Source: Longicatena caecimuris (GTDB lineage Bacteria; Bacillota_I; Bacilli_A; Erysipelotrichales; Erysipelotrichaceae). Taken from it: a stretch of 64,000 nt of DNA. The notes under the pieces are model-generated. The model saw only the letters and a list, made by a program, of their open reading frames with translations. It made no database searches and was not told where the DNA came from. This document shows positions 1 through 64,000 of the stretch, piece after piece. Position numbers and translations under genes: made by a program. The DNA is taken from contig NZ_SMBP01000008.1 in NCBI RefSeq assembly GCF_004341945.1, positions 1 to 64,000 of the forward strand. The letters are read 5' to 3'. The number at the start of each line of letters is the position of its first letter. Positions within the stretch are counted from its first letter, which is position 1.

Positions 1-44
1 CAAAGATCAATTTTTGTGCTCTTACCAGCACTTGTTTTTGTCAT
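1..44 (-). CDS. possible 5' end of a gene running off the left edge
   Basis: Reading leftwards from an ATG at 44-42 the frame stays open to the edge and begins MTKTSAGKSTKIDL. A sigmaA-like promoter lies upstream on the same strand, but no convincing ribosome binding site sits directly before the ATG, and an AAAGGAG lies too far upstream to serve it. Only 14 codons are visible, so no function can be assigned. Confidence 0.3.
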   Translation of the reverse strand, partial: MTKTSAGKSTKIDL

Positions 45-102
45 GCTTTTTTAATCTTTTTCAAAAAGGCTTGACTTCTTAATAGCTAGCTCCTTTTTCT
101 TT

Positions 103-132
103 ATTATACGACATAGCTGTGTTCGGAAACAA
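103..132 (-). promoter_or_regulatory. putative leftward sigmaA promoter
   Basis: On the minus strand TTGTTT (132-127) and TATAAT (108-103) are separated by 18 bases. It would transcribe leftwards out of the window. The -10 is a perfect consensus, the -35 is 4 of 6. Confidence 0.4.
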
Positions 133-237
133 GTTTTTATCTGATAACGAGAATACGAAACCTAAGAAAAACCGACTTTCCTCTATTTATTTTTTATGAT
201 TTGCGTTACAATGAAAGAGGTATCAGGAGGTTGGGAC

Positions 238-2463
238 ATGCAAAACGAAAAGAGTAAATCTTTGCATTTTACAGAAGAAATGGATCGTTTAAGCACTTTG
301 TTGAATCGGCATGCCGGGGAAGTGTGTTTAGAAAAAGAATTGAAAAAAGCAATCCTGCGCAACCAGCTTTTATGTGTTGCCCTGATCGATATTAATGATA
401 TAACCGATATAAATACGAAATATGGTCATGATGCAGGTGATGCTGTTATCCAACAGGTTGCACAATGTTTAAAACAAGATCTGCAGCAAGAAGAATATGC
501 TGCACGATTTAGTGGAGACGAATTTCTTTGTATATATCCTGCAAAACAGCGCCAAGAGATTCATGATCGTTTACAAAAGATAATGGAATACCTTGCCCGT
601 AAAACCGATAAGGATGCATTTCACATCAGCTTTTGTTATGGCCTTACCCTTGTAGAACCGACACAAAAGATCACGGCTAAACAAGTAATCATGGAATGTG
701 ATGATGCGATGTATCAATGGAAACGCCGTTATCACTTAGATAAGGCACGTTATTCTATCTTACATCATTTTCTTGAAGATGAAGATGCCAGACAATTTTC
801 TTATGATACAAAATGTCTGTTGCATGCTTTAGTAGCCAGTACCGATGATTATATTTATGTATGTAATATGGCAGAAGATCCCTCTACTTTTTTATATTCG
901 CAAGCAATGGTAAAAGAGTTTGGGCTTCCTCAGCAGGTGATTCATGATGCGGCTTTGGAATGGGGCAAGCACATTCATGAAGCGGATCAACAAGCCTTTT
1001 TGGAAGCTAATCTGGCCATTGCAGACAATCGCAGTGATTGTCATAATGTGGAATACCGTGCTAAGAATTGCCGTGGGGAGTGGGTATGGCTCAGATGTCG
1101 GGGACATGTGGAGCGGGATATGGATGGAAATCCTATCTTATTTGCCGGTATGATAACCGACCTCAGTAAAAAGAATAAGATCGATCATTTAACAGGTCTG
1201 TTTAATAAATATGAATTTGAAGATACGATTGAGCAAATGCTGACAAAAAAGAATACTCGTCCATTCAGTGTGATGCTGTTGGATCTGGATAATTTTTCTA
1301 ATATCAACAAGTTTCACAATCATCGTTTCGGCGATGAAGTATTAGCAAAAACAGCTCAGCAGATTCAATCCATCTTGCCGCAAGGGGCAAAGATGTATCG
1401 TCATGATGGTGATGAATTCCATGTGATTTTCGCTCAAGCTGCTTCCAAAAAACAGATGGAAGAAGTATTTGCGGATATTCAGCATATTTACCGTACCCAG
1501 CAGGAATTAAATGATCGTAAATATCATATTACGATTTCGGCTGCTGCATTAAATTGTCCAGATGATGCCGCAGATGTCATGAATATCTCAAAGAATTTAC
1601 GTTACGCATTGGATCACAGTAAACGCAATGGACGGAATCGTTTAACATTTTATGAAAAAGGCATGCGGTTGCATGAAATGCGCGAGCTTGATCTGATAGA
1701 ACAATTGCGTTACAGTATTGAACACGATTTTATCGGTTTTGCATTGCACTTTCAACCACAGGTCGATGCAAATACCAAGCAAATCGTTGGAGCTGAGGCT
1801 TTAGCCAGATGGAAGAGCGATATTTATGGCAATGTGCCACCATTAATTTTTATTCCCTTGTTAGAAAAAAGCGGCTTGATCAATGAAGCAGGCAAATGGA
1901 TCTTTCAAAAAGCAGTGCAGTACTGTAAAGAAATGACGACGATACTCCCTACTTTCTGTGTAAGTATCAATTTATCTTATATACAATTAAGTGATTTGCA
2001 ATTTCTTGCTTTCATGCAACAGGTACTAAAAGAAGAAATGATCGATCCTTCGCATATCATTGTGGAGATGACCGAAAGCTATATGGTAAAAAATGATGAT
2101 ATGCAACAAACATTATTTCATAAGATCCGCGCTTTAGGCATTCGCATTGCCATGGACGATTTTGGAACAGGCTTTTCTTCTCTTGGGGTATTAAAAAAAG
2201 CACCGGCCGATATTGTTAAGATTGATAAAGTGTTTATGAAAGATGTACTCACCAGCAATTTTGATGCGACGTTTATTCGCTTTATTGTTACCCTATGTCA
2301 TGATGTGAATATAAAAGTACTGTTGGAAGGGGTAGAAACAAAAGAAGAATATGAAAAGGTAAAAACGATGGGACTTGATTACATTCAAGGGTATTATTTT
2401 GGTAAGCCCCAACCTTTTCAACAATTTAAGAAAAATTGTGAAAACAATACATCAGATGTTTAA
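238..2463 (+). CDS. GGDEF-PAS-GGDEF-EAL cyclic-di-GMP signalling protein
   Basis: Start chosen at 238 because AGGAGG (225-230) lies 7 bases upstream; an in-frame ATG at 196 has no ribosome binding site. The 741-residue protein has an N-terminal GGDEF-like domain (SGDEF at 92-96), a PAS domain (about 195-320), a second GGDEF domain (DGDEF at 390-394) and a C-terminal EAL phosphodiesterase domain (EAL at 520-522, DDFGTG at about 640, then KIDK, EGVET and QGYYFGKP). No membrane segment is visible, so it is probably cytoplasmic. The EAL domain keeps the expected metal-binding and catalytic motifs, while both GGDEF motifs have lost the first glycine. The likely role is c-di-GMP hydrolysis, with GGDEF modules that are weak or regulatory; that last point is inference. 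Confidence 0.93.
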   Translation: MQNEKSKSLHFTEEMDRLSTLLNRHAGEVCLEKELKKAILRNQLLCVALIDINDITDINTKYGHDAGDAVIQQVAQCLKQDLQQEEYAARFSGDEFLCIYPAKQRQEIHDRLQKIMEYLARKTDKDAFHISFCYGLTLVEPTQKITAKQVIMECDDAMYQWKRRYHLDKARYSILHHFLEDEDARQFSYDTKCLLHALVASTDDYIYVCNMAEDPSTFLYSQAMVKEFGLPQQVIHDAALEWGKHIHEADQQAFLEANLAIADNRSDCHNVEYRAKNCRGEWVWLRCRGHVERDMDGNPILFAGMITDLSKKNKIDHLTGLFNKYEFEDTIEQMLTKKNTRPFSVMLLDLDNFSNINKFHNHRFGDEVLAKTAQQIQSILPQGAKMYRHDGDEFHVIFAQAASKKQMEEVFADIQHIYRTQQELNDRKYHITISAAALNCPDDAADVMNISKNLRYALDHSKRNGRNRLTFYEKGMRLHEMRELDLIEQLRYSIEHDFIGFALHFQPQVDANTKQIVGAEALARWKSDIYGNVPPLIFIPLLEKSGLINEAGKWIFQKAVQYCKEMTTILPTFCVSINLSYIQLSDLQFLAFMQQVLKEEMIDPSHIIVEMTESYMVKNDDMQQTLFHKIRALGIRIAMDDFGTGFSSLGVLKKAPADIVKIDKVFMKDVLTSNFDATFIRFIVTLCHDVNIKVLLEGVETKEEYEKVKTMGLDYIQGYYFGKPQPFQQFKKNCENNTSDV

Positions 2464-2486
2464 AACGGTATGCTCATACCGTTTTT
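2462..2486 (+). terminator. Rho-independent terminator after the EAL gene
   Basis: A perfect 10-bp stem AAAACGGTAT / ATACCGTTTT around a GCTC loop is followed by T residues and overlaps the stop codon. Confidence 0.8.
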
Positions 2487-2606
2487 CCTCTTTTAGTATT
2501 CCTTATTCTATGAGGAATGGTAGGAAAAAGTGTGTGTAGGATAAGATTGCTTTGGTAAGCTTTTTTAAAACAGAAGAGAAAAAGCGCAAAAACTATTGAA
2601 AACATG

Positions 2607-2643
2607 GAAAAGCCCTGCTTTTCAACGAAAATTCTAGTATAAT
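2607..2643 (+). promoter_or_regulatory. promoter with hairpin/operator-like palindrome for the ABC operon
   Basis: A perfect -10 TATAAT lies at 2638-2643. A palindrome GAAAAGC-cct-GCTTTTC (2607-2623) covers the position where the -35 would be, and no good -35 hexamer is present. This is what a regulator-dependent or repressed promoter looks like, but the regulator is unknown. Confidence 0.5.
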
Positions 2644-2672
2644 AGAACATGATAGAAGATGGAGGCGGCTTT

Positions 2673-3377
2673 ATGAGCGCATATATTGAATTTCAAAATG
2701 TAAAAAAAATATATCAGATGGGTGAAGTTCAGATTGAAGCATTAAGCGGTGTAGATTTTTCCATAGAGAAAGGTGAATTTGTCGTCATAGCCGGGGCGAG
2801 CGGTGCCGGAAAAAGTACGATTTTAAACATCCTTGGTGGTATGGATAGTGTAAGCAGCGGAACGATTTATGTGGATGGCAAAGAAATCAGCGCCTATAAT
2901 GCAAAACAGCTGACCACCTATCGCCGTTATGATATTGGTTTTGTATTTCAGTTTTACAATTTGGTACAAAATCTGACGGTAAAAGAAAACGTGGAATTGG
3001 CAACACAAATTTGCAAAGAACCCTTAGATATTGATGAAACGATTGAGGCGGTAGGCTTAAAAGAACGCAGTCAAAACTTCCCGGCGCAATTGTCCGGAGG
3101 AGAACAGCAGCGAGTAGCCATTGCCCGTGCTATTGCTAAAAATCCTAAACTTTTGTTATGCGATGAGCCTACGGGAGCTTTGGATTATAATACTGGAAAA
3201 CAGATATTAAAACTTTTGCAGGACACCTGCCGCCAACGTGGGGTCAGTGTCATTGTTATCACCCATAACTTGGCATTAACTGCCATGGGGGATAAAGTTA
3301 TCAAGGTGCGCAACGGAAAAATTGAAAGTGTGACGATCAATGAACATCCGCTGCCGGTAGAAAGGATCGAGTATTAA
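2673..3377 (+). CDS. ABC transporter ATP-binding protein, MacB/LolD type
   Basis: Start at 2673 is preceded by GGAGG at 2661-2665; an ATG at 2649 lacks a site. The 234-residue ATPase shows Walker [11 protein letters not shown]-loop FVFQFYNL, signature LSGGEQQR and Walker [13 protein letters not shown]. This is the MacB/LolD/FtsE-like class that powers FtsX-fold permeases. It hydrolyses ATP on the cytoplasmic face. Its stop codon overlaps the start of the next gene by one base (TAATG), so the two are translationally coupled and almost certainly form one complex. Substrate cannot be read from the sequence. Confidence 0.95.
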
Positions 3378-6300
3378 TGACGAAAAAAGCGCTTTTAAAA
3401 GATACCTTTCGTGAAATGCGAAAATCGCTGGGACGCTTTATTTCCATTTTTATGATTGTGGGAATCGGAGTGGCGTTTTTTGCTGGAGTAAAAGCAAGTG
3501 TACCTGATATGAAGGGGAGCGCAGATAAGTATTTTGATGACTATAATCTGATGGATATAAAAGTTATGTCAACAATTGGCATGAGCAAAGAAGATGTGCA
3601 GGCATTGACCAAAGTAAACGGAGTAAATGGTGTTTATGGCAGCTATAGTATGGATGTGGTAAATATGCGCCATAATCAGATGCGTGTATTTAAGCTTATG
3701 TCGATGCCCCTTGACAGTGCTGCGAACAATAAAAACTATATCAATCAAGCCAGAGTCATCGAAGGACGCTTACCTAAGAAAAATGATGAATGCGTAATTG
3801 AAAAGGATGCTATTCGTCAATCCGGTATGAATATCGGTGATAAAATTACCTTTGCAAGCGGAACAGAGGATGCCTTACGTGATCGTTTAAAACGAACAAC
3901 CTATACAATTGTCGGCAAGGTAAATACACCATATTATTTATCTTATGAAAAGGGCAGTTCGTCAATTGGCAGTGGAGAAATTAATAATTATGCGTTCATT
4001 CCGGAAGAAAATTTCAAAGGCGAATATTTCACGGAAATCTATTTAACACTAGATAATGTAAAACAGCTGAATTCCTATGATGATGCATATTTTGATATTG
4101 TGAAACCGGTAAAAAAAGAGGTTACGTCACTTGTGGAAACAAAGGTAGCTGATCGTTTTCAAGATATACGCGACAAAGCATTGCGTAAGATTGCGGATGG
4201 ACGTAAGGAATATCGAAAGCAAAAACAAAAATATGATAATGAAATAGCCAAAGCGCAACAAAAATTGGCGGATGCGCAAACATCATTACAGGATGGACAG
4301 CAGGAATTAAATCATAAGAAACAGACAACGGCCATCACCTTTCAGGAAAAAGAAGCAGAGCTTAACACAAATGCAAATAAGCTGAAGCAAGCGCGTCAGG
4401 AGTATGAAAAGGGCAAAGCCGAATTCGCAAAACAAAAAAAGACGGTACAGCAACAGCTTGCCTTATTGGATAAAAATATCGCACAGTTGCAAGCACAGCT
4501 GCAACAATTAAAACAACAAAAGGCCGCCTTGGATGCTCAGCTTGCTGCTCCTGATCTTAGTGAAGATGAAAAACAGATCTTGTCTGTAAAACAGCAGGAA
4601 ATCATTGCCGGAATGCAAAAACTACAGATGACGTTGCAGCCATTACAAACGCAAAAGCAAAGCGCTCAGACACAGCTTGCGCAAGGTGAAAAAAAACTGA
4701 CGCAGAGCAAACAGCAGATAGCTTTGGGGGAACAGCAATTAAAACAAGGTAAGATACAGTTAGCAGAAGCTAAAAAAACAGCTGAACGTGAATTTGCTTC
4801 TGCGCAACAGACAATCAATCATGGAAAAAAAGAGTTGGCAAATGGGCAGCGGGAGTTAAATGTACAGAAAAAAGATGGTGCTGATAAATTAAAGAAAGCA
4901 AAAGAAAAACTAGACCAAAGTGAACAGGATATCAACGATTTAAAGGAACCTAAAACCTATGTATTAGATCGCCATTCACATTACTCTTATATGGACTATG
5001 GCAGTGCTGCAGATCGTATGGGCGCCATATCAAAGGTATTCCCACTTTTCTTCTTTTTGGTAGCAGCACTTGTTTGCTTAACGACGATGACGCGCATGGT
5101 AGATGAACAGCGTCAGGAAATCGGTACTTTAAAAGCACTTGGTTATACCAAAGCGCATATTGCGATGAAGTATATTATTTATGCGTCGATTGCCAGTGTA
5201 TGCGGCGGTATTTTTGGTGCGGTGATTGGAATGATCATTTTCCCTACCGTGATCTACAATGCTTGGGGTATTATGTATAATATGCCATCAGTGCAATTGC
5301 AGGCACAGATTCCATTAGCAGCCACAGCGATCCTGTTAGCATCCTTGATTACGGTAGCAGCTGCCATTATGGCTTGTTACAAAGAGCTGATCGAAGTTCC
5401 TTCCCAATTGATGCGTCCAAAGGCTCCGAAAAACGGTAAGAAGATTCTTATGGAACGTATTCCATTCATATGGAAACATTTTAACTTTATTCATAAAGTA
5501 ACAGCTCGTAATATCTTCCGTTATAAAAAACGTTTCTTTATGACCGTAATCGGAATCAGTGGCTGTACGGCTTTACTGTTGGCTGGTTTTGGCATTCAGG
5601 ACTCGATCGGGGAAATAGCCGTAAAGCAATATCAGGAAATCTATGCTTTTGATATGAGTATGGAATTTGATAGTGATATAACAGCTTCTCAGAAAGAAAA
5701 GTTATTAAAAAAGGTCCAAAGTCAAGATGCTGTTAAAGAGGCATCGTCGATGGCTGTCTACCATGGCTTTTATGCGGATAGTGGTGAGGATAAGGGCATT
5801 GATCTTTATGTACCATCGGATGTCCAACAGTTCCGTGATTATATCATGCTGCGGACACGAAAAAGCCATGAACTGCTTACCTTACATGATGATGGGGCGA
5901 TTATTACGGAAAAGCTTGCCAAGATGAAGCATTTATCAATAGGCGATACGTTTGCTGTTGATAATGGAGATGGTGTAAAACGTAAAGTTAAAATCAGTGG
6001 GATCTGCGAAAACTATGTAGGTCATGCTTTGTATATGACACCATCCTATTATAAAAAGATTTATCATCGTTCAGCGAGTGATACGACAGTGTTTGCGAAA
6101 TTAAAGACAACAACTAGTGAAGTGGAAAATGCTTTAGGTAATACTTTAATGAAAGAAGATAACGTCAGTTCACTCACTTTCTATTCCGGTATTGCCGCAA
6201 GCTTTGAAGATACCATTTCTTCCTTATCTTTTGTTGTTGTGGTATTGATTATCTCCGCCGGACTGCTTGCCTTTGTTGTCCTATATAACCTGACGAATGT

Positions 6301-6625
6301 TAATATCTCTGAACGTCTGCGAGAGATTGCAACCATTAAGGTCTTAGGTTTTTATGATAATGAAGTATCCGCTTATGTTTATCGTGAAAATATCGTATTG
6401 ACCTTTATCGGTTCCATCGCGGGAATCTTTGTCGGTATAGGTCTGCATGCACTGATCATGAGCCTGGCAGAACTTGAGAATGTCATGTTTGGCCGCAATA
6501 TCTATTTGGTATCCTTTGGCTATGCCGTGGCAATCACGATGTTGTTTGCTATCATGGTAAATTTAGTAATGTATCGAAAGCTGAAAAAAATACCAATGGT
6601 CGAATCTTTGAAATCAATTGAGTAA
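3377..6625 (+). CDS. giant FtsX-like ABC permease with extracellular coiled coil
   Basis: A 1082-residue permease partner of the upstream ATPase. It has a first membrane segment at about 20-40, an external MacB-like domain to about 265, a long Gln/Lys-rich coiled coil (about 270-530), three membrane segments (about 555-680), a second external domain, and a C-terminal FtsX block of three membrane segments (about 935-1070). Duplicated FtsX domains in one chain fit the large permeases of Bacillota that act in peptide resistance or envelope work rather than nutrient import. The long coiled coil implies reach across the thick cell wall, possibly to activate a hydrolase as FtsX does; that is inference. 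Confidence 0.9.
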   Translation: MTKKALLKDTFREMRKSLGRFISIFMIVGIGVAFFAGVKASVPDMKGSADKYFDDYNLMDIKVMSTIGMSKEDVQALTKVNGVNGVYGSYSMDVVNMRHNQMRVFKLMSMPLDSAANNKNYINQARVIEGRLPKKNDECVIEKDAIRQSGMNIGDKITFASGTEDALRDRLKRTTYTIVGKVNTPYYLSYEKGSSSIGSGEINNYAFIPEENFKGEYFTEIYLTLDNVKQLNSYDDAYFDIVKPVKKEVTSLVETKVADRFQDIRDKALRKIADGRKEYRKQKQKYDNEIAKAQQKLADAQTSLQDGQQELNHKKQTTAITFQEKEAELNTNANKLKQARQEYEKGKAEFAKQKKTVQQQLALLDKNIAQLQAQLQQLKQQKAALDAQLAAPDLSEDEKQILSVKQQEIIAGMQKLQMTLQPLQTQKQSAQTQLAQGEKKLTQSKQQIALGEQQLKQGKIQLAEAKKTAEREFASAQQTINHGKKELANGQRELNVQKKDGADKLKKAKEKLDQSEQDINDLKEPKTYVLDRHSHYSYMDYGSAADRMGAISKVFPLFFFLVAALVCLTTMTRMVDEQRQEIGTLKALGYTKAHIAMKYIIYASIASVCGGIFGAVIGMIIFPTVIYNAWGIMYNMPSVQLQAQIPLAATAILLASLITVAAAIMACYKELIEVPSQLMRPKAPKNGKKILMERIPFIWKHFNFIHKVTARNIFRYKKRFFMTVIGISGCTALLLAGFGIQDSIGEIAVKQYQEIYAFDMSMEFDSDITASQKEKLLKKVQSQDAVKEASSMAVYHGFYADSGEDKGIDLYVPSDVQQFRDYIMLRTRKSHELLTLHDDGAIITEKLAKMKHLSIGDTFAVDNGDGVKRKVKISGICENYVGHALYMTPSYYKKIYHRSASDTTVFAKLKTTTSEVENALGNTLMKEDNVSSLTFYSGIAASFEDTISSLSFVVVVLIISAGLLAFVVLYNLTNVNISERLREIATIKVLGFYDNEVSAYVYRENIVLTFIGSIAGIFVGIGLHALIMSLAELENVMFGRNIYLVSFGYAVAITMLFAIMVNLVMYRKLKKIPMVESLKSIE

Positions 6626-6926
6626 GCAATCACAATTTAAAAAAGGAAGTATGAATGTCATTGCGCGATCTTATCTAAAACATGTTAGTGAAGAGGATGC
6701 ATGATTTTTGTACTTCCTTATTGTATGTTTTCACAGAAGGCGATGATCTTAAGTTATACTCTGGAAATACACATGCTCGAAAGGATGTTCTTTCCATAAG
6801 TGTTGTGTGTATGCAAACATGGTTTATGAAAGCATAATTTCAATCGTTTTATGTGGAGTTTACTTTTTAATATACGTATTATGGAGGAAAAGCTTTAAAT
6901 TGCTTATGGCACAGCATGCATTGTTG
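6626..6926. other. intergenic region with a long-range inverted repeat
   Basis: AAGGAAGTA (6643-6651) and TACTTCCTT (6711-6719) are perfect complements 59 bases apart, and could close a large hairpin after the permease gene. Nothing else is recognised before the tRNA promoter. Confidence 0.35.
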
Positions 6927-6935
6927 TGCTATAAT
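6927..6935 (+). promoter_or_regulatory. extended -10 promoter of tRNA-Arg
   Basis: TGC-TATAAT is an extended -10 element placing the start about 8 bases before the tRNA. No good -35 is visible at the usual distance. Confidence 0.6.
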
Positions 6936-6949
6936 AGGAAAGCTGATAT

Positions 6950-7026
6950 GTGCCCGTAGCTCAATTGGATAGAGTATCAGATTCCGATTCTGACGGTTGC
7001 AGGTTCGAGACCTGTCGGGTGCGCCA
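6950..7026 (+). tRNA. tRNA-Arg (anticodon CCG)
   Basis: A full cloverleaf can be drawn: acceptor GTGCCCG / CGGGTGC (two G-U pairs), D stem GCTC/GAGT, anticodon stem TCAGA/TCTGA enclosing TTCCGAT (anticodon CCG), T arm GCAGG-TTCGAGA-CCTGT, and an encoded GCCA end. It reads the CGG arginine codon. Confidence 0.93.
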
Positions 7027-7034
7027 ATAAAATG

Positions 7035-7059
7035 AAAAAAGTCCTGATGGACTTTTTTT
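7035..7059 (+). terminator. terminator of tRNA-Arg(CCG)
   Basis: Ten-base stem AAAAAAGTCC / GGACTTTTTT with TGAT loop and a T run, 8 bases after the tRNA end. Confidence 0.85.
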
Positions 7060-7118
7060 GATATATCGGCAAAGCTTGAATAAACCTTATCGTTGCTATA
7101 TAGGATGATATGCAAATA

Positions 7119-8123
7119 TCAATGCTTTGTGTCATAAAAACAGATGGTGTTATCGCTATGTTTCTTAGCTTCATACATGGCTTTATCCGCATGTTGCCAT
7201 ACCTTATCAAAGTTTGTACCATGTATCGGATAATAGGCAACACCAACGCTTAACGTAATTGTCTGTGCAATATCAAGTGCTTTTTGTGCTTGTTTCCAAT
7301 AGGCAAAAAAACTATTGATCTTATCTTCTACACAAGTGATATCACCTTCACAATTTGTTCCATAGACAACAAACTCATCTCCGCCAATTCGTCCGCATAG
7401 CCCTTGGAAGAACACGGTTTTCATGCAATAAGCCAGCGTTTTCAACACCTTATCACCGAAAGGATGTCCATAGCTGTCATTAAACCATTTAAAATGATCA
7501 ACATCAATCATCAGCATGATGCCATAAGCATGTTTCGCCATAGTCTGTTCAATCTGTTTTTCACAATATTGGCGATTCCAGATATCCGTCAAATAATCAT
7601 ATTGTGAGTAATAAAGAACCTGCTGATTTCGCTCTTCTAATTCTTTCGTCTTTTGCGCAATGCGCTCTTTCAACATCCGATTGCTTTGATCGACAATGTG
7701 TTTAGGAAAAAATTCATTATCCATCTGATTATGATCACCAACAGATTGATGGACATGCAAAACTTTCCATTGCTCATTCTTATAATGAAGCAACATGGTA
7801 AAGCGTGTTGTGACCTCATAAATAATGCGATTTTTTCCATTTTCTTTTGTATGCAGTTCCCCTATGATATTGAAGGTATGTGCATCACACGCATATCCTT
7901 GATACCATTCGCGAGTGATGAGAAAGGAACCATCCCATTGTTCTTCTTCCTGATACAGCTTCTGAAAACACTCCGCACTGGTATGACAGATTTCATGCGC
8001 CCCTGTACCAATCAGCGTCATTTCCTGATCAACAAAGGTGGCTAATGTTTTATAGTCTCGCTGTTCTAAATAAAGATGCCATATTGTACGGCAGATGTTT
8101 TTTGCCTCTTCTATTGTTTTCAT
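7119..8123 (-). CDS. NTF2/SnoaL-like sensor domain fused to GGDEF diguanylate cyclase
   Basis: The start is the ATG at 8123, preceded by GGAG at 8 bases; a TTG further upstream is open but less likely. The 334-residue protein has an N-terminal alpha+beta domain (about 1-135) that looks like the SnoaL/NTF2 fold of DUF4440-type proteins, a short helical linker (about 140-175), and a C-terminal GGDEF domain with an intact IGGDEF motif near residue 247. No RxxD inhibitory site precedes the motif. It should make c-di-GMP in the cytoplasm in response to a ligand bound by the N-terminal cup. NTF2-like input domains on GGDEF proteins are less common than PAS or GAF. It is oppositely oriented to the EAL protein at the left. 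Confidence 0.88.
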   Translation of the reverse strand: MKTIEEAKNICRTIWHLYLEQRDYKTLATFVDQEMTLIGTGAHEICHTSAECFQKLYQEEEQWDGSFLITREWYQGYACDAHTFNIIGELHTKENGKNRIIYEVTTRFTMLLHYKNEQWKVLHVHQSVGDHNQMDNEFFPKHIVDQSNRMLKERIAQKTKELEERNQQVLYYSQYDYLTDIWNRQYCEKQIEQTMAKHAYGIMLMIDVDHFKWFNDSYGHPFGDKVLKTLAYCMKTVFFQGLCGRIGGDEFVVYGTNCEGDITCVEDKINSFFAYWKQAQKALDIAQTITLSVGVAYYPIHGTNFDKVWQHADKAMYEAKKHSDNTICFYDTKH

Positions 8124-8174
8124 GATGTCGACTCCATTTACTTCAAAGATTCTCAAGCGTGTTTTTACGCTTTT

Positions 8175-9677
8175 TTATACATGCGATAGACCATAAACTT
8201 TCATAAACTTATTTTTCAAATAGTCTATATAATATTCTGGATTGAAAGGTTCTCCACTTGCTTTGAGCAGAATTTCATCAGCTGTTAAGCTTGCTCCATA
8301 ACGATGCACGTGTTCTTTTAGCCAATCACTGATAATCTTGAAATCACCTTTGCGTAAGGCGTCTTCAACATCGATATCCTGTTGCATGGCGTGATAGAAT
8401 TGGGCGGCATATGCACTACCCAATGCATAGGTCGCAAAATATCCCAAATCCGCAGCACCCCAATGCATATCCTGCAAAATGCCATCTTTATCATGCGTTG
8501 GACGAATACCGAGATACTCTTCATATTTATCATTCCACATGGTATCTAAATGTTCATAATCAACCTTGCCATCAAAGATTTCTTTTTCAAGCTCATAGCG
8601 AATAAGGATATGAATCGGATAGGTAAGTTCATCTGCTTCCGTACGGATCAAGGAAGGTTTTGAAGCATTGATCATGGTCATGAATTGATCCAGTGATACC
8701 TGTTGCAATTGCTTAGGGAAATGGGCTTGCAGCTTTGGATAGTTGTATTCCCAAAAGGCTTTGTTACGTCCGATATGGTTTTCCATTAAGCGTGATTGTG
8801 ATTCATGCATGGCAAATCCGATATCATTTTTAAAGGCTGTATCGGTAAATGTTTCATCAACCTGCAGACTGTATAAGGCATGACCATATTCATGAATGGT
8901 TGAAAAAATAGCCGATAGGACATTGTCTTTATAATAATGAGTTGTAATACGTGCTTCGTTTGCGGAAAAGAAATCTGTAAAAGGATGCTCGGTCGTTCCC
9001 ATGTAGCATTTCGTCGGATCTACTTGCATATACGCATTTAATTCTTGCATGAAAGCTTCCTGTTCACAAAGATCAAAATCTTGATATAAAAGACTGTCAT
9101 CAATCTTGCGTCCTTCTTTTTGAATGCGCTGAATGAGTGGTAATAGTTCTGTTTTGATGCGGGCAAAAAAGGCATCATATTTTTCACGATTCATACCTGA
9201 CTGATAACGATCTAATAAATAATCATAATCGCTGCAATCTTTTTCAACATAGCTTATGACTTCTTTCTGTGCTTTGATGACTTGGATCAGATGCTGCTTA
9301 AAGTGTTTATAGTCATCACGTTCTTTTGCTATCTGCCATGCTTCTTCACTGTCCGCAACGGTCTTTTTGAAGCGGATATACACATCTTTTGGCAAGTTGC
9401 GATTGATATCCAACTCTTTGAAATACAAGGCCAATTCTTTCTTTAATTTTTCGTCCTTGGTAATCTTCATTAAGGTTTCTAATTTCTTTAGATGCTCAGG
9501 ATTCATCTGATAGGCAAAAGCTTCCCCTGCCAGAATTGACATCATCTCATTGCGATAGGGGATACCAGCACTTGGCGCGATGGTGGCCATATCAAAATAC
9601 ATGGTAGAAAAAGCCAATGTATAGGAAGCGTTGATACGCTTATATTCTGAAAAAAATGTTCTTAGTTCTTTTTCCAT
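8175..9677 (-). CDS. M32 family metallocarboxypeptidase
   Basis: Start placed at 9677 (MEKELRTFF), with GAGG 9 bases upstream; the in-frame ATG ten codons earlier has no site. The 500-residue length is normal for the carboxypeptidase Taq (M32) family. The zinc motif HEYGH sits in STIHEYGHALYS near residue 265, followed by the family's ESQSR motif (HESQSRLMEN) and the IRTEADELTYPIHI segment that supplies further active-site residues. It removes C-terminal residues from peptides in the cytoplasm using a divalent metal. It lies 51 bases before the GGDEF gene in the same direction; no terminator is evident between them. Confidence 0.95.
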   Translation of the reverse strand: MEKELRTFFSEYKRINASYTLAFSTMYFDMATIAPSAGIPYRNEMMSILAGEAFAYQMNPEHLKKLETLMKITKDEKLKKELALYFKELDINRNLPKDVYIRFKKTVADSEEAWQIAKERDDYKHFKQHLIQVIKAQKEVISYVEKDCSDYDYLLDRYQSGMNREKYDAFFARIKTELLPLIQRIQKEGRKIDDSLLYQDFDLCEQEAFMQELNAYMQVDPTKCYMGTTEHPFTDFFSANEARITTHYYKDNVLSAIFSTIHEYGHALYSLQVDETFTDTAFKNDIGFAMHESQSRLMENHIGRNKAFWEYNYPKLQAHFPKQLQQVSLDQFMTMINASKPSLIRTEADELTYPIHILIRYELEKEIFDGKVDYEHLDTMWNDKYEEYLGIRPTHDKDGILQDMHWGAADLGYFATYALGSAYAAQFYHAMQQDIDVEDALRKGDFKIISDWLKEHVHRYGASLTADEILLKASGEPFNPEYYIDYLKNKFMKVYGLSHV

Positions 9678-9828
9678 TTCTTGATACCTCATATACTGGA
9701 ATAGCATCGCTTATTCACAATATACCTTTCCTTTCTCAGTTATTCCTATTGTATCATATTCATAACACTTTATTCTTCAAAGAATGTGGTTTTCTGATAG
9801 GATTTTATCCTATTTTTTTAAAAGTGTC

Positions 9829-11229
9829 TCATTTTATAAGATGAGCATGCAGCCAAGTTGTTGTAGCTGTACTTTGCGCATGAAAAAGGGCATATGCACT
9901 TTGAGCTGCTGTTGTATAATCTTGCTTTTCTATTGCTTGCATAAAGGAGCATGCATATTGTGTAATCGTCTTATCGTGCTGCTGCATTTGTAATACATGG
10001 GAAAGCTGTTTTCCCCATAATTGTATCTGATATAGGGTGCGTATACATTCTTTTGCTACAACGAGTTCACTTACCTTTAAAAGCTGCTGCAAAATAGCAT
10101 ACCCCATCAGATATTCCTCTTGCTTCTCTACAAGCTGCTTCAGATGGGTAAAATCAAAAGTTGCATGCATTGGCAATTGCGTGATCACAGCAGGAACGAT
10201 CAGTTCCAGAAAACTAAGACTTTGCTGATATTGTTTTAACATCTTTTGAACTGAGGAGCGCTCATAGGTAATATCACAGTCATTACAGGCTGTATATACA
10301 TACCGGCCTTTTCCTTTCTTGGTCTTGATAATACCCATACCATCCAAAAGATCTAAGGCACGTCGAATGGTGCTGTTTGAAACTTGTAAAGATTGCACAA
10401 GCTCATGATGGGATGGCAGATAAGTACCTTCGACATACTCTGCATCATCCAGTTTTACCAAAAGGGCAGTCGCAATGGAATAGCATTGCTGCGAATGGCG
10501 ATGTTGCAATGACCATTGAAATGGTATCGTTGCGCTTTTTTGTTGTTGTATAGGATGCGCATCAAGGTATGCTTGGAAATAATGGATATAGCGTGCAGGC
10601 ATATTGATATAGGTATCTTTCCAAGGACTGTTTGGATAATGGGTTAATTTATCCTTTAAAATTAGGATACTGGTCTTTTCTGCAAATAGAAAATCTAAAT
10701 CGTTAATCATATCGTGATGCAGCAGATAAGGAAAACGCAAAAAATGAATGAGCTGCAAAAAGAAACTGATAATCAGCTCATTGTGTAGTTTGGCAAGATA
10801 AATAAGACAAATATGGGTAATGTTTTCTAAGTGATATTGCTGATCATCATCCAATATGGCTAAAATCTTTTGTCGATCCTTCTTCGTTAAAGCTGTGGCA
10901 GCTTCCTGCATGATATTGGAAAAAAGCAAGGAAGTACTTTGCAATAGATCTTCATAAAGATAACGACAATTGTGAAAATATGCTAATGTGTAAGAAGTGT
11001 CCTCCTTTTTATGATAACAGGATATTGTCTGTTTGCGCTCATCCATACGAATAAACCCTTCGCATGCTAAGCGTTTATATATTTTCCGCACCGTTTCTTT
11101 TGCTACATGGAAACGCATGGCAATCTCATGAATGGAAGGAAATGGCGTACCATATGGATATCGATTGAATGACAAACAGGTATGCAAATATTCATAAATT
11201 AATTCAGATATTCCATTATCTTTATACAT
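9829..11229 (-). CDS. transcription regulator with two GntR-type winged helices
   Basis: A 466-residue protein starting at 11229 after GGGTGAAG. It contains two separate GntR-like winged-helix domains: residues about 5-70 (PSIHEIAMRFHVAKETVRK, then GFIRM) and about 230-300 (LPSHHELVQSLQVSNSTIRR, then GIIKTKKGKGRYVY). Between and after them are helical regions with no UTRA or FCD domain that I recognise. Two wHTH units in one chain could let a monomer bind both halves of an operator. The nearest divergent target is the pseudo-esterase gene at 11685, and a palindrome overlaps that gene's promoter. Ligand unknown. Confidence 0.85.
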   Translation of the reverse strand: MYKDNGISELIYEYLHTCLSFNRYPYGTPFPSIHEIAMRFHVAKETVRKIYKRLACEGFIRMDERKQTISCYHKKEDTSYTLAYFHNCRYLYEDLLQSTSLLFSNIMQEAATALTKKDRQKILAILDDDQQYHLENITHICLIYLAKLHNELIISFFLQLIHFLRFPYLLHHDMINDLDFLFAEKTSILILKDKLTHYPNSPWKDTYINMPARYIHYFQAYLDAHPIQQQKSATIPFQWSLQHRHSQQCYSIATALLVKLDDAEYVEGTYLPSHHELVQSLQVSNSTIRRALDLLDGMGIIKTKKGKGRYVYTACNDCDITYERSSVQKMLKQYQQSLSFLELIVPAVITQLPMHATFDFTHLKQLVEKQEEYLMGYAILQQLLKVSELVVAKECIRTLYQIQLWGKQLSHVLQMQQHDKTITQYACSFMQAIEKQDYTTAAQSAYALFHAQSTATTTWLHAHLIK

Positions 11230-11371
11230 ACTTCACCCAATTTCATGCTATTGTCTTTGCTAAAGACGAGTTACATGAATCCTTTCCTTCATTATTTTAG
11301 CAGTTTTATGAAAGGATGTACATGAACAGGGATAAAATCGATGATTGTAAGGCTGAAATCCTATAGACATT

Positions 11372-11499
11372 TATAATAAGGAGAATAACATACGAGTGAT
11401 GGCATATGAAAAAAGCGTTTCTTTTTATGACAAGCTCTTAAAACATAGTGAATAAAACAGGAAAGGATGGTATGGTCACCTTTCATACCAAACTTTTTT
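11372..11499 (+). other. candidate small transcript with short ORF and terminator
   Basis: TATAAT at 11372-11377, an AAGGAG at 11378-11383, an 18-codon frame MAYEKSVSFYDKLLKHSE (11399-11455) and a hairpin TGGTATG/CATACCA followed by CTTTTTT (11468-11499) line up in order. The ribosome-binding site is too far from the ATG (15 bases), no good -35 is seen and the coding claim is weak. It may be a small RNA or leader between the divergent genes. Confidence 0.3.
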
Positions 11500-11612
11500 A
11501 AATAAACGGTATCCTGAGCATTAGGAAGTATCCGTAAATAGCGTTCGATAAGATGTTTATGTGTTAATCAACACCAAAAGCTAACATCTCTAGGTAAAAT
11601 GCGATGATATCG

Positions 11613-11642
11613 TTTACATATGGATTTGTAAAGGTGTATAAT
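11613..11642 (+). promoter_or_regulatory. promoter with overlapping inverted repeat
   Basis: TTTACA (11613-11618), 18-base spacer and TATAAT (11637-11642) precede the esterase-like gene by 42 bases. An inverted repeat TTTACA-tatggatt-TGTAAA (11613-11632) covers the -35 and spacer, as expected for a repressor operator. Confidence 0.5.
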
Positions 11643-11684
11643 ATAACTGACCTAGATATGAGCATAGTTAGAGGAGGGATGGTT

Positions 11685-12428
11685 ATGAAGACAGCTGAAG
11701 TAACGATGTGCGTATTGCATAGTAACATGCTTCATGCCGATGTGACAGTTAAGACAATTGGCAGCAATGGCGTACCTTGTCTTGTTTTCATGCCTCTGCA
11801 TGAAGGAGTCAACGAATTCCTTCATTATGCTCTGTCGAGTGAACTGTTGGAGCAGCTTGAACGTGGCAGGATCCGGTTTTATATCTGCGCTACTTGTGAT
11901 GATGTTTGGGATGATAATGAAGTAAGCAATCATGAGAAAATGCAGTTATATGAAAGCTGGATGCAGTTTCTTCAACAGGAGCTCGTTCCTTATATCAGAT
12001 CTGTTACCTTCATGGAACAGATCATGGTATGCGGCATAGATATCGGTGCGATGCATGCCATGAATCTTTATCTTCGAATTCCTGAATATATCCGTAAAGT
12101 GCTTTGCCTAAGCGGTATTTATAAGATATCGCATTATATTCCATATTACTATGATGAACTTATTTTGAAAAACACACCGGAAGTCATCCTACGCAATTTG
12201 CATGGGGAAAAAGTAAAAGCATATCAAAATACCAATATGGTATTATGTAGTGGGCGTTATCCGATGGCGCCGGAAGCAGAAGGCAATTTGCGGGAGCTTG
12301 AAGAGGTTTTACGCTTAAAGGATATACCAGTGATTGTGGAGTATTGGGATTATGATGCAGGAACAGGATGGAAATGGTGGACACGTCAATTAGATTACTT
12401 CATCCCTCTTTTAATTGGCAGTACATGA
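11685..12428 (+). CDS. esterase-fold protein with apparently missing catalytic residues
   Basis: Start at 11685 with GAGGAGG 7 bases upstream. The 247-residue protein resembles the putative-esterase (COG4947-like) alpha/beta hydrolases: the segment GAMHAMNLYLRIPEYIRKVL followed by CLSGIY is typical of the strand after the nucleophile elbow, and WKWWTRQLDYFIP matches the family's C-terminal end. However the elbow reads GIDIG at residues 117-121, with Asp119 where Ser is expected, and the C-terminal segment that normally carries the catalytic His reads DYDAGTGWKWW with no His. It may be a non-catalytic binding protein. It stands alone between divergent regulator and tRNA. Family assignment is moderate; loss of the triad is read directly but depends on that alignment. 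Confidence 0.7.
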   Translation: MKTAEVTMCVLHSNMLHADVTVKTIGSNGVPCLVFMPLHEGVNEFLHYALSSELLEQLERGRIRFYICATCDDVWDDNEVSNHEKMQLYESWMQFLQQELVPYIRSVTFMEQIMVCGIDIGAMHAMNLYLRIPEYIRKVLCLSGIYKISHYIPYYYDELILKNTPEVILRNLHGEKVKAYQNTNMVLCSGRYPMAPEAEGNLRELEEVLRLKDIPVIVEYWDYDAGTGWKWWTRQLDYFIPLLIGST

Positions 12429-12470
12429 ATCTTCCATACAATCGTCTGCGGTACGTGCACAGATGATTGG

Positions 12471-12502
12471 AGAAAAGACACTTTGGCGGTGTCTTTTCTT
12501 TT
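12471..12502 (+). terminator. terminator of the esterase-like gene
   Basis: A perfect 11-bp stem AGAAAAGACAC / GTGTCTTTTCT with a 7-base loop and following Ts. Confidence 0.85.
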
Positions 12503-12572
12503 GCTAGTAAAAGCAAAGCAATGGCTTTTTATCAAAAAGCTATTTATCATGGACAATGTTATGTGGAAAAAT

Positions 12573-12605
12573 AAAAAAGGCATTTGTACCGGATGGACAA
12601 AGCCT
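12573..12605 (-). terminator. terminator downstream of tRNA-Arg(CCT)
   Basis: On the minus strand AGGC-TTTGT pairs with ACAAA-T-GCCT (one bulged T) and is followed by TTTTTT, 37 bases after the tRNA end. Confidence 0.65.
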
Positions 12606-12641
12606 CTTTTTGCCTGTTTTAGTTAACAGTTATTGATTTAC

Positions 12642-12716
12642 TGGCGCCCTCTACAAGAATCGAACTTGTAATTCCACTTTAGGAGAGTGGCGTGATATCC
12701 ATTCCACCAAGAGGGC
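12642..12716 (-). tRNA. tRNA-Arg (anticodon CCT)
   Basis: Minus-strand cloverleaf: acceptor GCCCTCT/AGAGGGC, anticodon stem CCACT/AGTGG around CTCCTAA (anticodon CCT), T arm ACAAG-TTCGATT-CTTGT and encoded GCCA. It reads AGG arginine codons. Confidence 0.92.
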
Positions 12717-12868
12717 TTTTTTAAAAACAAAACATACTTTCGTGCTAAATCGCAGTTAATATTATAGCATATTCTTTTGCATTTTAAACCTTATCTGATG
12801 GATTTTTAAGCAATTATGTGAGAAAGATTTGTTTCATCACCTTTCCCATATAATTAAAAAGATAGCTG

Positions 12869-13717
12869 TTACAAGTGTAGATATTTTTGACGAGAGTGAT
12901 ATAAATGCTCTTTGTTTTTTTCATAATTTGATTTATAAATACAAGAATAGATGACATTTAAAACATATTCGATTGCAAGCTGTGAGGAAAAGGAATAGGT
13001 CGCTATTTGAATATCTTCCTCATTTGGCAGCATGATCAATGTATCACACAATTGGGCTAAAGGGCTTGCTGCATTCGAGGTAATGGCAATGGTTTTCACA
13101 CCACCTTGTTTTAAGATACGTGCTTCATTGATAACTTCAGCCGTTCTGCCACTATAAGAAATCAACAAAGCCACATCTTCACTGGTAGCATGGGTGCATA
13201 AATAAGCTTGATCGGGCTGAAGATATGAAATTTTAACAAACATGTTGATCTTCAGCATTTTATTTTGGAAATCGATGATGCGGACAAAACTGTCACTGAC
13301 TCCAATAGCTAAAATATTACGTGCTTTCAAAAGTTGCTGTACCACTTGATGCAAAATATCCATATCTAAAGTAGCTTGTGTTGAGGCGATGGTATCTTTT
13401 GTCAGCAAAGCGATTTTTTGAGCAATGCTGGCAGCAGAATCGCCTTCTGAAAAGGGAGAATTGACATCTACATGAGTATCTCTGTTCATATATGATAACA
13501 GATCTTTCGAATAACGAATCTTAAACTCCCGAAAGCCTTTAAAGCCTAGTTTTTTGCATAAGCGGATGATGGTAGTGGTAGAAGTAAAGGTATTTGCTGC
13601 AAGCTGCTGTATCGGCATATCCAAAATGGATTCCCCATTCTCTACAATATAGTCTGCTACATCTTTTTCAACACTGGAGAAACTATCTTTTTTTCTTAAT
13701 TCCTCATATAAATTCAT
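12869..13717 (-). CDS. RpiR/MurR family transcriptional regulator
   Basis: The 282-residue protein begins after CGGAGG and has the two RpiR parts: an N-terminal HTH_6 domain (about 1-80; PIQQLAANTFTSTTTIIRLC, then KKLGFKGFREFK) and a C-terminal SIS sugar-phosphate binding domain (about 120-250; NILAIGVSDS, LLISYSGRTAEVINEA, TIAITSNAASPLAQ). It should sense a sugar phosphate and control the divergent PTS operon. Two palindromes that could be its operators lie in the 246-base gap between the genes. Confidence 0.93.
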   Translation of the reverse strand: MNLYEELRKKDSFSSVEKDVADYIVENGESILDMPIQQLAANTFTSTTTIIRLCKKLGFKGFREFKIRYSKDLLSYMNRDTHVDVNSPFSEGDSAASIAQKIALLTKDTIASTQATLDMDILHQVVQQLLKARNILAIGVSDSFVRIIDFQNKMLKINMFVKISYLQPDQAYLCTHATSEDVALLISYSGRTAEVINEARILKQGGVKTIAITSNAASPLAQLCDTLIMLPNEEDIQIATYSFSSQLAIEYVLNVIYSCIYKSNYEKNKEHLYHSRQKYLHL

Positions 13718-13770
13718 AGGGACCTCCGCTTTTCTTCATAATATGTATATGTATCGTGATCGTTTTCATA

Positions 13771-13793
13771 TTATACCATGAATGTTGGTATAA
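13771..13793. promoter_or_regulatory. operator-like palindrome with outward -10 boxes
   Basis: TTATACCA-tgaatgt-TGGTATAA is a perfect 8-bp inverted repeat. Its ends form a minus-strand TATAAT (13770-13775) and a plus-strand TATAAT (13789-13794). The minus one is suitably placed for the RpiR-type gene. A bound protein here would control both directions. Confidence 0.5.
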
Positions 13794-13812
13794 TAGCAGA
13801 ATGTATTGTAGG

Positions 13813-13833
13813 TTGCGTAACAAAATTACGCAA
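13813..13833. promoter_or_regulatory. putative RpiR operator palindrome
   Basis: TTGCGTAA-caaaa-TTACGCAA is a perfect 8-bp inverted repeat between the divergent RpiR and PTS genes, 57 bases upstream of the PTS -35. RpiR-family regulators usually bind such palindromes next to their own gene. Confidence 0.6.
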
Positions 13834-13889
13834 TTAAAACGAATCCTATAAGAAAAAAAGTAACAAATTTACAGAAACTGTCAACCCTA

Positions 13890-13918
13890 TTTACAATTTG
13901 TTATATCCATTGTATAAA
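13890..13918 (+). promoter_or_regulatory. promoter of the PTS/C-S lyase operon
   Basis: TTTACA (13890-13895), 17-base spacer, TATAAA (13913-13918). The transcript would start about 13925. Confidence 0.6.
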
Positions 13919-13926
13919 TTAGGCAG

Positions 13927-13942
13927 TTGGAAGCGCTTAACA
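13927..13942 (+). promoter_or_regulatory. cre-like catabolite response element
   Basis: TTGGAAGCGCTTAACA fits the CcpA consensus WTGNAANCGNWNNCA with one mismatch near the end and has the palindromic AAGCGCTT core. It lies directly at the expected transcription start, where CcpA binding represses. Confidence 0.65.
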
Positions 13943-13963
13943 ACTCATATGGAGGTAAATTAT

Positions 13964-15277
13964 ATGATTTTGAAATGGGTAGAAGGATGGCTGACCCCTA
14001 AAGTAGCTGTCATTACAAATACACGATATTTCCAAGCTTTTCGAAGTGCTTTCTTTGCACTGATGCCGTTAACAATCATTGGTACGGTATTCATGTTGAT
14101 TACTGACTTTCCAATTCCAGGTTATGCGGAATTCATGAATGGTATCTTTGGAGAAAACTGGGCAGATTTTATTTCTCCAGCATATCGTGCAACCTTTAAT
14201 TTAATGGGGTTATTATTAGCTGGTACCTTATCTTACAAATTATCTGAAAGTTATGAACTTGATAAACTAACGGTCACCGTGTTAGGGCTGGTATCTTATG
14301 TTGTCGTATCACCGAAAACATTAACCTTAGAATCCGGTGAAGTTGCGACAAGAATCTTGCAATTTGACTGGTTAGGTACAAAAGGTATTCTGACTGCTAT
14401 TATCACATCGTTTATCACGGTGGAAATCTTCCGTTTCTGTATTAAAAAGAATGCGACCATCAAAATGCCGGATAGTGTACCAACCATGGTAATCAATGCG
14501 TTTACTGCATTAATTCCAGGCGTATTGATTGTTTCTGTCATGCTGATCATCAATGGTGTTTGTATGGTTATTTCCGGATCCTTACCGGAAGCTATCTTCA
14601 GCTTGATTCAGCTGCCATTGCAGGTCATCATCTCACAGCCATGGGCCATGGTTATCGTAGCCTTGTTAAATGGTTTATTATGGTGGGCAGGTATTCATCC
14701 TACTGTTATCAACTCTTTGATTTATCCATTATTGTATGCCAATGCTGCAAGCAATCAAGTATTAGCAGATGCCGGAAATCTGACAAGTGCAACCGGAAGT
14801 TATGGTACGGTACAAATGTTGGATCAATTCTTAACAATTGGCGGTGCCGGTATGATGATCGGTTTAACAATTTCTATGTTAATTGCCGCACGCAGTAAAC
14901 GTATGAAGGCGGTAAGTAAAGTGGCCTTTGTACCATCCTTATTCAATATTTCAGAACCGGTTACTTTTGCTACGCCAACCGTATTTAGTCCCCTTATGCT
15001 GATTCCGATGATTCTTACACCAGTCTTATCTTGTCTGATTGTCTATCTAGCTATGAATATCGGATTTATGCCATTATTTACTAATGTGCAGGCACCATGG
15101 GCAACACCATTCTTATTCAGTGGTTTCTTAGTTTGCGGATGGCAAGGTGCAGTTGTACAGATCGTTATCGTTGCATTGACTGTATTGATTTACATGCCAT
15201 TTACCAAAGCGTTAGATCATCAGTTTATCAAAGAAGAAGCAGAAAAAGAAGAAGCAGAGAAAAAGGAGTTGGCATAA
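13964..15277 (+). CDS. PTS EIIC component, lactose/cellobiose family
   Basis: Start at 13964 with GGAGG 8 bases upstream; an earlier in-frame ATG at 13898 overlaps the promoter and has no site. The 437-residue membrane protein has about ten hydrophobic segments and the Lac-type EIIC landmarks WWAGIHPTVINSL and FNISEPVTFATPTVFSPL. It translocates the sugar while the linked IIB phosphorylates it. It is the first gene of an operon with IIB, IIA and a PLP lyase; the IIB gene begins immediately after its stop. The sugar is not readable from sequence. The regulator is the divergent RpiR protein, with a cre site giving glucose repression. Confidence 0.95.
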   Translation: MILKWVEGWLTPKVAVITNTRYFQAFRSAFFALMPLTIIGTVFMLITDFPIPGYAEFMNGIFGENWADFISPAYRATFNLMGLLLAGTLSYKLSESYELDKLTVTVLGLVSYVVVSPKTLTLESGEVATRILQFDWLGTKGILTAIITSFITVEIFRFCIKKNATIKMPDSVPTMVINAFTALIPGVLIVSVMLIINGVCMVISGSLPEAIFSLIQLPLQVIISQPWAMVIVALLNGLLWWAGIHPTVINSLIYPLLYANAASNQVLADAGNLTSATGSYGTVQMLDQFLTIGGAGMMIGLTISMLIAARSKRMKAVSKVAFVPSLFNISEPVTFATPTVFSPLMLIPMILTPVLSCLIVYLAMNIGFMPLFTNVQAPWATPFLFSGFLVCGWQGAVVQIVIVALTVLIYMPFTKALDHQFIKEEAEKEEAEKKELA

Positions 15278-15574
15278 ATGAAAAAAATCGTCTTATTATG
15301 TTCTCAGGGAGCATCTACAAGCATCTTAGTAAAAGCTATGGAAAAGGCGGCTGCGCAGATGGAGTATGCATGTGATATTCATGCTTATTCAATCAATGAA
15401 TTAAATCAAGTAAAAGATAGTGCAGATATCATCCTGTTAGGACCGCAGATTCGTTTCCAGGAAGCAAAGGTTAAACAAGAGGCGAGCTGTAAGGTCATGA
15501 CCATCGATATGGCAATGTATGGCATGATGGATGGCAAAGGTGTGCTGGAAGTTGTGAAAAAGGAGATTGGCTAA
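15278..15574 (+). CDS. PTS EIIB component, lactose/cellobiose family
   Basis: A 98-residue protein with the phospho-accepting Cys8 in KIVLLCSQGASTS, the normal length and layout for cellobiose-type IIB. It takes phosphate from IIA and passes it to the incoming sugar at EIIC. AAAAAGGAG precedes the ATG, inside the end of the EIIC gene. Confidence 0.95.
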   Translation: MKKIVLLCSQGASTSILVKAMEKAAAQMEYACDIHAYSINELNQVKDSADIILLGPQIRFQEAKVKQEASCKVMTIDMAMYGMMDGKGVLEVVKKEIG

Positions 15575-15575
15575 T

Positions 15576-15899
15576 ATGGAAGGAATTGAAGCCGTCTGTT
15601 TTCAAATCATTAGTTTTGCCGGAAGTGCGAAAAGTTGTTATATGGAAGCCATAGGAGCTGCAGAGCAAGATGATTACGATAAAGCCAAAGCTTTGATGGC
15701 AGAAGGGGATTCTTGTTTTCATGAGGGACATCGTATTCATGCGCAGCTCATTACCAAAGAAGCCAATCAGGAAAAAATCGATATTCGCTTGCTTTTGATT
15801 CATGCGGAAGATCAGATGATGGCAGCAGAAACCGTGCAGATCTTAGCTGAAAAATTTATTCATCTGCATGAACGCATGTATCGTATCGAAGGGGCGTAA
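15576..15899 (+). CDS. PTS EIIA component, lactose/cellobiose family
   Basis: The ATG at 15576 follows AAGGAG and lies one base after the IIB stop codon. The 107-residue helical protein has the family's phospho-histidine in LLLIHAEDQMM (His76) and the early FxIISFAGSAKS segment. It forms a trimer in known homologues and carries phosphate from HPr to IIB. Confidence 0.95.
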   Translation: MEGIEAVCFQIISFAGSAKSCYMEAIGAAEQDDYDKAKALMAEGDSCFHEGHRIHAQLITKEANQEKIDIRLLLIHAEDQMMAAETVQILAEKFIHLHERMYRIEGA

Positions 15900-15903
15900 G
15901 AGT

Positions 15904-17073
15904 ATGGAATATATAGAAAATATATGTAATGAAGTAGAAAAGCGTCAGCGTCAATATCATGCAATGGCTCCGGAAATTGTGATGACTTCTTCTTTCTTCT
16001 TTGAAGACTTTGAAGATTTTGCCTATGGCTGCAGCAATGAATTTGATTCTTATGTATATACCAGAGGCACAAATCCAACGGTAGAATTGTTGGAAGAAAA
16101 ACTGGCAGTCTTGGAACATGGGGAACGCTGTAAAGTATTCGCATCAGGAATGGGTGCCATTTCAGCAGCCATTATCACATTGCTCAAAGCCCAAGATCAT
16201 GTGTTGCTTGTTAATACGGTGTATGGGGCAACCGTGTCATTGGTACGCTATTTTGAAAAGTATGGCGTAAGTTGTGAGGTTGTGAATACAACGGATGTAG
16301 ATGAGATTATAAAGCGTGTACAAGAACATACCCGCATGATTTACTTTGAAAGTCCATCCAGTCAAAAATTTGAAATGATTGATTTACAGAAATTAGCTGC
16401 TTTTGCAAAAACTAAAGAAATCGTCACCGTAATTGATAATACATGGGCATCACCGCTTTATCAGCATCCCTTAGATCATGGCATTGATGTGGTGATTCAT
16501 TCATGTTCAAAATATGTTGGCGGACATTCTGATATTGTCTGTGGGGCGATTATCAGCCGGAAAGAAATCATTTCGCAAATTGAAGAAAAAGGATATTTAT
16601 ATTTGGGGGCAACATGCAGTCCAATGAATGCTTTCTTAGCCCTGCGTGGTTTGCGTACATTGCCTGTACGTATGCGCAATGTGCATGAAACGATACAAAA
16701 GGTAATTGATGCTTTACGCGAGGATAAGCGCATTGAGAAAATTCATCATCCATATTGCGGAGATGCGAAACAAAAAGCGTTGGCGGATAAATATTTAACC
16801 GGATATGGAAGTTTATTTGCAATCGATTTAGCAGATGATGATTTAGAAAAATTAAAGACATTCGTAAATGCGTTGCAGGTATTTACATTAGGTGTAAGTT
16901 GGGGTGGTTTTGAAAGTTTGGCATTGCCGGTATATAAAGGGAAAAATCAAGAGGATATAGTAAAACGTGGCTTAAAATTAACACACGTTCGCATGTATGC
17001 CGGATTAGAACATCCCGATACGTTGATACAAGATATTAAACAAGCTTTAGATGTTGCATATGGTACAGTGTAA
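15904..17073 (+). CDS. PLP-dependent C-S lyase (cystathionine/methionine gamma-lyase family)
   Basis: Start at 15904, four bases after the IIA stop. The 389-residue protein belongs to the Cys/Met metabolism PLP family: YTRGTNPTVELLEEKLA at the front, the SGMGAISA phosphate-binding region, VIDNTWASPLYQHPL, and Lys203 in SCSKYVGGHSD as the Schiff-base lysine. Members cleave or form C-S bonds (cystathionine lyases, methionine gamma-lyase, O-acetylhomoserine sulfhydrylase), and sequence alone does not tell these apart. Its place as last gene of a PTS operon is unusual and suggests it acts on something linked to the imported sugar, for example an S-conjugate, or that the organism couples sulfur and sugar supply. 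That is inference. Confidence 0.9.
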   Translation: MEYIENICNEVEKRQRQYHAMAPEIVMTSSFFFEDFEDFAYGCSNEFDSYVYTRGTNPTVELLEEKLAVLEHGERCKVFASGMGAISAAIITLLKAQDHVLLVNTVYGATVSLVRYFEKYGVSCEVVNTTDVDEIIKRVQEHTRMIYFESPSSQKFEMIDLQKLAAFAKTKEIVTVIDNTWASPLYQHPLDHGIDVVIHSCSKYVGGHSDIVCGAIISRKEIISQIEEKGYLYLGATCSPMNAFLALRGLRTLPVRMRNVHETIQKVIDALREDKRIEKIHHPYCGDAKQKALADKYLTGYGSLFAIDLADDDLEKLKTFVNALQVFTLGVSWGGFESLALPVYKGKNQEDIVKRGLKLTHVRMYAGLEHPDTLIQDIKQALDVAYGTV

Positions 17074-17076
17074 TAG

Positions 17077-17121
17077 AAAAAAGGAGTCAATAAGATGTGT
17101 CATCTTGTTCGGCTCCTTTTT
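17077..17121. terminator. bidirectional terminator between convergent genes
   Basis: AAAAAGGAG ... CTCCTTTTT encloses an inner AGATG-tgt-CATCT stem. It can end both the PTS operon and the minus-strand DUF4230 gene. Confidence 0.75.
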
Positions 17122-17142
17122 AGCAATATAGGAAAGCGTGTT

Positions 17143-17763
17143 TTATTTTTTAAAGGTAACTTCAATGGTATAATCATCTTTGATTTCCGGAATCATTTGT
17201 AAGAACTTACGAATTGTGGATTGGGCCTTGGTTGCAGCCTCGCTCAATAAGCCATTTTCAATAGCTTCATCTTCAACACGCTCTTTTTGTTTGGTAGCAA
17301 AGGTTTTATAATCGTTGATACTGATAGGATTGAAAATATTTTTAGTTTCATCATAGACTTCGATACTTTTTTCATCTAAAACATTATTGAGAATGCGAAC
17401 TTCGGGAAGTGTTACAAGAATTTTCTTGCCTTTCACATTTACTTCCATCGCGCTCATATCAACACCGGCCTGTATTCTACCTGCGTACGTTAATAAAAAG
17501 CTTTTCTTAGTAAGTGGAATGCTCCAGCCGTTCAGTTTTAACGAATTCTCGAATTTTCCTACTTTCGTATAATTATAATCTAAAACAGCTAGTTCATTGA
17601 CCTCTTGCAGTTGCTGGGCAAGCGCGGTTGATGATATTTCAGGTTCACTGTTACGGTCGGCAAATTTCATTCCCGCAAAGAAGATCAATGCGATGATGAG
17701 CATTAAAAAAAGAATACTCGTGATGGTTTTTTTCGTATTGCGAATACTTTCCCCTAATTTCAT
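17143..17763 (-). CDS. DUF4230 domain membrane-anchored protein
   Basis: Start at 17763 with GAGGAGG upstream. The 206-residue protein has one N-terminal membrane segment (about 14-34) and an extracytoplasmic DUF4230 domain; the run KKILVTLPEVRILNNVLDEK is typical of that family. The function of DUF4230 is not known. It is a single-gene unit, convergent with the PTS operon. Confidence 0.85.
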   Translation of the reverse strand: MKLGESIRNTKKTITSILFLMLIIALIFFAGMKFADRNSEPEISSTALAQQLQEVNELAVLDYNYTKVGKFENSLKLNGWSIPLTKKSFLLTYAGRIQAGVDMSAMEVNVKGKKILVTLPEVRILNNVLDEKSIEVYDETKNIFNPISINDYKTFATKQKERVEDEAIENGLLSEAATKAQSTIRKFLQMIPEIKDDYTIEVTFKK

Positions 17764-18084
17764 AGTTGTCCTCCTCATCAAATTTGTAAGCAAATTATAC
17801 CATAATCCTTGTAATTACTTATGAAGTATTTCTTACAATTCACAAGTTGTCAAAATCTTTTTCTTTCATACAATTGATTTCATATTATATCCAAAAAGAA
17901 AACATTTTTAGCTAAATGAGGTGATTTCGCACAAGATTAAAAAAAATTAATGGGTAAGATTAAAAACGTGAAAAGAGATATTAAAAAAGTTATCGATATT
18001 TTTTCAAAATATGACGAATATATGATAAAATATTACGAGATGGAAAAAGGATTCAGATGCTAGGAGTATGAAAGAAGGATGATT
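17764..18084. other. AT-rich intergenic region upstream of the SARP regulator
   Basis: It contains two copies of AAGATTAAAAA 23 bases apart (17933 and 17956) and several possible -10 boxes around 18018-18030. No promoter could be fixed with confidence. The TGTGAC pairs found in front of the downstream units are absent here. Confidence 0.3.
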
Positions 18085-19293
18085 ATGGGTATGCCTGAAA
18101 CAGAGGTCGTGAAAGTACAAATGTTTGAGGATTTGGTACTTCGTTATCGACAAAATCTTGTCAGCAGTCATGATTTTCATTCGGACAAGATTGCGAAATT
18201 GCTGGTATATTTTTTGATGAATCATACACGAATTATTGAGGGTAGTGAGTTATGTGACTTTCTTTGGCAAAAAGGAGAAAGTAACAATCCAATCGGAGCG
18301 CTGAAAAATTTAGTATATCGTTTAAGAGTTACGCTCAAAGATACTTTAAAAAGAGATGACTTTATCGTTACCAAACGCGGGGCTTATGGATGGAATCCGG
18401 ATATCTTGTGTGAATTAGATTTTGAAATTTTTGAAGCTTCTTTTCATGAAGCTAAGGCAGCAAAAGACAGAGATGAAAAAAAGGAGTATCTAGAGCGCTG
18501 TGTGAATTTATATCGGGGCCCTTTTTTGCCTAAATTAAGCGGCGATCATGTGATTCTTACATCAGCAACATATTTTCAATCGTTGTATCATTCCATTATT
18601 AAAGATTTGTCCGCTATTTATGATGAAGAGCATTTATATGACACGATTGAAAAACTATGTAATCGGGCATTGAAATTTGAAACATTAGATGAAAAGATTC
18701 ATTATTACCTAATTAAGTCTTATCTTTGTCAAGGTAAGAAGAAATTGGCGATGCATCACTACAAACAGACGGTAGATTTGCTTTATTCACAGTTAGGTAT
18801 ACAACCGGATAATGAATTAAAAAATCTTTATCAGGAGATGTTGAAAGACCAAAAGGAACAGGAGCTGGATTTGCAAAAGATTCAAAGCAACATCCAAGCG
18901 GAAGGCTCGCCCAATGGTGCGTATTATTGTGAGTATGGCGTATTCCAAAATATTTACAGTTTACAAGCACGTCAGGCGAAAAGGTTAGGTATTTCTGTTT
19001 ATTGCGGTTTGATTACGGTGAAACCAATGCTCAACATTCCTAAAGGAAGTAAGATGTATTTAAATTTAATTGATCGTGCAATGAAAAACTTGCAGCATAT
19101 TTTAAGCATTTCTTTGCGTAGTGGCGATGTGATATCACGATTTAGCATGACCCAGTTTATTGTCCTATTGCCTACATGTAATTATGATACCGGCATTATG
19201 GTCATGAATCGTATTAATGAGAATTTTCATATCTATGATCCAACTTGTAAAGTGAAGTTGCTTTGTGAAGTAAAGGAATTAGAACTTAGTTAA
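18085..19293 (+). CDS. SARP/BTAD-type transcriptional activator
   Basis: Of three clustered ATGs, the one at 18085 is best spaced (6 bases) from AGAAGG. The 402-residue protein has an OmpR-like winged helix (about 5-105; ALKNLVYRLRVTLKD, then FIVTKRGAYGWN) and a bacterial transcriptional activation domain with TPR-like helices (about 110-265). This is the AfsR/DnrI (SARP) layout. The C-terminal part (about 285-402) resembles a degenerate GGDEF domain, with SMTQF in place of GGDEF before VLLP. It precedes the SipW/TasA-like locus in the same direction, and SARP-style direct repeats stand before all three downstream units, so it is very likely their activator. Confidence 0.88.
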   Translation: MGMPETEVVKVQMFEDLVLRYRQNLVSSHDFHSDKIAKLLVYFLMNHTRIIEGSELCDFLWQKGESNNPIGALKNLVYRLRVTLKDTLKRDDFIVTKRGAYGWNPDILCELDFEIFEASFHEAKAAKDRDEKKEYLERCVNLYRGPFLPKLSGDHVILTSATYFQSLYHSIIKDLSAIYDEEHLYDTIEKLCNRALKFETLDEKIHYYLIKSYLCQGKKKLAMHHYKQTVDLLYSQLGIQPDNELKNLYQEMLKDQKEQELDLQKIQSNIQAEGSPNGAYYCEYGVFQNIYSLQARQAKRLGISVYCGLITVKPMLNIPKGSKMYLNLIDRAMKNLQHILSISLRSGDVISRFSMTQFIVLLPTCNYDTGIMVMNRINENFHIYDPTCKVKLLCEVKELELS

Positions 19294-19303
19294 GATACCT
19301 CCC

Positions 19304-19330
19304 AAAATCAGATGCCAGCCATCTGATTTT
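19304..19330 (+). terminator. terminator after the SARP gene
   Basis: AAAATCAGATG-ccagc-CATCTGATTTT is a perfect 11-bp stem. It separates the regulator from the surface genes, which therefore need their own promoter. Confidence 0.7.
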
Positions 19331-19359
19331 CGTATGTTATATCATAACACTCTTTCATA

Positions 19360-19390
19360 TGTGACCGCTCTGTGACTTTGTTTTGATAAT
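19360..19390 (+). promoter_or_regulatory. SARP-type direct repeats and -10, unit 1
   Basis: TGTGACcgctcTGTGAC: two identical hexamers 11 bp apart (19360 and 19371), then 8 bases, then GATAAT (19385-19390). There is no normal -35. Known SARP operators are 11-bp-phased direct repeats ending about 8 bp before the -10, which this matches. Confidence 0.75.
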
Positions 19391-19463
19391 ATGATAGCGT
19401 AAGAAAGTATCATATCCATATTTGTAAAATATATAGTAAAGAATGGCAAGGAGGATGTAATAT

Positions 19464-22400
19464 ATGAAAAAGAAACTGTTGTGCTCTTTCGCAATATGTA
19501 TGAGTTGTGTCATGATGTTAAGTGCCTTTTGCAATCGTGAAGGATTTTTGTTTGCCAATGAAGCAATGGCCCAGGTTGTGGAAGAGACGGTAAATGATCA
19601 AACGGATGCAACAGAAGAAACCTCAGATGATAAAACCGTGCTTTCTGAAGATACAAAAGAAGCGGCAAAGGAAGTAACGCCGGTTTCAGAAGAAAAAGAA
19701 ATGGAAGATCAGATGGTGCCTGTAACACTGACATCAGAAATACACAATGGTGTAAAAGTTGTCGTTCAAGGAGACAGTGTGACGTTGGCAAATGGTAAAA
19801 AGGTGCTGGTTGAAGAGTTGCCAAAAGCAGAGCTTGTGAAAGTGAATACGGTTTTAGAAACTGTTTTGCAAGAAGAAAGCGAAATTCAAGCATATGATAT
19901 CACCTTAAAAGATGATAAAGGAAATATCATACAGCCGGCGGGAGAAGTAAAGGTTTCTTTTGTGAATATCGAACAAACACAAGAGGTCGATGTCTATCAT
20001 GTTGATCCTGATCATAAGAACGTTGAAAATATGAAGGCCATACAGGCTAAGGATGGTTCGCTTTCATTTGAAACAACACATTTTAGTACCTATGTTTTAA
20101 GAACGCCAATGCCAAGAGTCACCGATCCCATCGGAGATATCGAGACACTGCAGATAGAAATGCGTAATTATCCTTACACAATATATGCTTATGGATTTGC
20201 GAATTCAATCAAGATTCATGTATATGGCTTGGAAGATACAAAAACGTATCCTGCAAACAATGGTAGTTTTTATCGATTCAATACGTATAATATGCAAATA
20301 CCTTTAGAAATGGGACTATTGAGCAATACATATGAAATCGAAAAAGTTGTAACAAAGAAACTTGGGTTTATGAACTATGATAAAAATACGGTTGCAAATG
20401 GAACATTACTTCCTGTAAATGAAGGGAAGGTAACGCTGCACCTTACAGGAGATAATAAAGGCGCTGATTTCATTGATATATATGTAAAACCTAAGAATCC
20501 AAGCAAGAAAACATTAATTTTAAAAAATGCGTTAGACCCTACAGGATTGAGTGCTGCAGAACAAGAGACAGAATTGAAAAAGACCTATAAATATCAATTG
20601 TTCGATGCGTATACAAATGAGCCTATCAAACAAATGCTTTCATATGATTTGATCATTGATGGTAAAGCTACTTCCTTGACGACGTTAGATGATGGAATCT
20701 TGCGGGCGAAAGTTGGACGAGAACTTCAAATTGATGTTACGAAATTCAGTGGCCAAGAGGTATATATCAAGCAATTAAGCGGTGCGCGATATGAAACTAG
20801 CATAAAAATGAATGATGAGAACTTTAAGGTTTCATCTGATAAAAAATCAACAGTATTTGTCGCTAGCGAAACCTTACCAACGATGATAACGTATAAAAAC
20901 AAACGATTGGACATTGATGATTTAGTTGAACACAATAAGACATCGACGATTGTCGATTGGGAGAAGCGTACATATAATATTCATTTAAGCGCAGGATATA
21001 AAAATAATGAGGTAACGACGGTAGAAAACATGGATGTCCAATTTGTTTTAGATACTTCAGGAAGTATGTTATCGACAGATGCCGCAACTCCTCTCCACAC
21101 GCTTAATGATGTAAACAAATTAAATAAAAAGGCCATTTATTTTACCAAACCATATAAATTGACACAGGATATACAATATTCTCAGGGAATAACTTTTACC
21201 GCATTTGATAATGAAGCGGAATATACGAAACAGATTAAAGAGCGTTTAGCATCACATTTTTATCAAAATGGCAATGTTTATGGGGTTATCAGTACAGATA
21301 ATAATACACTTTTATTTTATGACAATACCAGTGAGGAATGGAAATACATCGACATTAAGAAGAATGGGACGGTTAGTACCAGTGGTGCAAAAACGCTGAC
21401 AAATGAGATCGTTGGTAAATATCCCGTAGTGTATTGTGATCGTTCCAGTGTTCTAATAGATGCAGTATCAAGTTTTGTGAAAGGGATGAATGCGGATAGC
21501 AATGTATCTATTATCACATTTGGCAATAATGCTACAGATGTAACAAAGGGATTTGTTAATGTTGGAAAAAATAAAGAAGAATTGTTGCAGACGATATTAA
21601 AATGCTCTGGTACACCATATCAAGGAACCAATATGGCAGATGGATTAACGATGGCAAAAAAGCAAATTGACAATACTCCTTCTTCTAATAACTGTTATAG
21701 CATTGTCTTTTCCGATGGTGCGCCAAGTTTACCAAAGGATATCGCAGAACAGGCGGCTGTGGATGCTGCCAAAGCTTTGAAAAAAGTAAGCTTAACCTAT
21801 GCTGTTTGTGCGGGTGAAGCGGATAAAGATTTTATGAAAAATAAGATAGCTTCCAGTCCTGATCAATTTTTAAGTACAGATAATATGACGGATATTTATG
21901 ATTTATTACAAATTATCAGTGATGAAGTGGGAGCTGCATCAATTCATGCGAAAATAACGGACTATATTGATCCTCATTTCACTTTGATTGATGAGCAAGG
22001 CAACCCATTACATGTCGGCGATAAGATCCTTGGTGGTGAAGGCATTATCGGAACTGTTGGACAGGATGAAAACGGCTGGTTTGTCACATGGGAAAATCAG
22101 TTGATTACTACCGGAGATAGTACCTGGTCAGTAAATATTAAGGTACAGGCGAAAGATGCATTTATGGGGAATAATGAAGTCACGACAAATGGCAATGGCT
22201 CCCAGATTGAAATACCTGATGGCGATACTACAAAAATTATCGAATTTGATAAACCGGTGGTAAATGTGAAAGAGTTAACGCTGACGGGTGGGGAGAATAG
22301 TGAAATTATTTTCTATGGTGAAGAAGAAGATTATGCTGCTATATTTGAAAATAAACGGCCTGCCTTTACCGCATCAGGTGAGGTAACGATTCCACCGTTA

Positions 22401-23090
22401 ACTTCTGATGAATTTAAACAACTGTTAAGTGATGATGCAACAAAGATTGAAAAAACCTATAGTTTTGATGACCGAAAAGCAGGTATCTTTCTGTATTCGG
22501 TTGAAACCAAGGGCGATAGTAAGACGATATTATGTACGTATATACCAAATACAGAGTCTGATGAAGAATACACGACCAATCGTGTCAGTGCGAAATGGGT
22601 GTATACGCTTAAGAAGGTAAAAGGGCAGTTGGATATAACGAAAACCATCAAGGAAGCCTATACATCAGAGAAACAAATAAAGGCAAATCAAAGCTTTATT
22701 TTCCGTATTGAAAGAAGATTGAAAAAAGAAGATGAAAAACCGGTAGAGGTATTCTATCAGGCGATTAATTTCTCTGCCAATACAAATGAAACTAGTAAAA
22801 CCATATCCGTGAAAGGTCTGAAAAAAGGCTATTATACGGTGATAGAAGAAACGAACTGGTCCTGGAAGTATCAGTTGGTTGCCCAATCGGATAATGATGA
22901 ACAGAATATAACGAATAATGAATTACTGTTTATTGGTCAAGAACATGGCATGTATTACGGTGTTGAAGAAGGTACGAAGGTAGCGGATATCAAAGATAAT
23001 CCAAGAAAATCTTATTTTACAAACAATCTTAGCAACACCTTAAAAGATGTATTAGGCGATGTAGCTGCGGCTATCAACTTACTGAACTAG
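19464..23090 (+). CDS. large secreted vWA-domain surface protein with Cna-B-like C-terminus
   Basis: A 1208-residue protein beginning after AAGGAGG, with a signal peptide (hydrophobic to about residue 25). An acidic Glu/Thr-rich segment follows, then beta-rich regions, a von Willebrand A domain starting near 525 with the MIDAS motif DTSGS at 530-534, GTNMADGL and SDGAP, and a C-terminal region (about 1050-1170) resembling Cna-B or DUF7601 pilin domains (QLDITKTI ... GLKKGYYTVIEET). No LPXTG motif or terminal membrane helix is present, so attachment must come through partners. vWA proteins of this type are often tip adhesins of pili. It is first in a unit with a SipW peptidase and a TasA-like protein, so a fibre-tip adhesin role is likely but inferred. 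Confidence 0.85.
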   Translation: MKKKLLCSFAICMSCVMMLSAFCNREGFLFANEAMAQVVEETVNDQTDATEETSDDKTVLSEDTKEAAKEVTPVSEEKEMEDQMVPVTLTSEIHNGVKVVVQGDSVTLANGKKVLVEELPKAELVKVNTVLETVLQEESEIQAYDITLKDDKGNIIQPAGEVKVSFVNIEQTQEVDVYHVDPDHKNVENMKAIQAKDGSLSFETTHFSTYVLRTPMPRVTDPIGDIETLQIEMRNYPYTIYAYGFANSIKIHVYGLEDTKTYPANNGSFYRFNTYNMQIPLEMGLLSNTYEIEKVVTKKLGFMNYDKNTVANGTLLPVNEGKVTLHLTGDNKGADFIDIYVKPKNPSKKTLILKNALDPTGLSAAEQETELKKTYKYQLFDAYTNEPIKQMLSYDLIIDGKATSLTTLDDGILRAKVGRELQIDVTKFSGQEVYIKQLSGARYETSIKMNDENFKVSSDKKSTVFVASETLPTMITYKNKRLDIDDLVEHNKTSTIVDWEKRTYNIHLSAGYKNNEVTTVENMDVQFVLDTSGSMLSTDAATPLHTLNDVNKLNKKAIYFTKPYKLTQDIQYSQGITFTAFDNEAEYTKQIKERLASHFYQNGNVYGVISTDNNTLLFYDNTSEEWKYIDIKKNGTVSTSGAKTLTNEIVGKYPVVYCDRSSVLIDAVSSFVKGMNADSNVSIITFGNNATDVTKGFVNVGKNKEELLQTILKCSGTPYQGTNMADGLTMAKKQIDNTPSSNNCYSIVFSDGAPSLPKDIAEQAAVDAAKALKKVSLTYAVCAGEADKDFMKNKIASSPDQFLSTDNMTDIYDLLQIISDEVGAASIHAKITDYIDPHFTLIDEQGNPLHVGDKILGGEGIIGTVGQDENGWFVTWENQLITTGDSTWSVNIKVQAKDAFMGNNEVTTNGNGSQIEIPDGDTTKIIEFDKPVVNVKELTLTGGENSEIIFYGEEEDYAAIFENKRPAFTASGEVTIPPLTSDEFKQLLSDDATKIEKTYSFDDRKAGIFLYSVETKGDSKTILCTYIPNTESDEEYTTNRVSAKWVYTLKKVKGQLDITKTIKEAYTSEKQIKANQSFIFRIERRLKKEDEKPVEVFYQAINFSANTNETSKTISVKGLKKGYYTVIEETNWSWKYQLVAQSDNDEQNITNNELLFIGQEHGMYYGVEEGTKVADIKDNPRKSYFTNNLSNTLKDVLGDVAAAINLLN

Positions 23091-23104
23091 AAAAGGGGAA
23101 ACTT

Positions 23105-23596
23105 ATGAAAAAGATATCGAATATATTATCTACGCTTCTACTGATTGTCGTCGTAATTCTTGCCTGCATCTTCTTCGTCCCAAGGCTGTTTGGTATACAG
23201 ACAATGGCCGTGTTGAGCGGAAGCATGGAGCCTCATTTTCATGTGGGTAGCTTAGTTTTTGTAAAAGATGCCGAAATCACAGATTTTGAAAAGGATGATA
23301 TCGTAACATTTAAGATTGGCAATGGAGATACTGTGGTAACGCATCGAGTGACGCAAGTGACAAAAAAAGGATTGAAAACTAAAGGCGATGCAAATCATAG
23401 TGAGGATGGAGGCTTGGTGACATCAGCGAATCTTGTCGGCAAAGCATTTTCCTTCTCCATACCGGTTTTAGGATATCTCGCTGTTTACATGAGCAGTCAA
23501 ACAGGAATCATTCTGTTGATAGGCGCAATCATCTTGGTCTTTGTATTGTCTTATATAGGAAGTCTGTTTGATAAAAAGGAGAAAGGAGCAAATTAA
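23105..23596 (+). CDS. sipW: SipW-type (ER-type) signal peptidase I
   Basis: A 163-residue membrane peptidase with an N-terminal membrane segment (about 8-28), the SGSMEP box (catalytic Ser40), THRV with His80 where ordinary bacterial signal peptidases have Lys, GDANHSED (Asp95 and Asp101) and a C-terminal membrane segment (about 130-155). The Ser/His dyad marks the ER/SipW class, which in Bacillus matures TasA and TapA. It lies 14 bases after the vWA gene and immediately before a run of TasA-like genes, its presumed substrates. Confidence 0.93.
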   Translation: MKKISNILSTLLLIVVVILACIFFVPRLFGIQTMAVLSGSMEPHFHVGSLVFVKDAEITDFEKDDIVTFKIGNGDTVVTHRVTQVTKKGLKTKGDANHSEDGGLVTSANLVGKAFSFSIPVLGYLAVYMSSQTGIILLIGAIILVFVLSYIGSLFDKKEKGAN

Positions 23597-23597
23597 C

Positions 23598-24257
23598 ATG
23601 AAGAATCTACATAAAAAAACACAATGGTTGATTGGTATTCTCATTCTTTTGTGTGTAAGTTGTGGAATAACGTTTGCCCTTCTTTCGCAAAAATCGCAGA
23701 CATCGGTAAATAACTTTACCGGGGGAGCGGCTATTGAACAGAAAGTGAATATCGCTATTCTTGAAAATGGCGCAACAACGCGTTATGAAGATGGTGAAGA
23801 AAATAATTTACATACCATTGGCAATGGTTCTTATGGAAAGGCAGTAAGCATTCAGAATGTGAATACTACAGAGTATCCGACAAAGGCTGCCTACATAAGA
23901 GTACGCTTTGTGACGGCTTTGAAAAATACGAGCGATGCGACTTACACCTACGATGATAAGGTTAAGGTCATTGCCACATTCAGTAATTCATCCTTGTGGA
24001 AATATGATGAGGCCACAAAAACGTTTTATTACACGGAAAAAGTAGCACCTGATGCCAAGACACAAGATTTGTTAAAAAGCGTGAAAGTTACGGATGTTTC
24101 ATCTGCATATCAAGTGGAAATTAAGGTCTTAGCAGATGCGATTGAAGCGGATCAGGCTACCATGAACAAGGTTTGGGGCATGGAGGATTTCAATGCTTTG
24201 CAAAAGCTTCCGACAACCCTTGATCTTATAAAGATGCAAATACCAAAGCAATCCTAA
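23598..24257 (+). CDS. SipW-dependent TasA/camelysin-like protein 1
   Basis: Start at 23598 after AAAGGAG, one base past the peptidase stop. The 219-residue protein has a signal region ending ITFALLSQKSQTSVNNFTGG-like, matching the pattern of SipW substrates (small residue, T/F/L, A, L/Y, then a short polar stretch and an N-x-F motif). The rest is a beta-rich domain with a closing segment VLADAIEADQATMNKVWG similar to other camelysins. No anchor is seen. It is the last gene of unit 1 and probably a fibre subunit or assembly partner. Confidence 0.82.
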   Translation: MKNLHKKTQWLIGILILLCVSCGITFALLSQKSQTSVNNFTGGAAIEQKVNIAILENGATTRYEDGEENNLHTIGNGSYGKAVSIQNVNTTEYPTKAAYIRVRFVTALKNTSDATYTYDDKVKVIATFSNSSLWKYDEATKTFYYTEKVAPDAKTQDLLKSVKVTDVSSAYQVEIKVLADAIEADQATMNKVWGMEDFNALQKLPTTLDLIKMQIPKQS

Positions 24258-24292
24258 ACACGCTTATTCGTGTATAAATAAGATAAGAAAGA

Positions 24293-24323
24293 AAGCCATA
24301 TCTAAGGAAGATGTGGTTTTTTT
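24293..24323 (+). terminator. terminator ending surface unit 1
   Basis: AAGCCATATC / GATGTGGTTT forms ten pairs (two G-U) around a 7-base loop and is followed by Ts. Confidence 0.7.
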
Positions 24324-24352
24324 CTAGAAAAAAATATAAAAATCTTTTTTCT

Positions 24353-24385
24353 TGTTACCATTATGTGACTACCTAAATGGATAAT
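24353..24385 (+). promoter_or_regulatory. SARP-type direct repeats and -10, unit 2
   Basis: TGTTACcattaTGTGAC: hexamers starting at 24353 and 24364, again 11 bp apart, one mismatch between them. GATAAT follows at 24380-24385, 10 bases after the second repeat. Confidence 0.65.
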
Positions 24386-24414
24386 AGGAGTGTCAAAAGA
24401 AAGGAGGTCACAGG

Positions 24415-25107
24415 ATGGGCATGAAAAAAACAATACATAAAGTAGCAATCGCAACGATTATGATAATAGCGTTATCCGCAGGAATGACATTTGCATTACT
24501 AAGTCATGTAACCGAAAGTGTTACGAATGTATTTGCATCTGATAAGAATTTGTCATTGGAACTGCGTGAACCACAGTGGGATGGCTATACATTTGATGAT
24601 ACCTACCCTACGGATATCCTTCCGGGTACAAGTGTAAAACCGGGTACGGAAAACAGCGGATTACAGATGGCTGAGAACTATCTGCCGGGGAATGTAATCA
24701 GTAAAGATCCCATGGTTAAAAACACAAGCGATGGTCTAAGTGAATGGGTTGCCATTAAAGTACAGTACTTTGATGAAAATGGTAAGGCAATTGGGAAAAC
24801 TGATTTCCAGAAAAAATATGCGAAAACCGCTTATCAAAACGATGAAGTTAATCCTAATTTCGTGAAAATTTCAGATCATGCGGCTATCGAAGAGTTATAT
24901 ATGTATACAAGAACATTGGATACAACTGCTGGTAAGAATATAACCGAACCGTTATTCTCATCCGTTATTGTAAATAAAGATTTAACACCAAACAGTAAGA
25001 ATATGTGGCCGACTTTTAGTATCAAGGTAACTGGCTATGCGGTACAAAGCGATGGAGTCAGCGAAGATGCAGCTAGGCAGGCATTAATTGAATTAGCAAA
25101 AGGATAA
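24415..25107 (+). CDS. SipW-dependent TasA/camelysin-like protein 2
   Basis: A 230-residue protein starting after a near-perfect AAAGGAGGT. The signal region ends MTFALLSHVTESVTNVFAS. The mature part contains EPQWDGYTF, a P-G-x-V-I-S-K-D-P motif (residues about 90-100) and KNTSDGLSEWVAIKV, the typical TasA core in which N-x-S and W/Y-V-A/R-V/I strands follow a PG-x-x-x-KDP turn. First gene of unit 2. It shares EPxWDG with the third gene of this unit, suggesting duplication. Confidence 0.85.
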   Translation: MGMKKTIHKVAIATIMIIALSAGMTFALLSHVTESVTNVFASDKNLSLELREPQWDGYTFDDTYPTDILPGTSVKPGTENSGLQMAENYLPGNVISKDPMVKNTSDGLSEWVAIKVQYFDENGKAIGKTDFQKKYAKTAYQNDEVNPNFVKISDHAAIEELYMYTRTLDTTAGKNITEPLFSSVIVNKDLTPNSKNMWPTFSIKVTGYAVQSDGVSEDAARQALIELAKG

Positions 25108-25130
25108 GGAAATCCTGGGAGGAAAGTAAA

Positions 25131-25913
25131 ATGAAAGCAAATAAAAAATTTTTCGGTACAGCATTGGCATTAGCCTTAGCATGTGGTGTTGGCATTGGAG
25201 CAACACTTGCGTATTTAAACCATGTGACAGAAGATAAAGTCAATACATTTACAAGTAGCAAGGATATTCAAACGGAGATTACCGAAACAGAATTCCATGA
25301 CGATATCGCAAGCAATTATTATCCTGGACAGGTTATCACAAAAAATCCGGGCATGGTAAACAATAGTGATACAGAAAGCATTTGGGTAGCTGTGAAGTTG
25401 GATTATGTAGATAACGACAAGAAAAAAGTATCGGCAGCAGAGTTTGAAAAATATGCCAGCATTGTCTATGGTTCTGAAGGTAATTATCAGAATGGTGTAA
25501 ATCCTGCTTGGATCAAAATAGCAAGCAACAATACAAGTGATGTGTATATGTTTTCACAGCAGGTAGCACCTCATACTACAACAAATCCTACAGTGTTTGA
25601 TGCCGTAAAGGTAAATACCGGCATTAAAGAAGTAATTAAAACAGAGTATGAAACGACGACCATTTATGATAAAGATAAGAATCCGATTGATGTAAAAAAT
25701 GAAGAAGTTAATACTAGCGTTGATTATTACATCGCTAATGAGCAAGGTGATCTTGTAAAAACCGATGTCTTTACATTGCCAAAGTTTGAAGTTGTTGTAA
25801 AAGGCTTTGCGATGCAGGCAACCGGTGTTGATGAAGCAACAGCGAAAACGGAATTGGTTAATTTAGTAAATGCCCATTTGGCAGATGGCGAAAACAGCTA
25901 TACAGCCAAGTAA
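25131..25913 (+). CDS. SipW-dependent TasA/camelysin-like protein 3
   Basis: A 260-residue protein preceded by GGGAGG. Signal region GATLAYLNHVTEDKVNTFTS fits the SipW pattern. The mature domain keeps YYPGQVITKNPG and VNNSDTESIWVAVKL, and a closing VVVKGFAMQATGVDEATAK. An inserted loop of about 40 residues (KTEYETTTIYDKDKN region) distinguishes it from its neighbours. Probable fibre subunit, second in unit 2. Confidence 0.85.
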   Translation: MKANKKFFGTALALALACGVGIGATLAYLNHVTEDKVNTFTSSKDIQTEITETEFHDDIASNYYPGQVITKNPGMVNNSDTESIWVAVKLDYVDNDKKKVSAAEFEKYASIVYGSEGNYQNGVNPAWIKIASNNTSDVYMFSQQVAPHTTTNPTVFDAVKVNTGIKEVIKTEYETTTIYDKDKNPIDVKNEEVNTSVDYYIANEQGDLVKTDVFTLPKFEVVVKGFAMQATGVDEATAKTELVNLVNAHLADGENSYTAK

Positions 25914-25936
25914 GTTTATAGAAACAGGAGGAAAAA

Positions 25937-26614
25937 ATGATGAAGAAGAGAACAAAATTAGGAGTATCACTGGCTTTGGTCGGAATTCTTGCGGTAGGTG
26001 GAACCTATGCATATTTGCAGTTTCAAACTGGCCCAGTTGAAAATACATTTACCTTTGGTGACAATGTAAATGGGGAAATCAAAGAGCCACATTGGGATGG
26101 CGAATGCTTTGAAGGAGAAACATGTGATATTGAGGCTACAGGTAAACAGGATGCACAAAACTTTACCCCAGGTCAGACAATTGCGAAAGACCCTCAGTTG
26201 AAAAACACTTCAAACGTACCTGCATATGCTGCTGTTAAAATTGAATATACAGGTGTTGAAAATGATACAGCTGTGACATCTTATGCGGCATTAAACAAAT
26301 TCGCAGAAATTGATTGGAATACAAATGATTGGTATTTCAATGCCGATCACACACTGGCAATTTATAAAAAAGCTTTACATCCAGATGAAAACAATGTTGA
26401 AAATAAAACAGTTCCAGTATTTACGAATGTAAAAATCAACGAACATGCCGTTTATCCAGAAGCAGGGGAAACCAATGATCTGGCAATGCATCACTTCCAG
26501 ATAAATGTAAAAGGTTATTTTGCACAAGCGGATAATATGGATGGCATGGACAGCATCTTGGCAGTGAAAACAGTATTTGAAGATTTTAAAGATTTTGAAG
26601 CTATTAACAAATAA
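25937..26614 (+). CDS. SipW-dependent TasA/camelysin-like protein 4
   Basis: A 225-residue protein after CAGGAGG. Signal region GGTYAYLQFQTGPVENTFTF. The mature part has EPHWDGECFEGETC, with two Cys nearby that could form a disulfide, FTPGQTIAKDPQLKNTSN, and a closing VKGYFAQADNMDGMD. Third of unit 2. Residues around EPxWDG match protein 2 of the cluster. Confidence 0.85.
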   Translation: MMKKRTKLGVSLALVGILAVGGTYAYLQFQTGPVENTFTFGDNVNGEIKEPHWDGECFEGETCDIEATGKQDAQNFTPGQTIAKDPQLKNTSNVPAYAAVKIEYTGVENDTAVTSYAALNKFAEIDWNTNDWYFNADHTLAIYKKALHPDENNVENKTVPVFTNVKINEHAVYPEAGETNDLAMHHFQINVKGYFAQADNMDGMDSILAVKTVFEDFKDFEAINK

Positions 26615-26636
26615 ATGAGAAAAGGAGAAAATGAAG

Positions 26637-27263
26637 ATGGTGAAAAATAAAAAAATGCTCGCGTTAGCATTCATTGGTGTATTAGCAGTTGCAGGCATTA
26701 CAGGAGGTACTTTGGCATACTTTACGGATTCAAAGGTTGCAGAAAATACGATTACGATGGGGGATGTCGATATTAATTTAGAAGAGCCTGAATATGATAA
26801 GAATCATCCGGATAAAGAAATTACGGATGTAACACCTAATCAGGTTATTGAAAAAGACCCTACGATCACAATCAAAGAAGGCTCTAAAGCAGCCTACATT
26901 CGTTGTAAGATTAATGTAACAAGTGATGATGAAACCGCATTGCCTGCTGGCTATGCAGAGGCTTTGATTGCCAATACAAATATGGATATGACATTATGGA
27001 AAAAAGGCGCTGATGGCTATTATTACTATAAGAATAAAGTGGAACCTGTAGCACCAAATAATACGGTGAAATTCTTTAGCGAAGTTAAGATTCCAGAAAC
27101 ATGGGGCAAAGAAATGGCTAATCGTTCCATCAGCATGGATGTTACAGCAGAGGCTATTCAGGCCGATAACTTTACACCGGCCATGGATGAAGATGGATTC
27201 ATTACGGGTTGGTTCATGAGTGATGGTACAACTCCGGTAACGCCTGATAATTATAACAATTAG
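26637..27263 (+). CDS. SipW-dependent TasA/camelysin-like protein 5
   Basis: Of two ATGs, 26637 is 9 bases from AGGAG while 26631 is only 3. The 208-residue protein carries the clearest signature of the family: GGTLAYFTDSKVAENTITMG followed by DVDINLEEPEYD, close to Bacillus TasA/CalY. The core has TPNQVIEKDPTI and AAYIRCKINV, closing with MDVTAEAIQADNF. Last gene of unit 2. It is the best candidate for the main filament protein. Confidence 0.9.
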   Translation: MVKNKKMLALAFIGVLAVAGITGGTLAYFTDSKVAENTITMGDVDINLEEPEYDKNHPDKEITDVTPNQVIEKDPTITIKEGSKAAYIRCKINVTSDDETALPAGYAEALIANTNMDMTLWKKGADGYYYYKNKVEPVAPNNTVKFFSEVKIPETWGKEMANRSISMDVTAEAIQADNFTPAMDEDGFITGWFMSDGTTPVTPDNYNN

Positions 27264-27275
27264 GTAAGGGTACAT

Positions 27276-27317
27276 AAGGGAACGCATAGGACAAATCGTT
27301 ATGGCGTTTCCTTTTTC
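27276..27317 (+). terminator. terminator ending surface unit 2
   Basis: GGGAACGC-ATA pairs with TAT-g-GCGTTTCC, followed by TTTTT. Confidence 0.65.
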
Positions 27318-27391
27318 GATAAAATAGAATTCACAGAAAGAACAATGCATCATCAAAAACATCGTAATATTTTACATGTATCTATTAGCTT

Positions 27392-27424
27392 TGTGACTTG
27401 TCTGTGACTTTTGTTTACTATAGT
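27392..27424 (+). promoter_or_regulatory. SARP-type direct repeats and -10, unit 3
   Basis: TGTGACttgtcTGTGAC: identical hexamers at 27392 and 27403, 11 bp apart. TACTAT (27416) or TATAGT (27419) lies 7-10 bases further on. The sequence after the repeats (TTTTGTTT) resembles that of unit 1 (TTTGTTTT). Confidence 0.7.
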
Positions 27425-27463
27425 ATATATGTAGAAAGGTGTAATCGAACAGGAGGGGTAGCA

Positions 27464-28105
27464 ATGAAGAAAAAAGTCTTACTTGCAATAGCAGCTCTTC
27501 TTTTATTGGTTTTTGTATATCAAGGTTCCTTGGCTTTTTTCCGTAAAGAAAAAGGAGTCAGTACTCCTATCAGTGCGAAGACACTTGGTATCGAATTAAT
27601 TGATCATACAGATGATACAAGAGCAGAAATGACAGCTGAAGGCTATACCTTTAAAAACGTGATGCCCAATGATGCATTGCATCGTGAAGTATGTGTGAAG
27701 AATGTAAAAGAAAAGAATTTATATGTGAGAATCACCGCAACACGTTACTGGAAAGATCGTGATGGCAAAAAAGTAAAGGGTAGTGATGCATCCTTAATTC
27801 AACTGGTGACAGCGCAACCAGAAAATTGGATTATTTTGGATGATGGCAAAGCAAGCAATCATGAAATAGTATATTTCTATTATAAGAAACCCATTTTGCC
27901 ACAAGATCAATCTGATAATGTAATTGATCGTATTGTGTTAAGTGAAGATATTAAAGGTGAAGAATATCAGGAATATCAGGCTTACCTGCATTTGCAGGCA
28001 GATGCTATTCAAGATGTCGTTGCACAAGAGGCTATTTTAGCTGAATGGGGAATTGAAGCTACTTTTGATAAGCAGGGCAATATCACTTCCATTGAAGAAC
28101 AGTAA
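27464..28105 (+). CDS. SipW-dependent TasA-like protein 6 (divergent)
   Basis: Start at 27464 after AGGAGGGG. The 213-residue protein has a signal region QGSLAFFRKEKGVSTPISAK, a diverged version of the SipW pattern, then NVMPNDALHREVCVKNVKEK and LYVRITATRYW, the same PN/PG turn and strand order as the other TasA-like proteins. First gene of unit 3, so it travels with the two anchored proteins and may join the fibre to them. Confidence 0.78.
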   Translation: MKKKVLLAIAALLLLVFVYQGSLAFFRKEKGVSTPISAKTLGIELIDHTDDTRAEMTAEGYTFKNVMPNDALHREVCVKNVKEKNLYVRITATRYWKDRDGKKVKGSDASLIQLVTAQPENWIILDDGKASNHEIVYFYYKKPILPQDQSDNVIDRIVLSEDIKGEEYQEYQAYLHLQADAIQDVVAQEAILAEWGIEATFDKQGNITSIEEQ

Positions 28106-28119
28106 GGAGGATGCTATAT

Positions 28120-28779
28120 ATGAAAAAATTATGTATCATACCAGGTATACTGTTGTTTATGTTGTTTTTAATGCCTATCCATGCCAATGAAACACAAGGA
28201 CTTGTGTTTGATGGTGATGCAAATGAATTTATCGTTCAAGAAAATAATACCAAGGGATTTGAGGATATGATGCCTGGTGAAACCAGAACATTTGTGATTC
28301 AGCTGACCAATCAGGATTATCGCGAAATGAGTTATTATGTGAAAGCTGAAAACTCTAAAACCTTAGGGAAGGACGTTGTATATGATGTAACGTTTTTAAA
28401 TAATTCTGAAACTTTCTTTAAAGCGCGTGTAGGAGGGCCGAAAGCGAAAGGAATACCTACATTAGAAGAAAACTATTTGTTAAAGAAGTTAAAAAAAGGG
28501 GAAAGCAGTACGGTAGAAATTCAAGTTCATCTGGATGGAACCTCTATGGATAACACCTATCAGGGAACACAGGGTGATCTGGGGCTGGTATTCAGTGTGG
28601 AATTTGATGAAAATAAACCGGTGGATAAGGTGATTGATACCATCGCCAATATTACTGGTGTTAAAACAGGCGATGTTACGCGACTTGGGGCCATCCTTGC
28701 AGTATTTTTAGGAAGTGCCATATTCGTAATTTTGTTATTGGTTAAGAGAAGAAAAGAAAGGGATGATGAGCATGCATAA
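28120..28779 (+). CDS. membrane/wall-anchored surface protein of the fibre locus
   Basis: Start at 28120 after AAGGAGG. The 219-residue protein has a cleavable signal peptide (ending PIHANE), an immunoglobulin-like domain (MMPGETRTFVIQLTNQDYRE ...) and, near its C-terminus, GVKTGD followed by a hydrophobic helix and KRRKERDDE. The order motif-helix-positive tail is that of a sorting signal; VKTGD-like motifs occur in place of LPXTG in some Bacillota, so sortase anchoring is possible. Its end overlaps the next gene. No sortase gene is in the locus. Confidence 0.75.
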   Translation: MKKLCIIPGILLFMLFLMPIHANETQGLVFDGDANEFIVQENNTKGFEDMMPGETRTFVIQLTNQDYREMSYYVKAENSKTLGKDVVYDVTFLNNSETFFKARVGGPKAKGIPTLEENYLLKKLKKGESSTVEIQVHLDGTSMDNTYQGTQGDLGLVFSVEFDENKPVDKVIDTIANITGVKTGDVTRLGAILAVFLGSAIFVILLLVKRRKERDDEHA

Positions 28780-29569
28780 AGCGATGAAACTTTGTTCTTT
28801 CCTTTTTAGCTGTCTCTTATGTATGAATATATGTGTGGTACAGGCAGCAAGCTATGAAATCAGTTTTCGCGGTGGTGTGAATGGTACGGTAGAAGGGCAA
28901 AAGAGTGTAACCTATACCGTAGAGGAAAATAGCAAATTTCCTGATGAACCACAGGTAGAAGCAAAAGATGGCTATGTATTTGTCGGCTGGAATAAACAAT
29001 TGCCTGAAGTTGGCTCTTTGGTAAATGGAAAAGAAGTCTATGTGGCCAGATATGCTGCTGTGGTATCCGGTATCCGTTACACAGTTCACTATGTAAATGA
29101 GATAGGTGTTGATATTGCGACACAAAGAACGATGGTGGCAGAGGAAGGCAATGAAGTCACACTTAGAGCAAAGGTAATTGCAGGATATGAAAGCAAAGAA
29201 AAACAAAGAAAGGTCATTGTTGATAAGGAACATCATGTCTTCAAATTTGTATATAAACTGATAGATAAAGATGCTGTGGATAAGAATGCAAATCAAAATC
29301 AACAAACGCAACAGACAACCGGTACAGAAACTAGCCAAGTGAGTGGACAAGAGCAAACCGTTGATAAGGAAACAGATGCAGTAAATGGGAATACGAAAGA
29401 TGAAATAAAAACGGAAAAAGAAGAAGAGAATAAAACACCGTTGGCAGGTTTGTTCGGTAATGATCATAGTAATATAGGATATCTTGCGGCAGGAGCAGGT
29501 TGCCTTCTGTTTCTGATCTTATTGTTCTTTTGGAAAAAACGAAAGAAAGAAAAAGAAACGCAACAGTAA
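28772..29569 (+). CDS. membrane-anchored InlB/MucBP-like surface protein
   Basis: Start at 28772 is 9 bases from AAAGGG and overlaps the upstream stop by 8 bases. The 265-residue protein has a signal peptide (ending VVQAAS), two small beta modules (GTVEGQKSVTYTVEENSKFP with GYVFVGW, an InlB B-repeat-like pattern, then VHYVNEIGVDIA, MucBP-like), a Gln/Thr/Glu-rich stalk and a C-terminal membrane helix (about 228-252) with WKKRKKEKE. There is no LPXTG. It is probably the membrane base or a wall-spanning stalk of the surface assembly. Confidence 0.78.
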   Translation: MHKAMKLCSFLFSCLLCMNICVVQAASYEISFRGGVNGTVEGQKSVTYTVEENSKFPDEPQVEAKDGYVFVGWNKQLPEVGSLVNGKEVYVARYAAVVSGIRYTVHYVNEIGVDIATQRTMVAEEGNEVTLRAKVIAGYESKEKQRKVIVDKEHHVFKFVYKLIDKDAVDKNANQNQQTQQTTGTETSQVSGQEQTVDKETDAVNGNTKDEIKTEKEEENKTPLAGLFGNDHSNIGYLAAGAGCLLFLILLFFWKKRKKEKETQQ

Positions 29570-29575
29570 TTGATA

Positions 29576-29609
29576 AATAGCCATCCTCTTTAACAGATGG
29601 CTATTTTTT
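29576..29609 (+). terminator. terminator ending surface unit 3
   Basis: AATAGCCATC / GATGGCTATT stem of 10 bp with a 10-base loop and a T run. Confidence 0.85.
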
Positions 29610-29720
29610 AGGTTAAATTTAGCTAATGATTTTTTAAACAGATAACTGCTGAAAAACACTTTCTCATTCATGAAGTTCGTGGTAAAATAAAAAGATATAA
29701 AGCATAAGGAGGAATCACAT

Positions 29721-30296
29721 ATGAAGGTGCCGCAGCTGATTACTGAATCTTATCTCAGTAAATGGAAAACAAACAGTTTTTTATCGGCGATGCTATGGGC
29801 TGCCATGGGATTAGTGTTGATCGTTATACGTGATCAGGTGCATTATTCAACCTGTTATCTGTTAGGACTCATTCTGTTGATACAAGGAATACCGCATTTA
29901 TTTCTCTTCATCATAGAAGAAGAAAAGCATATCTTTTCGATATCTTCTTTAATAAATGGGATTCTGATAAGTTTTTTAGGAATTTGGGCATTGACCTTAC
30001 CACAAGAAGTGGAACAGGATATTCCCAATGTTATAGCCTTTGTGACCTTATTACATGGCATAAAGGATATTGCTTTATCGAAACGCATTCGTTATTTAGA
30101 AAAACGTAGTGGCAATATTGCCATGGGGATCAGTATCTTTACTATTTTTTGTTCCTTATTAATTTTATTTTTGCCTTTAGAGGAAACTGGAATTGTTTCG
30201 ATATGGTCCGGCTCTTTGTTAATTCTGGATGGCATCAGTGATTTCTGGATGTGGAGTGTGTTGACAACAAAAAGTAATGAACATAGAGGTATTTAA
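29721..30296 (+). CDS. HdeD/DUF308 family membrane protein
   Basis: A 191-residue protein beginning after AAGGAGG. Six hydrophobic segments in three hairpin pairs, with the spacing of the HdeD (DUF308) family. HdeD was first described in acid resistance in Escherichia coli, but the general function of this family is unclear. Single gene with no TGTGAC repeats in front, so not part of the fibre regulon. Confidence 0.8.
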   Translation: MKVPQLITESYLSKWKTNSFLSAMLWAAMGLVLIVIRDQVHYSTCYLLGLILLIQGIPHLFLFIIEEEKHIFSISSLINGILISFLGIWALTLPQEVEQDIPNVIAFVTLLHGIKDIALSKRIRYLEKRSGNIAMGISIFTIFCSLLILFLPLEETGIVSIWSGSLLILDGISDFWMWSVLTTKSNEHRGI

Positions 30297-30338
30297 AGCT
30301 GTTTAAATGGATAGTTATGTGAAAAGGGACTTGTTTCG

Positions 30339-30823
30339 GGCTCTAAATTAACGTGGGGTTTCAAAAAAGAAGTAATAAGGTTCGGAAATGAATAAATTAC
30401 TTCTTTTTTAAAGGCTGCTTATAGTATGCCCGGAAGGCAGGAAGGGATTTGATTCAAAAAATATCTGCCACATATAGCGCACACAAAGTGTCTGGCACGA
30501 TAGCGGATCAGACAAGAACGGCTGTTCAGCGCAGAATGGGTAATAGATTTAGTTTTATAGTCTTTAATATGTGTAGGAGAAAAACCACAGGAAGGACAGC
30601 TAAACTTTTTAGATACGAGAGTAATATCGATAATCAAAGAACCGTTTTCACTTCGAGAAGAGGATAAAACATCTTTTTGAGGTATATTCAATAAATCTGT
30701 TATAATATCCATAGTGGAAAACTACTCCTTTCGTTAAGAATAATGTTTGACAACGATATTCTACAACGAAAGGTTTTTTGTGAAATGAACAAAAGAACCC
30801 ATCCCACAATAATTTAAATATCC
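30339..30823 (-). mobile_element. internally deleted ISL3-family insertion sequence
   Basis: Imperfect terminal inverted repeats GGCTCT..AAATTAACGTGGGG (from 30339) and, on the other strand, GGATATTTAAATTATTGTGGGA (from 30823) bound a 485-base remnant holding only the first 97 codons of a transposase. TTGTTTC is found just outside both ends (30331-30337 and 30825-30831), extended to CTTGTTTC/TTTGTTTC, consistent with the 8-bp target duplication of ISL3 elements with one later change. Full elements are about 1.4 kb, so most of the transposase has been lost. Confidence 0.72.
30419..30712 (-). pseudogene. ISL3-family transposase, N-terminal fragment
   Basis: Ninety-seven codons carrying the N-terminal zinc ribbon of ISL3 transposases: CPSCGF, then HFVCAICGRYF. 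Full-length proteins are more than 400 residues with a DDE domain, none of which remains. A stop follows LPGIL, then 80 bases to the IS end. Confidence 0.82.
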
Positions 30824-30833
30824 TTTGTTTCCC

Positions 30834-30878
30834 TTTTTTCTTTTGAAGAAAAAGATTACATATGTTCTACGCAATCTA
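30834..30878. repeat. 45-bp direct repeat, left copy
   Basis: Matches 38158-38202 at 43 of 45 positions, ending CTACGCAATCTA. The right copy lies within an intact 43-codon gene; this left copy is a fragment of the same gene, placed between the IS end and the decayed TOPRIM gene. Confidence 0.85.
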
Positions 30879-30888
30879 AATATCGAAT

Positions 30889-31903
30889 ATGTCTTATATC
30901 AAGCTTGAATTATTAAACAAAATCAAGAAAGTTGATTTACTTACTTGTTAAATTATCAGTCAGAGCGATTAAAAAAGATATCACATAATACTTTTTGTAT
31001 AAGAGATCATGATAGTTTGCATATATCGAATGGATTATGGAATTGACAGTCTATGGAAATCGGAGGCAGATTAGCATTAGATTTTTTAATCAAAGTCGAC
31101 GGTTATTCATTTATGGAAGCAGCTGAATTAATTGCAAGAAGCCTATCATTAAAAGAACCAAAATACATTCCTTATTCAGAAAAAGAAAGAGATCGGAAAT
31201 TACAAAAGCCATTGCCTGAAAAAGATAATCAAATGGCAATCTATTATTTATTGAGCCAAGGAATTTCATACGATGTCATTTATTATTGTATCACTCACTA
31301 TCTTATTTATCGGTCTGTTTACCATAATCTTGAAACAGATAGAATATTTAGTAATATAGAATTTGTAGGGTATGAAAAAGAAACGCAGAGGATGCGACAT
31401 ATTGCATTGAGAGGTATAAATAATAACTTCATAGGTGACGCTACTGGAAGTGATAAGAGATTTTCTTTTTGTATAGAATCTGATCCTAATTGCCGTATAG
31501 TACATGTATGTGAAGCACCGATTGATGTGTTATCTCAAGCTACACTGCTTACTTTAGAAAATAAGAAGTTTAATCAAGATCATATTCTTTCGTTAACTAG
31601 AATTTATTGTTTAAAAAATGAAAACAAAGAAATTAAAATTTCTGTTGCACTGAATCAATTTTTAATAGATCATCCTCTGGTTGACAATATCATATTTCAT
31701 TTGGATTTAGATTGTACAGGACGAATGGCTATAAAAATTATTATAGAAAATATGGAATTAAGATGCTTACGTACAAATGCTATGATGAACCACCCCAGTA
31801 TTATAAAGATAGAAATGATAGCCTTAGTATAAGATTATGGATTTTTAGGTCAAAATCAAAAGTTAAGAAAACAAAAGACTTTAATAAAGATGAACTTTCT
31901 TAA
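30889..31903 (+). pseudogene. decayed DUF3991/TOPRIM (CHC2-type) primase-like gene of a conjugative element
   Basis: The reading frame can be rebuilt across three lesions. It begins MSYIKLELLNKIKKVDLLT at 30889; a frameshift near 30943 leads to NTFCIRDHDSLHISNGLWN, then a TGA at 31044-31046 (probably once TGG) and GGRLALDFLIKVDGYSFMEA. The body continues through a TOPRIM-like HVCEAPIDVLS and FHLDLDCTGRMA, and a second frameshift near 31765 moves to CYDEPPQYYKDRNDSLSIRL. This is the order of DUF3991/TOPRIM proteins found in integrative conjugative elements. The longest intact part is 31053-31832 (259 codons). It marks the island as the remains of such an element. Confidence 0.8.
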
Positions 31904-32077
31904 GAGAGCATAGATATATATAAGTAGCGATATGAATCTTATGTTCCCTTTAATATGTTATGTAAATGTGATAAACTATAGTTAGTGGATTATAATAGTA
32001 AAATTTAAAAAATTCATAATAAATATAAAGATTTTTTTAATCATATGACCTATTATTGATAACACAGGGAGGAAATT

Positions 32078-35000
32078 ATGGAACCGAAAGAATTATTAAG
32101 AAAATTGCATCCTGATCAATTTTCTGACTCTAAAGTAATAGACAAAATTGAATGTCCTAGAGATTTTTTAGATTTTTCAATTTCAAGATTATCTGAGCAA
32201 AATAAGCATTTTGACTTCGAAGAGTTTATACGAAAGTTGTTAGAACGAGAAATTTGCCCAAATTTAATAGAAGAAACAGGTCCAGCAGGTGGTGGTGATG
32301 GTAAAGTTGATACTGAAAATTACTCCGTATCTCCTAATAAACAAATATTTTGGTGGTATGGGCTTAATCCTACTAATGATAAGTGGGCTTTTGCATTTAG
32401 TTTAAAAAAAGATTGGAAATCAAAATGTAATTCAGATATAAAAAAAATAATTGAAACCAAACGCGGATATACTAAAATATTCTTTGTCACAAACCAAGCA
32501 ATCAAAAATAATATTAGATTAGAGTATCAGGATTTGAAAAAAGAAGAGACAGGCATAGAGGTAACTATATTTGATAAAACTTGGATTTTAGATAAGGTGT
32601 TACAAGATAAAAATTTAGATTTGCTGAAAATTTTAAACATCACTACACTTGTTAAAGAAAAACAAATTGGTATAAATGATATGAAAAAGCAAAAACGGCT
32701 TGAAGAGGTAGAGAAACGTTTAAGTGAGTATTCATCGTCTGGAATACTTAATCAAGATGTTCTAGATCTTGCTAATGAATCTGCAATCTTAAGCAGAGAT
32801 TTAGAAGAAAATGAAGACGTGGTTGTTGGTAAATTCGAACGGGCTTTAAGACTTTCAGGAAAAAAAGGAAATCATAAATCTGAAAACGAAAATTTGTATA
32901 ATTTAGCATGGTATTATCATTGGTGGTTAAATGATACTGAAAACTTTGAAAAATGGTATAGTGAATATGAATCCAAAGTCTTAGAAGGAAAGAATTTGGA
33001 TGAAATTATGGATTTAACAAATTTATGGACACTTTACTTTACAAGAAACGAAAGAAATTATGAAAAAACAAAAGATAAAACAGAAAAGCTGCTAAGTTTA
33101 TTATATGAGAAAGAAAATTCAATAAGCCGTGTTACTCAATTAATGGCTAAGACTAAAATTTGTATTATTAAAATAACGCTAAATGATGATGTTGATTCTC
33201 AATTTGGGCAACTGACAGCAATAGCCGAAGAAGCAGAAAAGTTTAAAGAATACAACTTTGTAGAGTTAGCAAAAATGATTGAAGTATTGCTACCTGTTTA
33301 CAATGATAATGAAAATTATAATTGCCTATATGAAACCATTACAGATAAATTAACAAATAGGCAAGGTGAAATACAAAGAGCAAAAATGTATGTGAAAAAA
33401 GCAAAACTTTTATCATCAAACTCAAATTATTACAATGCTATTAATTTATTAGGTAAATGTTTAACACTCCTATATAAAAATGAAACAGATGATAAACTTC
33501 TTGAAACTTATGTTAATATTGGTGGAAATTTTGATTCGATTGGTTTATATTATGCTGCCAAAAATTATTATATTGCTTCAATTACATTAGCTTTAGATAT
33601 TTTTTTAAGAGAAAATATTATGGATCCATTCTGGATCAAAATTGTAAATCGTGTAATAGATATTGAAATCCAAATGGGTAATGTAGAGGCATCAATACAA
33701 TGGATAGATATAAAAAATTTATTCTTGAATATCTTGTTTGAGAAAAATGAGCAAATAGATTTGGAAAAAGAACATGAATTTTTGATACAAAGAGATGCTT
33801 TGATTTCATCAGAAATTTTAAGCACAAAATTTGATGACTTTCAAATAATGGATAAAATCATTCATATTTGTAAAAAGAATGAATTAATCACATCTGAGGT
33901 AATGGCAAAATATGTGATAGGTGAATATGAAAATCAATTATTAAATGAATGTGAAAATGATAAGACGAAAGTTGATGAATTAGTCAGAAGTTTTTACGAG
34001 GATTCTTTATATCAAGAATTACCTAGTCCATCATATATAAACAAAAGAAGCAGTGAAATTACATCATCATTAAATGGCAATATTATATGTATTAAATTTA
34101 TTTCAACAAAATTATTGCATAGATTCGCTGAATTTTTAATCGCATTATTAGAAAATACATTTGCCACAATGTTCTTCTATAAAACTTTTATGCGGGGAGA
34201 TATCATTATTATCTTAGAAGAAAAAAATACAGGAAAATTCAGTATGAGATATTCTTTTGACGGTATAGACACTTATACGATAATTTTAGATTCATTAAAT
34301 TTATATGATATTTCTGTGGACAATCATAAAATTATAACTAATACTCTTTATGAATTATTAGTTAATATCCTAGCTGTAGGTTTCATTTATGACGATTTTA
34401 AAAAAACATTAGAAAAAATGCTGAAAGATGATGAGACATTTGAAAGAGGACTAAATCATACAAATAGCCTTTATAATCTTAATAAAATTTTTGGTAGTGA
34501 ATGTGAAGAATTTGCTATTCATAGGATTAATAGAACTTGTGAATGGTATAATGGCATTGAAATAAAACGAAAAGTGGAAGAAACTATTAATCCTTTTAAT
34601 GATGATAAAAATATTGTATATAGCGAACCTGAGAAAAAACTTTTTGAAAATATATCACAAGATGATTTCTATTCACCAGGACTTATAAAAAGCAATCATT
34701 GGGATTCGGCTGTTTGGAAAGGAGTAATGTATTTAGGAGATTTAAATAACAAAAATTTTATAAAAATTGGATTTTTGTTTCAGCAAGAAGGTGGTGCTAA
34801 AAGAGTTTTTCAAGATTTGATTAATGTTGCAACAACTGATGATAAATTCGGGAAAATTATTATTTCTTTCATAAAAGGAATTGATAAAAGCAGAAAATAT
34901 GATTATCGAATAATGGTTACTGGAAAGGTAGAATTACCTAAAGATAAAAAAGAAAAAATTATTATCAGTTCACCTTCAAGAATCCATACAATGAATTGCG

Positions 35001-35275
35001 ATAACGACAATAACTTTCGAATTCTAGAAGATATTATATCTAATGGGAACAATCCTAAAATATATATTTTTCCTGCTGTGTTAAAGAATAATAATGAAAT
35101 AACGCCTTTATGGAATCTTGAAATAAAGATAAAAGAAGTAAATATAAAAGATGCTTATAAAATAAGCAAACAAGATATTGAAGCTTGTTCCATATCGAAG
35201 AATGATAATCCAATTATTCCAAATGGTATAAAGAATGCTCCAGTAATAGAATTATTAAACATCAAAAATAATTAA
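32078..35275 (+). CDS. 1065-residue nuclease-like/TPR-like protein, candidate defence gene
   Basis: Starts after GGGAGG. Residues about 40-190 look like a PD-(D/E)XK-type nuclease domain: GPAGGGDGKVD at 69-78 (Asp74, Asp78), WAFAFSLKKDW around 104-113 (SxK in place of ExK), IFFVTNQAIKN and VTIFDKTWILDKVL. From about 210 to 780 the protein is helical with TPR-like pairs (for example YYNAINLLGKCLTLLYKNET and YYAAKNYYIASITLALDIF). The C-terminal 250 residues are not recognised. No Walker A or transmembrane segment is seen. The gene is very AT-rich with many AAA/TTT codons, unlike the flanking chromosome, and stands alone in a mobile remnant beside a toxin-antitoxin-like pair. A stand-alone anti-phage effector is the best guess. 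Confidence 0.65.
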   Translation: MEPKELLRKLHPDQFSDSKVIDKIECPRDFLDFSISRLSEQNKHFDFEEFIRKLLEREICPNLIEETGPAGGGDGKVDTENYSVSPNKQIFWWYGLNPTNDKWAFAFSLKKDWKSKCNSDIKKIIETKRGYTKIFFVTNQAIKNNIRLEYQDLKKEETGIEVTIFDKTWILDKVLQDKNLDLLKILNITTLVKEKQIGINDMKKQKRLEEVEKRLSEYSSSGILNQDVLDLANESAILSRDLEENEDVVVGKFERALRLSGKKGNHKSENENLYNLAWYYHWWLNDTENFEKWYSEYESKVLEGKNLDEIMDLTNLWTLYFTRNERNYEKTKDKTEKLLSLLYEKENSISRVTQLMAKTKICIIKITLNDDVDSQFGQLTAIAEEAEKFKEYNFVELAKMIEVLLPVYNDNENYNCLYETITDKLTNRQGEIQRAKMYVKKAKLLSSNSNYYNAINLLGKCLTLLYKNETDDKLLETYVNIGGNFDSIGLYYAAKNYYIASITLALDIFLRENIMDPFWIKIVNRVIDIEIQMGNVEASIQWIDIKNLFLNILFEKNEQIDLEKEHEFLIQRDALISSEILSTKFDDFQIMDKIIHICKKNELITSEVMAKYVIGEYENQLLNECENDKTKVDELVRSFYEDSLYQELPSPSYINKRSSEITSSLNGNIICIKFISTKLLHRFAEFLIALLENTFATMFFYKTFMRGDIIIILEEKNTGKFSMRYSFDGIDTYTIILDSLNLYDISVDNHKIITNTLYELLVNILAVGFIYDDFKKTLEKMLKDDETFERGLNHTNSLYNLNKIFGSECEEFAIHRINRTCEWYNGIEIKRKVEETINPFNDDKNIVYSEPEKKLFENISQDDFYSPGLIKSNHWDSAVWKGVMYLGDLNNKNFIKIGFLFQQEGGAKRVFQDLINVATTDDKFGKIIISFIKGIDKSRKYDYRIMVTGKVELPKDKKEKIIISSPSRIHTMNCDNDNNFRILEDIISNGNNPKIYIFPAVLKNNNEITPLWNLEIKIKEVNIKDAYKISKQDIEACSISKNDNPIIPNGIKNAPVIELLNIKNN

Positions 35276-35492
35276 ACTAGAAGTAATGGTTAACTTATTT
35301 TATTAACATTATTAAGAGATAAAAATGATATTTTTAGATATACCTGCAATGTATAATTATTCGAATGTAAATACACTATACCAGCAAGCACTGGATACGG
35401 ATAGCCATGTAGGCATCCTCCTTCCTTCCCCTTTTCTAGGGATAATCCCTATACCCTTGATGTAAAATATTTTATTGTCAGCTTTCATTACT

Positions 35493-35524
35493 CTCTTGAT
35501 AATCATCAAGAGTAATAGTACAAT
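35493..35524 (+). promoter_or_regulatory. promoter with operator palindrome for the HTH-DprA/PRTase pair
   Basis: TTGATA (35496-35501), 17-base spacer, TACAAT (35519-35524). A perfect inverted repeat CTCTTGAT-aatc-ATCAAGAG (35493-35512) covers the -35. A second palindrome TAGGGAT-a-ATCCCTA lies upstream at 35437-35451. The gene that follows has an HTH domain, so autorepression is likely. Confidence 0.65.
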
Positions 35525-35552
35525 ATATCTAAACAGAGAGGAAGCGAGTTAG

Positions 35553-36731
35553 ATGGAAAGAAAAGAGATTATGGAATTAATGCAAAATATTTTTACATCT
35601 AGTGAAGCAGCGGAATATTTGAATATTTCGACACAGAGATTAAATCAGCTTGTTCATGAAAAAAGAATTGATCCCATAAAAGTTAGTAAATCTGTTATGC
35701 TTTTTTTGAAAAGCGATTTGGAAAAACGTAAAATTGTAAATGTATCTAATAAAGCTAATCCCCAAAATGCAGATTGTTTTGATATAAACAACTCTTTTGT
35801 CCGTGATGCTATCCTTTATTATACAATTCAACAGTATTTCAATAACAACGATAAACGTACTTGCCAGTTTATAGAACAGATTCAAAAAGTTAATAATTTC
35901 GATTTTCATAGAGGACTGCCAATAAATATTCCTTTACTATCATCTCTTTTAAAAGTCAGTGAGAAAGATTTTTATAACAAATACACTAGAGTAAAAGAGA
36001 GTTTTCTATCATTGCCAAATGATGTTGTTCTTGTGAAAAAAGGTGATGACATTTATTCTAAGCTGCTTGCAGAAACTAAAGAAGCTGCACCCTATCTTTT
36101 TTTAAAGGGAAATGTTCATTTACTTGCTGAAAAATCAGTATGTGTTGTGGGAAGTAGGAATGCATCTTTGGATTCAATGGAAAAGACTGAAAGAATAGTT
36201 AAATCGTTAATTCAAAGAAACATTGTAGTCAATGCAGGTTTGGCAAAAGGAATTGATACTGCAACACACCGTTCGGCACTAAAATATGGAGGAAGAACGA
36301 TTGCAGTCATTGGTACTCCAATCAACCAGTATTATCCGAAAGAAAATAGAAATCTCCAGATGGAAATAGAAAAAAAGGGATTGGTTGTTTCTCAATTTCC
36401 ACCATGTAATGTTGTAAACAGATGGAATTTTCCTACCCGTAATGCAACGATGAGTGGTATATCATTGGCAACAATCATAATGGAAGCTGGTGAAACAAGT
36501 GGTGCTTTAAAACAAGCAGACTATGCCTTAAAACAAGGACGAGATGTGTTAATTCCCCAGTCTACTATTAATAATCCACTAATCAAATGGCCCACTAAAT
36601 ATGTTTTAAAAGGTGCGTTTGCATTTCGTACATTAAAAGAAGTTTTAGAAATTCTGAACAAAAATGAATTATTACTTGATCTATTCAATAAATCAGATAT
36701 GGAGGAAATCAGTGATGTGGAAATGGACTGA
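35553..36731 (+). CDS. HTH-DprA fusion, ShosA-like antitoxin candidate
   Basis: A 392-residue protein. Residues about 12-60 form an excisionase/MerR-like helix-turn-helix (FTSSEAAEYLNISTQRLNQL ... DPIKVSKSVMLF). A central region follows, then a DprA/Smf Rossmann domain from about 185, with VGSRN at 199-203, GLAKGIDTATH, AVIGTP, FPTRNATMSG and IMEAGETSGALKQADYAL. Ordinary DprA loads RecA during transformation. Here the HTH, the AT-rich island and a 17-base overlap with a phosphoribosyltransferase-like gene instead recall ShosTA, in which a DprA-like protein is the antitoxin. The HTH may make it its own repressor. ShosTA identity is inference from domains. Confidence 0.78.
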   Translation: MERKEIMELMQNIFTSSEAAEYLNISTQRLNQLVHEKRIDPIKVSKSVMLFLKSDLEKRKIVNVSNKANPQNADCFDINNSFVRDAILYYTIQQYFNNNDKRTCQFIEQIQKVNNFDFHRGLPINIPLLSSLLKVSEKDFYNKYTRVKESFLSLPNDVVLVKKGDDIYSKLLAETKEAAPYLFLKGNVHLLAEKSVCVVGSRNASLDSMEKTERIVKSLIQRNIVVNAGLAKGIDTATHRSALKYGGRTIAVIGTPINQYYPKENRNLQMEIEKKGLVVSQFPPCNVVNRWNFPTRNATMSGISLATIIMEAGETSGALKQADYALKQGRDVLIPQSTINNPLIKWPTKYVLKGAFAFRTLKEVLEILNKNELLLDLFNKSDMEEISDVEMD

Positions 36732-37947
36732 TGCAGATAACATTCAAGCAATCATTTTGGATATGGATTCTCTATGTCAAGATTATCTTGAATATCCATT
36801 TACATCTATATTGAAAGATGTCAAAGTGTTTAAGGTTAAAGATTTTTGGAATAACGATGTTGAAAAAACACAAGATACAATAGAGTACTTTGATATCTCC
36901 TCTTTGTTACAAGAAATATTAAGTATTGCTAAATGTGAATCCTATTCCTTGATTGCTATTAGCAGCAATGCTTTGTTTTTGAAAGAAATGATGCAAAATC
37001 ATATAGGTACTATTTTAGCTGGAGAATTAACCAAAGAGTTTCTAAAAAGTACCCCTGATTTCACATATACGGCATTAGATACTTTGGATCAAATTTTATT
37101 AAAGGAAAGAAAAGGTTATGGTGCTGAGGTTTTCGCAACATACAGTAAATCACGTAAAAAAATGTCATTATTGAAAAGTGAAACTATTGTTCAATTAGAA
37201 AATGGACAGCAAGAACCTTTGACACTATATTTTGGAGGTAGATATTATTCTCAAGGACATCAATATTTATTAGACGATCCACTTTCTGTATTAGTAAAGG
37301 AATTTAAAGATAATTATGTAGAGGTCATAGACTTGTTCTTTGATTTAGCAATAAATTTTATAAATAAAAAAGAGAAAATAGATATTCTTACGGCTATTCC
37401 ATTAAAACCTATTGAAATAAAAAACAAGCGTTTTGATAGATTCGCTTCACTTCATTTAAAAAGATGTACTAATAATCAATTGGAGCTTCAAAGCATCTTA
37501 AAGTGTAATAAAGATTTTTCTCAAAAAGGAAATAATCTATTTAACAGAAAAGAAATCGTTAAAGGAGCTTTTGAAGTTACAGAAAATATAGCTGGTAAAA
37601 GTATCTTACTTATGGATGATGTGTATTCTTCAGGTTCAACTTTTTTAGAAGTAGCAAAAACACTATATGCGGCAGGAGCGAAAAATGTAAGTGGTGTCTT
37701 ATTAGCTGTTAACCAATTAACAGAGTCAACTTCTATGTCTTATCATAGTCTTCTTTGTTCTTGCTGTGGGAAACCAATGACGTTAAAGATTAATCATAAA
37801 AACAAGCAGATGTTTTTTGGATGTACGGAATATCAAAAACATCTTTATGTTGACACCTCTATATCTATGCAACATGGATTACGTATGTTGTTAGATAATA
37901 ATAAATTGGAGATTACAGAAATTATAGATTTGGAAGATGAGTATTAG
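36715..37947 (+). CDS. HAD-like/phosphoribosyltransferase protein, ShosT-like toxin candidate
   Basis: Start at 36715, with GGAGG 9 bases upstream and inside the end of the DprA gene; the two genes overlap by 17 bases. The 410-residue protein begins with a HAD-like stretch (AIILDMDSL near 10-20, then LIAISSN), and holds a type I PRTase PRPP loop LLMDDVYSSGST at about 298-309 followed by AAGAKNVSGVLLAV. Near the C-terminus CSCCGKPM and FGC suggest a small metal-binding finger. PRTase-type proteins paired with DprA-like partners are toxins in ShosTA systems, probably acting on nucleotide metabolism. Substrate unknown. Confidence 0.75.
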   Translation: MWKWTDADNIQAIILDMDSLCQDYLEYPFTSILKDVKVFKVKDFWNNDVEKTQDTIEYFDISSLLQEILSIAKCESYSLIAISSNALFLKEMMQNHIGTILAGELTKEFLKSTPDFTYTALDTLDQILLKERKGYGAEVFATYSKSRKKMSLLKSETIVQLENGQQEPLTLYFGGRYYSQGHQYLLDDPLSVLVKEFKDNYVEVIDLFFDLAINFINKKEKIDILTAIPLKPIEIKNKRFDRFASLHLKRCTNNQLELQSILKCNKDFSQKGNNLFNRKEIVKGAFEVTENIAGKSILLMDDVYSSGSTFLEVAKTLYAAGAKNVSGVLLAVNQLTESTSMSYHSLLCSCCGKPMTLKINHKNKQMFFGCTEYQKHLYVDTSISMQHGLRMLLDNNKLEITEIIDLEDEY

Positions 37948-38086
37948 AAATTGCAATTATTTAAGTAAATTACAAAGAACTAAAATATAGTTATAAAATT
38001 GTAGGAAATAACCCCCTAAAGTGACCCCTTAAGTCTAGACCCCTAAAGATTTTGGATACCCAAATAATGATTTATAACGTTTACAT

Positions 38087-38118
38087 AGCCACTTGGTTTA
38101 ACTACAAAGTGGCTTTAT
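38087..38118 (+). terminator. terminator-like hairpin
   Basis: AGCCACTT / AAGTGGCT stem (8 bp) with a 12-base loop, followed by TTATT; it lies 140 bases after the PRTase gene, just before the next ribosome binding site. The T run is short. Confidence 0.5.
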
Positions 38119-38138
38119 TATGAAAGGAGCTGATATAC

Positions 38139-38270
38139 ATGAATAGAACAGAGATGTTTTTTTCTTATGAAGAAAAAGATTACGTATGTTCTACGCAATC
38201 TAGTGAAAAGTATTGGCTGATGCAGATGGCACTAGATGAACAGGGAAGTGGTTTATGTGATATCCCTTAA
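38139..38270 (+). CDS. small 43-residue protein, part of the mobile element
   Basis: ATG at 38139 follows AAAGGAG by 10 bases. The product starts [17 protein letters not shown] and ends GSGLCDIP. I do not recognise its function. A broken piece of the same gene is present at 30834-30878 in front of the TOPRIM pseudogene. Its last 18 bases overlap the convergent collagen-like gene, so this may be a truncated form and the right edge of the island. Confidence 0.6.
38158..38202. repeat. 45-bp direct repeat, right copy
   Basis: 43 of 45 positions identical to 30834-30878 in the same orientation. It lies inside the small gene 38139-38270. The two copies enclose the AT-rich island. Confidence 0.85.
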
Positions 38271-39101
38271 TTTAATAATCGTCAATGTTAAAGTACCCTC
38301 GGTAGCTCTTGCATTGGCGTTAAACGTAAGGAAGAAATCACTTGCAGAAATCATACGTATGATAAAGGTGTTAGAGCCATAGGCACTTGTATTATCAGCG
38401 GCATTCATAAAATAAATGGCCGTTTCAATATGGGGAGCACCATTATAGTATGGTGTTATCTGCATATAGCCTTGTGGATTTAACAGGGCAGATACGTGAT
38501 AGGATATGACATAATAACCGGGTTCTATCACAAGATTTGTATCGGAAATTTGGCGAATCTGACCAGTGTCATCTTCCGTAAGTGTGCCAAAAGGGATGCG
38601 TGTGGCATTGGTGAAGCTGGCAGCAAAAGTGATGAAGCTGGCAAATGCAATTTCAGGCAGTATACCCGGCAAGCCTTGTGGAATGCCAAATTCTAAGGCG
38701 ATGCCATCTGGAGTTATGCTGGAAGTAACACTTGCTAAAGAGCCAGGTGCTAAAGTTGTTGTACCAATCACTTCAACTTGAGGCAAAGGCCCTGTCGCGC
38801 CTGTTTCTCCTATAGGTCCGGTAGCTCCGGTATTTCCAATAGGTCCGGTTGCACCGGTAGGTCCAGTAGCTCCGGTGTTTCCAATAGGTCCGGTTGCACC
38901 AATAGGTCCAGTAGCTCCGATGTTTCCAATAGGTCCGGTTGCACCAGTAGGCCCAGTAGCTCCGGTATTTCCAATAGGCCCAGTTGCACCAGTAGGCCCA
39001 GTCGCACCGGTCGCACCGGTTGGTCCTATAGGAGGGATTCCATCATCACAACAGCAAGGACACGGCGGACAACATTCGCAATTCCAATTTGTGTATTTCA
39101 T
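38253..39101 (-). CDS. collagen-like protein with BclA/C1q-like C-terminal domain
   Basis: A 282-residue protein after GGAGGTAAAGT. The first 20 residues are Cys-rich ([14 protein letters not shown]). Residues about 25-110 are perfect Gly-X-Y triplets, mostly GATGPTG and [10 protein letters not shown], with Thr in place of hydroxyproline. The last 135 residues form a beta-rich domain ([20 protein letters not shown] ... TLTLTIIKL) like the C-terminal trimerising domain of BclA exosporium glycoproteins. The Thr residues are likely O-glycosylation sites. A sigmaK-like promoter lies upstream, suggesting expression late in sporulation. It should form a trimeric surface filament. Confidence 0.88.
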
Positions 39102-39120
39102 ACTTTACCTCCATTCTTGT

Positions 39121-39147
39121 TATTTTATGAGCATTATTTATATTAGT
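39121..39147 (-). promoter_or_regulatory. sigmaK-like promoter of the collagen-like gene
   Basis: On the minus strand AC, 16 bases, then CATAAAATA matches the sigmaK pattern AC-N16-CATANNNTA. It places the start about 14 bases before the coding sequence, with the ribosome binding site right after it. Confidence 0.45.
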
Positions 39148-39456
39148 TACGGCTATGATGCAGGAGTATAAAATAAGGCATATCATATAAGGATATTAGT
39201 GTTTAAGATTATCATATTTTTTCAGACACATGCTAATAATGGTAAGGTATATTTGAAAGATTTTAGATATGTGCATAGGCTGTATATTTACCACCATATG
39301 TTTATAAGCCACTTCCTCTTTCACCTGTTTTAACGGTATTGTTGTTTTGATGATTCTACATAAAATCGGATAAATAAAACATCCTGAATGTAAAAAAAAT
39401 GTAAGCATCTTGAACATGAAGGAAGATATGGGTTTCTCATAATCGTGCACTATTCA
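39148..39456. other. intergenic stretch without a convincing gene
   Basis: A minus-strand frame of 84 codons (39196-39450) opens with GTG, has no ribosome binding site and has no recognisable features, so I do not call it. Nothing else is seen. Confidence 0.4.
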
Positions 39457-39485
39457 TTGCGTAATAGCAATTAAGATGGCATAAT
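39457..39485 (+). promoter_or_regulatory. promoter of the epimerase gene
   Basis: TTGCGT (39457-39462), 17-base spacer and CATAAT (39480-39485), with TGG directly before the -10 as an extended element. Confidence 0.6.
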
Positions 39486-39531
39486 GATATGGAAATACAC
39501 GGCTTAAAAAGCTATCGGTTGGGAGGATTGC

Positions 39532-40431
39532 ATGAAAAAAGTGCTTATAACTGGTGGAACAGTATTTGTAAGCAGATATATTGCAGAGTATTATGTTAAG
39601 AAGCATTATGATGTATATGTATTAAATCGTAATAGCAAAAAGCAATCAAAAGGGGTAAAGCTGATCCAGGCAGACAGACATAATTTAGGAAATCTTCTTC
39701 GCGATTTTCATTTTGATGTTGTGATTGATACAGCATATACTTCTGATGATGTCGAAAAGTTATTAGCTGCATTAGACAGTTATGAAGATTATATTTTGAT
39801 CAGCTCAAGTGCTGTATATCCTGAAAATCTTTCACAGCCTTTTAAAGAAGATTCTCCAGTAGGGCTTAATAACTATTGGGGGAAATACGGAATTGATAAA
39901 ATTGAAGCAGAAACGGCTTTATTGAAAAGAAATCCCAATGCCTATATCCTTAGACCACCTTATTTATATGGGCAAATGAACAATGTATATAGAGAAGCTT
40001 TTGTATTTGAATGTGCGTTGGCAGATAGGAAGTTTTATTTACCAAAAGATGGGGAAATGAAGTTACAGTTTTTTCATATTCATGATCTATGCCGATTTAT
40101 AGATATACTTTTGAAACAAAAACCGGCTCAACATATTTTTAATGTAGGAAATAAAGATACTATATCAATTCGGGAATGGGTTGCCCTTTGTTATCATGTT
40201 GTTGGAAAACAAGCCGCATATGAATATGTGTATGGGGAAATAGAACAAAGAAACTATTTTTGTTTCTATGATTATGAATATTATCTGGATGTTTCTGAAC
40301 AATATAAGCTTATGCATGATGTAAAACCGATATCTGTAGGATTAAGAGAGGCATTTGATTGGTATAAAGGAAATGTAGAAAAAGTGAATAGAAAGCCTTA
40401 TTTAGATTATATTGATAAGAATATACGATAA
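39532..40431 (+). CDS. NAD-dependent epimerase/dehydratase (extended SDR)
   Basis: A 299-residue protein preceded by GGGAGG. The N-terminus KKVLITGGTVFVSRYIAEYY carries the glycine-rich NAD(P)-binding turn (GGTVFVSR, with Ser at the third usual Gly), and SSSAVYP with YGIDK provides the Ser and the YxxxK catalytic pair. It probably changes a nucleotide sugar, but this subgroup also contains RNA-binding and reductase-like proteins, so the substrate is open. Single gene with its own promoter, between a collagen-like gene and asrCBA. Confidence 0.88.
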   Translation: MKKVLITGGTVFVSRYIAEYYVKKHYDVYVLNRNSKKQSKGVKLIQADRHNLGNLLRDFHFDVVIDTAYTSDDVEKLLAALDSYEDYILISSSAVYPENLSQPFKEDSPVGLNNYWGKYGIDKIEAETALLKRNPNAYILRPPYLYGQMNNVYREAFVFECALADRKFYLPKDGEMKLQFFHIHDLCRFIDILLKQKPAQHIFNVGNKDTISIREWVALCYHVVGKQAAYEYVYGEIEQRNYFCFYDYEYYLDVSEQYKLMHDVKPISVGLREAFDWYKGNVEKVNRKPYLDYIDKNIR

Positions 40432-40599
40432 ACAAGTCCCATCTGCTGAACAAAAAATCAGAACTTATAGAGGGGTTCAAGTAAAACCAATATGTAATGA
40501 TGTGTTTGTATAACGATGAGGAAATGAGCAAGATTTAAGAAATGGTGAATGATACATGACCATTTGTAAAAGAACTTTTTTAGGTAGGAGGAATTACCA

Positions 40600-40677
40600 A
40601 TGCTAGATTTTTTCGAAGCATTAACAAGTGAGAGTAAAAACACAAAAAAGAGGCCGTTTTCATGGCCTCTTTTATAA
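40600..40677 (+). CDS. possible 25-residue peptide ending in a terminator
   Basis: TAGGAGG lies 8 bases before an ATG; the frame MLDFFEALTSESKNTKKRPF continues five codons further and stops inside the hairpin at 40644-40674. The ribosome binding site is strong, but no related peptide is known to me. It may be a remnant of a longer gene. Confidence 0.3.
   Translation: MLDFFEALTSESKNTKKRPFSWPLL
40644..40676. terminator. bidirectional terminator
   Basis: AAAAGAGGCC-gttttcat-GGCCTCTTTT is a perfect 10-bp stem with A and T runs on each side. It ends the asr operon from the right and any transcript from the left. Confidence 0.85.
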
Positions 40678-40699
40678 TATTTCCCCTCCAAGCAATTTT

Positions 40700-41704
40700 T
40701 TATTTTACTGGTTTTACATGTATTCTGCCGCGATATTCTGTTTCGGCAAAATAGACATTTTCCGCAATGCGTGCTTCCGGATTTAACGTAACATTTTTAA
40801 GCATCATTTCTTTGAATTTCTCATAACCTGCCATATCCAATAGATGACCGCCATGCAGATAACGTGGCTGACCTTTTAAGACATCTGCAGAGAACGCTTG
40901 CCAGTTTTTAATGATAGCAAGCACAGCTTCTTCACTTAAGAAGTCCGCAAATGTTTTTCCCATCCTTGGATATTGTTTCCCCGTTCTGCCGCCAATCAAA
41001 ATACGATAGAATGGTTTTGGACTTCTGCGCATGGCATTGGTAGGACAAACTAACGTACATTCACCACAGCCAACACAACAACAAGCATCCTTTTCTATGC
41101 GATTGTTTACCATGCTCAAAACTCTGGTCGCATGAGATTCACAGGCTTTGACACAACTGCCACAACCGATACATAAATCAGGATCATAAATGGGTTTAGT
41201 TAAGCCGACAATCCCAAAGTCATTAAAATGTCCCTTGGCACAATCATTTGGACAGCCAGCAACCGCTACTTTGATATGATAGTGGCTAGGAAAGACTTCC
41301 TTTTCAATCTTCTTAGCTATTTCCTGCGTGTTAATATTTGCTTTAATACAATGAATACCGCCGATACACGCCATGATGTTTCGCGCGCCGATCGTCGGAT
41401 ATCCGGCAGACGTATCCATGTCCACACCACATTGTGCCACCTCGATATCTTCTAAGTAATCCTTTAATTCTTTATTTACTTTATCAATATTTTCATATTT
41501 AATGCCGGGAATCGCAAAACATTGACGAGATCCAAAATGGAAGGTGCCATCCCCATAAGTTGTCGCAAGATGCTGTACAAAGTCTAAATATTTAGCCTCG
41601 ATAAGGCCGGCAGGGACACGCATTTGTAACATATATTCACCTTTTACTTTTGATTGACGGAAACAGTTGGTACGCAAGGCACCAATATTCATATCTTTAG
41701 CCAT
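40700..41704 (-). CDS. asrC: anaerobic sulfite reductase subunit C
   Basis: A 334-residue protein starting after AAGGAGG. It holds the siroheme/[4Fe-4S] sulfite reductase fold: MRVPAGLIEAKYLDFVQHLA, a conserved FGSRQCFAIPG, ACIGGIHC and CPNDCAKGHFNDFG for the cofactor cysteines, with two ferredoxin-like clusters inserted (CIGCGSCVKACESHA and CVGCGECTLVCPTNA). It reduces sulfite to sulfide with electrons from AsrA and AsrB. Last gene of asrABC. The pathway serves anaerobic sulfite respiration or disposal. Confidence 0.96.
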   Translation of the reverse strand: MAKDMNIGALRTNCFRQSKVKGEYMLQMRVPAGLIEAKYLDFVQHLATTYGDGTFHFGSRQCFAIPGIKYENIDKVNKELKDYLEDIEVAQCGVDMDTSAGYPTIGARNIMACIGGIHCIKANINTQEIAKKIEKEVFPSHYHIKVAVAGCPNDCAKGHFNDFGIVGLTKPIYDPDLCIGCGSCVKACESHATRVLSMVNNRIEKDACCCVGCGECTLVCPTNAMRRSPKPFYRILIGGRTGKQYPRMGKTFADFLSEEAVLAIIKNWQAFSADVLKGQPRYLHGGHLLDMAGYEKFKEMMLKNVTLNPEARIAENVYFAETEYRGRIHVKPVK

Positions 41705-41719
41705 TATAACGTTACCTCC

Positions 41720-42520
41720 TTAATCCATCAATGTCTTCGCCTTGGTATAAGGGAAGACAGGACCTTCCAGGCAGACATAAGTTTCATTAATCTTACAGTG
41801 ACCGCATTTACCTAAAGCGCAGGACATTTTACGTTCAAAGGATACGTAGATGTGCTCTTCTTGAACACCATATTTCATACATTCCTGAGCTGTAAATTTC
41901 ATCATGACTGGCGGGCCGACAATGATGACGGCATAATCTTCGCCCCATTCCTGAAAAGGTATATCTTTTACATAATTCATCGCAAAGCCTTCTTTAAATC
42001 CCTCTTTTTGCCCATTATCTAATGTTAGGGTAGTATGAAAATGGGGTGCATTGACAAAGGCTTTTAAATCATTTTCAAATAAAGTGTGAGAAGGATCACG
42101 AAATCCGGCAATGGCATATACATCCTTACAATCCTGTGGATGATGAAGGAAGTGTTTTAGCGTACTACGGACAGGGGCAACACCGGTTCCACCGGCAATT
42201 ACCACAACATGTTTATTTTTAAATGATTCTAATGGAAACCCATTGCCATAAGGACCGCGAATATATAAATCATCCCCAGGTGCTAAATCGAAGATGACGT
42301 TTGTTAACTTTCCCACGCGGCGAATTGTAAATTCTACCGTGGAATCAGTAAAACTACTTACGGAAATAGGAGCTTCGCCAATTTTTGGCAAAGAGATTTC
42401 AAAGAATTGTCCGTGCCGTATCGAGGCATTTGGGAATTCTACTACAAATGTAGATTCTAAATCCGTTTCTTCTATGATATCTAAAATACGATGTTTTTCA
42501 GGTAACCAGGGGTTATTCAT
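41720..42520 (-). CDS. asrB: anaerobic sulfite reductase subunit B
   Basis: A 266-residue flavoprotein of the ferredoxin-reductase type: FAD-binding barrel (about 1-100), NAD(P)-binding GGTGVAPVRSTLKH (about 110-123) and a C-terminal [2Fe-2S] motif CALGKCGHCKINETYVC, as in dihydroorotate dehydrogenase electron-transfer subunits. It passes electrons from NAD(P)H to AsrA/AsrC. The start follows AGGAGG and overlaps the end of asrA by 8 bases. Confidence 0.96.
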   Translation of the reverse strand: MNNPWLPEKHRILDIIEETDLESTFVVEFPNASIRHGQFFEISLPKIGEAPISVSSFTDSTVEFTIRRVGKLTNVIFDLAPGDDLYIRGPYGNGFPLESFKNKHVVVIAGGTGVAPVRSTLKHFLHHPQDCKDVYAIAGFRDPSHTLFENDLKAFVNAPHFHTTLTLDNGQKEGFKEGFAMNYVKDIPFQEWGEDYAVIIVGPPVMMKFTAQECMKYGVQEEHIYVSFERKMSCALGKCGHCKINETYVCLEGPVFPYTKAKTLMD

Positions 42521-43559
42521 CTGCCTTTGCCTCCTTTCTTGCTTCTACTTCCTCATACAAGCGATTTATGATATGCGTAAATGAAATATATTCCGGACAG
42601 ATATCATCACAGCGACCGCAGCCGACACACATCTGATAATCGGTTTTAAAACGTTTCTGAAAGTCATAAACCTTATGCATTGTCTTAAATCGCATACGAT
42701 CTTGATAATCGTCACGGAAAGCATGCCCGCCGTTTACTGTGGTGAATCCATCATTCATACAGCCGGTCCAGGTCCGTCTGCGCTCACCGCTTTTTCCATT
42801 TTCCGTATAAGTCGTGTCAATGGTATTGAAGCAAGAACAGGTGATGCATACGGAATTACATGCGCCACAGCCAATACAGCGTGTCTGATAATCCTTCCAC
42901 ATGTCGAAAGCATAGATGTCCGCTACCATGTCTTCCGTTATCTTTGGAACATGAATAACGGTTTCATTCTTTTTCACAAATGCTGGCTGATAGGTTGTTT
43001 TCGGATATGTGTTAAAAATAGATGTAAATTGATCACTCTTACATTCTACCAAGACACGTCCTTCTTCTTCATAAGGGCGTATAGCTAAATCATAATCATC
43101 TGTTTTATTTGTACCCATGCTGCAGCAAGCACAAGATTCCCAGCCTTCTTCCGGACATTCCATCAAGATAAAATGAACCTTATCACGCATACGCTTATAA
43201 TAAGGATCTACTTCATTGCCATTTTCTAAGAATATCTTATCCAGACGTTTTATACCGTGAATATCACAAGAACGGGCAAAAATCAGCAGATCTTTATCAA
43301 AAATCTGACTTTCCATAAAGCCATATTCAGTGAAATGAAATAATGTCTGATTGATTGGATAGAAGACTTCCTTTGGCGAATATTGACTGCGCTCATTCCA
43401 TTCAATCTCTTCAAGACTACGGATTTCTTTATACCGAATAATATCTGTATTGCAATATCTTCCGGCATTTTTTAATCGTTTTGGTGCATAAATCTTATAA
43501 TGCAGCCTGAGTGAATCAAATACATGATTCATCTCTTCGTATGTCAATTCATACGACAT
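42513..43559 (-). CDS. asrA: anaerobic sulfite reductase subunit A
   Basis: The ATG at 43559 (MSYELTYEE) follows AAGGAGGT; an ATG six codons earlier overlaps that ribosome binding site. The 348-residue protein carries two [4Fe-4S] ferredoxin motifs: CIGCGACNSVCITCSC and CVGCGRCDDICPEY, as in AsrA and the HydG-like electron carriers of Bacillota. It moves electrons to the catalytic subunit. First gene of the operon; no convincing promoter was fixed upstream. Confidence 0.95.
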   Translation of the reverse strand: MSYELTYEEMNHVFDSLRLHYKIYAPKRLKNAGRYCNTDIIRYKEIRSLEEIEWNERSQYSPKEVFYPINQTLFHFTEYGFMESQIFDKDLLIFARSCDIHGIKRLDKIFLENGNEVDPYYKRMRDKVHFILMECPEEGWESCACCSMGTNKTDDYDLAIRPYEEEGRVLVECKSDQFTSIFNTYPKTTYQPAFVKKNETVIHVPKITEDMVADIYAFDMWKDYQTRCIGCGACNSVCITCSCFNTIDTTYTENGKSGERRRTWTGCMNDGFTTVNGGHAFRDDYQDRMRFKTMHKVYDFQKRFKTDYQMCVGCGRCDDICPEYISFTHIINRLYEEVEARKEAKADE

Positions 43560-43833
43560 GGTAACTACCTCCTTCATCCTTGTACATAAGAGTCATTGTA
43601 GGATATTCATCTTTGACTTCCATTATGTATGTCATAACTGATTTCATTGTAAACCCTTAAAAAATTTTTTTGAATAGGAGGAACGGTTTTTCAAAAATTC
43701 TAATAGATACATAAATATTTCTTATCGTTAGTACCAGAATGTTTTGAAAGGGCAAAAGATAAGGAGGATGGGAAAGTGAAAAGATCAAGAATAGAAGCTT
43801 TGAAAATGTGAAGAAGTTTCTATAAATGACAAA
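43560..43833. other. intergenic region between asrA and a convergent-side hairpin
   Basis: It must hold the asr promoter; a minus-strand TACAAT lies about 40 bases before asrA without a clear -35. A plus-strand AAGGAGG near 43761 is followed by an 11-codon frame only, which I do not call. Confidence 0.3.
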
Positions 43834-43856
43834 AGCCACCGTTATTGGTGGCTAAT
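43834..43856 (-). terminator. terminator of the large collagen-like gene
   Basis: On the minus strand AGCCACC-aataac-GGTGGCT is followed by TTTTG. Seven-base GC-rich stem 27 bases past the stop codon. Confidence 0.7.
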
Positions 43857-43879
43857 GAAATACATATGGGGATGGTATA

Positions 43880-45436
<1,557 letters not shown>

Positions 45437-45734
45437 TTTATCACCTCGCCGCATGGATTTTGAATATCCGTCGTATCCTATGCGCTTACTTGCAAAATGG
45501 CATAAGCAAGTGCCTAGTTTAGAAGGATATCAATGAAAACGTGAGATACAACTATGTTTTGCTGTATCAGACAACTGTAAAAAAGGCTTTTCATTACGCG
45601 CGTTACTTGTGGAAAAGGCATTTTCTTATAATGAAGTTTCACCTCTTTTCTTTTTATCCAACGTATACTATGCAAAACAGGAAATGTTATATGGTGTATC
45701 TTATCAGGGATGTCTGTTACTTTTCCAAATAACC
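45437..45734. other. upstream region of the large collagen-like gene
   Basis: On the minus strand CATAGGATA (45482-45474) matches a sigmaK -10 (CATANNNTA), but the AC of a sigmaK -35 is not at the right place. An inverted repeat ACTTGC/GCAAGT (45487-45510) lies just upstream. No gene is seen to 45734. Confidence 0.35.
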
Positions 45735-45778
45735 ATAAAAAAAGCCATTTGTTTACAAGAGAATATAGAAACAAATGA
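45735..45778 (-). terminator. possible terminator or attenuator hairpin
   Basis: CATTTGTTT and AAACAAATG form a perfect 9-bp stem, with GCTTTTTTTA after it on the minus strand. It lies 27 bases past the stop of the ABC permease gene, in the right direction to end that operon. Confidence 0.7.
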
Positions 45779-45804
45779 CTTTGGTTATGATTTATAATAT
45801 TTTT

Positions 45805-47022
45805 TTATTCATGATGACGTAAGGCTTGTACGATTGTTTTTAATGAAACCGTATTGCCATAACTCAATGTCCCTCTGCGATATAAGCGCGCCCCTAAAAT
45901 TCCCATGGCAATGGTCGTAACTGCCAATAGGCACCAGGAAATAATGATTTCCCATACGGTAGCAGAGCCAACGGCAACATTGATGAACATACACATCCAG
46001 GAGGTAAAGGGTACAAAACCAACGATTTTGGCAAGAAGCGTATCTGGCATCTGCAAGCTTACATAACTCAAGATGAAAACCGCGATAATCAGTAGCTGAA
46101 TCGGCATGGTTGCCCCATTTACTTCTTCGACTTTCGAACATAAAGCACCAATCGCCCCAAACAGGAAGTTGAAGAGCAAATAGCCTAACATGCCAAATAA
46201 TGCGAAGGTCCATAATACGATGGAAGGAATGTGTAAAAATTTATCCAATGCATGATTCCACACATCTGCATTTACTTGATATGCCAACAGGAAAGAACCT
46301 AACATAAGGGCAGTCTGCAGAACCCCTGTAATTGCGCCGGCAATGACCTTGCCGAAAATTAAGGTATTTGATGTTGTACTGGTTGTTAGTATTTCAATAG
46401 CACGGTTGCTTTTCTCACTTGCAACTCCTACACCAACTTGATTACCGTAAATCATGATCATCATATAAAGAAGGAGGATCAATGCATAGGTGTAATAATA
46501 GTTACTGCTGCCATCGGTTCCCAACACGGTTGTTTTGGATTGAATCGGTGTCTGATAAATAGCTTCAATGGTTGTCGCATCATAATGATGACGTTTGAAC
46601 TCCTTTGCTTGGTATTGCTTTTTCATCAAATCTTCAAACTTAGCTGGACGTGTATCCTGTAAACTTGAATTTTTTATATAATAAGTGAAATGCGTAGCAT
46701 CGTTTATGGCAAAACCAATATCTGCTTTCCCATCAGTTACTTGTTTTTTTAATTCATCCAACTGCGTGGTGCGCAGAACCTTATAAGCAGGAAATTGTTG
46801 CTTGATCAAATTGTCATCTTGTAAGATCTGTTTCATATCCTGTATGATCATGACCTTATCAACTTTTTGGGTGTCCTTATTTTCGCTGTCATTTGATAGA
46901 AAGCGAGGGAAGGATAATAAAGCAAAGGCAGCTATTGCTACTAATATGGTGGAAATCAGAAAAGATTTCTTTTTTAGCATAGTTTCCAATTCAAATTTTA
47001 AAACGATAAAAAAGGCTCTCAT
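45805..47022 (-). CDS. ABC-2 type permease, NatB-like
   Basis: A 405-residue membrane protein: an N-terminal membrane segment (about 20-42), a large external domain (about 45-175), and five or six further segments (about 180-395), the layout of NatB-type exporter permeases. Its start overlaps the end of the ATPase gene by 4 bases, so they are made together. NatAB exports sodium in Bacillus subtilis; other members export peptides or drugs. Substrate not readable. Confidence 0.9.
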   Translation of the reverse strand: MRAFFIVLKFELETMLKKKSFLISTILVAIAAFALLSFPRFLSNDSENKDTQKVDKVMIIQDMKQILQDDNLIKQQFPAYKVLRTTQLDELKKQVTDGKADIGFAINDATHFTYYIKNSSLQDTRPAKFEDLMKKQYQAKEFKRHHYDATTIEAIYQTPIQSKTTVLGTDGSSNYYYTYALILLLYMMIMIYGNQVGVGVASEKSNRAIEILTTSTTSNTLIFGKVIAGAITGVLQTALMLGSFLLAYQVNADVWNHALDKFLHIPSIVLWTFALFGMLGYLLFNFLFGAIGALCSKVEEVNGATMPIQLLIIAVFILSYVSLQMPDTLLAKIVGFVPFTSWMCMFINVAVGSATVWEIIISWCLLAVTTIAMGILGARLYRRGTLSYGNTVSLKTIVQALRHHE

Positions 47023-47933
47023 TCTTCATCACCTGCCTTTACTACAAAAATGTCTGTAAGTGATGCCTCATATATCTTAAATACGTCGATATCAATATGA
47101 TGATTCACAAGATATGCGAACAGCATCTGCTTATCAATACCTTCCTTTAATTCTACGATATAATCCTCAGCTTGTTTTGTGTACAGATTGATCATATTTT
47201 GACATTGTTTTAAAGTGTCCTCAAAGGTGCCAGCACATGATTCATTTGGACGTAATACGAGACGGTTATGACCAAATGCTTTTTTTATTTGTTTCAGGTT
47301 GCCTTGTAAAACGACATTGCCATGATGCAAGATTACAATATCTTCGCAAAATTCCTCAACATAATTCATTTGGTGTGAAGAAAAGATGACAAGCTTACCG
47401 GCTTGTATTTGCTCTTGTACGACTTCTTGTAAGATCTGTGAATTTACCGGATCTAAACCGGAAAATGGCTCATCTAAAATTACGATATCCGGATCATTCA
47501 TCAAAGTCTGTGCTAACTGAACTTTCTGCTGATTTCCTTTACTCAATGTTTCTAAAACACTTGATTCATATTCTTCAATATGCAAACGTTTTAACCATTT
47601 TTTTAAGTTGCTTTTGGCTTCGGCTTTTTTCATACCTCGTAACTCAGCTAAATAAAGCAATTGCTCAGATACTTTCTTTTTGGGATATAAGCCTCTTTCT
47701 TCTGGTAAATAGCCGATGTTATATTCCTTCGCATGAAATGGCTTTCCATCCATGAGAAGTGTTCCTTGATTTGCCTTGAATACATCCATCAGGATGCGAA
47801 TGGTTGTTGATTTCCCCGCGCCGTTACGCCCCAATAGACCTAAAGCTTTGCCACTTTCAATGGTAAAAGAAATACCATGCAGTACTTCTTTGCCTTGAAA
47901 GCTTTTATGCAAGTCGTGTACTTCTAGTTTCAT
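47019..47933 (-). CDS. ABC transporter ATP-binding protein, NatA-like
   Basis: The start at 47933 (MKLEVHDLH) follows AGGAGGG. The 304-residue protein has Walker A GLLGRNGAGKST, signature LSKGNQQKV (a variant of LSGGQ typical for this subgroup), Walker B DIVILDEPFSGLD and a C-terminal extension (about 220-304) usual in drug- and sodium-export ATPases. It drives the ABC-2 permease encoded next. Confidence 0.93.
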   Translation of the reverse strand: MKLEVHDLHKSFQGKEVLHGISFTIESGKALGLLGRNGAGKSTTIRILMDVFKANQGTLLMDGKPFHAKEYNIGYLPEERGLYPKKKVSEQLLYLAELRGMKKAEAKSNLKKWLKRLHIEEYESSVLETLSKGNQQKVQLAQTLMNDPDIVILDEPFSGLDPVNSQILQEVVQEQIQAGKLVIFSSHQMNYVEEFCEDIVILHHGNVVLQGNLKQIKKAFGHNRLVLRPNESCAGTFEDTLKQCQNMINLYTKQAEDYIVELKEGIDKQMLFAYLVNHHIDIDVFKIYEASLTDIFVVKAGDEE

Positions 47934-48082
47934 TTTGTCCCTCCTATTGTTAGCTACATTATAAAGCAAGTTTCTTTAAAATGCAATATATATTTTGCAT
48001 TTGTAAGATATAACTTTCATAAAGTCTTGCTTTTCCTCTCTCATCCACCTATAATAAAAACGATAAAGAAGGGATATGCGAT

Positions 48083-48301
48083 ATGAAAAATCTCAAGATC
48101 AAGATGGCCCGTATGGAACTGGATATGTCACAAGAAGAATTAGCAAAAAAAGTTGGAGCGACCAGACAGACCATTGGGTTGATTGAAGCAGGAAGGTATA
48201 ATCCAAGCATTAAGCTTTGTATCAATATCTGTATTGCGTTGCATAAACATTTAGATGATTTATTTTGGGATGAGTCCTATGATAAGGAGGAATGGGAATG
48301 A
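48083..48301 (+). CDS. small Xre-family HTH regulator
   Basis: A 72-residue Cro/CI-type protein: MSQEELAKKVGATRQTIGLI then EAGRYNPSIKLCINICIALH, ending in a DDLFWDE tail. This short form is common beside membrane proteins in Bacillota. Its stop overlaps the next start (ATGA), so both are co-translated. Confidence 0.92.
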   Translation: MKNLKIKMARMELDMSQEELAKKVGATRQTIGLIEAGRYNPSIKLCINICIALHKHLDDLFWDESYDKEEWE

Positions 48302-49200
48302 AACAGCCGAAACAAAGCTTGTTGAAAGATATCATACGTTATGGAAAAACAAAAGGAAAAGCACCATTGGATGAACGTCAGATGGATACTTTAAAAAATT
48401 TATACATTGAATTAGCCAGATCGGTATTACTGGCATTTATGATATTCAGCATTGCTTATGGGTATAAAGAGATTCATGGGGAAGAAATATCTTATAGTTA
48501 TTTTAATTTATCTGTCGGTATCATCGGTGCCGTAACCTATTATTATTTATTGCGTTTCGCATATCAGCAGGTGATTGGGATTGATGAGAATTTTGAAGTT
48601 TTACTCATACCGGCACTTGTCTTTACACCGTCCTTCTACATGGATGCATTATGGGCACTGGGATTTTTATTTGATTTCCCTGCAATGTATTTTCGTGTGG
48701 TGGCATATTTATGGCCTCTTTATGCCATCTTAAATTACTTAGGAGCAAATAAAGTGTATCAGCATGGGAAAATGGTAATGGAAAAAGAAATTGAACTGGG
48801 ACAGTTGAGCTTTCGCAGTCGTAAAATGATAACAAACTATGTTTTGTTTTTCCTGATAATCGCATGTATGTTGCCGATTTCTTATGATATGTTGTGCCAT
48901 ATGACCTTATTATTGGCAATGTTGTTTCTTTTTTATACGATATGGCAATATGGCTTTCATACGCCAACCAATATTTATGTATTTGATGAAGAGGGTTTGC
49001 GTTATCATAAGGCATTGTGGAATCGCAAAGGAGGATATTTGCGCTATGATGAAATCGTATCTGTGAAACAACAGGATACCTTTAATATCGGATATGCGAA
49101 GGATAAAGTGTGTATTCATACCAAACAAGGAAAAGATGTCTTATTGTATCCGGAAAATCCATATCGATTTTGTACAGAACTAGAAAACTTATTGGGATGA
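48298..49200 (+). CDS. multi-pass membrane protein paired with an Xre regulator
   Basis: Start at 48298, 7 bases from GGAGG. The 300-residue protein has six or seven hydrophobic segments between about 35 and 225 and a cytoplasmic C-terminal domain (about 230-300; KALWNRKGGYLRYDEIVSVK) resembling a small PH-like beta domain. I do not recognise the family by name. Its co-translation with a short Xre protein suggests that the pair is a regulatory module. Confidence 0.6.
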   Translation: MKQPKQSLLKDIIRYGKTKGKAPLDERQMDTLKNLYIELARSVLLAFMIFSIAYGYKEIHGEEISYSYFNLSVGIIGAVTYYYLLRFAYQQVIGIDENFEVLLIPALVFTPSFYMDALWALGFLFDFPAMYFRVVAYLWPLYAILNYLGANKVYQHGKMVMEKEIELGQLSFRSRKMITNYVLFFLIIACMLPISYDMLCHMTLLLAMLFLFYTIWQYGFHTPTNIYVFDEEGLRYHKALWNRKGGYLRYDEIVSVKQQDTFNIGYAKDKVCIHTKQGKDVLLYPENPYRFCTELENLLG

Positions 49201-49284
49201 TGTTTCATAAATAAAAGCCAATATAAATATTACTGGATTTAAAAAAACAGGGAAAGCTTTAAATGATATAAAAGGAGGAAAGTT

Positions 49285-49929
49285 ATGCGTATTTTATGTT
49301 ATGGGGATAGTAATACTTGGGGATATGATCCAACAAGTGGAATGCGTTTTGCGCATCGTTGGCCAAAGGTATTAGCACAGCAATTCCCACAGGATGAAAT
49401 TATTGAAGAGGGATTAAATGGACGTACTTTGGTTCATGAGGATCCTTATGGCAAGGGAAGATGTGGCAGTGCTGTTTTGGAAATGCTATTGCGAACCCAT
49501 CAGCCTCTGGATCTTATCATTATGATGCTGGGAACTAACGATCTGAAAACTATGTATCATTTGAATGCCGAGATGATCGCAAAGGGAGTCAGGGAAAATA
49601 TTAAGATCATGCAGAATCCCTTTCTTTATGAACGTTATGCCATTCCTAAGATTTTGGTGGTTTCACCGATTGCCTTGGGCGAAACGATTTTGACAACTTC
49701 ACCATGGGCAGGCGAATTCCATGAAAGGAGTTATCAGGTGGCAAGGCATATGGCAAAGCCAATACAAGAAATCTGTGCACAATATCATTGTTACTTCTTT
49801 GATGCCGCCAGTGTTGCCTGCGCCAGTAAAGCGGATGGCGTGCATATGGATGAAGAAAATCATCGTAAACTGGCATACGCTTTGGCAAAAGAAATTCGGA
49901 AAATGCAAAAGGATCATGAGAAAGTTTAA
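49285..49929 (+). CDS. SGNH/GDSL hydrolase
   Basis: A 214-residue protein after AAAGGAGG. All four SGNH blocks are present: GDSNTWG with the nucleophile Ser, EGLNGRT with Gly, LGTNDLK with Asn, and DGVHMD with the Asp-His pair. The set is close to arylesterases and acyl-hydrolases that act on small esters or deacetylate sugars. No signal peptide, so cytoplasmic. Confidence 0.93.
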   Translation: MRILCYGDSNTWGYDPTSGMRFAHRWPKVLAQQFPQDEIIEEGLNGRTLVHEDPYGKGRCGSAVLEMLLRTHQPLDLIIMMLGTNDLKTMYHLNAEMIAKGVRENIKIMQNPFLYERYAIPKILVVSPIALGETILTTSPWAGEFHERSYQVARHMAKPIQEICAQYHCYFFDAASVACASKADGVHMDEENHRKLAYALAKEIRKMQKDHEKV

Positions 49930-49947
49930 AAAACTTTCTTTTTTTAA
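49920..49947 (+). terminator. terminator overlapping the SGNH hydrolase stop
   Basis: GAAAGTTT-aaa-AAACTTTC with seven following Ts. Confidence 0.75.
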
Positions 49948-49997
49948 GACCTTTTTCATAGATCATTCGTTAAACATATAGAGGAGGCGTAAAGAAC

Positions 49998-50549
49998 ATG
50001 AAAGAAAAGTGGTTACTACATAAAATTCGCCATGGCGATATGGCCGCGTTGGATACCTTTATCACCCAAGTATATCCAACTATTTACGCCTTTGTTTATC
50101 GTAAGATGCAGGGAGATGATAGTGCGAAGGATATTACCCAAGAAGTATTCTTGCGTTTTATTCGTTATTTGCCAACCTATCATGAAGAGGGGAAGGTGAT
50201 ACATTTTCTATACCGCATTGCCAGTAATCTTTGTGTGGATGCTTACCGCAAACAAAAACTACACCTTATGGAAGACAGCGAGGCTTGGATGAATGGTCTG
50301 GGGGATGATATTGATGTACATGAAAGCATTTTAAAGCAATGCGCACAGGAAACATTACTGTATAACATTGGAAAGTTACCGCTGCCCCAACAGGATGTGA
50401 TCCTATTGCATTATTTCCATCAACTTACTTATCGTGAAATCGCACAAGTGTATGATATGCCAATATCCAGTGTAAAATCCAGGCATAAAGCAGCTTTAGC
50501 AAAGCTGTATCAAATGATGAAAGGAGAAAGACAAGATGAAAACAGATAA
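49998..50549 (+). CDS. ECF-type RNA polymerase sigma factor
   Basis: A 183-residue protein. Sigma region 2 is at about 20-90 (DITQEVFLRFIRYLPTYH, YRIASNLCVDAYRK) and region 4 at about 120-175 (PLPQQDVILLHYFHQLTYRE, IAQVYDMPISSVKSRHKAAL). It should direct RNA polymerase to its own promoters, probably including this operon. Its stop codon overlaps the next gene by 14 bases; that gene may be its membrane partner. Confidence 0.92.
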   Translation: MKEKWLLHKIRHGDMAALDTFITQVYPTIYAFVYRKMQGDDSAKDITQEVFLRFIRYLPTYHEEGKVIHFLYRIASNLCVDAYRKQKLHLMEDSEAWMNGLGDDIDVHESILKQCAQETLLYNIGKLPLPQQDVILLHYFHQLTYREIAQVYDMPISSVKSRHKAALAKLYQMMKGERQDENR

Positions 50550-51234
50550 ACCTCATATTTCACAGGATGCTTTATACGATACGTTGGCGGCTTGTCGTAA
50601 TGAATGGCAGAATCAGCAAATGAAAACACCATATAAAAATGAGCTCTTGCTGCGTTTTATGCATATGGAACTAAAAAGCTATATCCGCATGTCTTTTCTC
50701 GGATTATGTATATGTCTTGCAGGCAGCATCATGTTCAGCAATACAATCTTTGTTGTTTGTGGCTATATGTTTTTAATGGGCAGTTGTTTTTTATTTGAAC
50801 TCTATCGGCGAAAGTATTATCAGACACAAGAAATCATGGCACCTGTTTATCTCAATGATGGCAGAGTATTACTTTTTAAGATGGCCGGTATTGCGGTATG
50901 GGAAATAGTAGAATTCATCATATTGTGTTTGGTCTTATATGTTATGGACAAACTGGCGCTGGCGGAAGTTTTGTTGTATGGATTCTTACCGATTTTTATT
51001 TTACAAAGCTTATTGATTGTATTCATGACCAAATTAAATACGCTATATAAAGCAGGAAGTGCTTATGTGTTATCGTTTGGTATTTATGTAATCCTTATAC
51101 AAAGTTTAGATGTATTGTTGTTTGTAAACGCCATACAGCTATTGGTGGCAGCCGTGGTCAGCATCATCTTATATTATTTGATGTTGCTAGTGAATTATCG
51201 TATGAAAACAAGGAGGACGATACTATGGAATTAA
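50536..51234 (+). CDS. membrane protein co-translated with the sigma factor
   Basis: A 232-residue protein overlapping both neighbours (14 bases upstream, 10 downstream). The first 50 residues are polar, followed by six hydrophobic segments. Its place directly after an ECF sigma gene is the usual place of an anti-sigma factor, but the six-segment layout is unlike classical single-pass ones. It could also be a third subunit of the transporter. Family not recognised. Confidence 0.6.
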   Translation: MKTDKPHISQDALYDTLAACRNEWQNQQMKTPYKNELLLRFMHMELKSYIRMSFLGLCICLAGSIMFSNTIFVVCGYMFLMGSCFLFELYRRKYYQTQEIMAPVYLNDGRVLLFKMAGIAVWEIVEFIILCLVLYVMDKLALAEVLLYGFLPIFILQSLLIVFMTKLNTLYKAGSAYVLSFGIYVILIQSLDVLLFVNAIQLLVAAVVSIILYYLMLLVNYRMKTRRTILWN

Positions 51235-52097
51235 CGTTGGAACATGTGGATAAATCATTTAAACAAATTCATGCCGTACGAGATGTTACCTTACAGCTTG
51301 GTAAAGGTGTTCATGGATTATTAGGCGCAAATGGCAGTGGCAAAACGACATTGATGCGATTAATATGTGGCTTGATTCCTCTTGATAAAGGCAGTTTGCA
51401 TTTTATGGATATAAATGCGCTGAAACAATATGATACATATGCAAGTTATCTTGGCTATCTGCCACAGCATTTCGGTTATTATCCACATTACAGTGTCTAT
51501 GATTTTCTCTCCTATATGAGTATTTTGAAAAACATGTCTAAAGAATATAGTGAACAGCGTATAGAAACACTTTTAGAAAGGCTAAATTTGCAGTCACATA
51601 AGCATAAGAAGCTCCGTCAATTATCTGGTGGTATGTTACGTCGTGTGGGGATTGCCCAAGCCTTATTGAATGAACCTAAGCTGTTGCTGTTAGATGAGCC
51701 AACGGCAGGTCTGGACCCTAAAGAAAGAATTATCTTTCGTAATCTGATCGCCTCCTTATCGCAAGAATGTTGTATCCTGTTATCTACCCATATTGTAAGT
51801 GATGTAGAAACGATTGCAGATGATATTCTTGTCATGAAAGAAGGTAGTATCTTACTGCATGATACCGTTGCTAATCTCTTGACCTATATGCAGGGGAAAG
51901 TATGGGAAATGGTGCTTCCTGCAAGCGAAGCAATTGCTCTTTCTGATAAGTATTGCATCGTAAAACAGCATACCATGCAAGATGGTGTGCATCTGCGTTT
52001 TATAAGTGATACACAAAGTTATCCGAATGCGAAATTAGCAATTCCCGATTTAGATGATTTGTATCTTTATTATTTTCAGGATGGTGAAACCGTATGA
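51225..52097 (+). CDS. ABC transporter ATP-binding protein
   Basis: A 290-residue ATPase: Walker A GANGSGKTT, signature LSGGMLRRVG, Walker B LLLLDEPTAGLD, H-loop STHIVSD. It belongs to the CcmA/BcrA group that exports lantibiotics, bacitracin or lipids. Overlaps the membrane protein gene by 10 bases and the permease gene by 4. Confidence 0.93.
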   Translation: MELTLEHVDKSFKQIHAVRDVTLQLGKGVHGLLGANGSGKTTLMRLICGLIPLDKGSLHFMDINALKQYDTYASYLGYLPQHFGYYPHYSVYDFLSYMSILKNMSKEYSEQRIETLLERLNLQSHKHKKLRQLSGGMLRRVGIAQALLNEPKLLLLDEPTAGLDPKERIIFRNLIASLSQECCILLSTHIVSDVETIADDILVMKEGSILLHDTVANLLTYMQGKVWEMVLPASEAIALSDKYCIVKQHTMQDGVHLRFISDTQSYPNAKLAIPDLDDLYLYYFQDGETV

Positions 52098-53560
52098 TGC
52101 GTTTATTAAAAAGTGAATATCAAAAACTAGGGAAACGAAAATTTACGGTTGTATTGTTAATAGCTTTATTTGCTTATAGTGGCTATCAGATTTATCAGAC
52201 TTATCATGCAACTGCAGCATCTGAAATAATGGCAATGACTTATGAGACAACAGATCATCAAAAAGTTGCAAACGGTTTAGCATATTATCGTTATGCCGAT
52301 GAATACCTACACCAGTATGCAGGGCCCTTTAATGAAGATACCATTCAGAAAATGAAGGAAGATTATCAAAAAATCATGAAGAAGTATCAGCGTAAGAATA
52401 TAGATACGGAAAAGATGGAACGCATATACGGTAAAGATTGGGAGTCTTTCTTAAAGGGCGCCGCTACCAGTAAGTATATGGAAGAAGATGTTCGAAAACG
52501 AATGGAACGTATGAACATTGATGGATATGGTATGGATGATAAAGGTAATTACTTTTTCAACGTTTTTTATAAAGAAGATCCGGTATATATGCTTTATCAA
52601 CGTATTTACACAGGGCATAGTCAATATGCCACAAGTCATGAACTTTATGGTGAGAACGCAGGACAAATATCTTCTGAGATAGTTGATATTTCTGTAAATC
52701 AATATCTGCCTCGTTTCTTAAAAGGGGCAGGAGCAGAAAAAGAGTTGTTTGAAAATGCGATGCATAGTGGTGAGATAACGAACGCGTCTTCGCGAATTGC
52801 GAAAAAGTATCAAGAAGAATTACAACAAGGACAGCTTCAATATGACAGTACGGTAGGTAATCATTTATTGTTAACAAATTTGAATAAAATTGACTTTGTA
52901 AGTTTACTAGTTATCATAATCGTATTATCGGATATGTTTGCACAAGAAACACATTATAAAACTGATCAGATTCTCATACCGACAAAAGAAGGAGCGAAAC
53001 GCTTGGTGATTGCCAAACTATTATGTGGCATGTCTTTAGCAATCGGTATTCTATTCCTTCAGTTATGCATGATTGTTTTGGCAGCATTCATCTTTGTTCC
53101 TCTGCGATCCTTAGATCTCACGGTATTTCCACAAGCAGATGCCGGGTATTATGAAATGATACGGTTCATATTTACCTATCGTGAGGTTCTCGTTAGTACC
53201 TTTTTCCTTACCCTGATAGCAGCTATGGCGATAGGTATGGTAACAATGACCATTTCTTATTTCTCTAAGAATCGATTTGCGACAGCGATTCTTATGCTCG
53301 TATTTATGATTTTATCATTTGCCATTAACTTCAGACAAGATGGATGGTTGGCTTATCTTTGTTCTCTTTTCCCATCCCATATGTTGGAGGTAAACACCTT
53401 TTATAGTTGGATGAATGGTGGATTTTCACCTTTCATAATCTTTATGGATATGATGATCCCTTGGAAAAATATTGTTTGTGTCCTCTGGATAATACTGATG
53501 ATCATCCTGTCTGTTATTATCATACAGCGGTATCAAAAACATTTCGTAAAGAGTCATTAA
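52094..53560 (+). CDS. ABC-2-like permease of the sigma-factor operon
   Basis: A 488-residue protein with a membrane segment at about 15-35, a large external domain (about 40-265) and five or six segments in the second half. The layout resembles NatB/ABC-2 permeases with an extended first loop. It partners with the upstream ATPase. The four genes overlap end to end and should be made as one unit; a role in response to envelope stress or antibiotics fits but is inferred. Confidence 0.82.
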   Translation: MMRLLKSEYQKLGKRKFTVVLLIALFAYSGYQIYQTYHATAASEIMAMTYETTDHQKVANGLAYYRYADEYLHQYAGPFNEDTIQKMKEDYQKIMKKYQRKNIDTEKMERIYGKDWESFLKGAATSKYMEEDVRKRMERMNIDGYGMDDKGNYFFNVFYKEDPVYMLYQRIYTGHSQYATSHELYGENAGQISSEIVDISVNQYLPRFLKGAGAEKELFENAMHSGEITNASSRIAKKYQEELQQGQLQYDSTVGNHLLLTNLNKIDFVSLLVIIIVLSDMFAQETHYKTDQILIPTKEGAKRLVIAKLLCGMSLAIGILFLQLCMIVLAAFIFVPLRSLDLTVFPQADAGYYEMIRFIFTYREVLVSTFFLTLIAAMAIGMVTMTISYFSKNRFATAILMLVFMILSFAINFRQDGWLAYLCSLFPSHMLEVNTFYSWMNGGFSPFIIFMDMMIPWKNIVCVLWIILMIILSVIIIQRYQKHFVKSH

Positions 53561-53678
53561 GATGAATATTGTGAAATTTAGATGGTCTGTATAAAAAAGG
53601 GTAAATACTAGTGGCATTTATCCGTAAATTGCGCAAAAAACATGAAAAAACAGTCCGTTTTTTCTAGAAATATGCCTA

Positions 53679-53706
53679 TTGATTAAAAGCGGATCCTATG
53701 TTAAAT
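53679..53706 (+). promoter_or_regulatory. putative promoter of the peptide/regulator pair
   Basis: TTGATT (53679-53684), 16-base spacer and TTAAAT (53701-53706). Moderate match; it lies 33 bases before the peptide gene. Confidence 0.4.
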
Positions 53707-53738
53707 TAAGACACAGATATATAGGAGGAATAGTTATT

Positions 53739-53903
53739 ATGAAAAAAGTTATGAAATTTATGATGGTTTTAGGGCTAGTCTTAACTCTGGCACCAAGTAT
53801 GGGAGGCCATGTAAACAATAAACGTTGCGGATTAAATCCTAAAACAAGTAAAGATTGTGCACATGAGGTAATGCCTGCTAATTCAGAACATTTAGGTTTA
53901 TAA
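53739..53903 (+). CDS. 54-residue exported peptide, candidate signalling pre-peptide
   Basis: ATG at 53739 follows AGGAGG. The product has a positively charged N-terminus, a hydrophobic core (about 5-18) and a likely export signal ending near APSMGG. The exported part contains two cysteines (RCGLNPKTSKDC) and ends MPANSEHLGL. The next gene, an HTH-TPR regulator, starts one base after its stop. Small exported peptides beside such regulators are pheromone precursors in RRNPP systems, and the C-terminal residues are usually the active part. No related peptide is known to me. Confidence 0.65.
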   Translation: MKKVMKFMMVLGLVLTLAPSMGGHVNNKRCGLNPKTSKDCAHEVMPANSEHLGL

Positions 53904-53904
53904 A

Positions 53905-55125
53905 ATGAACAGACATTTAGGTCCTATCTTTCGCTTACATAGAAGAGAATCTGGACTTCGACTGGCACAATTCAAGGAAATTGTGCCAGTTTCTAAATTA
54001 AGCGATTTTGAAACTGGGAAGAAAGATCTGACGCAGGAAACGGTAAGAAAGCTATATGCGATTATCGGCATGGAGTTTCATGCGATTGAAGATAATGCAA
54101 ATGTATCTATCATGGTTTGGAATCTGTTTACGGCAATTGTTAAATCAGAACCTACGGCAGACATATACAAAAAACTTTATCAACAGAAGTCCAGTGTACA
54201 ATTTCAAGGTGAATATATCATATGGTTGTTAGGTGTTTTTATTTATCGTGTATATCATGCAGAGGATGAATATTTATATGAAGAAGATATCAAAAGGCTG
54301 AATAAATACATTGATTATTTAGAACCGGAACTTCAGAAATTGTTTTATGATACTGCTGGTGGCTATTATATCAGTGCTTATGATTATAAAAATGCAATTA
54401 TGTATTTTGATAAGGCTATACATAGTAACAATATAGAAATACAGGCTATGGCATTTTATCATAAGACGATCATATTGGTAGAACAAGGCTATTATGTGGA
54501 AGGCTTAGATTGTATCAAAAGAGCCATCAGTTTATTTAATCAAAATCTGTATTTAAAGCGTGGTGTCATGTGCAATGTATTGTTAGGAAACTTGTATTCA
54601 GGATTGAATGATTACGCAATGGCTGAACAAGTATACGTACAATGTTTAAATGCTATGAGACAACTTTCATTACCTAATATGATTGCCATCTTTAATAATC
54701 TCACTTGGATAAGTTTGTTATGGGGTAAATATGATAAAGTATTACAATATGCAAATGAGGCAGAGAAACATAGCAAAACCCATGAGATGATGTATTTTTA
54801 TAAATCCTATGCTTATCATAAAATGAATATGCGTAATGAAGCAAAAGAACAAATACGTCAAGCAAAATTGTATTGCACAAAATCCTCTGAATATCGCATT
54901 GCGATGATTGATGCATTTGCGACTTATCTCTATGAAACGAAACCATTTGAATTAAAGGAAAAGAAGTTTTTAAAAGCCTATAAGTCTGCCAGAAAGGCAA
55001 ACGATATACAGGCTGCTATCTTTGTGTTAAATCTCTTATCAGATCTATGTGAGTCCTATATGAGAAAAGAAAAAGAATTATTTTATAAAACAGAGATGAT
55101 AAAATTATACAAAATGAGAAGATGA
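53905..55125 (+). CDS. RRNPP/Rgg-like HTH-TPR transcription regulator
   Basis: A 406-residue protein: an Xre-type HTH at about 5-60 (RLHRRESGLRLAQFKEIVPV, then SKLSDFETGKKDLTQETVRK) and a long helical domain (about 75-400) of TPR-like repeats such as AFYHKTIILVEQGYYVEGLD. This is the layout of PlcR, Rgg and PrgX, which bind short imported peptides in the TPR groove. The pre-peptide-like gene one base upstream is the likely partner. Uptake would need an oligopeptide permease elsewhere; none is in this window. Confidence 0.82.
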   Translation: MNRHLGPIFRLHRRESGLRLAQFKEIVPVSKLSDFETGKKDLTQETVRKLYAIIGMEFHAIEDNANVSIMVWNLFTAIVKSEPTADIYKKLYQQKSSVQFQGEYIIWLLGVFIYRVYHAEDEYLYEEDIKRLNKYIDYLEPELQKLFYDTAGGYYISAYDYKNAIMYFDKAIHSNNIEIQAMAFYHKTIILVEQGYYVEGLDCIKRAISLFNQNLYLKRGVMCNVLLGNLYSGLNDYAMAEQVYVQCLNAMRQLSLPNMIAIFNNLTWISLLWGKYDKVLQYANEAEKHSKTHEMMYFYKSYAYHKMNMRNEAKEQIRQAKLYCTKSSEYRIAMIDAFATYLYETKPFELKEKKFLKAYKSARKANDIQAAIFVLNLLSDLCESYMRKEKELFYKTEMIKLYKMRR

Positions 55126-55173
55126 GGTAATTATTTTCTGGAAATTATAATTGTAAAAAAATATTATATATGG

Positions 55174-55362
55174 TTAATCTTCGGGTAGGATATAAAGGCG
55201 GTAATTATGGGCTGCCTTTTTTTCCATATATAACAAAAAGTCAGGCTCTGAAACGGTCCTGACTCTTTGTTGTAAATGATATAAAACATATAGTGGGAAG
55301 TTAGTGCTTGTGGTTGTAAAGTTATAGAGGAAATAAGCCATGTGTAGAAAGGAAGTACACAT
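55174..55362 (-). CDS. possible 62-residue protein or structured small RNA
   Basis: A minus-strand frame that starts 27 bases after a strong promoter's expected start site. The first half is hydrophobic, the second holds VRTVSEPDFLLYMEKKAAHN. No good ribosome binding site (only GAGAG). Two hairpins, 55232-55271 and 55195-55222, lie inside the frame, so the transcript might instead be a small RNA. Confidence 0.35.
   Translation of the reverse strand: MCTSFLHMAYFLYNFTTTSTNFPLYVLYHLQQRVRTVSEPDFLLYMEKKAAHNYRLYILPED
55195..55224 (+). terminator. terminator-like hairpin after the regulator gene
   Basis: AAAGGC / GCCTTT stem with a long loop, then TTTTT. It is 70 bases after the regulator stop codon. 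Confidence 0.45.
55232..55271. other. long hairpin
   Basis: AACAAAAAGTCAGG pairs with CCTGACTCTTTGTT (one mismatch) around a 12-base loop. It could fold on either strand. Confidence 0.6.
55340..55362. promoter_or_regulatory. palindrome at the start of the minus-strand transcript
   Basis: ATGTGTA-gaaaggaag-TACACAT, a perfect 7-bp inverted repeat about 27 bases inside the predicted transcript start. It could be an operator or a 5' hairpin. Confidence 0.45.
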
Positions 55363-55395
55363 CTCTCATAATTAGCTTTATCTAACTTCTTCTAT

Positions 55396-55424
55396 ATAAT
55401 ACAACGAAAGTTAACCTTAGTCAA
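55396..55424 (-). promoter_or_regulatory. strong leftward sigmaA promoter
   Basis: TTGACT (55424-55419), 17-base spacer, TATTAT (55401-55396) on the minus strand: five of six matches in both boxes. There is no long gene downstream, only the small unit described at 55174-55362. Confidence 0.65.
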
Positions 55425-55483
55425 CAATTTTATACAAGTTTTTCATTTTTTTATACATGACGACTTGCACCACCTACATAAGT

Positions 55484-55506
55484 AAAAAAGACTGTTTCAA
55501 CAGTCT
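55484..55506 (-). terminator. terminator of the PHP gene
   Basis: On the minus strand AGACTGTT-ga-AACAGTCT, followed by TTTTT; it overlaps the last codons. Confidence 0.8.
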
Positions 55507-56398
55507 AATCGTTCGCTAAGGCATGTAAGAATTGTTGCAAGATTATTTCCGCATGGTTACCTTCATAGCCATATTCCCCAAGTTGAATCTTTGGTTTCAT
55601 TTTACCATGAAAATCACTGCCACAACTCATCAGCACATGATGCTTTTGACAATAGTCTTCATAATATAAGTTTTGTTCCCGCGTATGGTAGTTGCTGTAG
55701 GCCTCAATACCATCTATACCTTGGCTAAGGGCTTTTTCCAAGCGTTCTTCTTGGTGGAAGAAATTACGGAAAGGATGGGCAATAATGGCAATACCACCGG
55801 CTTCATGGATGTGCTCTACGGTTTCTTGCAGGCTGGGATATGGTACATGAACATAGCAGGGATTACCGGCACTGCACATATCCCAATAAAAATTGACACA
55901 AGCCGGCTCACAGCGCTCTCCACCTGGTTGGTAGGGCTGAAAGGCTGGCTTATTTGCATAGCGAGGGTCCTTGAGAAAATAGTCAACGATAGCGGGAAAG
56001 GGATTCATCGTTCCAAAGCGTTGTAATAATGCTTGTGCATCTAATTCCATATCGAAGTATTCATTCAATTTGGCAATGCGTTTTGTCATCGTACCCTGCT
56101 TCAATTGAGCAATCTGCTGAGGAAGCTTTTCAAAATACGGTGTATGATGATTTAGGCCATAGCCCAGCACATGGACTTCCAATCCGTCAAACAAGGTATC
56201 ACATTCAATGGCAGGAATCACACGTATCGCGTTTTGCTTACCTAACTGCATCATTTCATCAACGCCCTGTGCCGTATTATGGTCGCTTAAGGCAATAAGA
56301 GACAGCTTGGCTTCTTTTACTTTTTCTATTAATTCCTGACAGGTGAATTGTCCATCACTACTATATAAAGAATGCATGTGTAAATCAAATGTTGTCAT
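55505..56398 (-). CDS. PHP-domain phosphoesterase
   Basis: A 297-residue protein with the PHP metal-site motifs DLHMHSLYSSDG, ALSDHNTAQG, IPAIECD, AHPFRN and CGSDFHG. The size and order match the YciV/TrpH type (RNase AM or nucleoside 3',5'-bisphosphate phosphatase) rather than polymerase-associated PHP domains. It hydrolyses a phosphoester in the cytoplasm. Single-gene unit. Confidence 0.92.
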   Translation of the reverse strand: MTTFDLHMHSLYSSDGQFTCQELIEKVKEAKLSLIALSDHNTAQGVDEMMQLGKQNAIRVIPAIECDTLFDGLEVHVLGYGLNHHTPYFEKLPQQIAQLKQGTMTKRIAKLNEYFDMELDAQALLQRFGTMNPFPAIVDYFLKDPRYANKPAFQPYQPGGERCEPACVNFYWDMCSAGNPCYVHVPYPSLQETVEHIHEAGGIAIIAHPFRNFFHQEERLEKALSQGIDGIEAYSNYHTREQNLYYEDYCQKHHVLMSCGSDFHGKMKPKIQLGEYGYEGNHAEIILQQFLHALAND

Positions 56399-56552
56399 AG
56401 TGGCTCTCCTTTGAAAACAAAGGTATTATAGCATAAGCAAATCGGAAAAGTTTGTATCTATTAGAAATTATTAAAATATTGCGAAAAAAGTGGGAAATTT
56501 GTATAAAAACAAAAAAATTAATGTTTTAAATTTGGAATGTTGGGATTTTTAA

Positions 56553-56581
56553 TTGACGAATTCCTTGGGAATACTTAAACT
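56553..56581 (+). promoter_or_regulatory. promoter of the DeoR-type gene with a palindrome in the spacer
   Basis: TTGACG (56553-56558), 17-base spacer, TAAACT (56576-56581). ATTCC-ttg-GGAAT (56560-56572) is a perfect palindrome in the spacer, a natural site for autorepression. Confidence 0.5.
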
Positions 56582-56609
56582 AAGAGTGTGTCAAAGGAGG
56601 CTGATGAAA

Positions 56610-57383
56610 ATGTCCAAAGCAAGCGATGCCAGAAGAAATGCGTTATATGAGATCATTCTGAATGAAGGAAGAGTTCGTGTGGGGGATTTGGCGCGGGCCT
56701 TGGATGTTACTACAGAAACCATACGAAAAGATCTGAAAGTATTAGAAGATCGTGGCGTATTAATTAAAAAGCATGGCAGCGCTACTGTTCGCAATGCTTA
56801 TTATCAGTTGCCTTTTGATGTGAAACTGCAGGAGAATACAGTGCAGAAACAATGGATTGCGCGCAAGGCATTAGATTTTATACAGGATGATTCCATCGTC
56901 TATTTAGATCCGGGAAGTACCTGTTTGCAACTGGCTAAATTGTTACGGTTAAAGAAGAATATTACCGTATTGACAAATTCTTTGCCCATTGGCGATATCA
57001 TTTGTGACAGTGGCTTAGAACTTATTATGGCCGGTGGTAAGCTGCAGAAAAAAGGCAGAGCTTTTATTGGCTATTATACGACAAATGTGATTGACTCCAT
57101 TCGCATCGATATTGCTTTTTTAGGCTGTGACGGTTTCCAGGATATGGATGGACCGATGACATTTTCTATGGAACATGCGGAAATCAACCGCCATATTCTA
57201 CGCCAATCCAGAAAAAGTATTTTGCTTTGTGATTCCAGCAAGTTTACCAAGACCAGTACCTATCAGTTTGCGAAGTTTTCGGATTATGATGTCATGATTA
57301 CCAATCCGATCAGTGAGGAACAGCAGACAATGGTAAAAGGTGTAAAACAGCTGATCATGGTAGATGAGCATACTTTTGAATGA
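56610..57383 (+). CDS. DeoR family transcriptional regulator
   Basis: Start at 56610, 9 bases from AAAGGAGG; an ATG at 56604 is too close. The 257-residue protein has the DeoR HTH (about 5-58; VRVGDLARALDVTTETIRKD, LKVLEDRGVLIKKHGSA) and a sugar-phosphate sensor domain (DSIVYLDPGSTCLQLAKLL, TVLTNSLPI, IMAGGKLQKKGRAFIG, CDSSKF). It probably represses the downstream transporter until a phosphorylated sugar appears. Confidence 0.93.
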   Translation: MSKASDARRNALYEIILNEGRVRVGDLARALDVTTETIRKDLKVLEDRGVLIKKHGSATVRNAYYQLPFDVKLQENTVQKQWIARKALDFIQDDSIVYLDPGSTCLQLAKLLRLKKNITVLTNSLPIGDIICDSGLELIMAGGKLQKKGRAFIGYYTTNVIDSIRIDIAFLGCDGFQDMDGPMTFSMEHAEINRHILRQSRKSILLCDSSKFTKTSTYQFAKFSDYDVMITNPISEEQQTMVKGVKQLIMVDEHTFE

Positions 57384-57558
57384 CCATGATAAGACATGGG
57401 CCATATACCCGATAAACACTGTTGTAGGATCTGACCAATCTACTGATGAAGAGCGACCTCCTTGCCATATCAGAACAGCGTTATCGGGTTTGTTTTATGA
57501 AAGCATATCGTTTATGATAATAGAAAAGGGATGCAAGGAAACAATACAGGAGGAACCT

Positions 57559-58710
57559 ATGAAAAAAGATCGAAGAAATGTCGTGCTGTTATGTGGTTTT
57601 TACTTTCTGAGCTATTTGGCATTTGTATTGCCTTATGGCTACATGCAAACGTTTTTAGAATCTGTTGGCTATGATGTCGTTGAACGTGGTGTTATCTTAT
57701 CTGGTACGGCTGTTGTCGCTATTGTAACACAGCTATTTGCTGGTTATTTATGTGATAAGTACCATAGTGATAAACGCTTTTTCAATTTATCATTGATTAT
57801 CTTTGTTTTAGCGGCCTTGGTGATGTATCAGGTAAGTGAAAAGAGCTTTTATCTGCATTTGATCTTTATGTCTTTAGTCGGCGGTATGTTTCGTACGACA
57901 ATGGCAATACAGGATAGCTGGACACTACAGACGAGTGAAACCTGTCGAAATAACTTTGGACCGATTCGGGCCTTTGGTGCGATTGGTTGGATGATTGGAA
58001 GTCCGATTGGAGCGATGATTGTTGAACATTACGGCTATGCTTCCTTAGGTTATGTATTTGCCGGTTTGGCCGTATTGAATATTTTATTGACGATGATGAT
58101 GCAAGATGCCGTAAAGGTGGAAAAAAGTGGTGGTATTCATATCGGCGATTTAAAGGAATTGTTACTCAATCGTAAATATATCATCGTGGTATTGATCTTC
58201 CTATTTATTAATGTCATCGCAACGGCCGATATTTATACGACTGTGGATAAGATGATGAATCTTGGAGCGAAAGAAGGAATGATCGGCGCACGCTGGAGCA
58301 TACAGGCATTTACCGAACTGCCACTGTTTTTTGCCGGTACCTGGCTGTTAAAGAAATTCGGTGACTATAAGCTGATGATGTTTGGTACCTTTATGTACAT
58401 TCTTCGTTTTATTGCCTATTCGCTTGTACAATCACCGGAAATGATGATTGTTGTCACTTTGATGCAATGTATCACGTATCCGCTTATCATGATCACCAGC
58501 AAAACTTTGGTTGATGATACGACGCCAAAACATTTGCGTAGTAGTGGACAGACCATAGCTTCAGCTTTTTATGTAGGTGTTTCACTATTAGTTACCCCTG
58601 TGATTGCCGGTGCAATGGTCAATGCGATGGGGGCCGATATGACATTATTGCTGATTGGTTTATCCGGCATTATCCCTTTAGGTTTGGGATTGCTTTATAA
58701 ACGGGTATAG
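57559..58710 (+). CDS. MFS transporter
   Basis: The ATG at 57559 has CAGGAGG in front; the frame is open further upstream but without a start site. The 383-residue protein has 12 hydrophobic segments and the MFS loop GYLCDKYHSDKR. It resembles the NHS/LacY-like group of small-solute permeases. It follows a DeoR regulator by 175 bases and is probably under its control. Substrate unknown. Confidence 0.88.
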   Translation: MKKDRRNVVLLCGFYFLSYLAFVLPYGYMQTFLESVGYDVVERGVILSGTAVVAIVTQLFAGYLCDKYHSDKRFFNLSLIIFVLAALVMYQVSEKSFYLHLIFMSLVGGMFRTTMAIQDSWTLQTSETCRNNFGPIRAFGAIGWMIGSPIGAMIVEHYGYASLGYVFAGLAVLNILLTMMMQDAVKVEKSGGIHIGDLKELLLNRKYIIVVLIFLFINVIATADIYTTVDKMMNLGAKEGMIGARWSIQAFTELPLFFAGTWLLKKFGDYKLMMFGTFMYILRFIAYSLVQSPEMMIVVTLMQCITYPLIMITSKTLVDDTTPKHLRSSGQTIASAFYVGVSLLVTPVIAGAMVNAMGADMTLLLIGLSGIIPLGLGLLYKRV

Positions 58711-58796
58711 ACAAATGTCACTGATTTACGTAACCGCTTAAATTCTTCCTTGAAATAGTGTATAATAATACCGAAATTGGAAGAAGGAGAAAATTT

Positions 58797-59321
58797 ATGG
58801 ATACTATATTTACTATGGAAACCTTTATCAGTGTGGTTATGATCGGGTATGGCATTTGGATGTTATTTCGTTCCGCACAGCAGTTAAGAACAAATATAAA
58901 ATTAAGAAATGAGTACAAAAACAGTCATAAGGACTATGAAGAAGTAAATGTTTATACCGGCTTTTTGATTTTCTTTGCCATAATGATGGCAGCCGGCATT
59001 TTCCTTGCCTTTTTCCCATATGTGGAGGATAACGTTTACTATTATCGTCTTGCCTACAGTTTAATAGCGTTGATTGCCGTGAGTATGGGAATGGATACGC
59101 TTGTGAAACGACGTGTTATTTTTGATGACAATGGCTTCTTATATGAAAAGGCTTATTATCGTTACCGTTCTATCATGAACGTAACACGAAATAAAGGCTT
59201 AATGAAAAACATGGAAATTTCATCAACCGAAGAAAAACGAATCACGATTTCACATAAGATGGGTGAGGCATTTGATGTTCATTATGACAACTGGAAAAAC
59301 CGTAAGAAACATAAAAAATAA
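58797..59321 (+). CDS. small membrane protein of unknown function
   Basis: Start at 58797 after AAGGAG; TATAAT at 58761-58766 gives a probable promoter. The 174-residue protein has a membrane segment at about 6-24 and two at about 56-100, then a cytoplasmic domain with basic residues (KNRKKHKK at the end). I do not recognise it. The next gene follows by 19 bases. Confidence 0.6.
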   Translation: MDTIFTMETFISVVMIGYGIWMLFRSAQQLRTNIKLRNEYKNSHKDYEEVNVYTGFLIFFAIMMAAGIFLAFFPYVEDNVYYYRLAYSLIALIAVSMGMDTLVKRRVIFDDNGFLYEKAYYRYRSIMNVTRNKGLMKNMEISSTEEKRITISHKMGEAFDVHYDNWKNRKKHKK

Positions 59322-59340
59322 AGGTGAAGGATGATTCGTA

Positions 59341-60135
59341 ATGATAAAACTATGTGTGTTTGATGTGGATGGTACACTGATTACAAAAGGTGATAGACAG
59401 TTCAGTTACAACACGATAACAGCATTAAAAAATTTGCAAAAGCAAGGAGTGAAGCTGGCCATTGCCAGTGGCAGACCTCCTTTTGCCATGGAGAAGAAAC
59501 TGCTGGAAGAAATTACATTTGATTATTTTATTTGCAGCAATGGTGCCTGTGTGATAGATAGCAAGGATGAGGTATTACATCGCTTTTCTTTTACGAAACA
59601 GCAGACCCAAAAATTGATTGATATCTTTCGCACCAAAGATGATGCTTTGATGTTTCAATGCATCGAAGCGGCGCGTTGTTATCATGGCTATAAACGTATT
59701 GCGCATATGCTGGAAGGATTTTTAGGACGTTTGGATATTTTAAGCGATGAGCGTGAACAAAGCATATATCAACAAAAAAGCCTTCCTTTAGCTGCTGTGG
59801 CAAAAATTGAACATGAGGATTTGCAAGCGATCAAAGAACATTTTCCTGAATTATTATTTACGCCCTTTGATACGACATATTATGATATCAATGGACAGCA
59901 TAGCAAAGCAGATGGCATCGCATGTATTTGTAAGCATATCGGTATCGATATGACAGAATGTGCGGCGTTTGGCGATGATTATAATGATTTGGATATGATC
60001 AAGCGCTGTGGGTATGGCATTGCCATGGGGAATGCCCGTGAAAAAGTCAAAGAAGTAGCTGCTTATGTGACATCTAATGTTGAGGAAGATGGCATATGGA
60101 ACGCTTGTCTTCACTATGGGTGGATAAAGCAATGA
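59341..60135 (+). CDS. Cof-type HAD phosphatase 1
   Basis: A 264-residue protein with the HAD motifs DVDGTL (Asp nucleophile), ASGRPP, a C2-type cap and GDDYNDLDMI, typical of the Cof/IIB subfamily that dephosphorylates sugar phosphates and related small molecules. Its stop overlaps the next start (ATGA). A duplicated gene follows. Confidence 0.94.
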   Translation: MIKLCVFDVDGTLITKGDRQFSYNTITALKNLQKQGVKLAIASGRPPFAMEKKLLEEITFDYFICSNGACVIDSKDEVLHRFSFTKQQTQKLIDIFRTKDDALMFQCIEAARCYHGYKRIAHMLEGFLGRLDILSDEREQSIYQQKSLPLAAVAKIEHEDLQAIKEHFPELLFTPFDTTYYDINGQHSKADGIACICKHIGIDMTECAAFGDDYNDLDMIKRCGYGIAMGNAREKVKEVAAYVTSNVEEDGIWNACLHYGWIKQ

Positions 60136-60953
60136 TACGATTATTATTAAGTGATATCGATGGTACCTTGATTCAATATGATCCAAAGATTCATAAGACT
60201 GATGTTGACGCAATCCATCAGCTGCAGGAACATGGTGTTCAATTTGGTTTGGTGACAGGAAGAGATATCGGCTTTTGCCGTCATCTGTTAACACACCATA
60301 ATTTACAAGCCGATTGTATCATAGCCAATAATGGAGGCTCTTTATGGATTCAAAAACATAAGGTATTGGAACATCATATGGATGGGGAAGAAGTTATCGC
60401 TATTATGAAACAATTGGATGCTTATGTGGGGATGTGTCATCCTTTTATTTGTAGTGAAGAGCGTGAATTCTTTTTGATGAAACATGCCTATACAGCGGAT
60501 GCATGGCAATCTATACGTAAGACACTTGCTTATTTGGGCAATTTGCGTGAAGAAGACTTACTCCAACATTTGCATAGAACAAAAGCCAGTGTGGTCAAAA
60601 TCAGTTTGTATACTTGCAATGAGCAGACAACAAATGCTTTATTGCCTAAGCTTCAGGCAATATTTAAAGAGTATGAAGTCTTGCCTACTTCTATCGACTA
60701 TATTGAAATAACCAAAAAAGGAATTCATAAAGGCAACACCGTTTGTACCCTGATGGATAAGCTGCATCTAAAAAAGCATGAGGTTGGGGTAATCGGGGAT
60801 GGCCATAATGATGTGCCGATGTTTTCCTGTGTTGAGCATAGTTTTGTGATGGAAAGTGCGCAGGAGGAAGTAAAGCGTCATGGAAAGAGAATCGTAAAAA
60901 GTGTTGCGCAAGCGGTACAATGTGTTATACAATACAATCAAAATGAGGAATAA
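60132..60953 (+). CDS. Cof-type HAD phosphatase 2
   Basis: Start ATG at 60132 overlaps the previous stop. The 273-residue protein has DIDGTLI, TGRDIG, the TSIDYIEITKKGIHKG stretch with the motif III Lys, and GDGHNDVPMF. Same family as the gene before it, probably an old tandem duplication with a different substrate. Closely followed by a winged-helix/membrane gene. Confidence 0.94.
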   Translation: MIRLLLSDIDGTLIQYDPKIHKTDVDAIHQLQEHGVQFGLVTGRDIGFCRHLLTHHNLQADCIIANNGGSLWIQKHKVLEHHMDGEEVIAIMKQLDAYVGMCHPFICSEEREFFLMKHAYTADAWQSIRKTLAYLGNLREEDLLQHLHRTKASVVKISLYTCNEQTTNALLPKLQAIFKEYEVLPTSIDYIEITKKGIHKGNTVCTLMDKLHLKKHEVGVIGDGHNDVPMFSCVEHSFVMESAQEEVKRHGKRIVKSVAQAVQCVIQYNQNEE

Positions 60954-60984
60954 CTTCCTTTTATCAGTAGGAGGATGTAAGGAA

Positions 60985-61308
60985 ATGGCAAAGAAAAAAG
61001 CAACAGTTCAGCAGACAGCGGCAAAACGTGTATTAGATGTATTACATCGAAAAGAGGCATATTCAGAAAGTACGGCTGTCGGTTATGAGGCATTTAAAAA
61101 TATATCATATCCAACTCAGGTCATCGCTTATACGATTGCGAATCTGATGGAAAATGGGGTTGTGAAACGGACGCAGGATGAGCGCTTTTATTTTGATGAG
61201 CAGAACTGGAATCAGTTAAAGAAAAAAGTCAATGTAGGATATCTGGTATTAATTGGCTTGCCATTGATTTTATTTTTAATTTTCTTATTCGTCAAATATG
61301 TGTTATAG
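60985..61308 (+). CDS. small winged-helix-like protein with C-terminal membrane helix
   Basis: Start ATG at 60985, with AGGAGG 10 bases upstream. The 107-residue protein has a helical basic N-terminal half (KRVLDVLHRKEAYSESTAVG, ANLMENGVVKRTQDERFYFD) that looks like a winged helix, and a single membrane segment at about 82-105. Family not recognised. Confidence 0.65.
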   Translation: MAKKKATVQQTAAKRVLDVLHRKEAYSESTAVGYEAFKNISYPTQVIAYTIANLMENGVVKRTQDERFYFDEQNWNQLKKKVNVGYLVLIGLPLILFLIFLFVKYVL

Positions 61309-61368
61309 TTTCAGAAAAGCTTAGCGTTTACAGATTATGAAAAACGCTTGCTTCATGTAGTATTTATC

Positions 61369-61392
61369 CGGTTGCTTAGCAACCTTTTTTTG
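61369..61392 (+). terminator. terminator of the HAD operon
   Basis: GGTTGC-tta-GCAACC followed by seven Ts. Confidence 0.85.
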
Positions 61393-61697
61393 TTTGAAAA
61401 ACCTTTTCCATAGTGATATGTACCCTTTTGATACGCGGTACATATGTATTGCTAAGTTACCATATAACGGGTATTAAAAAATGATTATTATCGGTTATCC
61501 GGTTGAAACATATGGAATTAGATATAAATGATGTTGCGTAATTGTTTATCCGTTTAAAGGAGTTTATCGATTATCAAAGGGTGGAGAAGCTTGTAATGAA
61601 TAAGTTAAAGGGAGGATCAAAAACTTATCTTATAGGAAATGTTATGAAGTATTACGTCAGTGCTATGCCGGGATAAAGGCGAATCGTAAATAAATAA
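61393..61697. other. intergenic region with a perfect inverted repeat
   Basis: ATATGTACC-N12-GGTACATAT (61416-61445) is a perfect 9-bp inverted repeat. The following 200 bases are AT-rich, with a GGGAGG at 61611 but no coding frame of useful length. Nothing else is recognised. Confidence 0.4.
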
Positions 61698-61735
61698 AAA
61701 ATGAGGGATGCCAAATTCGGCAATTCCTCATTTTG
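61698..61735 (-). terminator. terminator of the isomerase-like gene
   Basis: AAAATGAGG / CCTCATTTT outer stem with an inner TGCC/GGCA stem; T run on the minus strand. Confidence 0.8.
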
Positions 61736-61741
61736 GGTGTT

Positions 61742-62629
61742 TTAGGTGATATTTTCTAATGTATCTTTTAGTTTATCCATGCTGGATATAGTTTCCTGGA
61801 AAGGCACTTCAGCTTCTAAGGAAAGGACTTTATCATAACCGCGATTGTGTAAATATGTCAGAATCTGATCATATGGTATATCGCCGTCGAATAATTCTTT
61901 ATGCACAAAAGGTTTTTGCTGGGTAGGATCATAATGATAATCTTTGATGTGAATATGACCTATTTGCGGATAGATATAACGTAACTCATCCATTAATGAA
62001 AAGAGTAAATAATCTTTTGGCACATTTTCTTTTACTGCTCTAAAGCTATTTGCTGGATCCCATAATAAGCGTAAGTGTGGATCTTGGAAAGCCTTGATGA
62101 TCTGTATCGTCATCATTCCCTTTGGCAATCGTGAATATGGGCAGTTTTCTAAAACCAACGTTATATCATACTCCTTCGCAATCCGTAAAGCTAAGCGGAC
62201 TGCACGAAGGATAGCATTCATATCTTCCTGAACGCCGAAAGGAGGTTTACGATTGTCAGGAAAACGGAAGGGGAATATGCGTACGCGCGGACAATTTAAA
62301 CGTTTGGCAATGCGGCAGGCATTTTCCAGATAACGCAGGTGCGTATTGATATCGCCTTCAATGGCATAAAAAGAATCATTGAATAAAGAAACTTGATCAC
62401 CTTCATATAAAGGGCAAAGAAAAAAGACAGTACTGGCAATGCAGGATACTTCCAAATGATAGGTTTGTAAGAGCGTGCGGATATGCTCGACTTCTGCCAG
62501 ACTACATTCTTCAATACTTTTACCAAAGACATTGTGTAATTCCACATGCGAATAATGATGTGCTTTCGCTATTTGTAAAGCACGTTCTAAATCTTCACAA
62601 ATTTGATCGGTTATAATGGCATATTGCAT
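61742..62629 (-). CDS. sugar phosphate isomerase/epimerase-like TIM barrel
   Basis: Start at 62629 (MQYAIITDQ) after AGGTGA. The 295-residue protein has the AP-endonuclease-2/xylose-isomerase fold: HHYSHVELHNVFGKS, the metal ligands in LVLENCPYSR, LLWDPANSF, IGHIHIKDYH and a final SLEAEV. Members isomerise keto sugars or inosose. It is divergent from manA with a shared palindrome between them. A hairpin sits directly before its ribosome binding site. Exact substrate unknown. Confidence 0.88.
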   Translation of the reverse strand: MQYAIITDQICEDLERALQIAKAHHYSHVELHNVFGKSIEECSLAEVEHIRTLLQTYHLEVSCIASTVFFLCPLYEGDQVSLFNDSFYAIEGDINTHLRYLENACRIAKRLNCPRVRIFPFRFPDNRKPPFGVQEDMNAILRAVRLALRIAKEYDITLVLENCPYSRLPKGMMTIQIIKAFQDPHLRLLWDPANSFRAVKENVPKDYLLFSLMDELRYIYPQIGHIHIKDYHYDPTQQKPFVHKELFDGDIPYDQILTYLHNRGYDKVLSLEAEVPFQETISSMDKLKDTLENIT

Positions 62630-62638
62630 ACATTCACC

Positions 62639-62665
62639 TGACTGCAACAATAAGATTTGCAGTCA
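62639..62665 (-). promoter_or_regulatory. 5' leader hairpin next to the ribosome binding site
   Basis: On the minus strand TGACTGCAA-atcttattg-TTGCAGTCA, a perfect 9-bp stem ending right at the AGGTGA site, two bases of which it can cover. It may control translation or protect the mRNA end. Confidence 0.5.
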
Positions 62666-62685
62666 TTTTTCCTTTCTGTACTATG

Positions 62686-62694
62686 ATTATACCA
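62686..62694 (-). promoter_or_regulatory. extended -10 promoter of the isomerase-like gene
   Basis: TGG-TATAAT on the minus strand; no good -35. The 18-bp palindrome upstream covers the place of the -35. Confidence 0.6.
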
Positions 62695-62704
62695 TTTTCT
62701 TAGG

Positions 62705-62722
62705 CAATTGTTATAACAATTG
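62705..62722. promoter_or_regulatory. perfect 18-bp palindrome between divergent promoters
   Basis: CAATTGTTATAACAATTG equals its own reverse complement. It lies 13 bases upstream of the leftward -10 box and about 50 bases before the rightward promoter. Shape fits an operator of a GntR- or LacI-type dimer; the protein is not known. Confidence 0.6.
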
Positions 62723-62773
62723 TTAGAAAAAAGATGAAAAATGTAGGAAAGGTCATAATGTAATGACATTTCA

Positions 62774-62802
62774 TTGCTTTTGTATGTGATTCATATTATA
62801 AT
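62774..62802 (+). promoter_or_regulatory. promoter of manA
   Basis: TTGCTT (62774-62779), 17-base spacer, TATAAT (62797-62802). Confidence 0.65.
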
Positions 62803-62833
62803 AGGGACGAGAAAAAGAAAGAGGTAGAACATT

Positions 62834-63775
62834 ATGTATCCATTTCGTTTAAAACCAATTTATGACAAAACCATTTGGGCCAATGATCGTTTAACGACGA
62901 TGCGTCATGAAGCCCAGACCGGATGTGGCACATGCTGGGAAATCAGTGCCCATCCACATGCACAGAATAAGATCATCAATGGAGATTATGCCGGTAAAAC
63001 TTTACAGGAATTGTTAGATGAGAAAGAGCAAGAAATGCTAGGGAAAGTACCTAGACAGCGTTTGTTACGTTTGGCTTTTCTAGATGCGGCAGATAATCTT
63101 TCCATTCAGGTTCATCCGGATGATGCTTATGCGCATGAACATGAACATGATGAAGGGAAAACAGAATCCTGGTATATTTTAGAGGCTGATGAAGGGGCAA
63201 CGCTGGTAGCTGGAACGACCATTGCCGATAAGGATGTTTTATATCAGGCGGTGCAAGAGAATACAGTTGAGCAATATGTGCGGCGCATTCCGGTAAAAGC
63301 CGGGGATTTTGTATGTATTGATGCAGGGATGTTGCATGCCTTAGGGAAGGGCATCTTAGCATTGGAAATTGGGGAGAATTCCAACACGACATATCGTTTT
63401 TATGATTATAATCGAAAAGATGCAAACGGCAATCCACGTCCTTTGCATATTCAAAAAAGCTTTGATGTTGCGGATTTCGCTTTGGTTTGTACACCGGTTC
63501 ATTCTCCTTTAGAAAAAGTACAGGAAACAAAGGAGAAAATGTTAGTAGAGCGTGAAGAGTTTTGTGTCAAGCTGGTAGACATTCATGCATCCTATGAAGT
63601 AATTATGGATCACACAAAATTTTATTGTGTATCGAATGTTGGTCAAGATGCTGAAATCATCTGTGACGGTATGCACATTCCATTCCTTTATACAGAAAGC
63701 ATCTTTGTGCCGGCAGCGTGTAAGGATTTTACCATACTGGGGGATACCAGAGTATTACTTAGCTATGTGAAATAA
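62834..63775 (+). CDS. manA: mannose-6-phosphate isomerase, class I
   Basis: A 313-residue protein starting after AAGAGGT. Zinc ligands are in SIQVHPDD and in the GKTESWY and DAGMLHALGKG stretches, and LEIGENSNTTYRFYDYNR matches the family's active-site arginine region. Length and pattern are those of short bacterial type I enzymes, which convert mannose-6-phosphate to fructose-6-phosphate. A terminator follows, so it is a single-gene unit. Confidence 0.95.
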   Translation: MYPFRLKPIYDKTIWANDRLTTMRHEAQTGCGTCWEISAHPHAQNKIINGDYAGKTLQELLDEKEQEMLGKVPRQRLLRLAFLDAADNLSIQVHPDDAYAHEHEHDEGKTESWYILEADEGATLVAGTTIADKDVLYQAVQENTVEQYVRRIPVKAGDFVCIDAGMLHALGKGILALEIGENSNTTYRFYDYNRKDANGNPRPLHIQKSFDVADFALVCTPVHSPLEKVQETKEKMLVEREEFCVKLVDIHASYEVIMDHTKFYCVSNVGQDAEIICDGMHIPFLYTESIFVPAACKDFTILGDTRVLLSYVK

Positions 63776-63788
63776 AGCAAGGCGATTA

Positions 63789-63813
63789 GGGCAGCTAAGA
63801 GCTGCCTTTTTGT
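63789..63813 (+). terminator. terminator of manA
   Basis: GGCAGCT-aag-AGCTGCC followed by TTTTTG. Confidence 0.85.
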
Positions 63814-63960
63814 TACCGGTGTTCTACATGCGCAAGAATTAAGCAGGTGCATAGTCGAACACAATTATGTGCGCATAGGGTGTCATATTTGGATGTTTGC
63901 AAGCAAGATACCAAAAGCAAAAGGTAAAAAGCCTGTTTACGAAGAAAATAGCCTGTTTTC

Positions 63961-63989
63961 CATATAATTTGTTGGTTTCTTTATGTCAA
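63961..63989 (-). promoter_or_regulatory. possible leftward promoter at the right edge
   Basis: TTGACA (63989-63984), 17-base spacer and TATATG (63966-63961) on the minus strand. The -35 is perfect, the -10 is weak, and no gene of any length lies to its left before manA's terminator. Confidence 0.3.
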
Positions 63990-64000
63990 TTTTGGGTGAA

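Follow-up and report, generated by a model that had tools for sequence, protein, structure and literature searches.

The closest described relatives of the locus analyzed here are the tapA-sipW-tasA system of Bacillus subtilis and the sipW-bsaABCRSD locus of Clostridium perfringens. The former has SipW-processed β-sandwich subunits in which the donor strand comes right after the cleavage site, as predicted for this locus, and its proline-box/Glu/Lys region can be aligned with the subunits found here, but it relies on a single major subunit under SinR control and has neither a vWA tip nor an S1-type anchored base (see below). BsaA polymers, in turn, withstand SDS and formic acid without a sortase (PMC7395162). 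In a window of 64,000 nucleotides of Longicatena caecimuris (contig NZ_SMBP01000008.1, positions 1 to 64,000), we describe a locus that probably encodes a SARP-switched, sortase-free surface fiber, made of a donor-strand chain with a vWA tip and an S1 base. The initial annotation had proposed a composite amyloid- or donor-strand-type fiber with an adhesin tip and a membrane base; the fiber locus and its tip/base layout are supported, while the amyloid option is not.

SARP, vWA, SipW, T1 to T6, S1, and S2 form one locus, and the ten-gene cluster originally noted (SARP, vWA, SipW, six T proteins, and two anchored proteins) was recovered with all members at their expected place, on the plus strand. 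The SARP-type regulator (18079 to 19293) combines a BTAD domain (53 bits against a Pfam cut-off of 22.1; 6.3e-14) and, beside it, an OmpR-type DNA-binding part just under the cut-off (Trans_reg_C, 24.8 versus 26.2 bits) with a degenerate C-terminal GGDEF domain. Downstream, the 1,208-residue vWA adhesin (19464 to 23090), which we propose as the tip, scores above the VWA cut-off, has an intact DTSGSM motif, and lacks LPXTG or a transmembrane segment. The Cna-B-like end once assigned to it had no Pfam match, although its C-terminal block is 48% identical to a protein of genome G006. The signal peptidase (23105 to 23596) is indeed of the archaeal/SipW (Ser/His) type (TIGR02228, 3.4e-34; NF046067, 1.6e-33; 118 and 116 bits), with Ser (LSGSMEP) and His (VVTHRV) both visible, and a SipW gene is present in this locus and in 36 of 43 related loci. 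The co-occurrence of SARP, SipW, and TasA-like genes is conserved, since the gene set was found again in other genera. In G006 it is complete but reordered, which argues against a chance assemblage.

Five of the T proteins, T1 (23598 to 24257), T2 (24421 to 25107), T3 (25131 to 25913), T4 (25940 to 26614), and T5 (26637 to 27263), align as TasA-like subunits with a donor-strand Asn, a Glu, and a Lys (N/E/K; Asn37/Glu50/Lys73 in T5), while T6 (27464 to 28105) is a BsaA/TasA relative without the Asn and Lys. Thus, the six subunits proposed at first are better described as five of the chain type and one putative base adaptor. Only T5 exceeded the camelysin cut-off (PF12389, 31.4 versus 22.5 bits; Pfam M73), and no protein of this locus passed that of NF046066. 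The 60-bit cut-off of the BsaA family (TIGR04090) was not reached by T1 (2.5e-4), T4 (7e-5; M73 0.006, also below cut-off), or T6, the best-scoring protein here (34.3 bits, 2e-8). In the T6 clade, 17 of 22 members match this family. T2 was recognized by phmmer as a homologue of T3. The expectation that most of the six would match TasA/camelysin models therefore held for one of six at curated cut-offs, whereas family profiles connect all of them. Similarly, the SipW-type N termini of all six align over their full length, with each other and with those of a second genome; at the cut-off of the curated signal model (TIGR04088), however, T3 and T5 are the sole matches, with T1, T2, T4, and T6 aligning below it. 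In profile searches against the PDB, a mixed T1-T6 alignment had no match, while separate T1-T5 and T6 profiles retrieved TasA first, weakly (T1-T5 at an E value of 0.03). A sequence search with one family member found no BsaA structure.

The locus ends with two anchored surface proteins, as anticipated, each with a terminal membrane helix and a basic tail. S1 (28120 to 28779), the proposed anchored base, is a predicted β-sandwich followed by a conserved tail motif (VKTGD, helix, and basic tail), and the first match of its profile was TasA; S2 (28769 to 29569) carries an InlB-type repeat and MucBP (24 bits against a cut-off of 23). T6-S1 is a constant core, found in 43 of 43 loci, and S1 and S2 are adjacent in 41 of them. 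In Lachnospiraceae and some Erysipelotrichales this core lies within sortase-pilus operons, and T6-S1-S2 is a separate, widely reused anchor cassette, a point absent from the initial annotation. A scan of genome contigs gave five loci, and no S1 copy was found on a plasmid. The T2-T5 genes stand at the position that a pilin would occupy.

Class C sortase genes beside the cassette in 23 of the 43 loci raise the possibility of a degenerate or alternative sortase-pilus locus, in which S1 would be a sortase substrate via VKTGD and the T proteins accessory to pili built by sortases encoded elsewhere. The C-terminal end of S1 does resemble a sorting signal (some S1 proteins have LPNTG), and eight sortase-domain matches were found elsewhere in the genome. 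However, there is no LPXTG pilin or class C sortase gene within 18079 to 29569, sortase genes are absent from all eight loci with at least three TasA-like genes, and the place of the pilin is filled by extra subunits. A search of the open literature retrieved no report of a VKTGD sorting motif. We regard this alternative as quite unlikely and assign the locus to a sortase-free class with additional TasA-like subunits.

The residue pattern bears on how a sortase-free fiber might be stabilized. Across 33 aligned subunits, the only invariant columns are Asn, Glu, Lys, and the cleavage-site Ala, and the first three correspond to an isopeptide-type set (conserved Lys, Asn/Asp, and catalytic Glu/Asp). 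In T1-T5-type subunits, Asn is present in 35/38, Glu in 37/38, and Lys in 38/38; T-small proteins retain Glu (29/30) and Lys (30/30) with a single Asn (1/30); T6 has Asn and Lys in 3/43 each; and S1, with 0/44 for both, lacks all three residues. The pattern also appears in BsaA-family matches across Clostridia. It suggests self-catalyzed isopeptide locks in the distal part of the fiber; no isopeptide-linked BsaA or TasA fiber was reported in the open literature searched. TasA has Ala/Glu/Lys at the aligned positions and so, unlike T1-T5, no donor-strand Asn. It keeps Glu and Lys despite being a donor-strand polymer without reported cross-links, and both may be structural.

The vWA protein ends in DVAAAINLLN (Asn1205 at 23076 to 23078), a tail common to G006 and locus L071. 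Other anchorless adhesins have an equivalent donor-strand-like tail, N-x-[FYHL], and adhesin genes lie directly 5' of T1 or T-small. The vWA protein may sit at the fiber tip. The AAINLL stretch bears only a loose likeness to the GxGVxNxF tails. Two real partners, L068 and L081, conform poorly or not at all to the tail rule.

The same genes could also encode a TasA/BsaA-type matrix polymer, with secreted T proteins forming loose biofilm fibers and vWA, S1, and S2 being separate and sharing only the regulon. BsaA polymers are mostly extracellular, and they assemble by themselves in E. coli (PMC7395162); the T proteins, moreover, are connected with the adhesin here through sequence features. However, loose fibers predict neither the T6-S1 adjacency in every locus, nor a conserved donor-strand-like tail on adhesins encoded directly 5' of T1/T-small, nor the stepwise loss of Asn and Lys through T-small, T6, and S1, and we find this unlikely.

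AlphaFold2 models were made of chains in which natural in-frame neighbors were read through their stops, the linker being the second signal peptide; they are not true complexes, and contacts were deduced from aligned ranges rather than coordinates. The best fold match of the S1 orthologue in L042 was TasA (5of2, Z 8.0), and several single-domain matches spanned model residues 23 to 29 (the T6 strand) to 389 to 393 (S1). The T6 strand had a pLDDT of ca. 67 in the L042 model and was disordered in that of L140, and hence its insertion into S1 is weakly suggested, by one of the two concatenated models. A fold search with the T6 domain listed other β-sandwiches and not TasA, Foldseek with the T6-S1 model gave only low-TM β-sandwich matches, and matches of a 1,038-residue model were dominated by a pilin-like D protein and uninformative on the T proteins. 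With a T2-T3-T4 tandem, single sequences were all placed on the middle subunit. Several amyloid-like properties have been reported for TasA fibers (cited in PMC9674648). A functional amyloid is nevertheless highly improbable, given that TasA subunits stay folded in the fiber and polymerize by donor strands (PMC9674648), BsaA does not stain with Congo Red or Thioflavin T (PMC7395162), and the proteins modeled here are predicted as folded β-sandwiches. The relatives speak against an amyloid as well, TasA forming donor-strand polymers and BsaA covalent-looking ones.

SARPs are known mainly as activators of antibiotic clusters in Streptomyces. In this locus, an 11-bp direct repeat (TGTGAC-N5-TGTGACT) precedes three units, in all cases on the plus strand: TGTGACCGCTCTGTGACT upstream of vWA (19360 to 19377; -10 GATAAT at 19387 to 19392), TGTTACCATTATGTGACT upstream of T2 (24353 to 24370; GATAAT at 24380 to 24385), and TGTGACTTGTCTGTGACT upstream of T6 (27392 to 27409; TATAGT at 27419 to 27424). 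These three matches compare with a mean of 0.04 in shuffles, and they are the only ones at ≤1 mismatch in the 2.95-Mb genome. The box recurs at the locus in G006 (3/3) and G219 (3/3), and in Robinsoniella (3/4, spanning two separate loci). A -10-like hexamer (A at position 2 and T at position 6) lies at a single offset in 22 of 22 box sites (maximum of 12 in 2,000 shuffles). The SARPs of this locus, G006, G219, G208, G206, and Robinsoniella, together with unlinked ones of G203 and G202, form one clade, in agreement with the distribution of the box. Control of the locus by the SARP, which would bind the box, is thus well supported at the sequence level, beyond the mere adjacency on which the first proposal stood. 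A chance neighbor was rejected because the box ties the regulator to its targets. None of some 20 further SARP loci in the family adjoins SipW/TasA genes, and the open literature searched held no report of SARPs at fiber loci. As in the published Streptomyces promoters (AfsR/afs box), the repeats are of 11 bp and the 3' repeat lies 8 bp from the -10 (ca. 8 bp in PMC10936776). They differ in the repeat sequence (TGTGACT), the Bacillota hosts, the surface-fiber targets, and the degenerate GGDEF in place of NOD/TPR.

For the preferred sortase-free fiber, we infer the following order, assembly, and bonds. A SARP dimer would bind the 11-bp repeats and switch on vWA-SipW-T1, T2-T5, and T6-S1-S2. Subunits would be exported by Sec, and SipW would release the N termini of T1 to T6, each freed strand entering the groove of the cell-proximal neighbor by TasA-like donor-strand exchange. 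S1, which would be retained either through its membrane helix or by wall sorting, would be the base and receive the T6 strand; T6 would receive that of the first chain subunit, T1-T5 would form the shaft, and the anchorless vWA adhesin would cap it, its C-terminal tail serving as donor strand. A spontaneous Glu-assisted isopeptide bond between donor Asn and acceptor Lys may then lock T1-T5 and the adhesin joint, leaving the T6-S1 joint non-covalent.

More tentatively, this may be one case of a general sortase-free covalent fiber, combining the TasA/BsaA-like donor-strand swap with an autocatalytic intersubunit Lys-Asn lock. Anchorless adhesins, and the anchorless basal pilins of sortase pili, would use their C-terminal tail as a donor-strand mimic and so be joined to an S1-held TasA-like stalk, the SARP regulon running the sortase-free form in gut Bacillota. 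If true, this would give a residue-level answer to how BsaA-type biofilm fibers can resist formic acid and boiling in SDS with no sortase involved, an open question in PMC7395162, and T6-S1 would be an anchoring module common to sortase pili and TasA-like fibers in common gut bacteria. SARPs, for their part, would gain a defined box and a surface-fiber regulon in Bacillota.

Compared with known systems, the C. perfringens bsa locus also has SipW, several secreted proteins, and the N/E/K pattern in TIGR04090 family members, but it is under two-component rather than SARP control, the proteins described here fall below the family cut-off, and no vWA tip or S1-type base is described for it (PMC7395162). 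The archaeal thread filament (Saci_0406) is a donor-strand filament with proposed intersubunit isopeptide bonds (PMC9715654), although it belongs to another protein family and its bond runs from the amino group of the N-terminal Asp to subunit n+2 rather than between Lys and Asn. Finally, the sortase pili of Lachnospiraceae and Erysipelotrichales have T6-S1-S2-SipW and vWA tip proteins in common with this locus, but they are built with LPXTG pilins, class C sortases, and T-small, all of them missing here.

The ten genes of the fibre locus (18079-29569) all lie on the same strand, in the order SARP; vWA-SipW-T1; T2-T5; T6-S1-S2, with vWA, SipW and T1 tightly packed, in a genome of 2.95 Mb. Alignment of the secreted paralogues T1-T6 showed signal peptides ending in G(T/I)xA, followed by a shared N-terminal strand, a proline-box-like turn and Y-rich strands, with a last strand resembling A-x-[AE]-x-[IV]Q. 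S1 and S2 start with an ordinary signal peptide and finish in a membrane helix; the C terminus of the vWA protein, in the window sequence, lacks both an LPXTG motif and a membrane helix. By curated cut-off the subunits do not qualify as TasA (one of six passes camelysin) or BsaA family members, so the locus is described as TasA/BsaA-like in its working. Directly 3′ of the locus, an AT-rich stretch (30419-37947, G+C down to 0.27) with a transposase-like fragment, a Toprim/DUF3991 protein, a 1065-aa TPR protein, and DprA-like and phosphoribosyltransferase-like proteins is probably a mobile island. Two proteins with collagen-like GATGPTG repeats behind a cysteine-rich N terminus (38253-39101 and 43880-45454) resemble exosporium proteins, and their genes account for the peak in G+C between 44 and 46 kb.

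Of 295 genomes from the host's order, 39 have an S1 homologue; for Lachnospiraceae, the family to which Robinsoniella peoriensis belongs, the figure was 55 among 299 sampled genomes. We mapped 43 loci selected by the presence of S1: T6 adjoined S1 in all 43 and S2 did so in 41, SipW lay inside the stretch in 36, and a class C sortase and a SARP occurred in 23 and 12, respectively. Eight loci, such as those of Massilimicrobiota timonensis, Longibaculum muris and R. peoriensis, had at least three TasA-like genes; six of these eight included a SARP and none a sortase. Co-occurrence of SARP, vWA, SipW and TasA-like genes was borne out by another genome, G006, which holds the full set as T6-S1-S2-vWA-T1-SipW-T2-T3-T4-T5-SipW2-SARP; content is thus conserved, not a frozen order. 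The usual order in Lachnospiraceae is vWA or other tip (LPXTG), pilin (LPSTGG), SrtC (often doubled), D, T-small, T6, S1, S2 and SipW, where D is an anchorless protein with a predicted pilin-like fold and a Cna-B domain (fold search) and T-small a T-type subunit. Since T6-S1-S2 occurs in both sortase-pilus operons and sortase-free loci, it is, judged by sequence, a base cassette serving two kinds of shaft. In a tree of 107 TasA-like proteins, T6 and T-small stayed position-specific groups (support partly low). A possible non-canonical sorting signal, [VI][KRQ]TGD, directly precedes the membrane helix of S1 (28120-28779) and of about 40 homologues; it takes the LPXTG position even where the pilins of the locus have LPSTGG. 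By eye, genes resembling PilT/PilB-type ATPases, with PilC-like neighbours, recurred near S1 cassettes and unlinked SARPs (L069, 359-1423; L073, 6650-7705; L079, 15382-16437; L089, 4044-5099; L104, 4974-6068; L106, 3955-5016).

Among 33 T1-T5-type subunits (mean column identity 18%), just four alignment columns were invariant: the cleavage-site Ala, an Asn ten residues on, a Glu and a Lys (Asn37, Glu50 and Lys73 in T5). Asn, Glu and Lys were present in 35, 37 and 38 of 38 T1-T5-type proteins, 1, 29 and 30 of 30 T-small, 3, 34 and 3 of 43 T6, and 0, 3 and 0 of 44 S1, respectively. The TasA donor strand comprises residues 28-38, followed by F39 (PMC9674648); in a profile alignment, TasA has Ala at the Asn position and keeps Glu and Lys. 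Clostridial BsaA-family matches (fifteen loci, two left out for wrong frame) share the Asn and the Lys, and most of them also have Glu or Asp. BsaA polymers, which are sortase-free, resist SDS and formic acid, also when made in Escherichia coli (PMC7395162). Asn on the donor strand together with Lys and Glu on the acceptor is the residue set of an isopeptide bond, in this case an intersubunit one, and we infer such a bond in the T1-T5-type shaft.

Anchorless proteins encoded directly upstream of T1 or T-small have, past the Cna-B-like part, a tail of the form G-x-G-[VI]-x-N-x-[FYH] or V-x-N-x-F, resembling the T1-T4 donor strand V-x-N-x-F. The ending is DVAAAINLLN in the window adhesin, DVASAINQFINK in G006 and DAAIAINKYK in L071. 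A loose pattern matched 39 of 44 listed tails, a list holding a few unrelated ORFs, and some matches may be chance; the L068 and L081 tails fitted poorly or not at all. Keeping Lys and Glu without the Asn, T-small fits as acceptor of such a tail and as non-covalent donor to T6.

Two AF2 models covered adjacent genes naturally in frame, read through the stops: D-T-small-T6-S1 of L140 (pLDDT 78, pTM 0.50) and T6-S1 of L042 (pLDDT 77, pTM 0.56). In the latter, the top match of S1 (247-393) was TasA 5of2 (Z 8.0, rmsd 3.2, 134 residues), with unrelated structures close behind (7-7.8). T6 matches started at residue 40, and several targets with a single domain, among them EcpA (3qs2), a domain-swapped pilin, spanned residues 23-29 to 389-393, which hints that T6 strand 27-38 might complete the S1 fold; in the L140 model, however, the T6 N-terminal strand is disordered.

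Repeats upstream of T6 led to a box, GT(G/T)AC-N6-GTGAC, with three copies in the window, upstream of vWA, T2 and T6; shuffled sequences averaged 0.04 matches over 100 rounds and never reached three. Searched genome-wide as TGTGACN5TGTGACT (≤1 mismatch), it had three sites in L. caecimuris, all at the fibre locus, as were 3/3 in G006, 3/3 in G219 and 3/4 in Robinsoniella, whose fibre genes are split over two contigs, both parts having sites. With only the box used to align 22 sites from this and related loci, 22/22 had a hexamer with A in second and T in sixth place at a single offset (best offset in 2,000 shuffles, 12). Repeats in published SARP promoters are 11 or 22 bp apart, the 3′ one 8 bp from the −10 (PMC10936776). 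The box genomes checked have SARPs of one clade (95/96), including unlinked ones of M. timonensis and G202; in L091, a Lachnospiraceae MAG with the box, the SARP was seen only as a fragment. L068, with a SARP of another clade, has no box, nor was one found upstream of the cassette in sortase-type loci. The SARP control proposed initially thus gains support as a prediction, under which SARP would bind the box and activate all three units. Five Lachnospiraceae cassette loci (L137, L140, L142, L144 and L152) have SARPs outside the box clade, and the association may have arisen more than once. M. timonensis had 15 box matches, far above other genomes, and its SARP regulon may extend beyond the fibre genes.

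Assembled, SARP would turn on a fibre ordered, from base to tip, S1, T6, T1-T5 and vWA; SipW would free the subunit N-terminal strands, and Asn-Lys bonds may lock the shaft. The likeness to TasA and BsaA lies in this proposed manner of working, and not in family membership by curated cut-off.

Follow-up and report, generated by a model that had tools for sequence, protein, structure and literature searches.

The window analysed here, 64,000 nucleotides at the start of contig NZ_SMBP01000008.1 from Longicatena caecimuris, encodes a 1065-residue protein that we take, at a probability of roughly 0.58, to act by itself, as a one-gene immune protein, against phages or other mobile DNA. By computation, the protein consists of an Mrr-like domain, a TPR superhelix and two further domains in a fixed order, and its gene is mobile and has no constant partner gene. 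We infer that this nuclease-TPR protein serves in phage defence. Table 1 lists the gene, its domains and the segment that surrounds it. The open reading frame named by the original prediction is real, with a good ribosome-binding site ahead of it. Scans for promoters (58 hits, against 50.4 +- 7.2 in shuffled sequence) and terminators (3, against 2.3) rose hardly above expectation and were not used.

Table 1. Coordinates in the window of the gene, its regions and its surroundings
Feature	Position	Strand	Basis
Single gene for the 1065-residue nuclease-TPR-zincin-like-unknown protein	32078..35275	+	Intact reading frame, ATG start
Ribosome-binding site AGGGAGG	32066..32072	+	Sequence; 5 nt ahead of the ATG
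Low-GC acquired segment containing the gene (approximate)	30300..38000	.	GC 26-33%, against about 37%
Mrr-like PD-(D/E)XK nuclease domain (predicted), residues 44-186	32207..32635	+	hhalign, model secondary structure, conservation
TPR-type helical superhelix, residues 199-646	32672..34015	+	VIA-align fold matches; Pfam TPR_12 below cut-off
Weakly zincin-like domain without HExxH, residues 657-796	34046..34465	+	Fold searches, conservation
Well-folded alpha/beta C-terminal domain, residues 870-1065	34685..35272	+	Model, conservation

Searches of the window protein against Pfam, PADLOC, NCBIfam, PHROGs and PDB sequences returned only sub-threshold TPR and coiled-coil matches; no family in PADLOC-DB 2.0.0 matched at E<=1. 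The architecture, which the original prediction could assign to no named system, corresponds to none in the four annotation libraries (Pfam, NCBIfam, PHROGs and PADLOC). No description of the family came up in the paper listings searched, though it may already have been discovered and given a code name. The DefensePredictor paper mentions TPR in figure legends and describes 13 validated systems that have PD-(D/E)XK domains (PMC13092281); one of the 13 could be the present family.

A search profile (A2) was built from the window protein and ten relatives found by tblastn. Run against 84,980 genomes, one per species, it yielded 302 candidates, 206 of them confirmed stretches, and the best 80 of the 206 were fetched. 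The resulting alignment holds 88 full-length members. Outside it are nine truncated or broken frames (L008, L015, L031, L039, L056, L069, L077, L093, L099), the distant paralogues L012 and L013, and L100. Among 97 genomes of the same and a neighboring family, only the window's own genome has the gene. The 73 rows of known origin carry 15 phylum labels, and a tree of the family requires 19 changes of phylum label against a minimum possible 14, so descent within phyla dominates and frequent transfer across phyla is not claimed. One member (L053) comes from a MAG labelled Nanohalarchaeota, a label that a binning error may explain.

Domain architecture of the window protein

The N-terminal region is a divergent Mrr-like PD-(D/E)XK domain as judged from sequence profiles, with D78 and S108-x-K110 as its predicted catalytic residues. 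In hhalign, a Mrr_cat (PF04471) profile of 29 sequences, from which the weakest of 30 fetched Mrr_cat loci (L156) had been excluded, was compared with a profile (A7) of 81 N-terminal domains. The two align over 105 columns, spanning the whole domain, at 83.1% (single-comparison E 8.9e-6) and at 83.3% in the reciprocal comparison, while unrelated profile pairs such as C-terminal region against Mrr_cat or N-terminal region against SMEK_N reach 0.1-0.3%. The link is clear by profile-profile comparison but not by HMMER, which matches Mrr_cat in only three of the 81 members (best E 0.027) and detects no Mrr-like domain in the window protein searched against Pfam. The original prediction had proposed PD-(D/E)XK resemblance, with SxK in place of ExK, from three blocks, GPAGGGDGKVD, WAFAFSLKKDW and FFVTNQ; these lie at residues 68-78, 103-113 and 135-140, and the end-to-end profile alignment supports the proposal. 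FE47-48 falls on the FE of the Mrr helix, D74 and D78 on its GD..D, the strand-borne S108-x-K110 on its QxK, FVTN on the FITT strand and the FDKTW turn on VDG, all in the same order. The window protein differs from Mrr in having S where Mrr has E or Q, and in carrying, fused to its nuclease domain, some 870 residues that make up the TPR region and the new C-terminal domains. SMEK_N was also considered as a relative of the nuclease and was rejected at a profile-profile value of 0.2%, despite weak Pfam matches to SMEK (PF21941) in three of the 81 N-terminal domains.

A full-length AlphaFold model (78 rows) has mean pLDDT 88.1 and pTM 0.79. Its N-terminal region runs through helix 44-58, which includes E48, strands 79-81 and 103-108, helix 113-126, strand 133-138, helix 144-158 and strand 161-165. 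Strand 103-108 leads into S108-x-K110, and K116 and D120 lie within the same domain. This order of elements in the model agrees with that expected for an Mrr-like PD-(D/E)XK core. The fold-search lists for the full model were filled by TPR entries, so that the absence of PD-(D/E)XK entries there carries no information.

Residues D74, D78, E80, S108, K110, W113, K116, D120, R129, D166 and W169 are invariant in all 88 full-length relatives, and E48 is kept in 84; the N-terminal blocks are for this reason not a chance resemblance. Residues 51-150 form the most conserved stretch of the protein in an 88-row sample that was itself partly chosen by patterns over two of the conserved N-terminal blocks. 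Of the 88 rows, ten were matched by the GGGD pattern alone and 23 by the SxK pattern alone; each of these keeps the other block as well. The ten rows that came from plain tblastn (L002-L007, L009-L011, L014) likewise keep the blocks. When ten dropped loci were re-read, nine had the N-terminal blocks with D74, D78, E80, S108 and K110 kept, and one (L008) had no match at the blocks.

The long helical repeat region noted by the original prediction proves to be TPR by fold. VIA-align on the AlphaFold model gives Z 12-15 to many TPR domains, including RapH, LGN and kinesin light chain (for RapH, Z 15.1 and 3.8 A over 149 residues), and the sub-threshold Pfam TPR_12 match of the window protein has E 0.017. 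The C-terminal 420 residues, modelled separately (pLDDT 87.0, pTM 0.83), have no sequence relative. Within them, the region that follows the repeats weakly resembles the N-lobe of zincin (M1 aminopeptidase-like) folds. Foldseek in the PDB places M1 and M61 aminopeptidases at the top for the C-terminal model, at a best E of 0.004 and probability of at most 0.87. VIA-align reaches Z 7.7 over 109 residues (residues 12-151 of that model, 657-796 of the window protein), and a second library, the viral BFVD, has IrrE-, M1-, SprT- and M34-like entries among its matches (E 0.05-0.7). Since Z 7.7 is within reach of unmatched models, we claim only a zincin-like resemblance for this modelled region. Zincin metallopeptidases such as M1, M61, ImmA/IrrE and SprT differ from it in their HExxH motif, which none of the 88 members has in the aligned helix; six HExxH strings were found among the 88, all of them earlier, in the repeat region. 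The missing motif, together with E692 and R790, invariant in 88 of 88, argues against a working peptidase. The last domain, described as unrecognised in the original prediction, does belong to no sequence family that could be found, and fold searches barely probed it. W875, W880 and Y943 are invariant there in 88 of 88 members, and R968 is present in 94%.

No NTPase family was found in the window protein with Pfam, PADLOC or NCBIfam. The sole ATPase match of 78 C-terminal regions was in a single member and at chance level (E 0.069), and profiles of the full protein, its N-terminal part and its C-terminal part found only chance-level matches among PDB sequences. In the mechanism that we propose, the TPR superhelix, the zincin-like domain and the C-terminal domain would recognise a protein or nucleic acid derived from the intruder. 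Binding would re-arrange or oligomerise the protein, by which the N-terminal nuclease would be freed or assembled to cut DNA, either that of the invader or, in an abortive response, all of it. The metal may be held by D78 with D74, E80 or E48, and the basic residue would be K110 or K116. Switching would have to rest on binding alone, because no nucleotide-hydrolysing domain is recognised in the chain. On a more tentative view, with the odds somewhat against it, the family would be a new class of NTPase-free innate immune receptor that crosses phyla, in which the TPR, zinc-less zincin-like and C-terminal domains sense an invader and directly switch the Mrr-like nuclease.

The same architecture could instead serve direct restriction of the type IV kind, in which the protein itself would recognise and cleave invader DNA that is modified or structured. 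No protein trigger would be needed, and its TPR and C-terminal parts would be a platform that reads DNA or a complex. Mrr, a modification-dependent enzyme, is the nearest of the families compared to the nuclease domain, and a single gene without a constant methylase partner would suit this explanation. Yet no winged helix, SRA, YTH or other DNA-reading domain was recognised, and the usual ligands of TPR arrays are proteins or peptides. We regard direct restriction as unlikely, though it is the strongest of the alternatives.

Mobile and defence-associated contexts

The claim of a mobile island stands on composition, the GC content dropping over the segment given in Table 1. Family members are carried by plasmids, phage-like contigs and E. 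coli prophages. By tblastn, 16 plasmid records and one phage-labelled contig were found; in 11 of the plasmid records the match covers 80% or more of the protein. The plasmid relatives come from Bacillota, Cyanobacteriota and alpha-, beta- and gammaproteobacteria, and identity is about 24-27% for those that are full-length. A search of viral contigs with the single protein returned nothing, and profile A2 found five contigs in the viral collection. At four loci of the viral collection, terminase, portal, head protease and minor tail proteins are among the neighbors.

The gene-neighbor statistics proposed by the original prediction were run on 25 loci, taking the closest three ORFs to either side, with arbitrary regions of the same 25 genomes as controls (25 of 30 genomes yielded a control region). 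At E<=1e-10, the number of PADLOC models matched was 212 for the 149 neighbor proteins and 75 for 148 control proteins, one long control protein (L118) having been omitted; the figures count models rather than proteins, and one protein can match many models. Among the neighbor matches listed are DISARM (DrmA, DrmC), Dpd (DpdF), AriA and MADS models, type I RM methylase and specificity subunits, and several candidate systems. Much of the listed control matches are to single-member PD-T4-6 models, apparently from one kinase. Pfam finds Resolvase in five and Phage_integrase in three of the 149 neighbors, while no recombinase is among the 25 commonest Pfam families of the 148 control proteins.

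Ten plasmids were each paired with a control stretch. Defence genes, toxin-antitoxin genes aside, occur near the family member in four of the ten and in one of the controls, a small excess; we assigned the product names to defence systems partly on what we take such names to denote. The four plasmids encode a SMEK-domain protein (L005), DUF1837 with a DEAD helicase (L006), and an ATPase with an S8 peptidase (L010 and L015, the latter with SAVED in addition), and the sole control with a defence gene (L172) has DUF3883. Toxin-antitoxin-type genes occur in three of the plasmid loci and in three of the controls. Plasmids, prophages, and defence and recombinase genes are commoner around the family than in control regions, a setting other than ordinary housekeeping.

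The E. coli homologue, reached through DNA similarity to a Pantoea plasmid copy, has 1083 residues (accession WP_039268304.1) and is 29% identical to the window protein over its full length. It is carried by 26 of 5426 complete E. coli genomes, 23 of which have at least 80% of the gene. The gene directly follows a prophage tail fibre assembly gene in two genomes. In another it lies between prophage remnants near a tRNA-Thr gene and paoD, with an ATP-dependent nuclease encoded three genes upstream. One split copy adjoins an integrase, and an integrase remnant ends 62 bp upstream of the gene in all four E. coli loci inspected. This placement is how an accessory mobile gene behaves. An IS element interrupts the gene in two records (H34, H45), and five others (H35, H48-H51) are partial or annotated as two pieces; such decayed copies suggest that the gene is dispensable or costly. 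A flank search for empty prophage sites was uninformative, since it picked up the common tail fibre assembly gene, with matches in 5057 of the 5426 genomes.

Full-length relatives on plasmids, and annotated ParA/ParB genes next to the family members in L002 and L003, are what one would expect of a protein that serves its own mobile element against plasmids and competing elements, rather than the host against phages. The E. coli copies in prophages and chromosomal islands, and the many family loci on long chromosomal contigs, speak against this reading, which we consider improbable and somewhat less credible than direct restriction.

Variation at the putative catalytic site

Asp78 and Lys110, the two residues singled out by the original prediction, are in register with the Mrr aspartate and QxK, and this register together with the order of elements in the model makes them the right primary candidates. 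Lys110 is however not universal. The E. coli prophage homologue carries E80Q and K110R, so that nuclease activity may not be kept everywhere, and in two distant paralogues, L012 and L013, position 110 is Q or N while K116 and D120 are retained. K116 is by these substitutions the more widely kept of the two lysines. Either a shifted catalytic lysine or a loss of activity is possible in the E. coli and L012/L013 branches; if the role has shifted in the E. coli copy, K111 or K116 would be expected to have taken it over.

Such changes, together with the serine of S108-x-K110, which is atypical beside (D/E/Q)xK and becomes SxR in E. coli, could mean that the protein only binds or regulates, its nuclease-like domain being inactive because activity was lost or never present. 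The constancy of D74, D78, E80, S108, K110 and K116 across the 88 relatives and many phyla, in the block that is the protein's most conserved part, leaves a binding-only or regulatory protein only about one chance in ten's worth of credence, a shade below the element-competition explanation.

Probable autonomy and relation to known systems

The nearest relative of the window protein, at 62% protein identity, is encoded by an uncultured Clostridium MAG (L016). Nucleotide identity there is 69.8% over positions 32065-35257, and no other gene of the region is held in common. The only further nucleotide match to L016 is a distant one of 99 bases, at 3087-3185. In L016 the gene is preceded by a gene read by eye as secA-like, a KilA-N protein (PADLOC PDC-S22) and a split integrase, likewise read by eye. 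Clustering of 725 neighbor ORFs from 89 loci revealed no partner in more than eight loci. The commonest clusters, at eight loci each, are a resolvase-like one and a mixed one drawn from loci with annotated ParB genes, L002 and L003 among them; an adenine-methylase-like cluster occurs in five. The upstream neighbor shares the strand of the gene in 63 of 83 loci, the downstream neighbor in 43 of 81. Because L016 shares this gene only and no partner recurs in 89 loci, the nuclease-TPR protein probably acts alone, as the single-gene claim had it.

Upstream of the gene lies a fragment (31053-31832) with DUF3991 and Toprim_2 matches, both below the Pfam cut-off. Downstream, on the same strand and after a gap of 277 bp, are ShosA/ShosT-like genes (35553-37947): a DprA-like gene that matches PADLOC ShosA at 1.6e-68, and a phosphoribosyltransferase that matches PsyrT at 4e-12 and ShosT at 3e-7. 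The original prediction was right that a toxin-antitoxin-type system adjoins, these genes being ShosA/PsyrA-like and PsyrT/ShosT-like, but the pair is no part of the system and its proximity is incidental. As a functional partner ShosTA was rejected, being absent beside the L016 gene and recurring nowhere as a neighbor in the 89 loci; matches to the ShosT-like protein in 14 of 30 relatives' genomes cover its ComF-like stretch, and the four that were fetched lie on contigs that differ in length from those of the family loci. That the protein is a component of this pair or of a larger operon is very improbable and, as a general rule, already refuted.

The preferred reading, a stand-alone immune protein, has a parallel in the STAND NTPases, which include one-gene proteins with an Mrr-like effector and repeat sensors (PMC9122126). 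Avs/STAND proteins with N-terminal Mrr_cat resemble the window protein in their N-terminal Mrr-like effector, in repeats that may sense phage, and in being encoded by a large single gene (PMC9122126). They are NTPase-driven, whereas the window protein has no recognised STAND or other NTPase domain, and its repeats are central and followed by two further domains. ShosTA/PsyrTA, a DprA-like antitoxin with a phosphoribosyltransferase toxin, is a separate system.

Relative to Mrr-effector STAND proteins, what is new in this family is the missing NTPase and the addition of two C-terminal domains. A family with at least 206 stretches in one-per-species genomes that is present in none of four annotation libraries represents a sizeable gap. 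Thanks to the homologue in E. coli, the question can be addressed immediately with laboratory strains. If the defence role is true, the family would show that a nuclease effector and a repeat sensor can be coupled with no NTPase switch between them.

A sister family at two loci

Both loci that encode the distant paralogues excluded from the 88-row alignment (L012 and L013) carry proteins with the motif GPVxAGGDQGRDxE at the N-terminus and a block resembling that around K116 and D120 of the window protein, and lack a lysine at the position of K110. These proteins are a sister family of the window-gene family. A Shedu gene adjoins one copy, and an ABC-three-component system the other.

Neighbouring genes

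In the ShosTA/PsyrTA-like pair of the window, an excisionase-type helix-turn-helix (HTH_17; excisionase PHROG) forms the start of the DprA-like protein, and a C-terminal stretch of the phosphoribosyltransferase has sub-threshold matches to recombinase/topoisomerase-type zinc ribbons. The fusion might recognise single-stranded DNA directly. Also in the window, a fragment with DUF3991 and Toprim_2 matches, both sub-threshold, looks like a mobile-element primase relic.

The L006 genes are presumably a Hachiman-like pair. The 880-aa ORF of L014, judged by eye, resembles a methyltransferase fused to a helicase; ORFs upstream of it look more like a Bacteroidales conjugative element than phage.

Features at the window and related loci
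Locus	Feature	Positions	Strand	Remark
L012	~1010-aa protein	5965-9015
L013	~1010-aa protein	5953-8967
L175	broken tyrosine-recombinase fragment	19129-19461
L176	same	14129-14461
L177	same	8606-8938
L178	same	8615-8938
window	DprA-like protein	35553-36731		ShosTA/PsyrTA-like pair
window	phosphoribosyltransferase	36664-37947		ShosTA/PsyrTA-like pair
L006	DUF1837 + DEAD/DEAH helicase	11429-15024		directly downstream of family member
L014	880-aa ORF	8579-11221		contig deposited as bacteriophage
window	primase-like fragment	31053-31832
window	97-aa ORF	30419-30712	-	putative zinc-finger start of insertion-sequence transposase
window	collagen-like repeat protein	38253-39101	-	presumably spore-surface type, BclA-like

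Recombinase remnants upstream

In all four E. coli loci examined (L175-L178), the gap between the end of the broken tyrosine-recombinase fragment and the family member downstream of it is 62 bp. A split integrase, judged by eye, lies upstream of the uncultured Clostridium copy (L016). These remnants, in E. coli and L016 alike, may mark the route by which the gene was mobilised.

Follow-up and report, generated by a model that had tools for sequence, protein, structure and literature searches.

A candidate peptide-first RRNPPA-type signalling pair recurring in Erysipelotrichales

We analysed a 64,000-nucleotide stretch of the Longicatena caecimuris genome (hereafter the window), in which a short gene for an exported-type peptide immediately precedes a gene for an HTH/TPR regulator. 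Our reading, to which we assign a probability of roughly 0.7, is that the two genes form a peptide-first signalling unit of the RRNPPA type, whose pheromone would be cut from the C-terminal tail of the peptide. Sequence comparison of related loci supports joint inheritance of the conserved peptide gene and its HTH/TPR neighbour, with the peptide gene first. RRNPPA peptide signalling would then extend to Erysipelotrichales, mostly gut bacteria, with some of the loci lying in Dielma and Traorella. The main text of the family-wide RRNPPA surveys searched makes no mention of Erysipelotrichales.

Gene layout and propeptide anatomy

The features of the locus are collected in Table 1. The coordinates given for both reading frames in the initial annotation proved exact, with one base between the genes, and the peptide features that it had listed, namely an export signal, the end MPANSEHLGL and two Cys (Cys30 and Cys40), were confirmed from the sequence. 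A G-rich AGGAGG-like site stands at the same place in most related loci. The promoter candidate matches the consensus at 8/12 positions, under the limit of the promoter scan, and the search for a palindromic operator 5′ of the peptide gene returned just short, weak inverted repeats. Since a terminator follows the receptor gene and the terminator scan found no clear one between the two genes, they are most likely read as one transcript. The downstream neighbour of the receptor gene is a convergent PHP-type gene, and 180 bp upstream of the pair lies an operon (49998-53560) that encodes an ECF sigma factor, a membrane protein and the ATPase and permease of an ABC transporter; it is the only adjacent same-strand unit in the window.

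Table 1. Features of the peptide-receptor locus (window positions)
Feature	Position	Strand	Basis and remarks
54-aa propeptide gene	53739..53903	+	ATG 53739 to TAA 53903; leave-one-out profile; 18 clear relatives elsewhere
406-aa HTH + nine-TPR receptor/regulator	53905..55125	+	ATG 53905, stop 55125; Pfam, AlphaFold2, fold matches
Ribosome-binding site AGGAGG	53723..53728	+	Read from sequence; 10 nt 5′ of peptide start
Possible promoter TTGATT, 17 nt, TAAATT	53679..53707	+	By eye; weak
Intrinsic terminator of the two-gene unit	55194..55219	+	9-pair stem, then T-run
Predicted Sec signal peptide, residues about 1-22, MKKVMKFMMVLGLVLTLAPSMG	53739..53804	+	Charged start (N-terminal KK), hydrophobic stretch, model helix 2-16
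Conserved Cys/His core (H24, C30, G31, C40, H42)	53808..53864	+	Alignment of 19 peptides
C-terminal tail VMPANSEHLGL, predicted pheromone source	53868..53900	+	Position-specific pattern, weak correlation with receptor similarity

Elsewhere in the window, a run of similar exported proteins of ~210-260 aa (23568-28105; FALLSH.../TLAYFTDS type, camelysin/TasA-like) adjoins a signal peptidase-like ORF, and two collagen-like proteins with GPTGATG repeats are encoded on the minus strand (38253-39101 and 43880-45454).

The propeptide falls into three parts: a signal peptide, a conserved core of the form HxHxxxCG(x)nC and a variable C-terminal tail of ~11 aa. The signal peptide was predicted from hydropathy and inspection, with its end only approximately placed; the peptide model has a pLDDT of 63 and is of low confidence beyond the helical signal segment. 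Conservation is strongest in the core, not in the tail, and H24, C30, G31 and C40 are invariant in 19 peptides. These core residues could serve as metal ligands or form a disulfide. Cys30 and Cys40 lie outside the predicted pheromone, as part of a conserved Cys/His pro-region. Neither Pfam nor NCBIfam gave a domain above cut-off for the whole peptide family, PHROGs gave none for the window peptide, and this pro-region, placed in no curated family, would mark the subfamily off. In a related genome, a large surface protein (1,636-aa frame; L083 / L040, G098:C17, about 1312 and 1516) carries the motif C-x-H-x-H-D-x-x-C-G-Y ... C twice, just behind its signal peptide. The occurrence of the Cys/His region both in the propeptides and near the start of this protein raises the testable question of how the pheromone precursor is held and matured.

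Most members have a tail of 11 residues, with [VI]-x-P-[LYFK]-x-x-[DE]-x-x-[PG]-x as its pattern. The tails include VMPANSEHLGL in the window, VTLLNDEHAPN and VQPLGDEHVPY in Dielma, and VEPYQDKWPDD and VEPYNKKWPDE in the Traorella group. The positional order of the tails in 18 loci was reached in 0/5000 shuffles.

Recurrence of the pair

When 272 genomes from the same family were searched with the regulator, 16 had matches. At 7 matched loci outside the window a signal-peptide ORF of 50-60 aa lies directly 5′ of the regulator, and the core HxHxxxCG(x)nC is common to these 7 peptides and the window peptide. With peptide profiles, 19 clear loci (E <= 4.5e-7, a count that takes in the loci used for building the profile) and one divergent locus (L063) were found in two families of Erysipelotrichales. 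In all 19 clear loci and in L063, the gene that follows directly, at -26 to +85 nt and in the same orientation, is of the HTH/TPR type. Because peptide sequence alone retrieved 11/19 loci, the pairing is not an artefact of the search. When the window peptide was omitted from the profile, its ORF still ranked first among 1,336 six-frame segments with an E-value of 1.7e-10 (the next being 0.57), and removal of the signal-peptide region from this leave-one-out profile left it at 4e-6.

The distribution of the pair is narrow in the collections searched. No match at E <= 1e-4 was found outside Erysipelotrichales in a 392-genome sample of the phylum, and a degenerate pattern, covering one core type only, matched nothing but Dielma fastidiosa and two Traorella assemblies among 84,980 species. 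A single-protein scan of genome contigs with the receptor yielded no match. Relatives of the window receptor were not found in phages, plasmids or viral contigs, by which an origin from a mobile element or phage (AimR arbitrium) was rejected. The receptor of the relative L067 had no match in phages and gave a single partial match in the plasmid collection, over 20% of its length.

Close receptor relatives without such a peptide gene adjoining them occur in one genus (L003, L005-L007, L019). The initial annotation had held that homologous regulators with no small peptide gene nearby would speak against the pair; some such regulators do exist, and the pair is kept in 19 clear loci and the divergent one. 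As orphan receptors are frequent in known RRNPPA families (PMC9765709), the regulators that lack a peptide do not decide against the pairing.

Several loci show variations of their own. In L095 (G272), one of the 11 loci retrieved by peptide sequence alone, the peptide gene is intact, and the receptor gene that follows it (+167 to +2048 from the peptide start) is interrupted by an insertion. The ORF of this insertion resembles an IS200/IS605-type transposase. The HTH of the receptor in L096 (G277:C5, +133 to +1317 from the start of the peptide match) seems strongly degenerate or missing, as in Rap. A second, paralogous receptor without a peptide of its own stands directly behind the first in L093, where it is convergent, and in L097, where it is in tandem. 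The peptide encoded by L063 (G205:C45) and L062 (G204:C204), HEEDPDCTCKCDECTTEECECPC, is divergent, rich in Cys and acidic in its tail; it is followed by an HTH/TPR gene at 17 nt in L063 and by the contig end in L062.

Receptor fold and its relation to the tail

The presence of an HTH-TPR regulator directly downstream of the peptide gene, as first annotated, is borne out by Pfam, in which TPR_12 exceeded the curated cut-off and HTH_31 was weak, and by an AlphaFold2 model. This model, made with 13 family members, is an all-helical TPR structure with a mean pLDDT of 90.6 and helices over 65-405. VIA-align placed Rap first (Z 28.5, 336 residues aligned), with NprR at 25.4 and AimR further down at 22.4, where it stands among eukaryotic TPR proteins (LGN-type proteins score about 23 and below); in a plain Foldseek E-value ranking, Rap, NprR and AimR are intermixed with designed and eukaryotic TPRs. 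The receptor-family profile matched RapF at E 1.6e-10 and NprR at 5e-12, in the latter case along the entire protein. In a published structural phylogeny, Rap and NprR fall in a nine-TPR clan, and PlcR, Rgg and PrgX in one with five TPRs (PMC12700828).

The model places the receptor with Rap, NprR and AimR among the nine-TPR folds of the RRNPPA receptors. The regulator had been annotated as of the PlcR/Rgg/PrgX type. In view of the Rap/NprR matches and this clan split, its branch is corrected to the nine-TPR one, nearest Rap, NprR and AimR; the five-TPR branch was excluded, as helices 65-405 all align with nine-TPR Rap/NprR. R219 is conserved in 16/19 and N265 in 15/19 receptors, both on inner TPR helices. 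RapF holds its peptide via Arg223 and the family-wide Asn227, which anchors the peptide backbone on the concave face of the TPR domain (PMC3601957). Arg219 and Asn265 resemble these anchor residues in type, and we infer by analogy that they may be equivalent in position; too few Rap sequences for residue mapping were found in genomes of the class.

It had also been proposed that alignment of related loci might disclose a short peptide co-varying with the regulator. Tail similarity correlated with receptor similarity at a Mantel r of 0.26 (p 0.03), or 0.23 (p 0.04) without the closest pair, a weak correlation resting on 17-18 pairs, whereas core similarity did not track the receptor (r 0.01) and the last 7 tail residues alone gave no significant correlation (p 0.15-0.19). 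The result is suggestive of a tail that weakly tracks the receptor.

Possible mechanism, alternatives and known systems

The locus can be compared with the marks of RRNPPA systems. The published criterion for an RRNPPA propeptide is a length of 10-100 aa with a secretion signal (PMC10075063), and the window propeptide has 54 aa with a charged start, a hydrophobic stretch and helix 2-16 in the model. For a receptor of 250-500 aa with TPR repeats, there are the 406 aa, TPR_12 and the TPR model; for adjacency and conserved pairing, the one-base gap here and the pairing in 19 clear loci and one divergent; and for the family fold, Rap (Z 28.5) and NprR (25.4) at the head of the list, with the NprR profile E-value of 5e-12. 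The Opp importer that the initial annotation had suggested looking for is present as a complete oppABCDF-like operon on contig C18. The OppC-like permease of this genome (L105:11058-12911) has 617 aa and includes a stretch reading like RCC1 repeats (VYAWGKDTDG). The pair initially proposed is thus supported in part, by its conservation, a patterned tail and the Opp operon, and corrected in its branch assignment.

The steps that follow, from export and cleavage through import and binding to regulation, are extrapolated from the RRNPPA family. The propeptide would be exported by Sec and lose its signal peptide. The Cys/His core, metal-bound or disulfide-linked, might then be a pro-region that keeps or presents the precursor until a peptide of ~5-11 residues is released from the VMPANSEHLGL tail by a protease, either secreted or at the surface. 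The freed peptide would accumulate, re-enter through Opp and bind the concave face of the TPR superhelix, altering DNA binding by the HTH domain, and the probable targets of the regulator are its own promoter and genes close by. No target gene shared by all loci was found beside them, the neighbours differing from locus to locus; secreted small proteins (L058, L059, L066) and ABC transporters turn up repeatedly. At L064, the ATPase of an ABC exporter scores just below the cut-off of a lactococcin-972-type bacteriocin exporter model.

Other readings have to be weighed against such a signalling unit. The whole exported Cys/His peptide of ~32 residues might itself be the working molecule, as an extracellular metal-binding or disulfide mini-protein or a small effector, with the HTH/TPR gene encoding no more than a co-transcribed regulator that senses something else. 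This would suit a core that is conserved above all other parts of the peptide and shows no variation with the receptor, and a motif that recurs in a large surface protein just after its signal peptide, and a TPR fold by itself is no proof of peptide sensing; we nevertheless consider it unlikely, as the best matches of the receptor are peptide-sensing RRNPPA receptors and the tail has a pattern of its own (0/5000 shuffles) while being variable, as a specificity code should be. An RRNPPA-type pair could also act within one cell, sensing itself or the status of export or secretion rather than other cells. Production of peptide and receptor from one operon would agree with this; the predicted signal peptide of the precursor, the complete Opp importer in the genome and the way in which known relatives work, after export and re-import (PMC10075063), make it distinctly improbable. 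We give almost no probability to the small ORF being a frame without function, or one arisen by chance, beside an ordinary HTH/TPR regulator: several homologous regulators do lack such an ORF alongside, yet it is conserved in 19 loci of two families, is recovered by the leave-one-out profile at 1.7e-10, and comes with a ribosome site and a conserved gene order.

The peptide-first signalling unit, which we prefer, could be elaborated into metal- or redox-gated quorum sensing, in which the His/Cys core, metal-bound or disulfide-linked outside the cell, would control release of the C-terminal pheromone. We regard this gating as quite unlikely; were it true, the signal would report cell density plus metal or redox conditions in the gut. 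About 20 peptide-receptor pairs are ready as a test set.

Among known systems, Rap-Phr of Bacillus provides the top structural matches (Z up to 28.5), and Phr is likewise an exported propeptide that yields its signal from the C-terminus; Rap, however, has no HTH and acts on other proteins, whereas the window receptor has an HTH. In Rap-Phr the receptor gene comes first, and we know of no Cys/His core in Phr. AimR-AimP, the arbitrium system of Bacillus phages, shares the HTH and nine-TPR fold (Z 22.4) and differs in that the window receptor is chromosomal and was not matched in any of the phage, plasmid and viral collections searched. PlcR-PapR, Rgg-SHP and PrgX are also HTH and TPR peptide receptors with small peptide genes, but they have five TPRs (PMC12700828) and the window receptor aligns over its full length with the nine-TPR branch. 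NprR-NprX of the Bacillus cereus group resembles the window pair in combining an HTH and nine-TPR receptor with an adjacent exported propeptide (Z 25.4, profile E 5e-12); unlike it, the window pair is peptide-first and has a Cys/His core in its propeptide, and its receptor shares ~15% identity with NprR.
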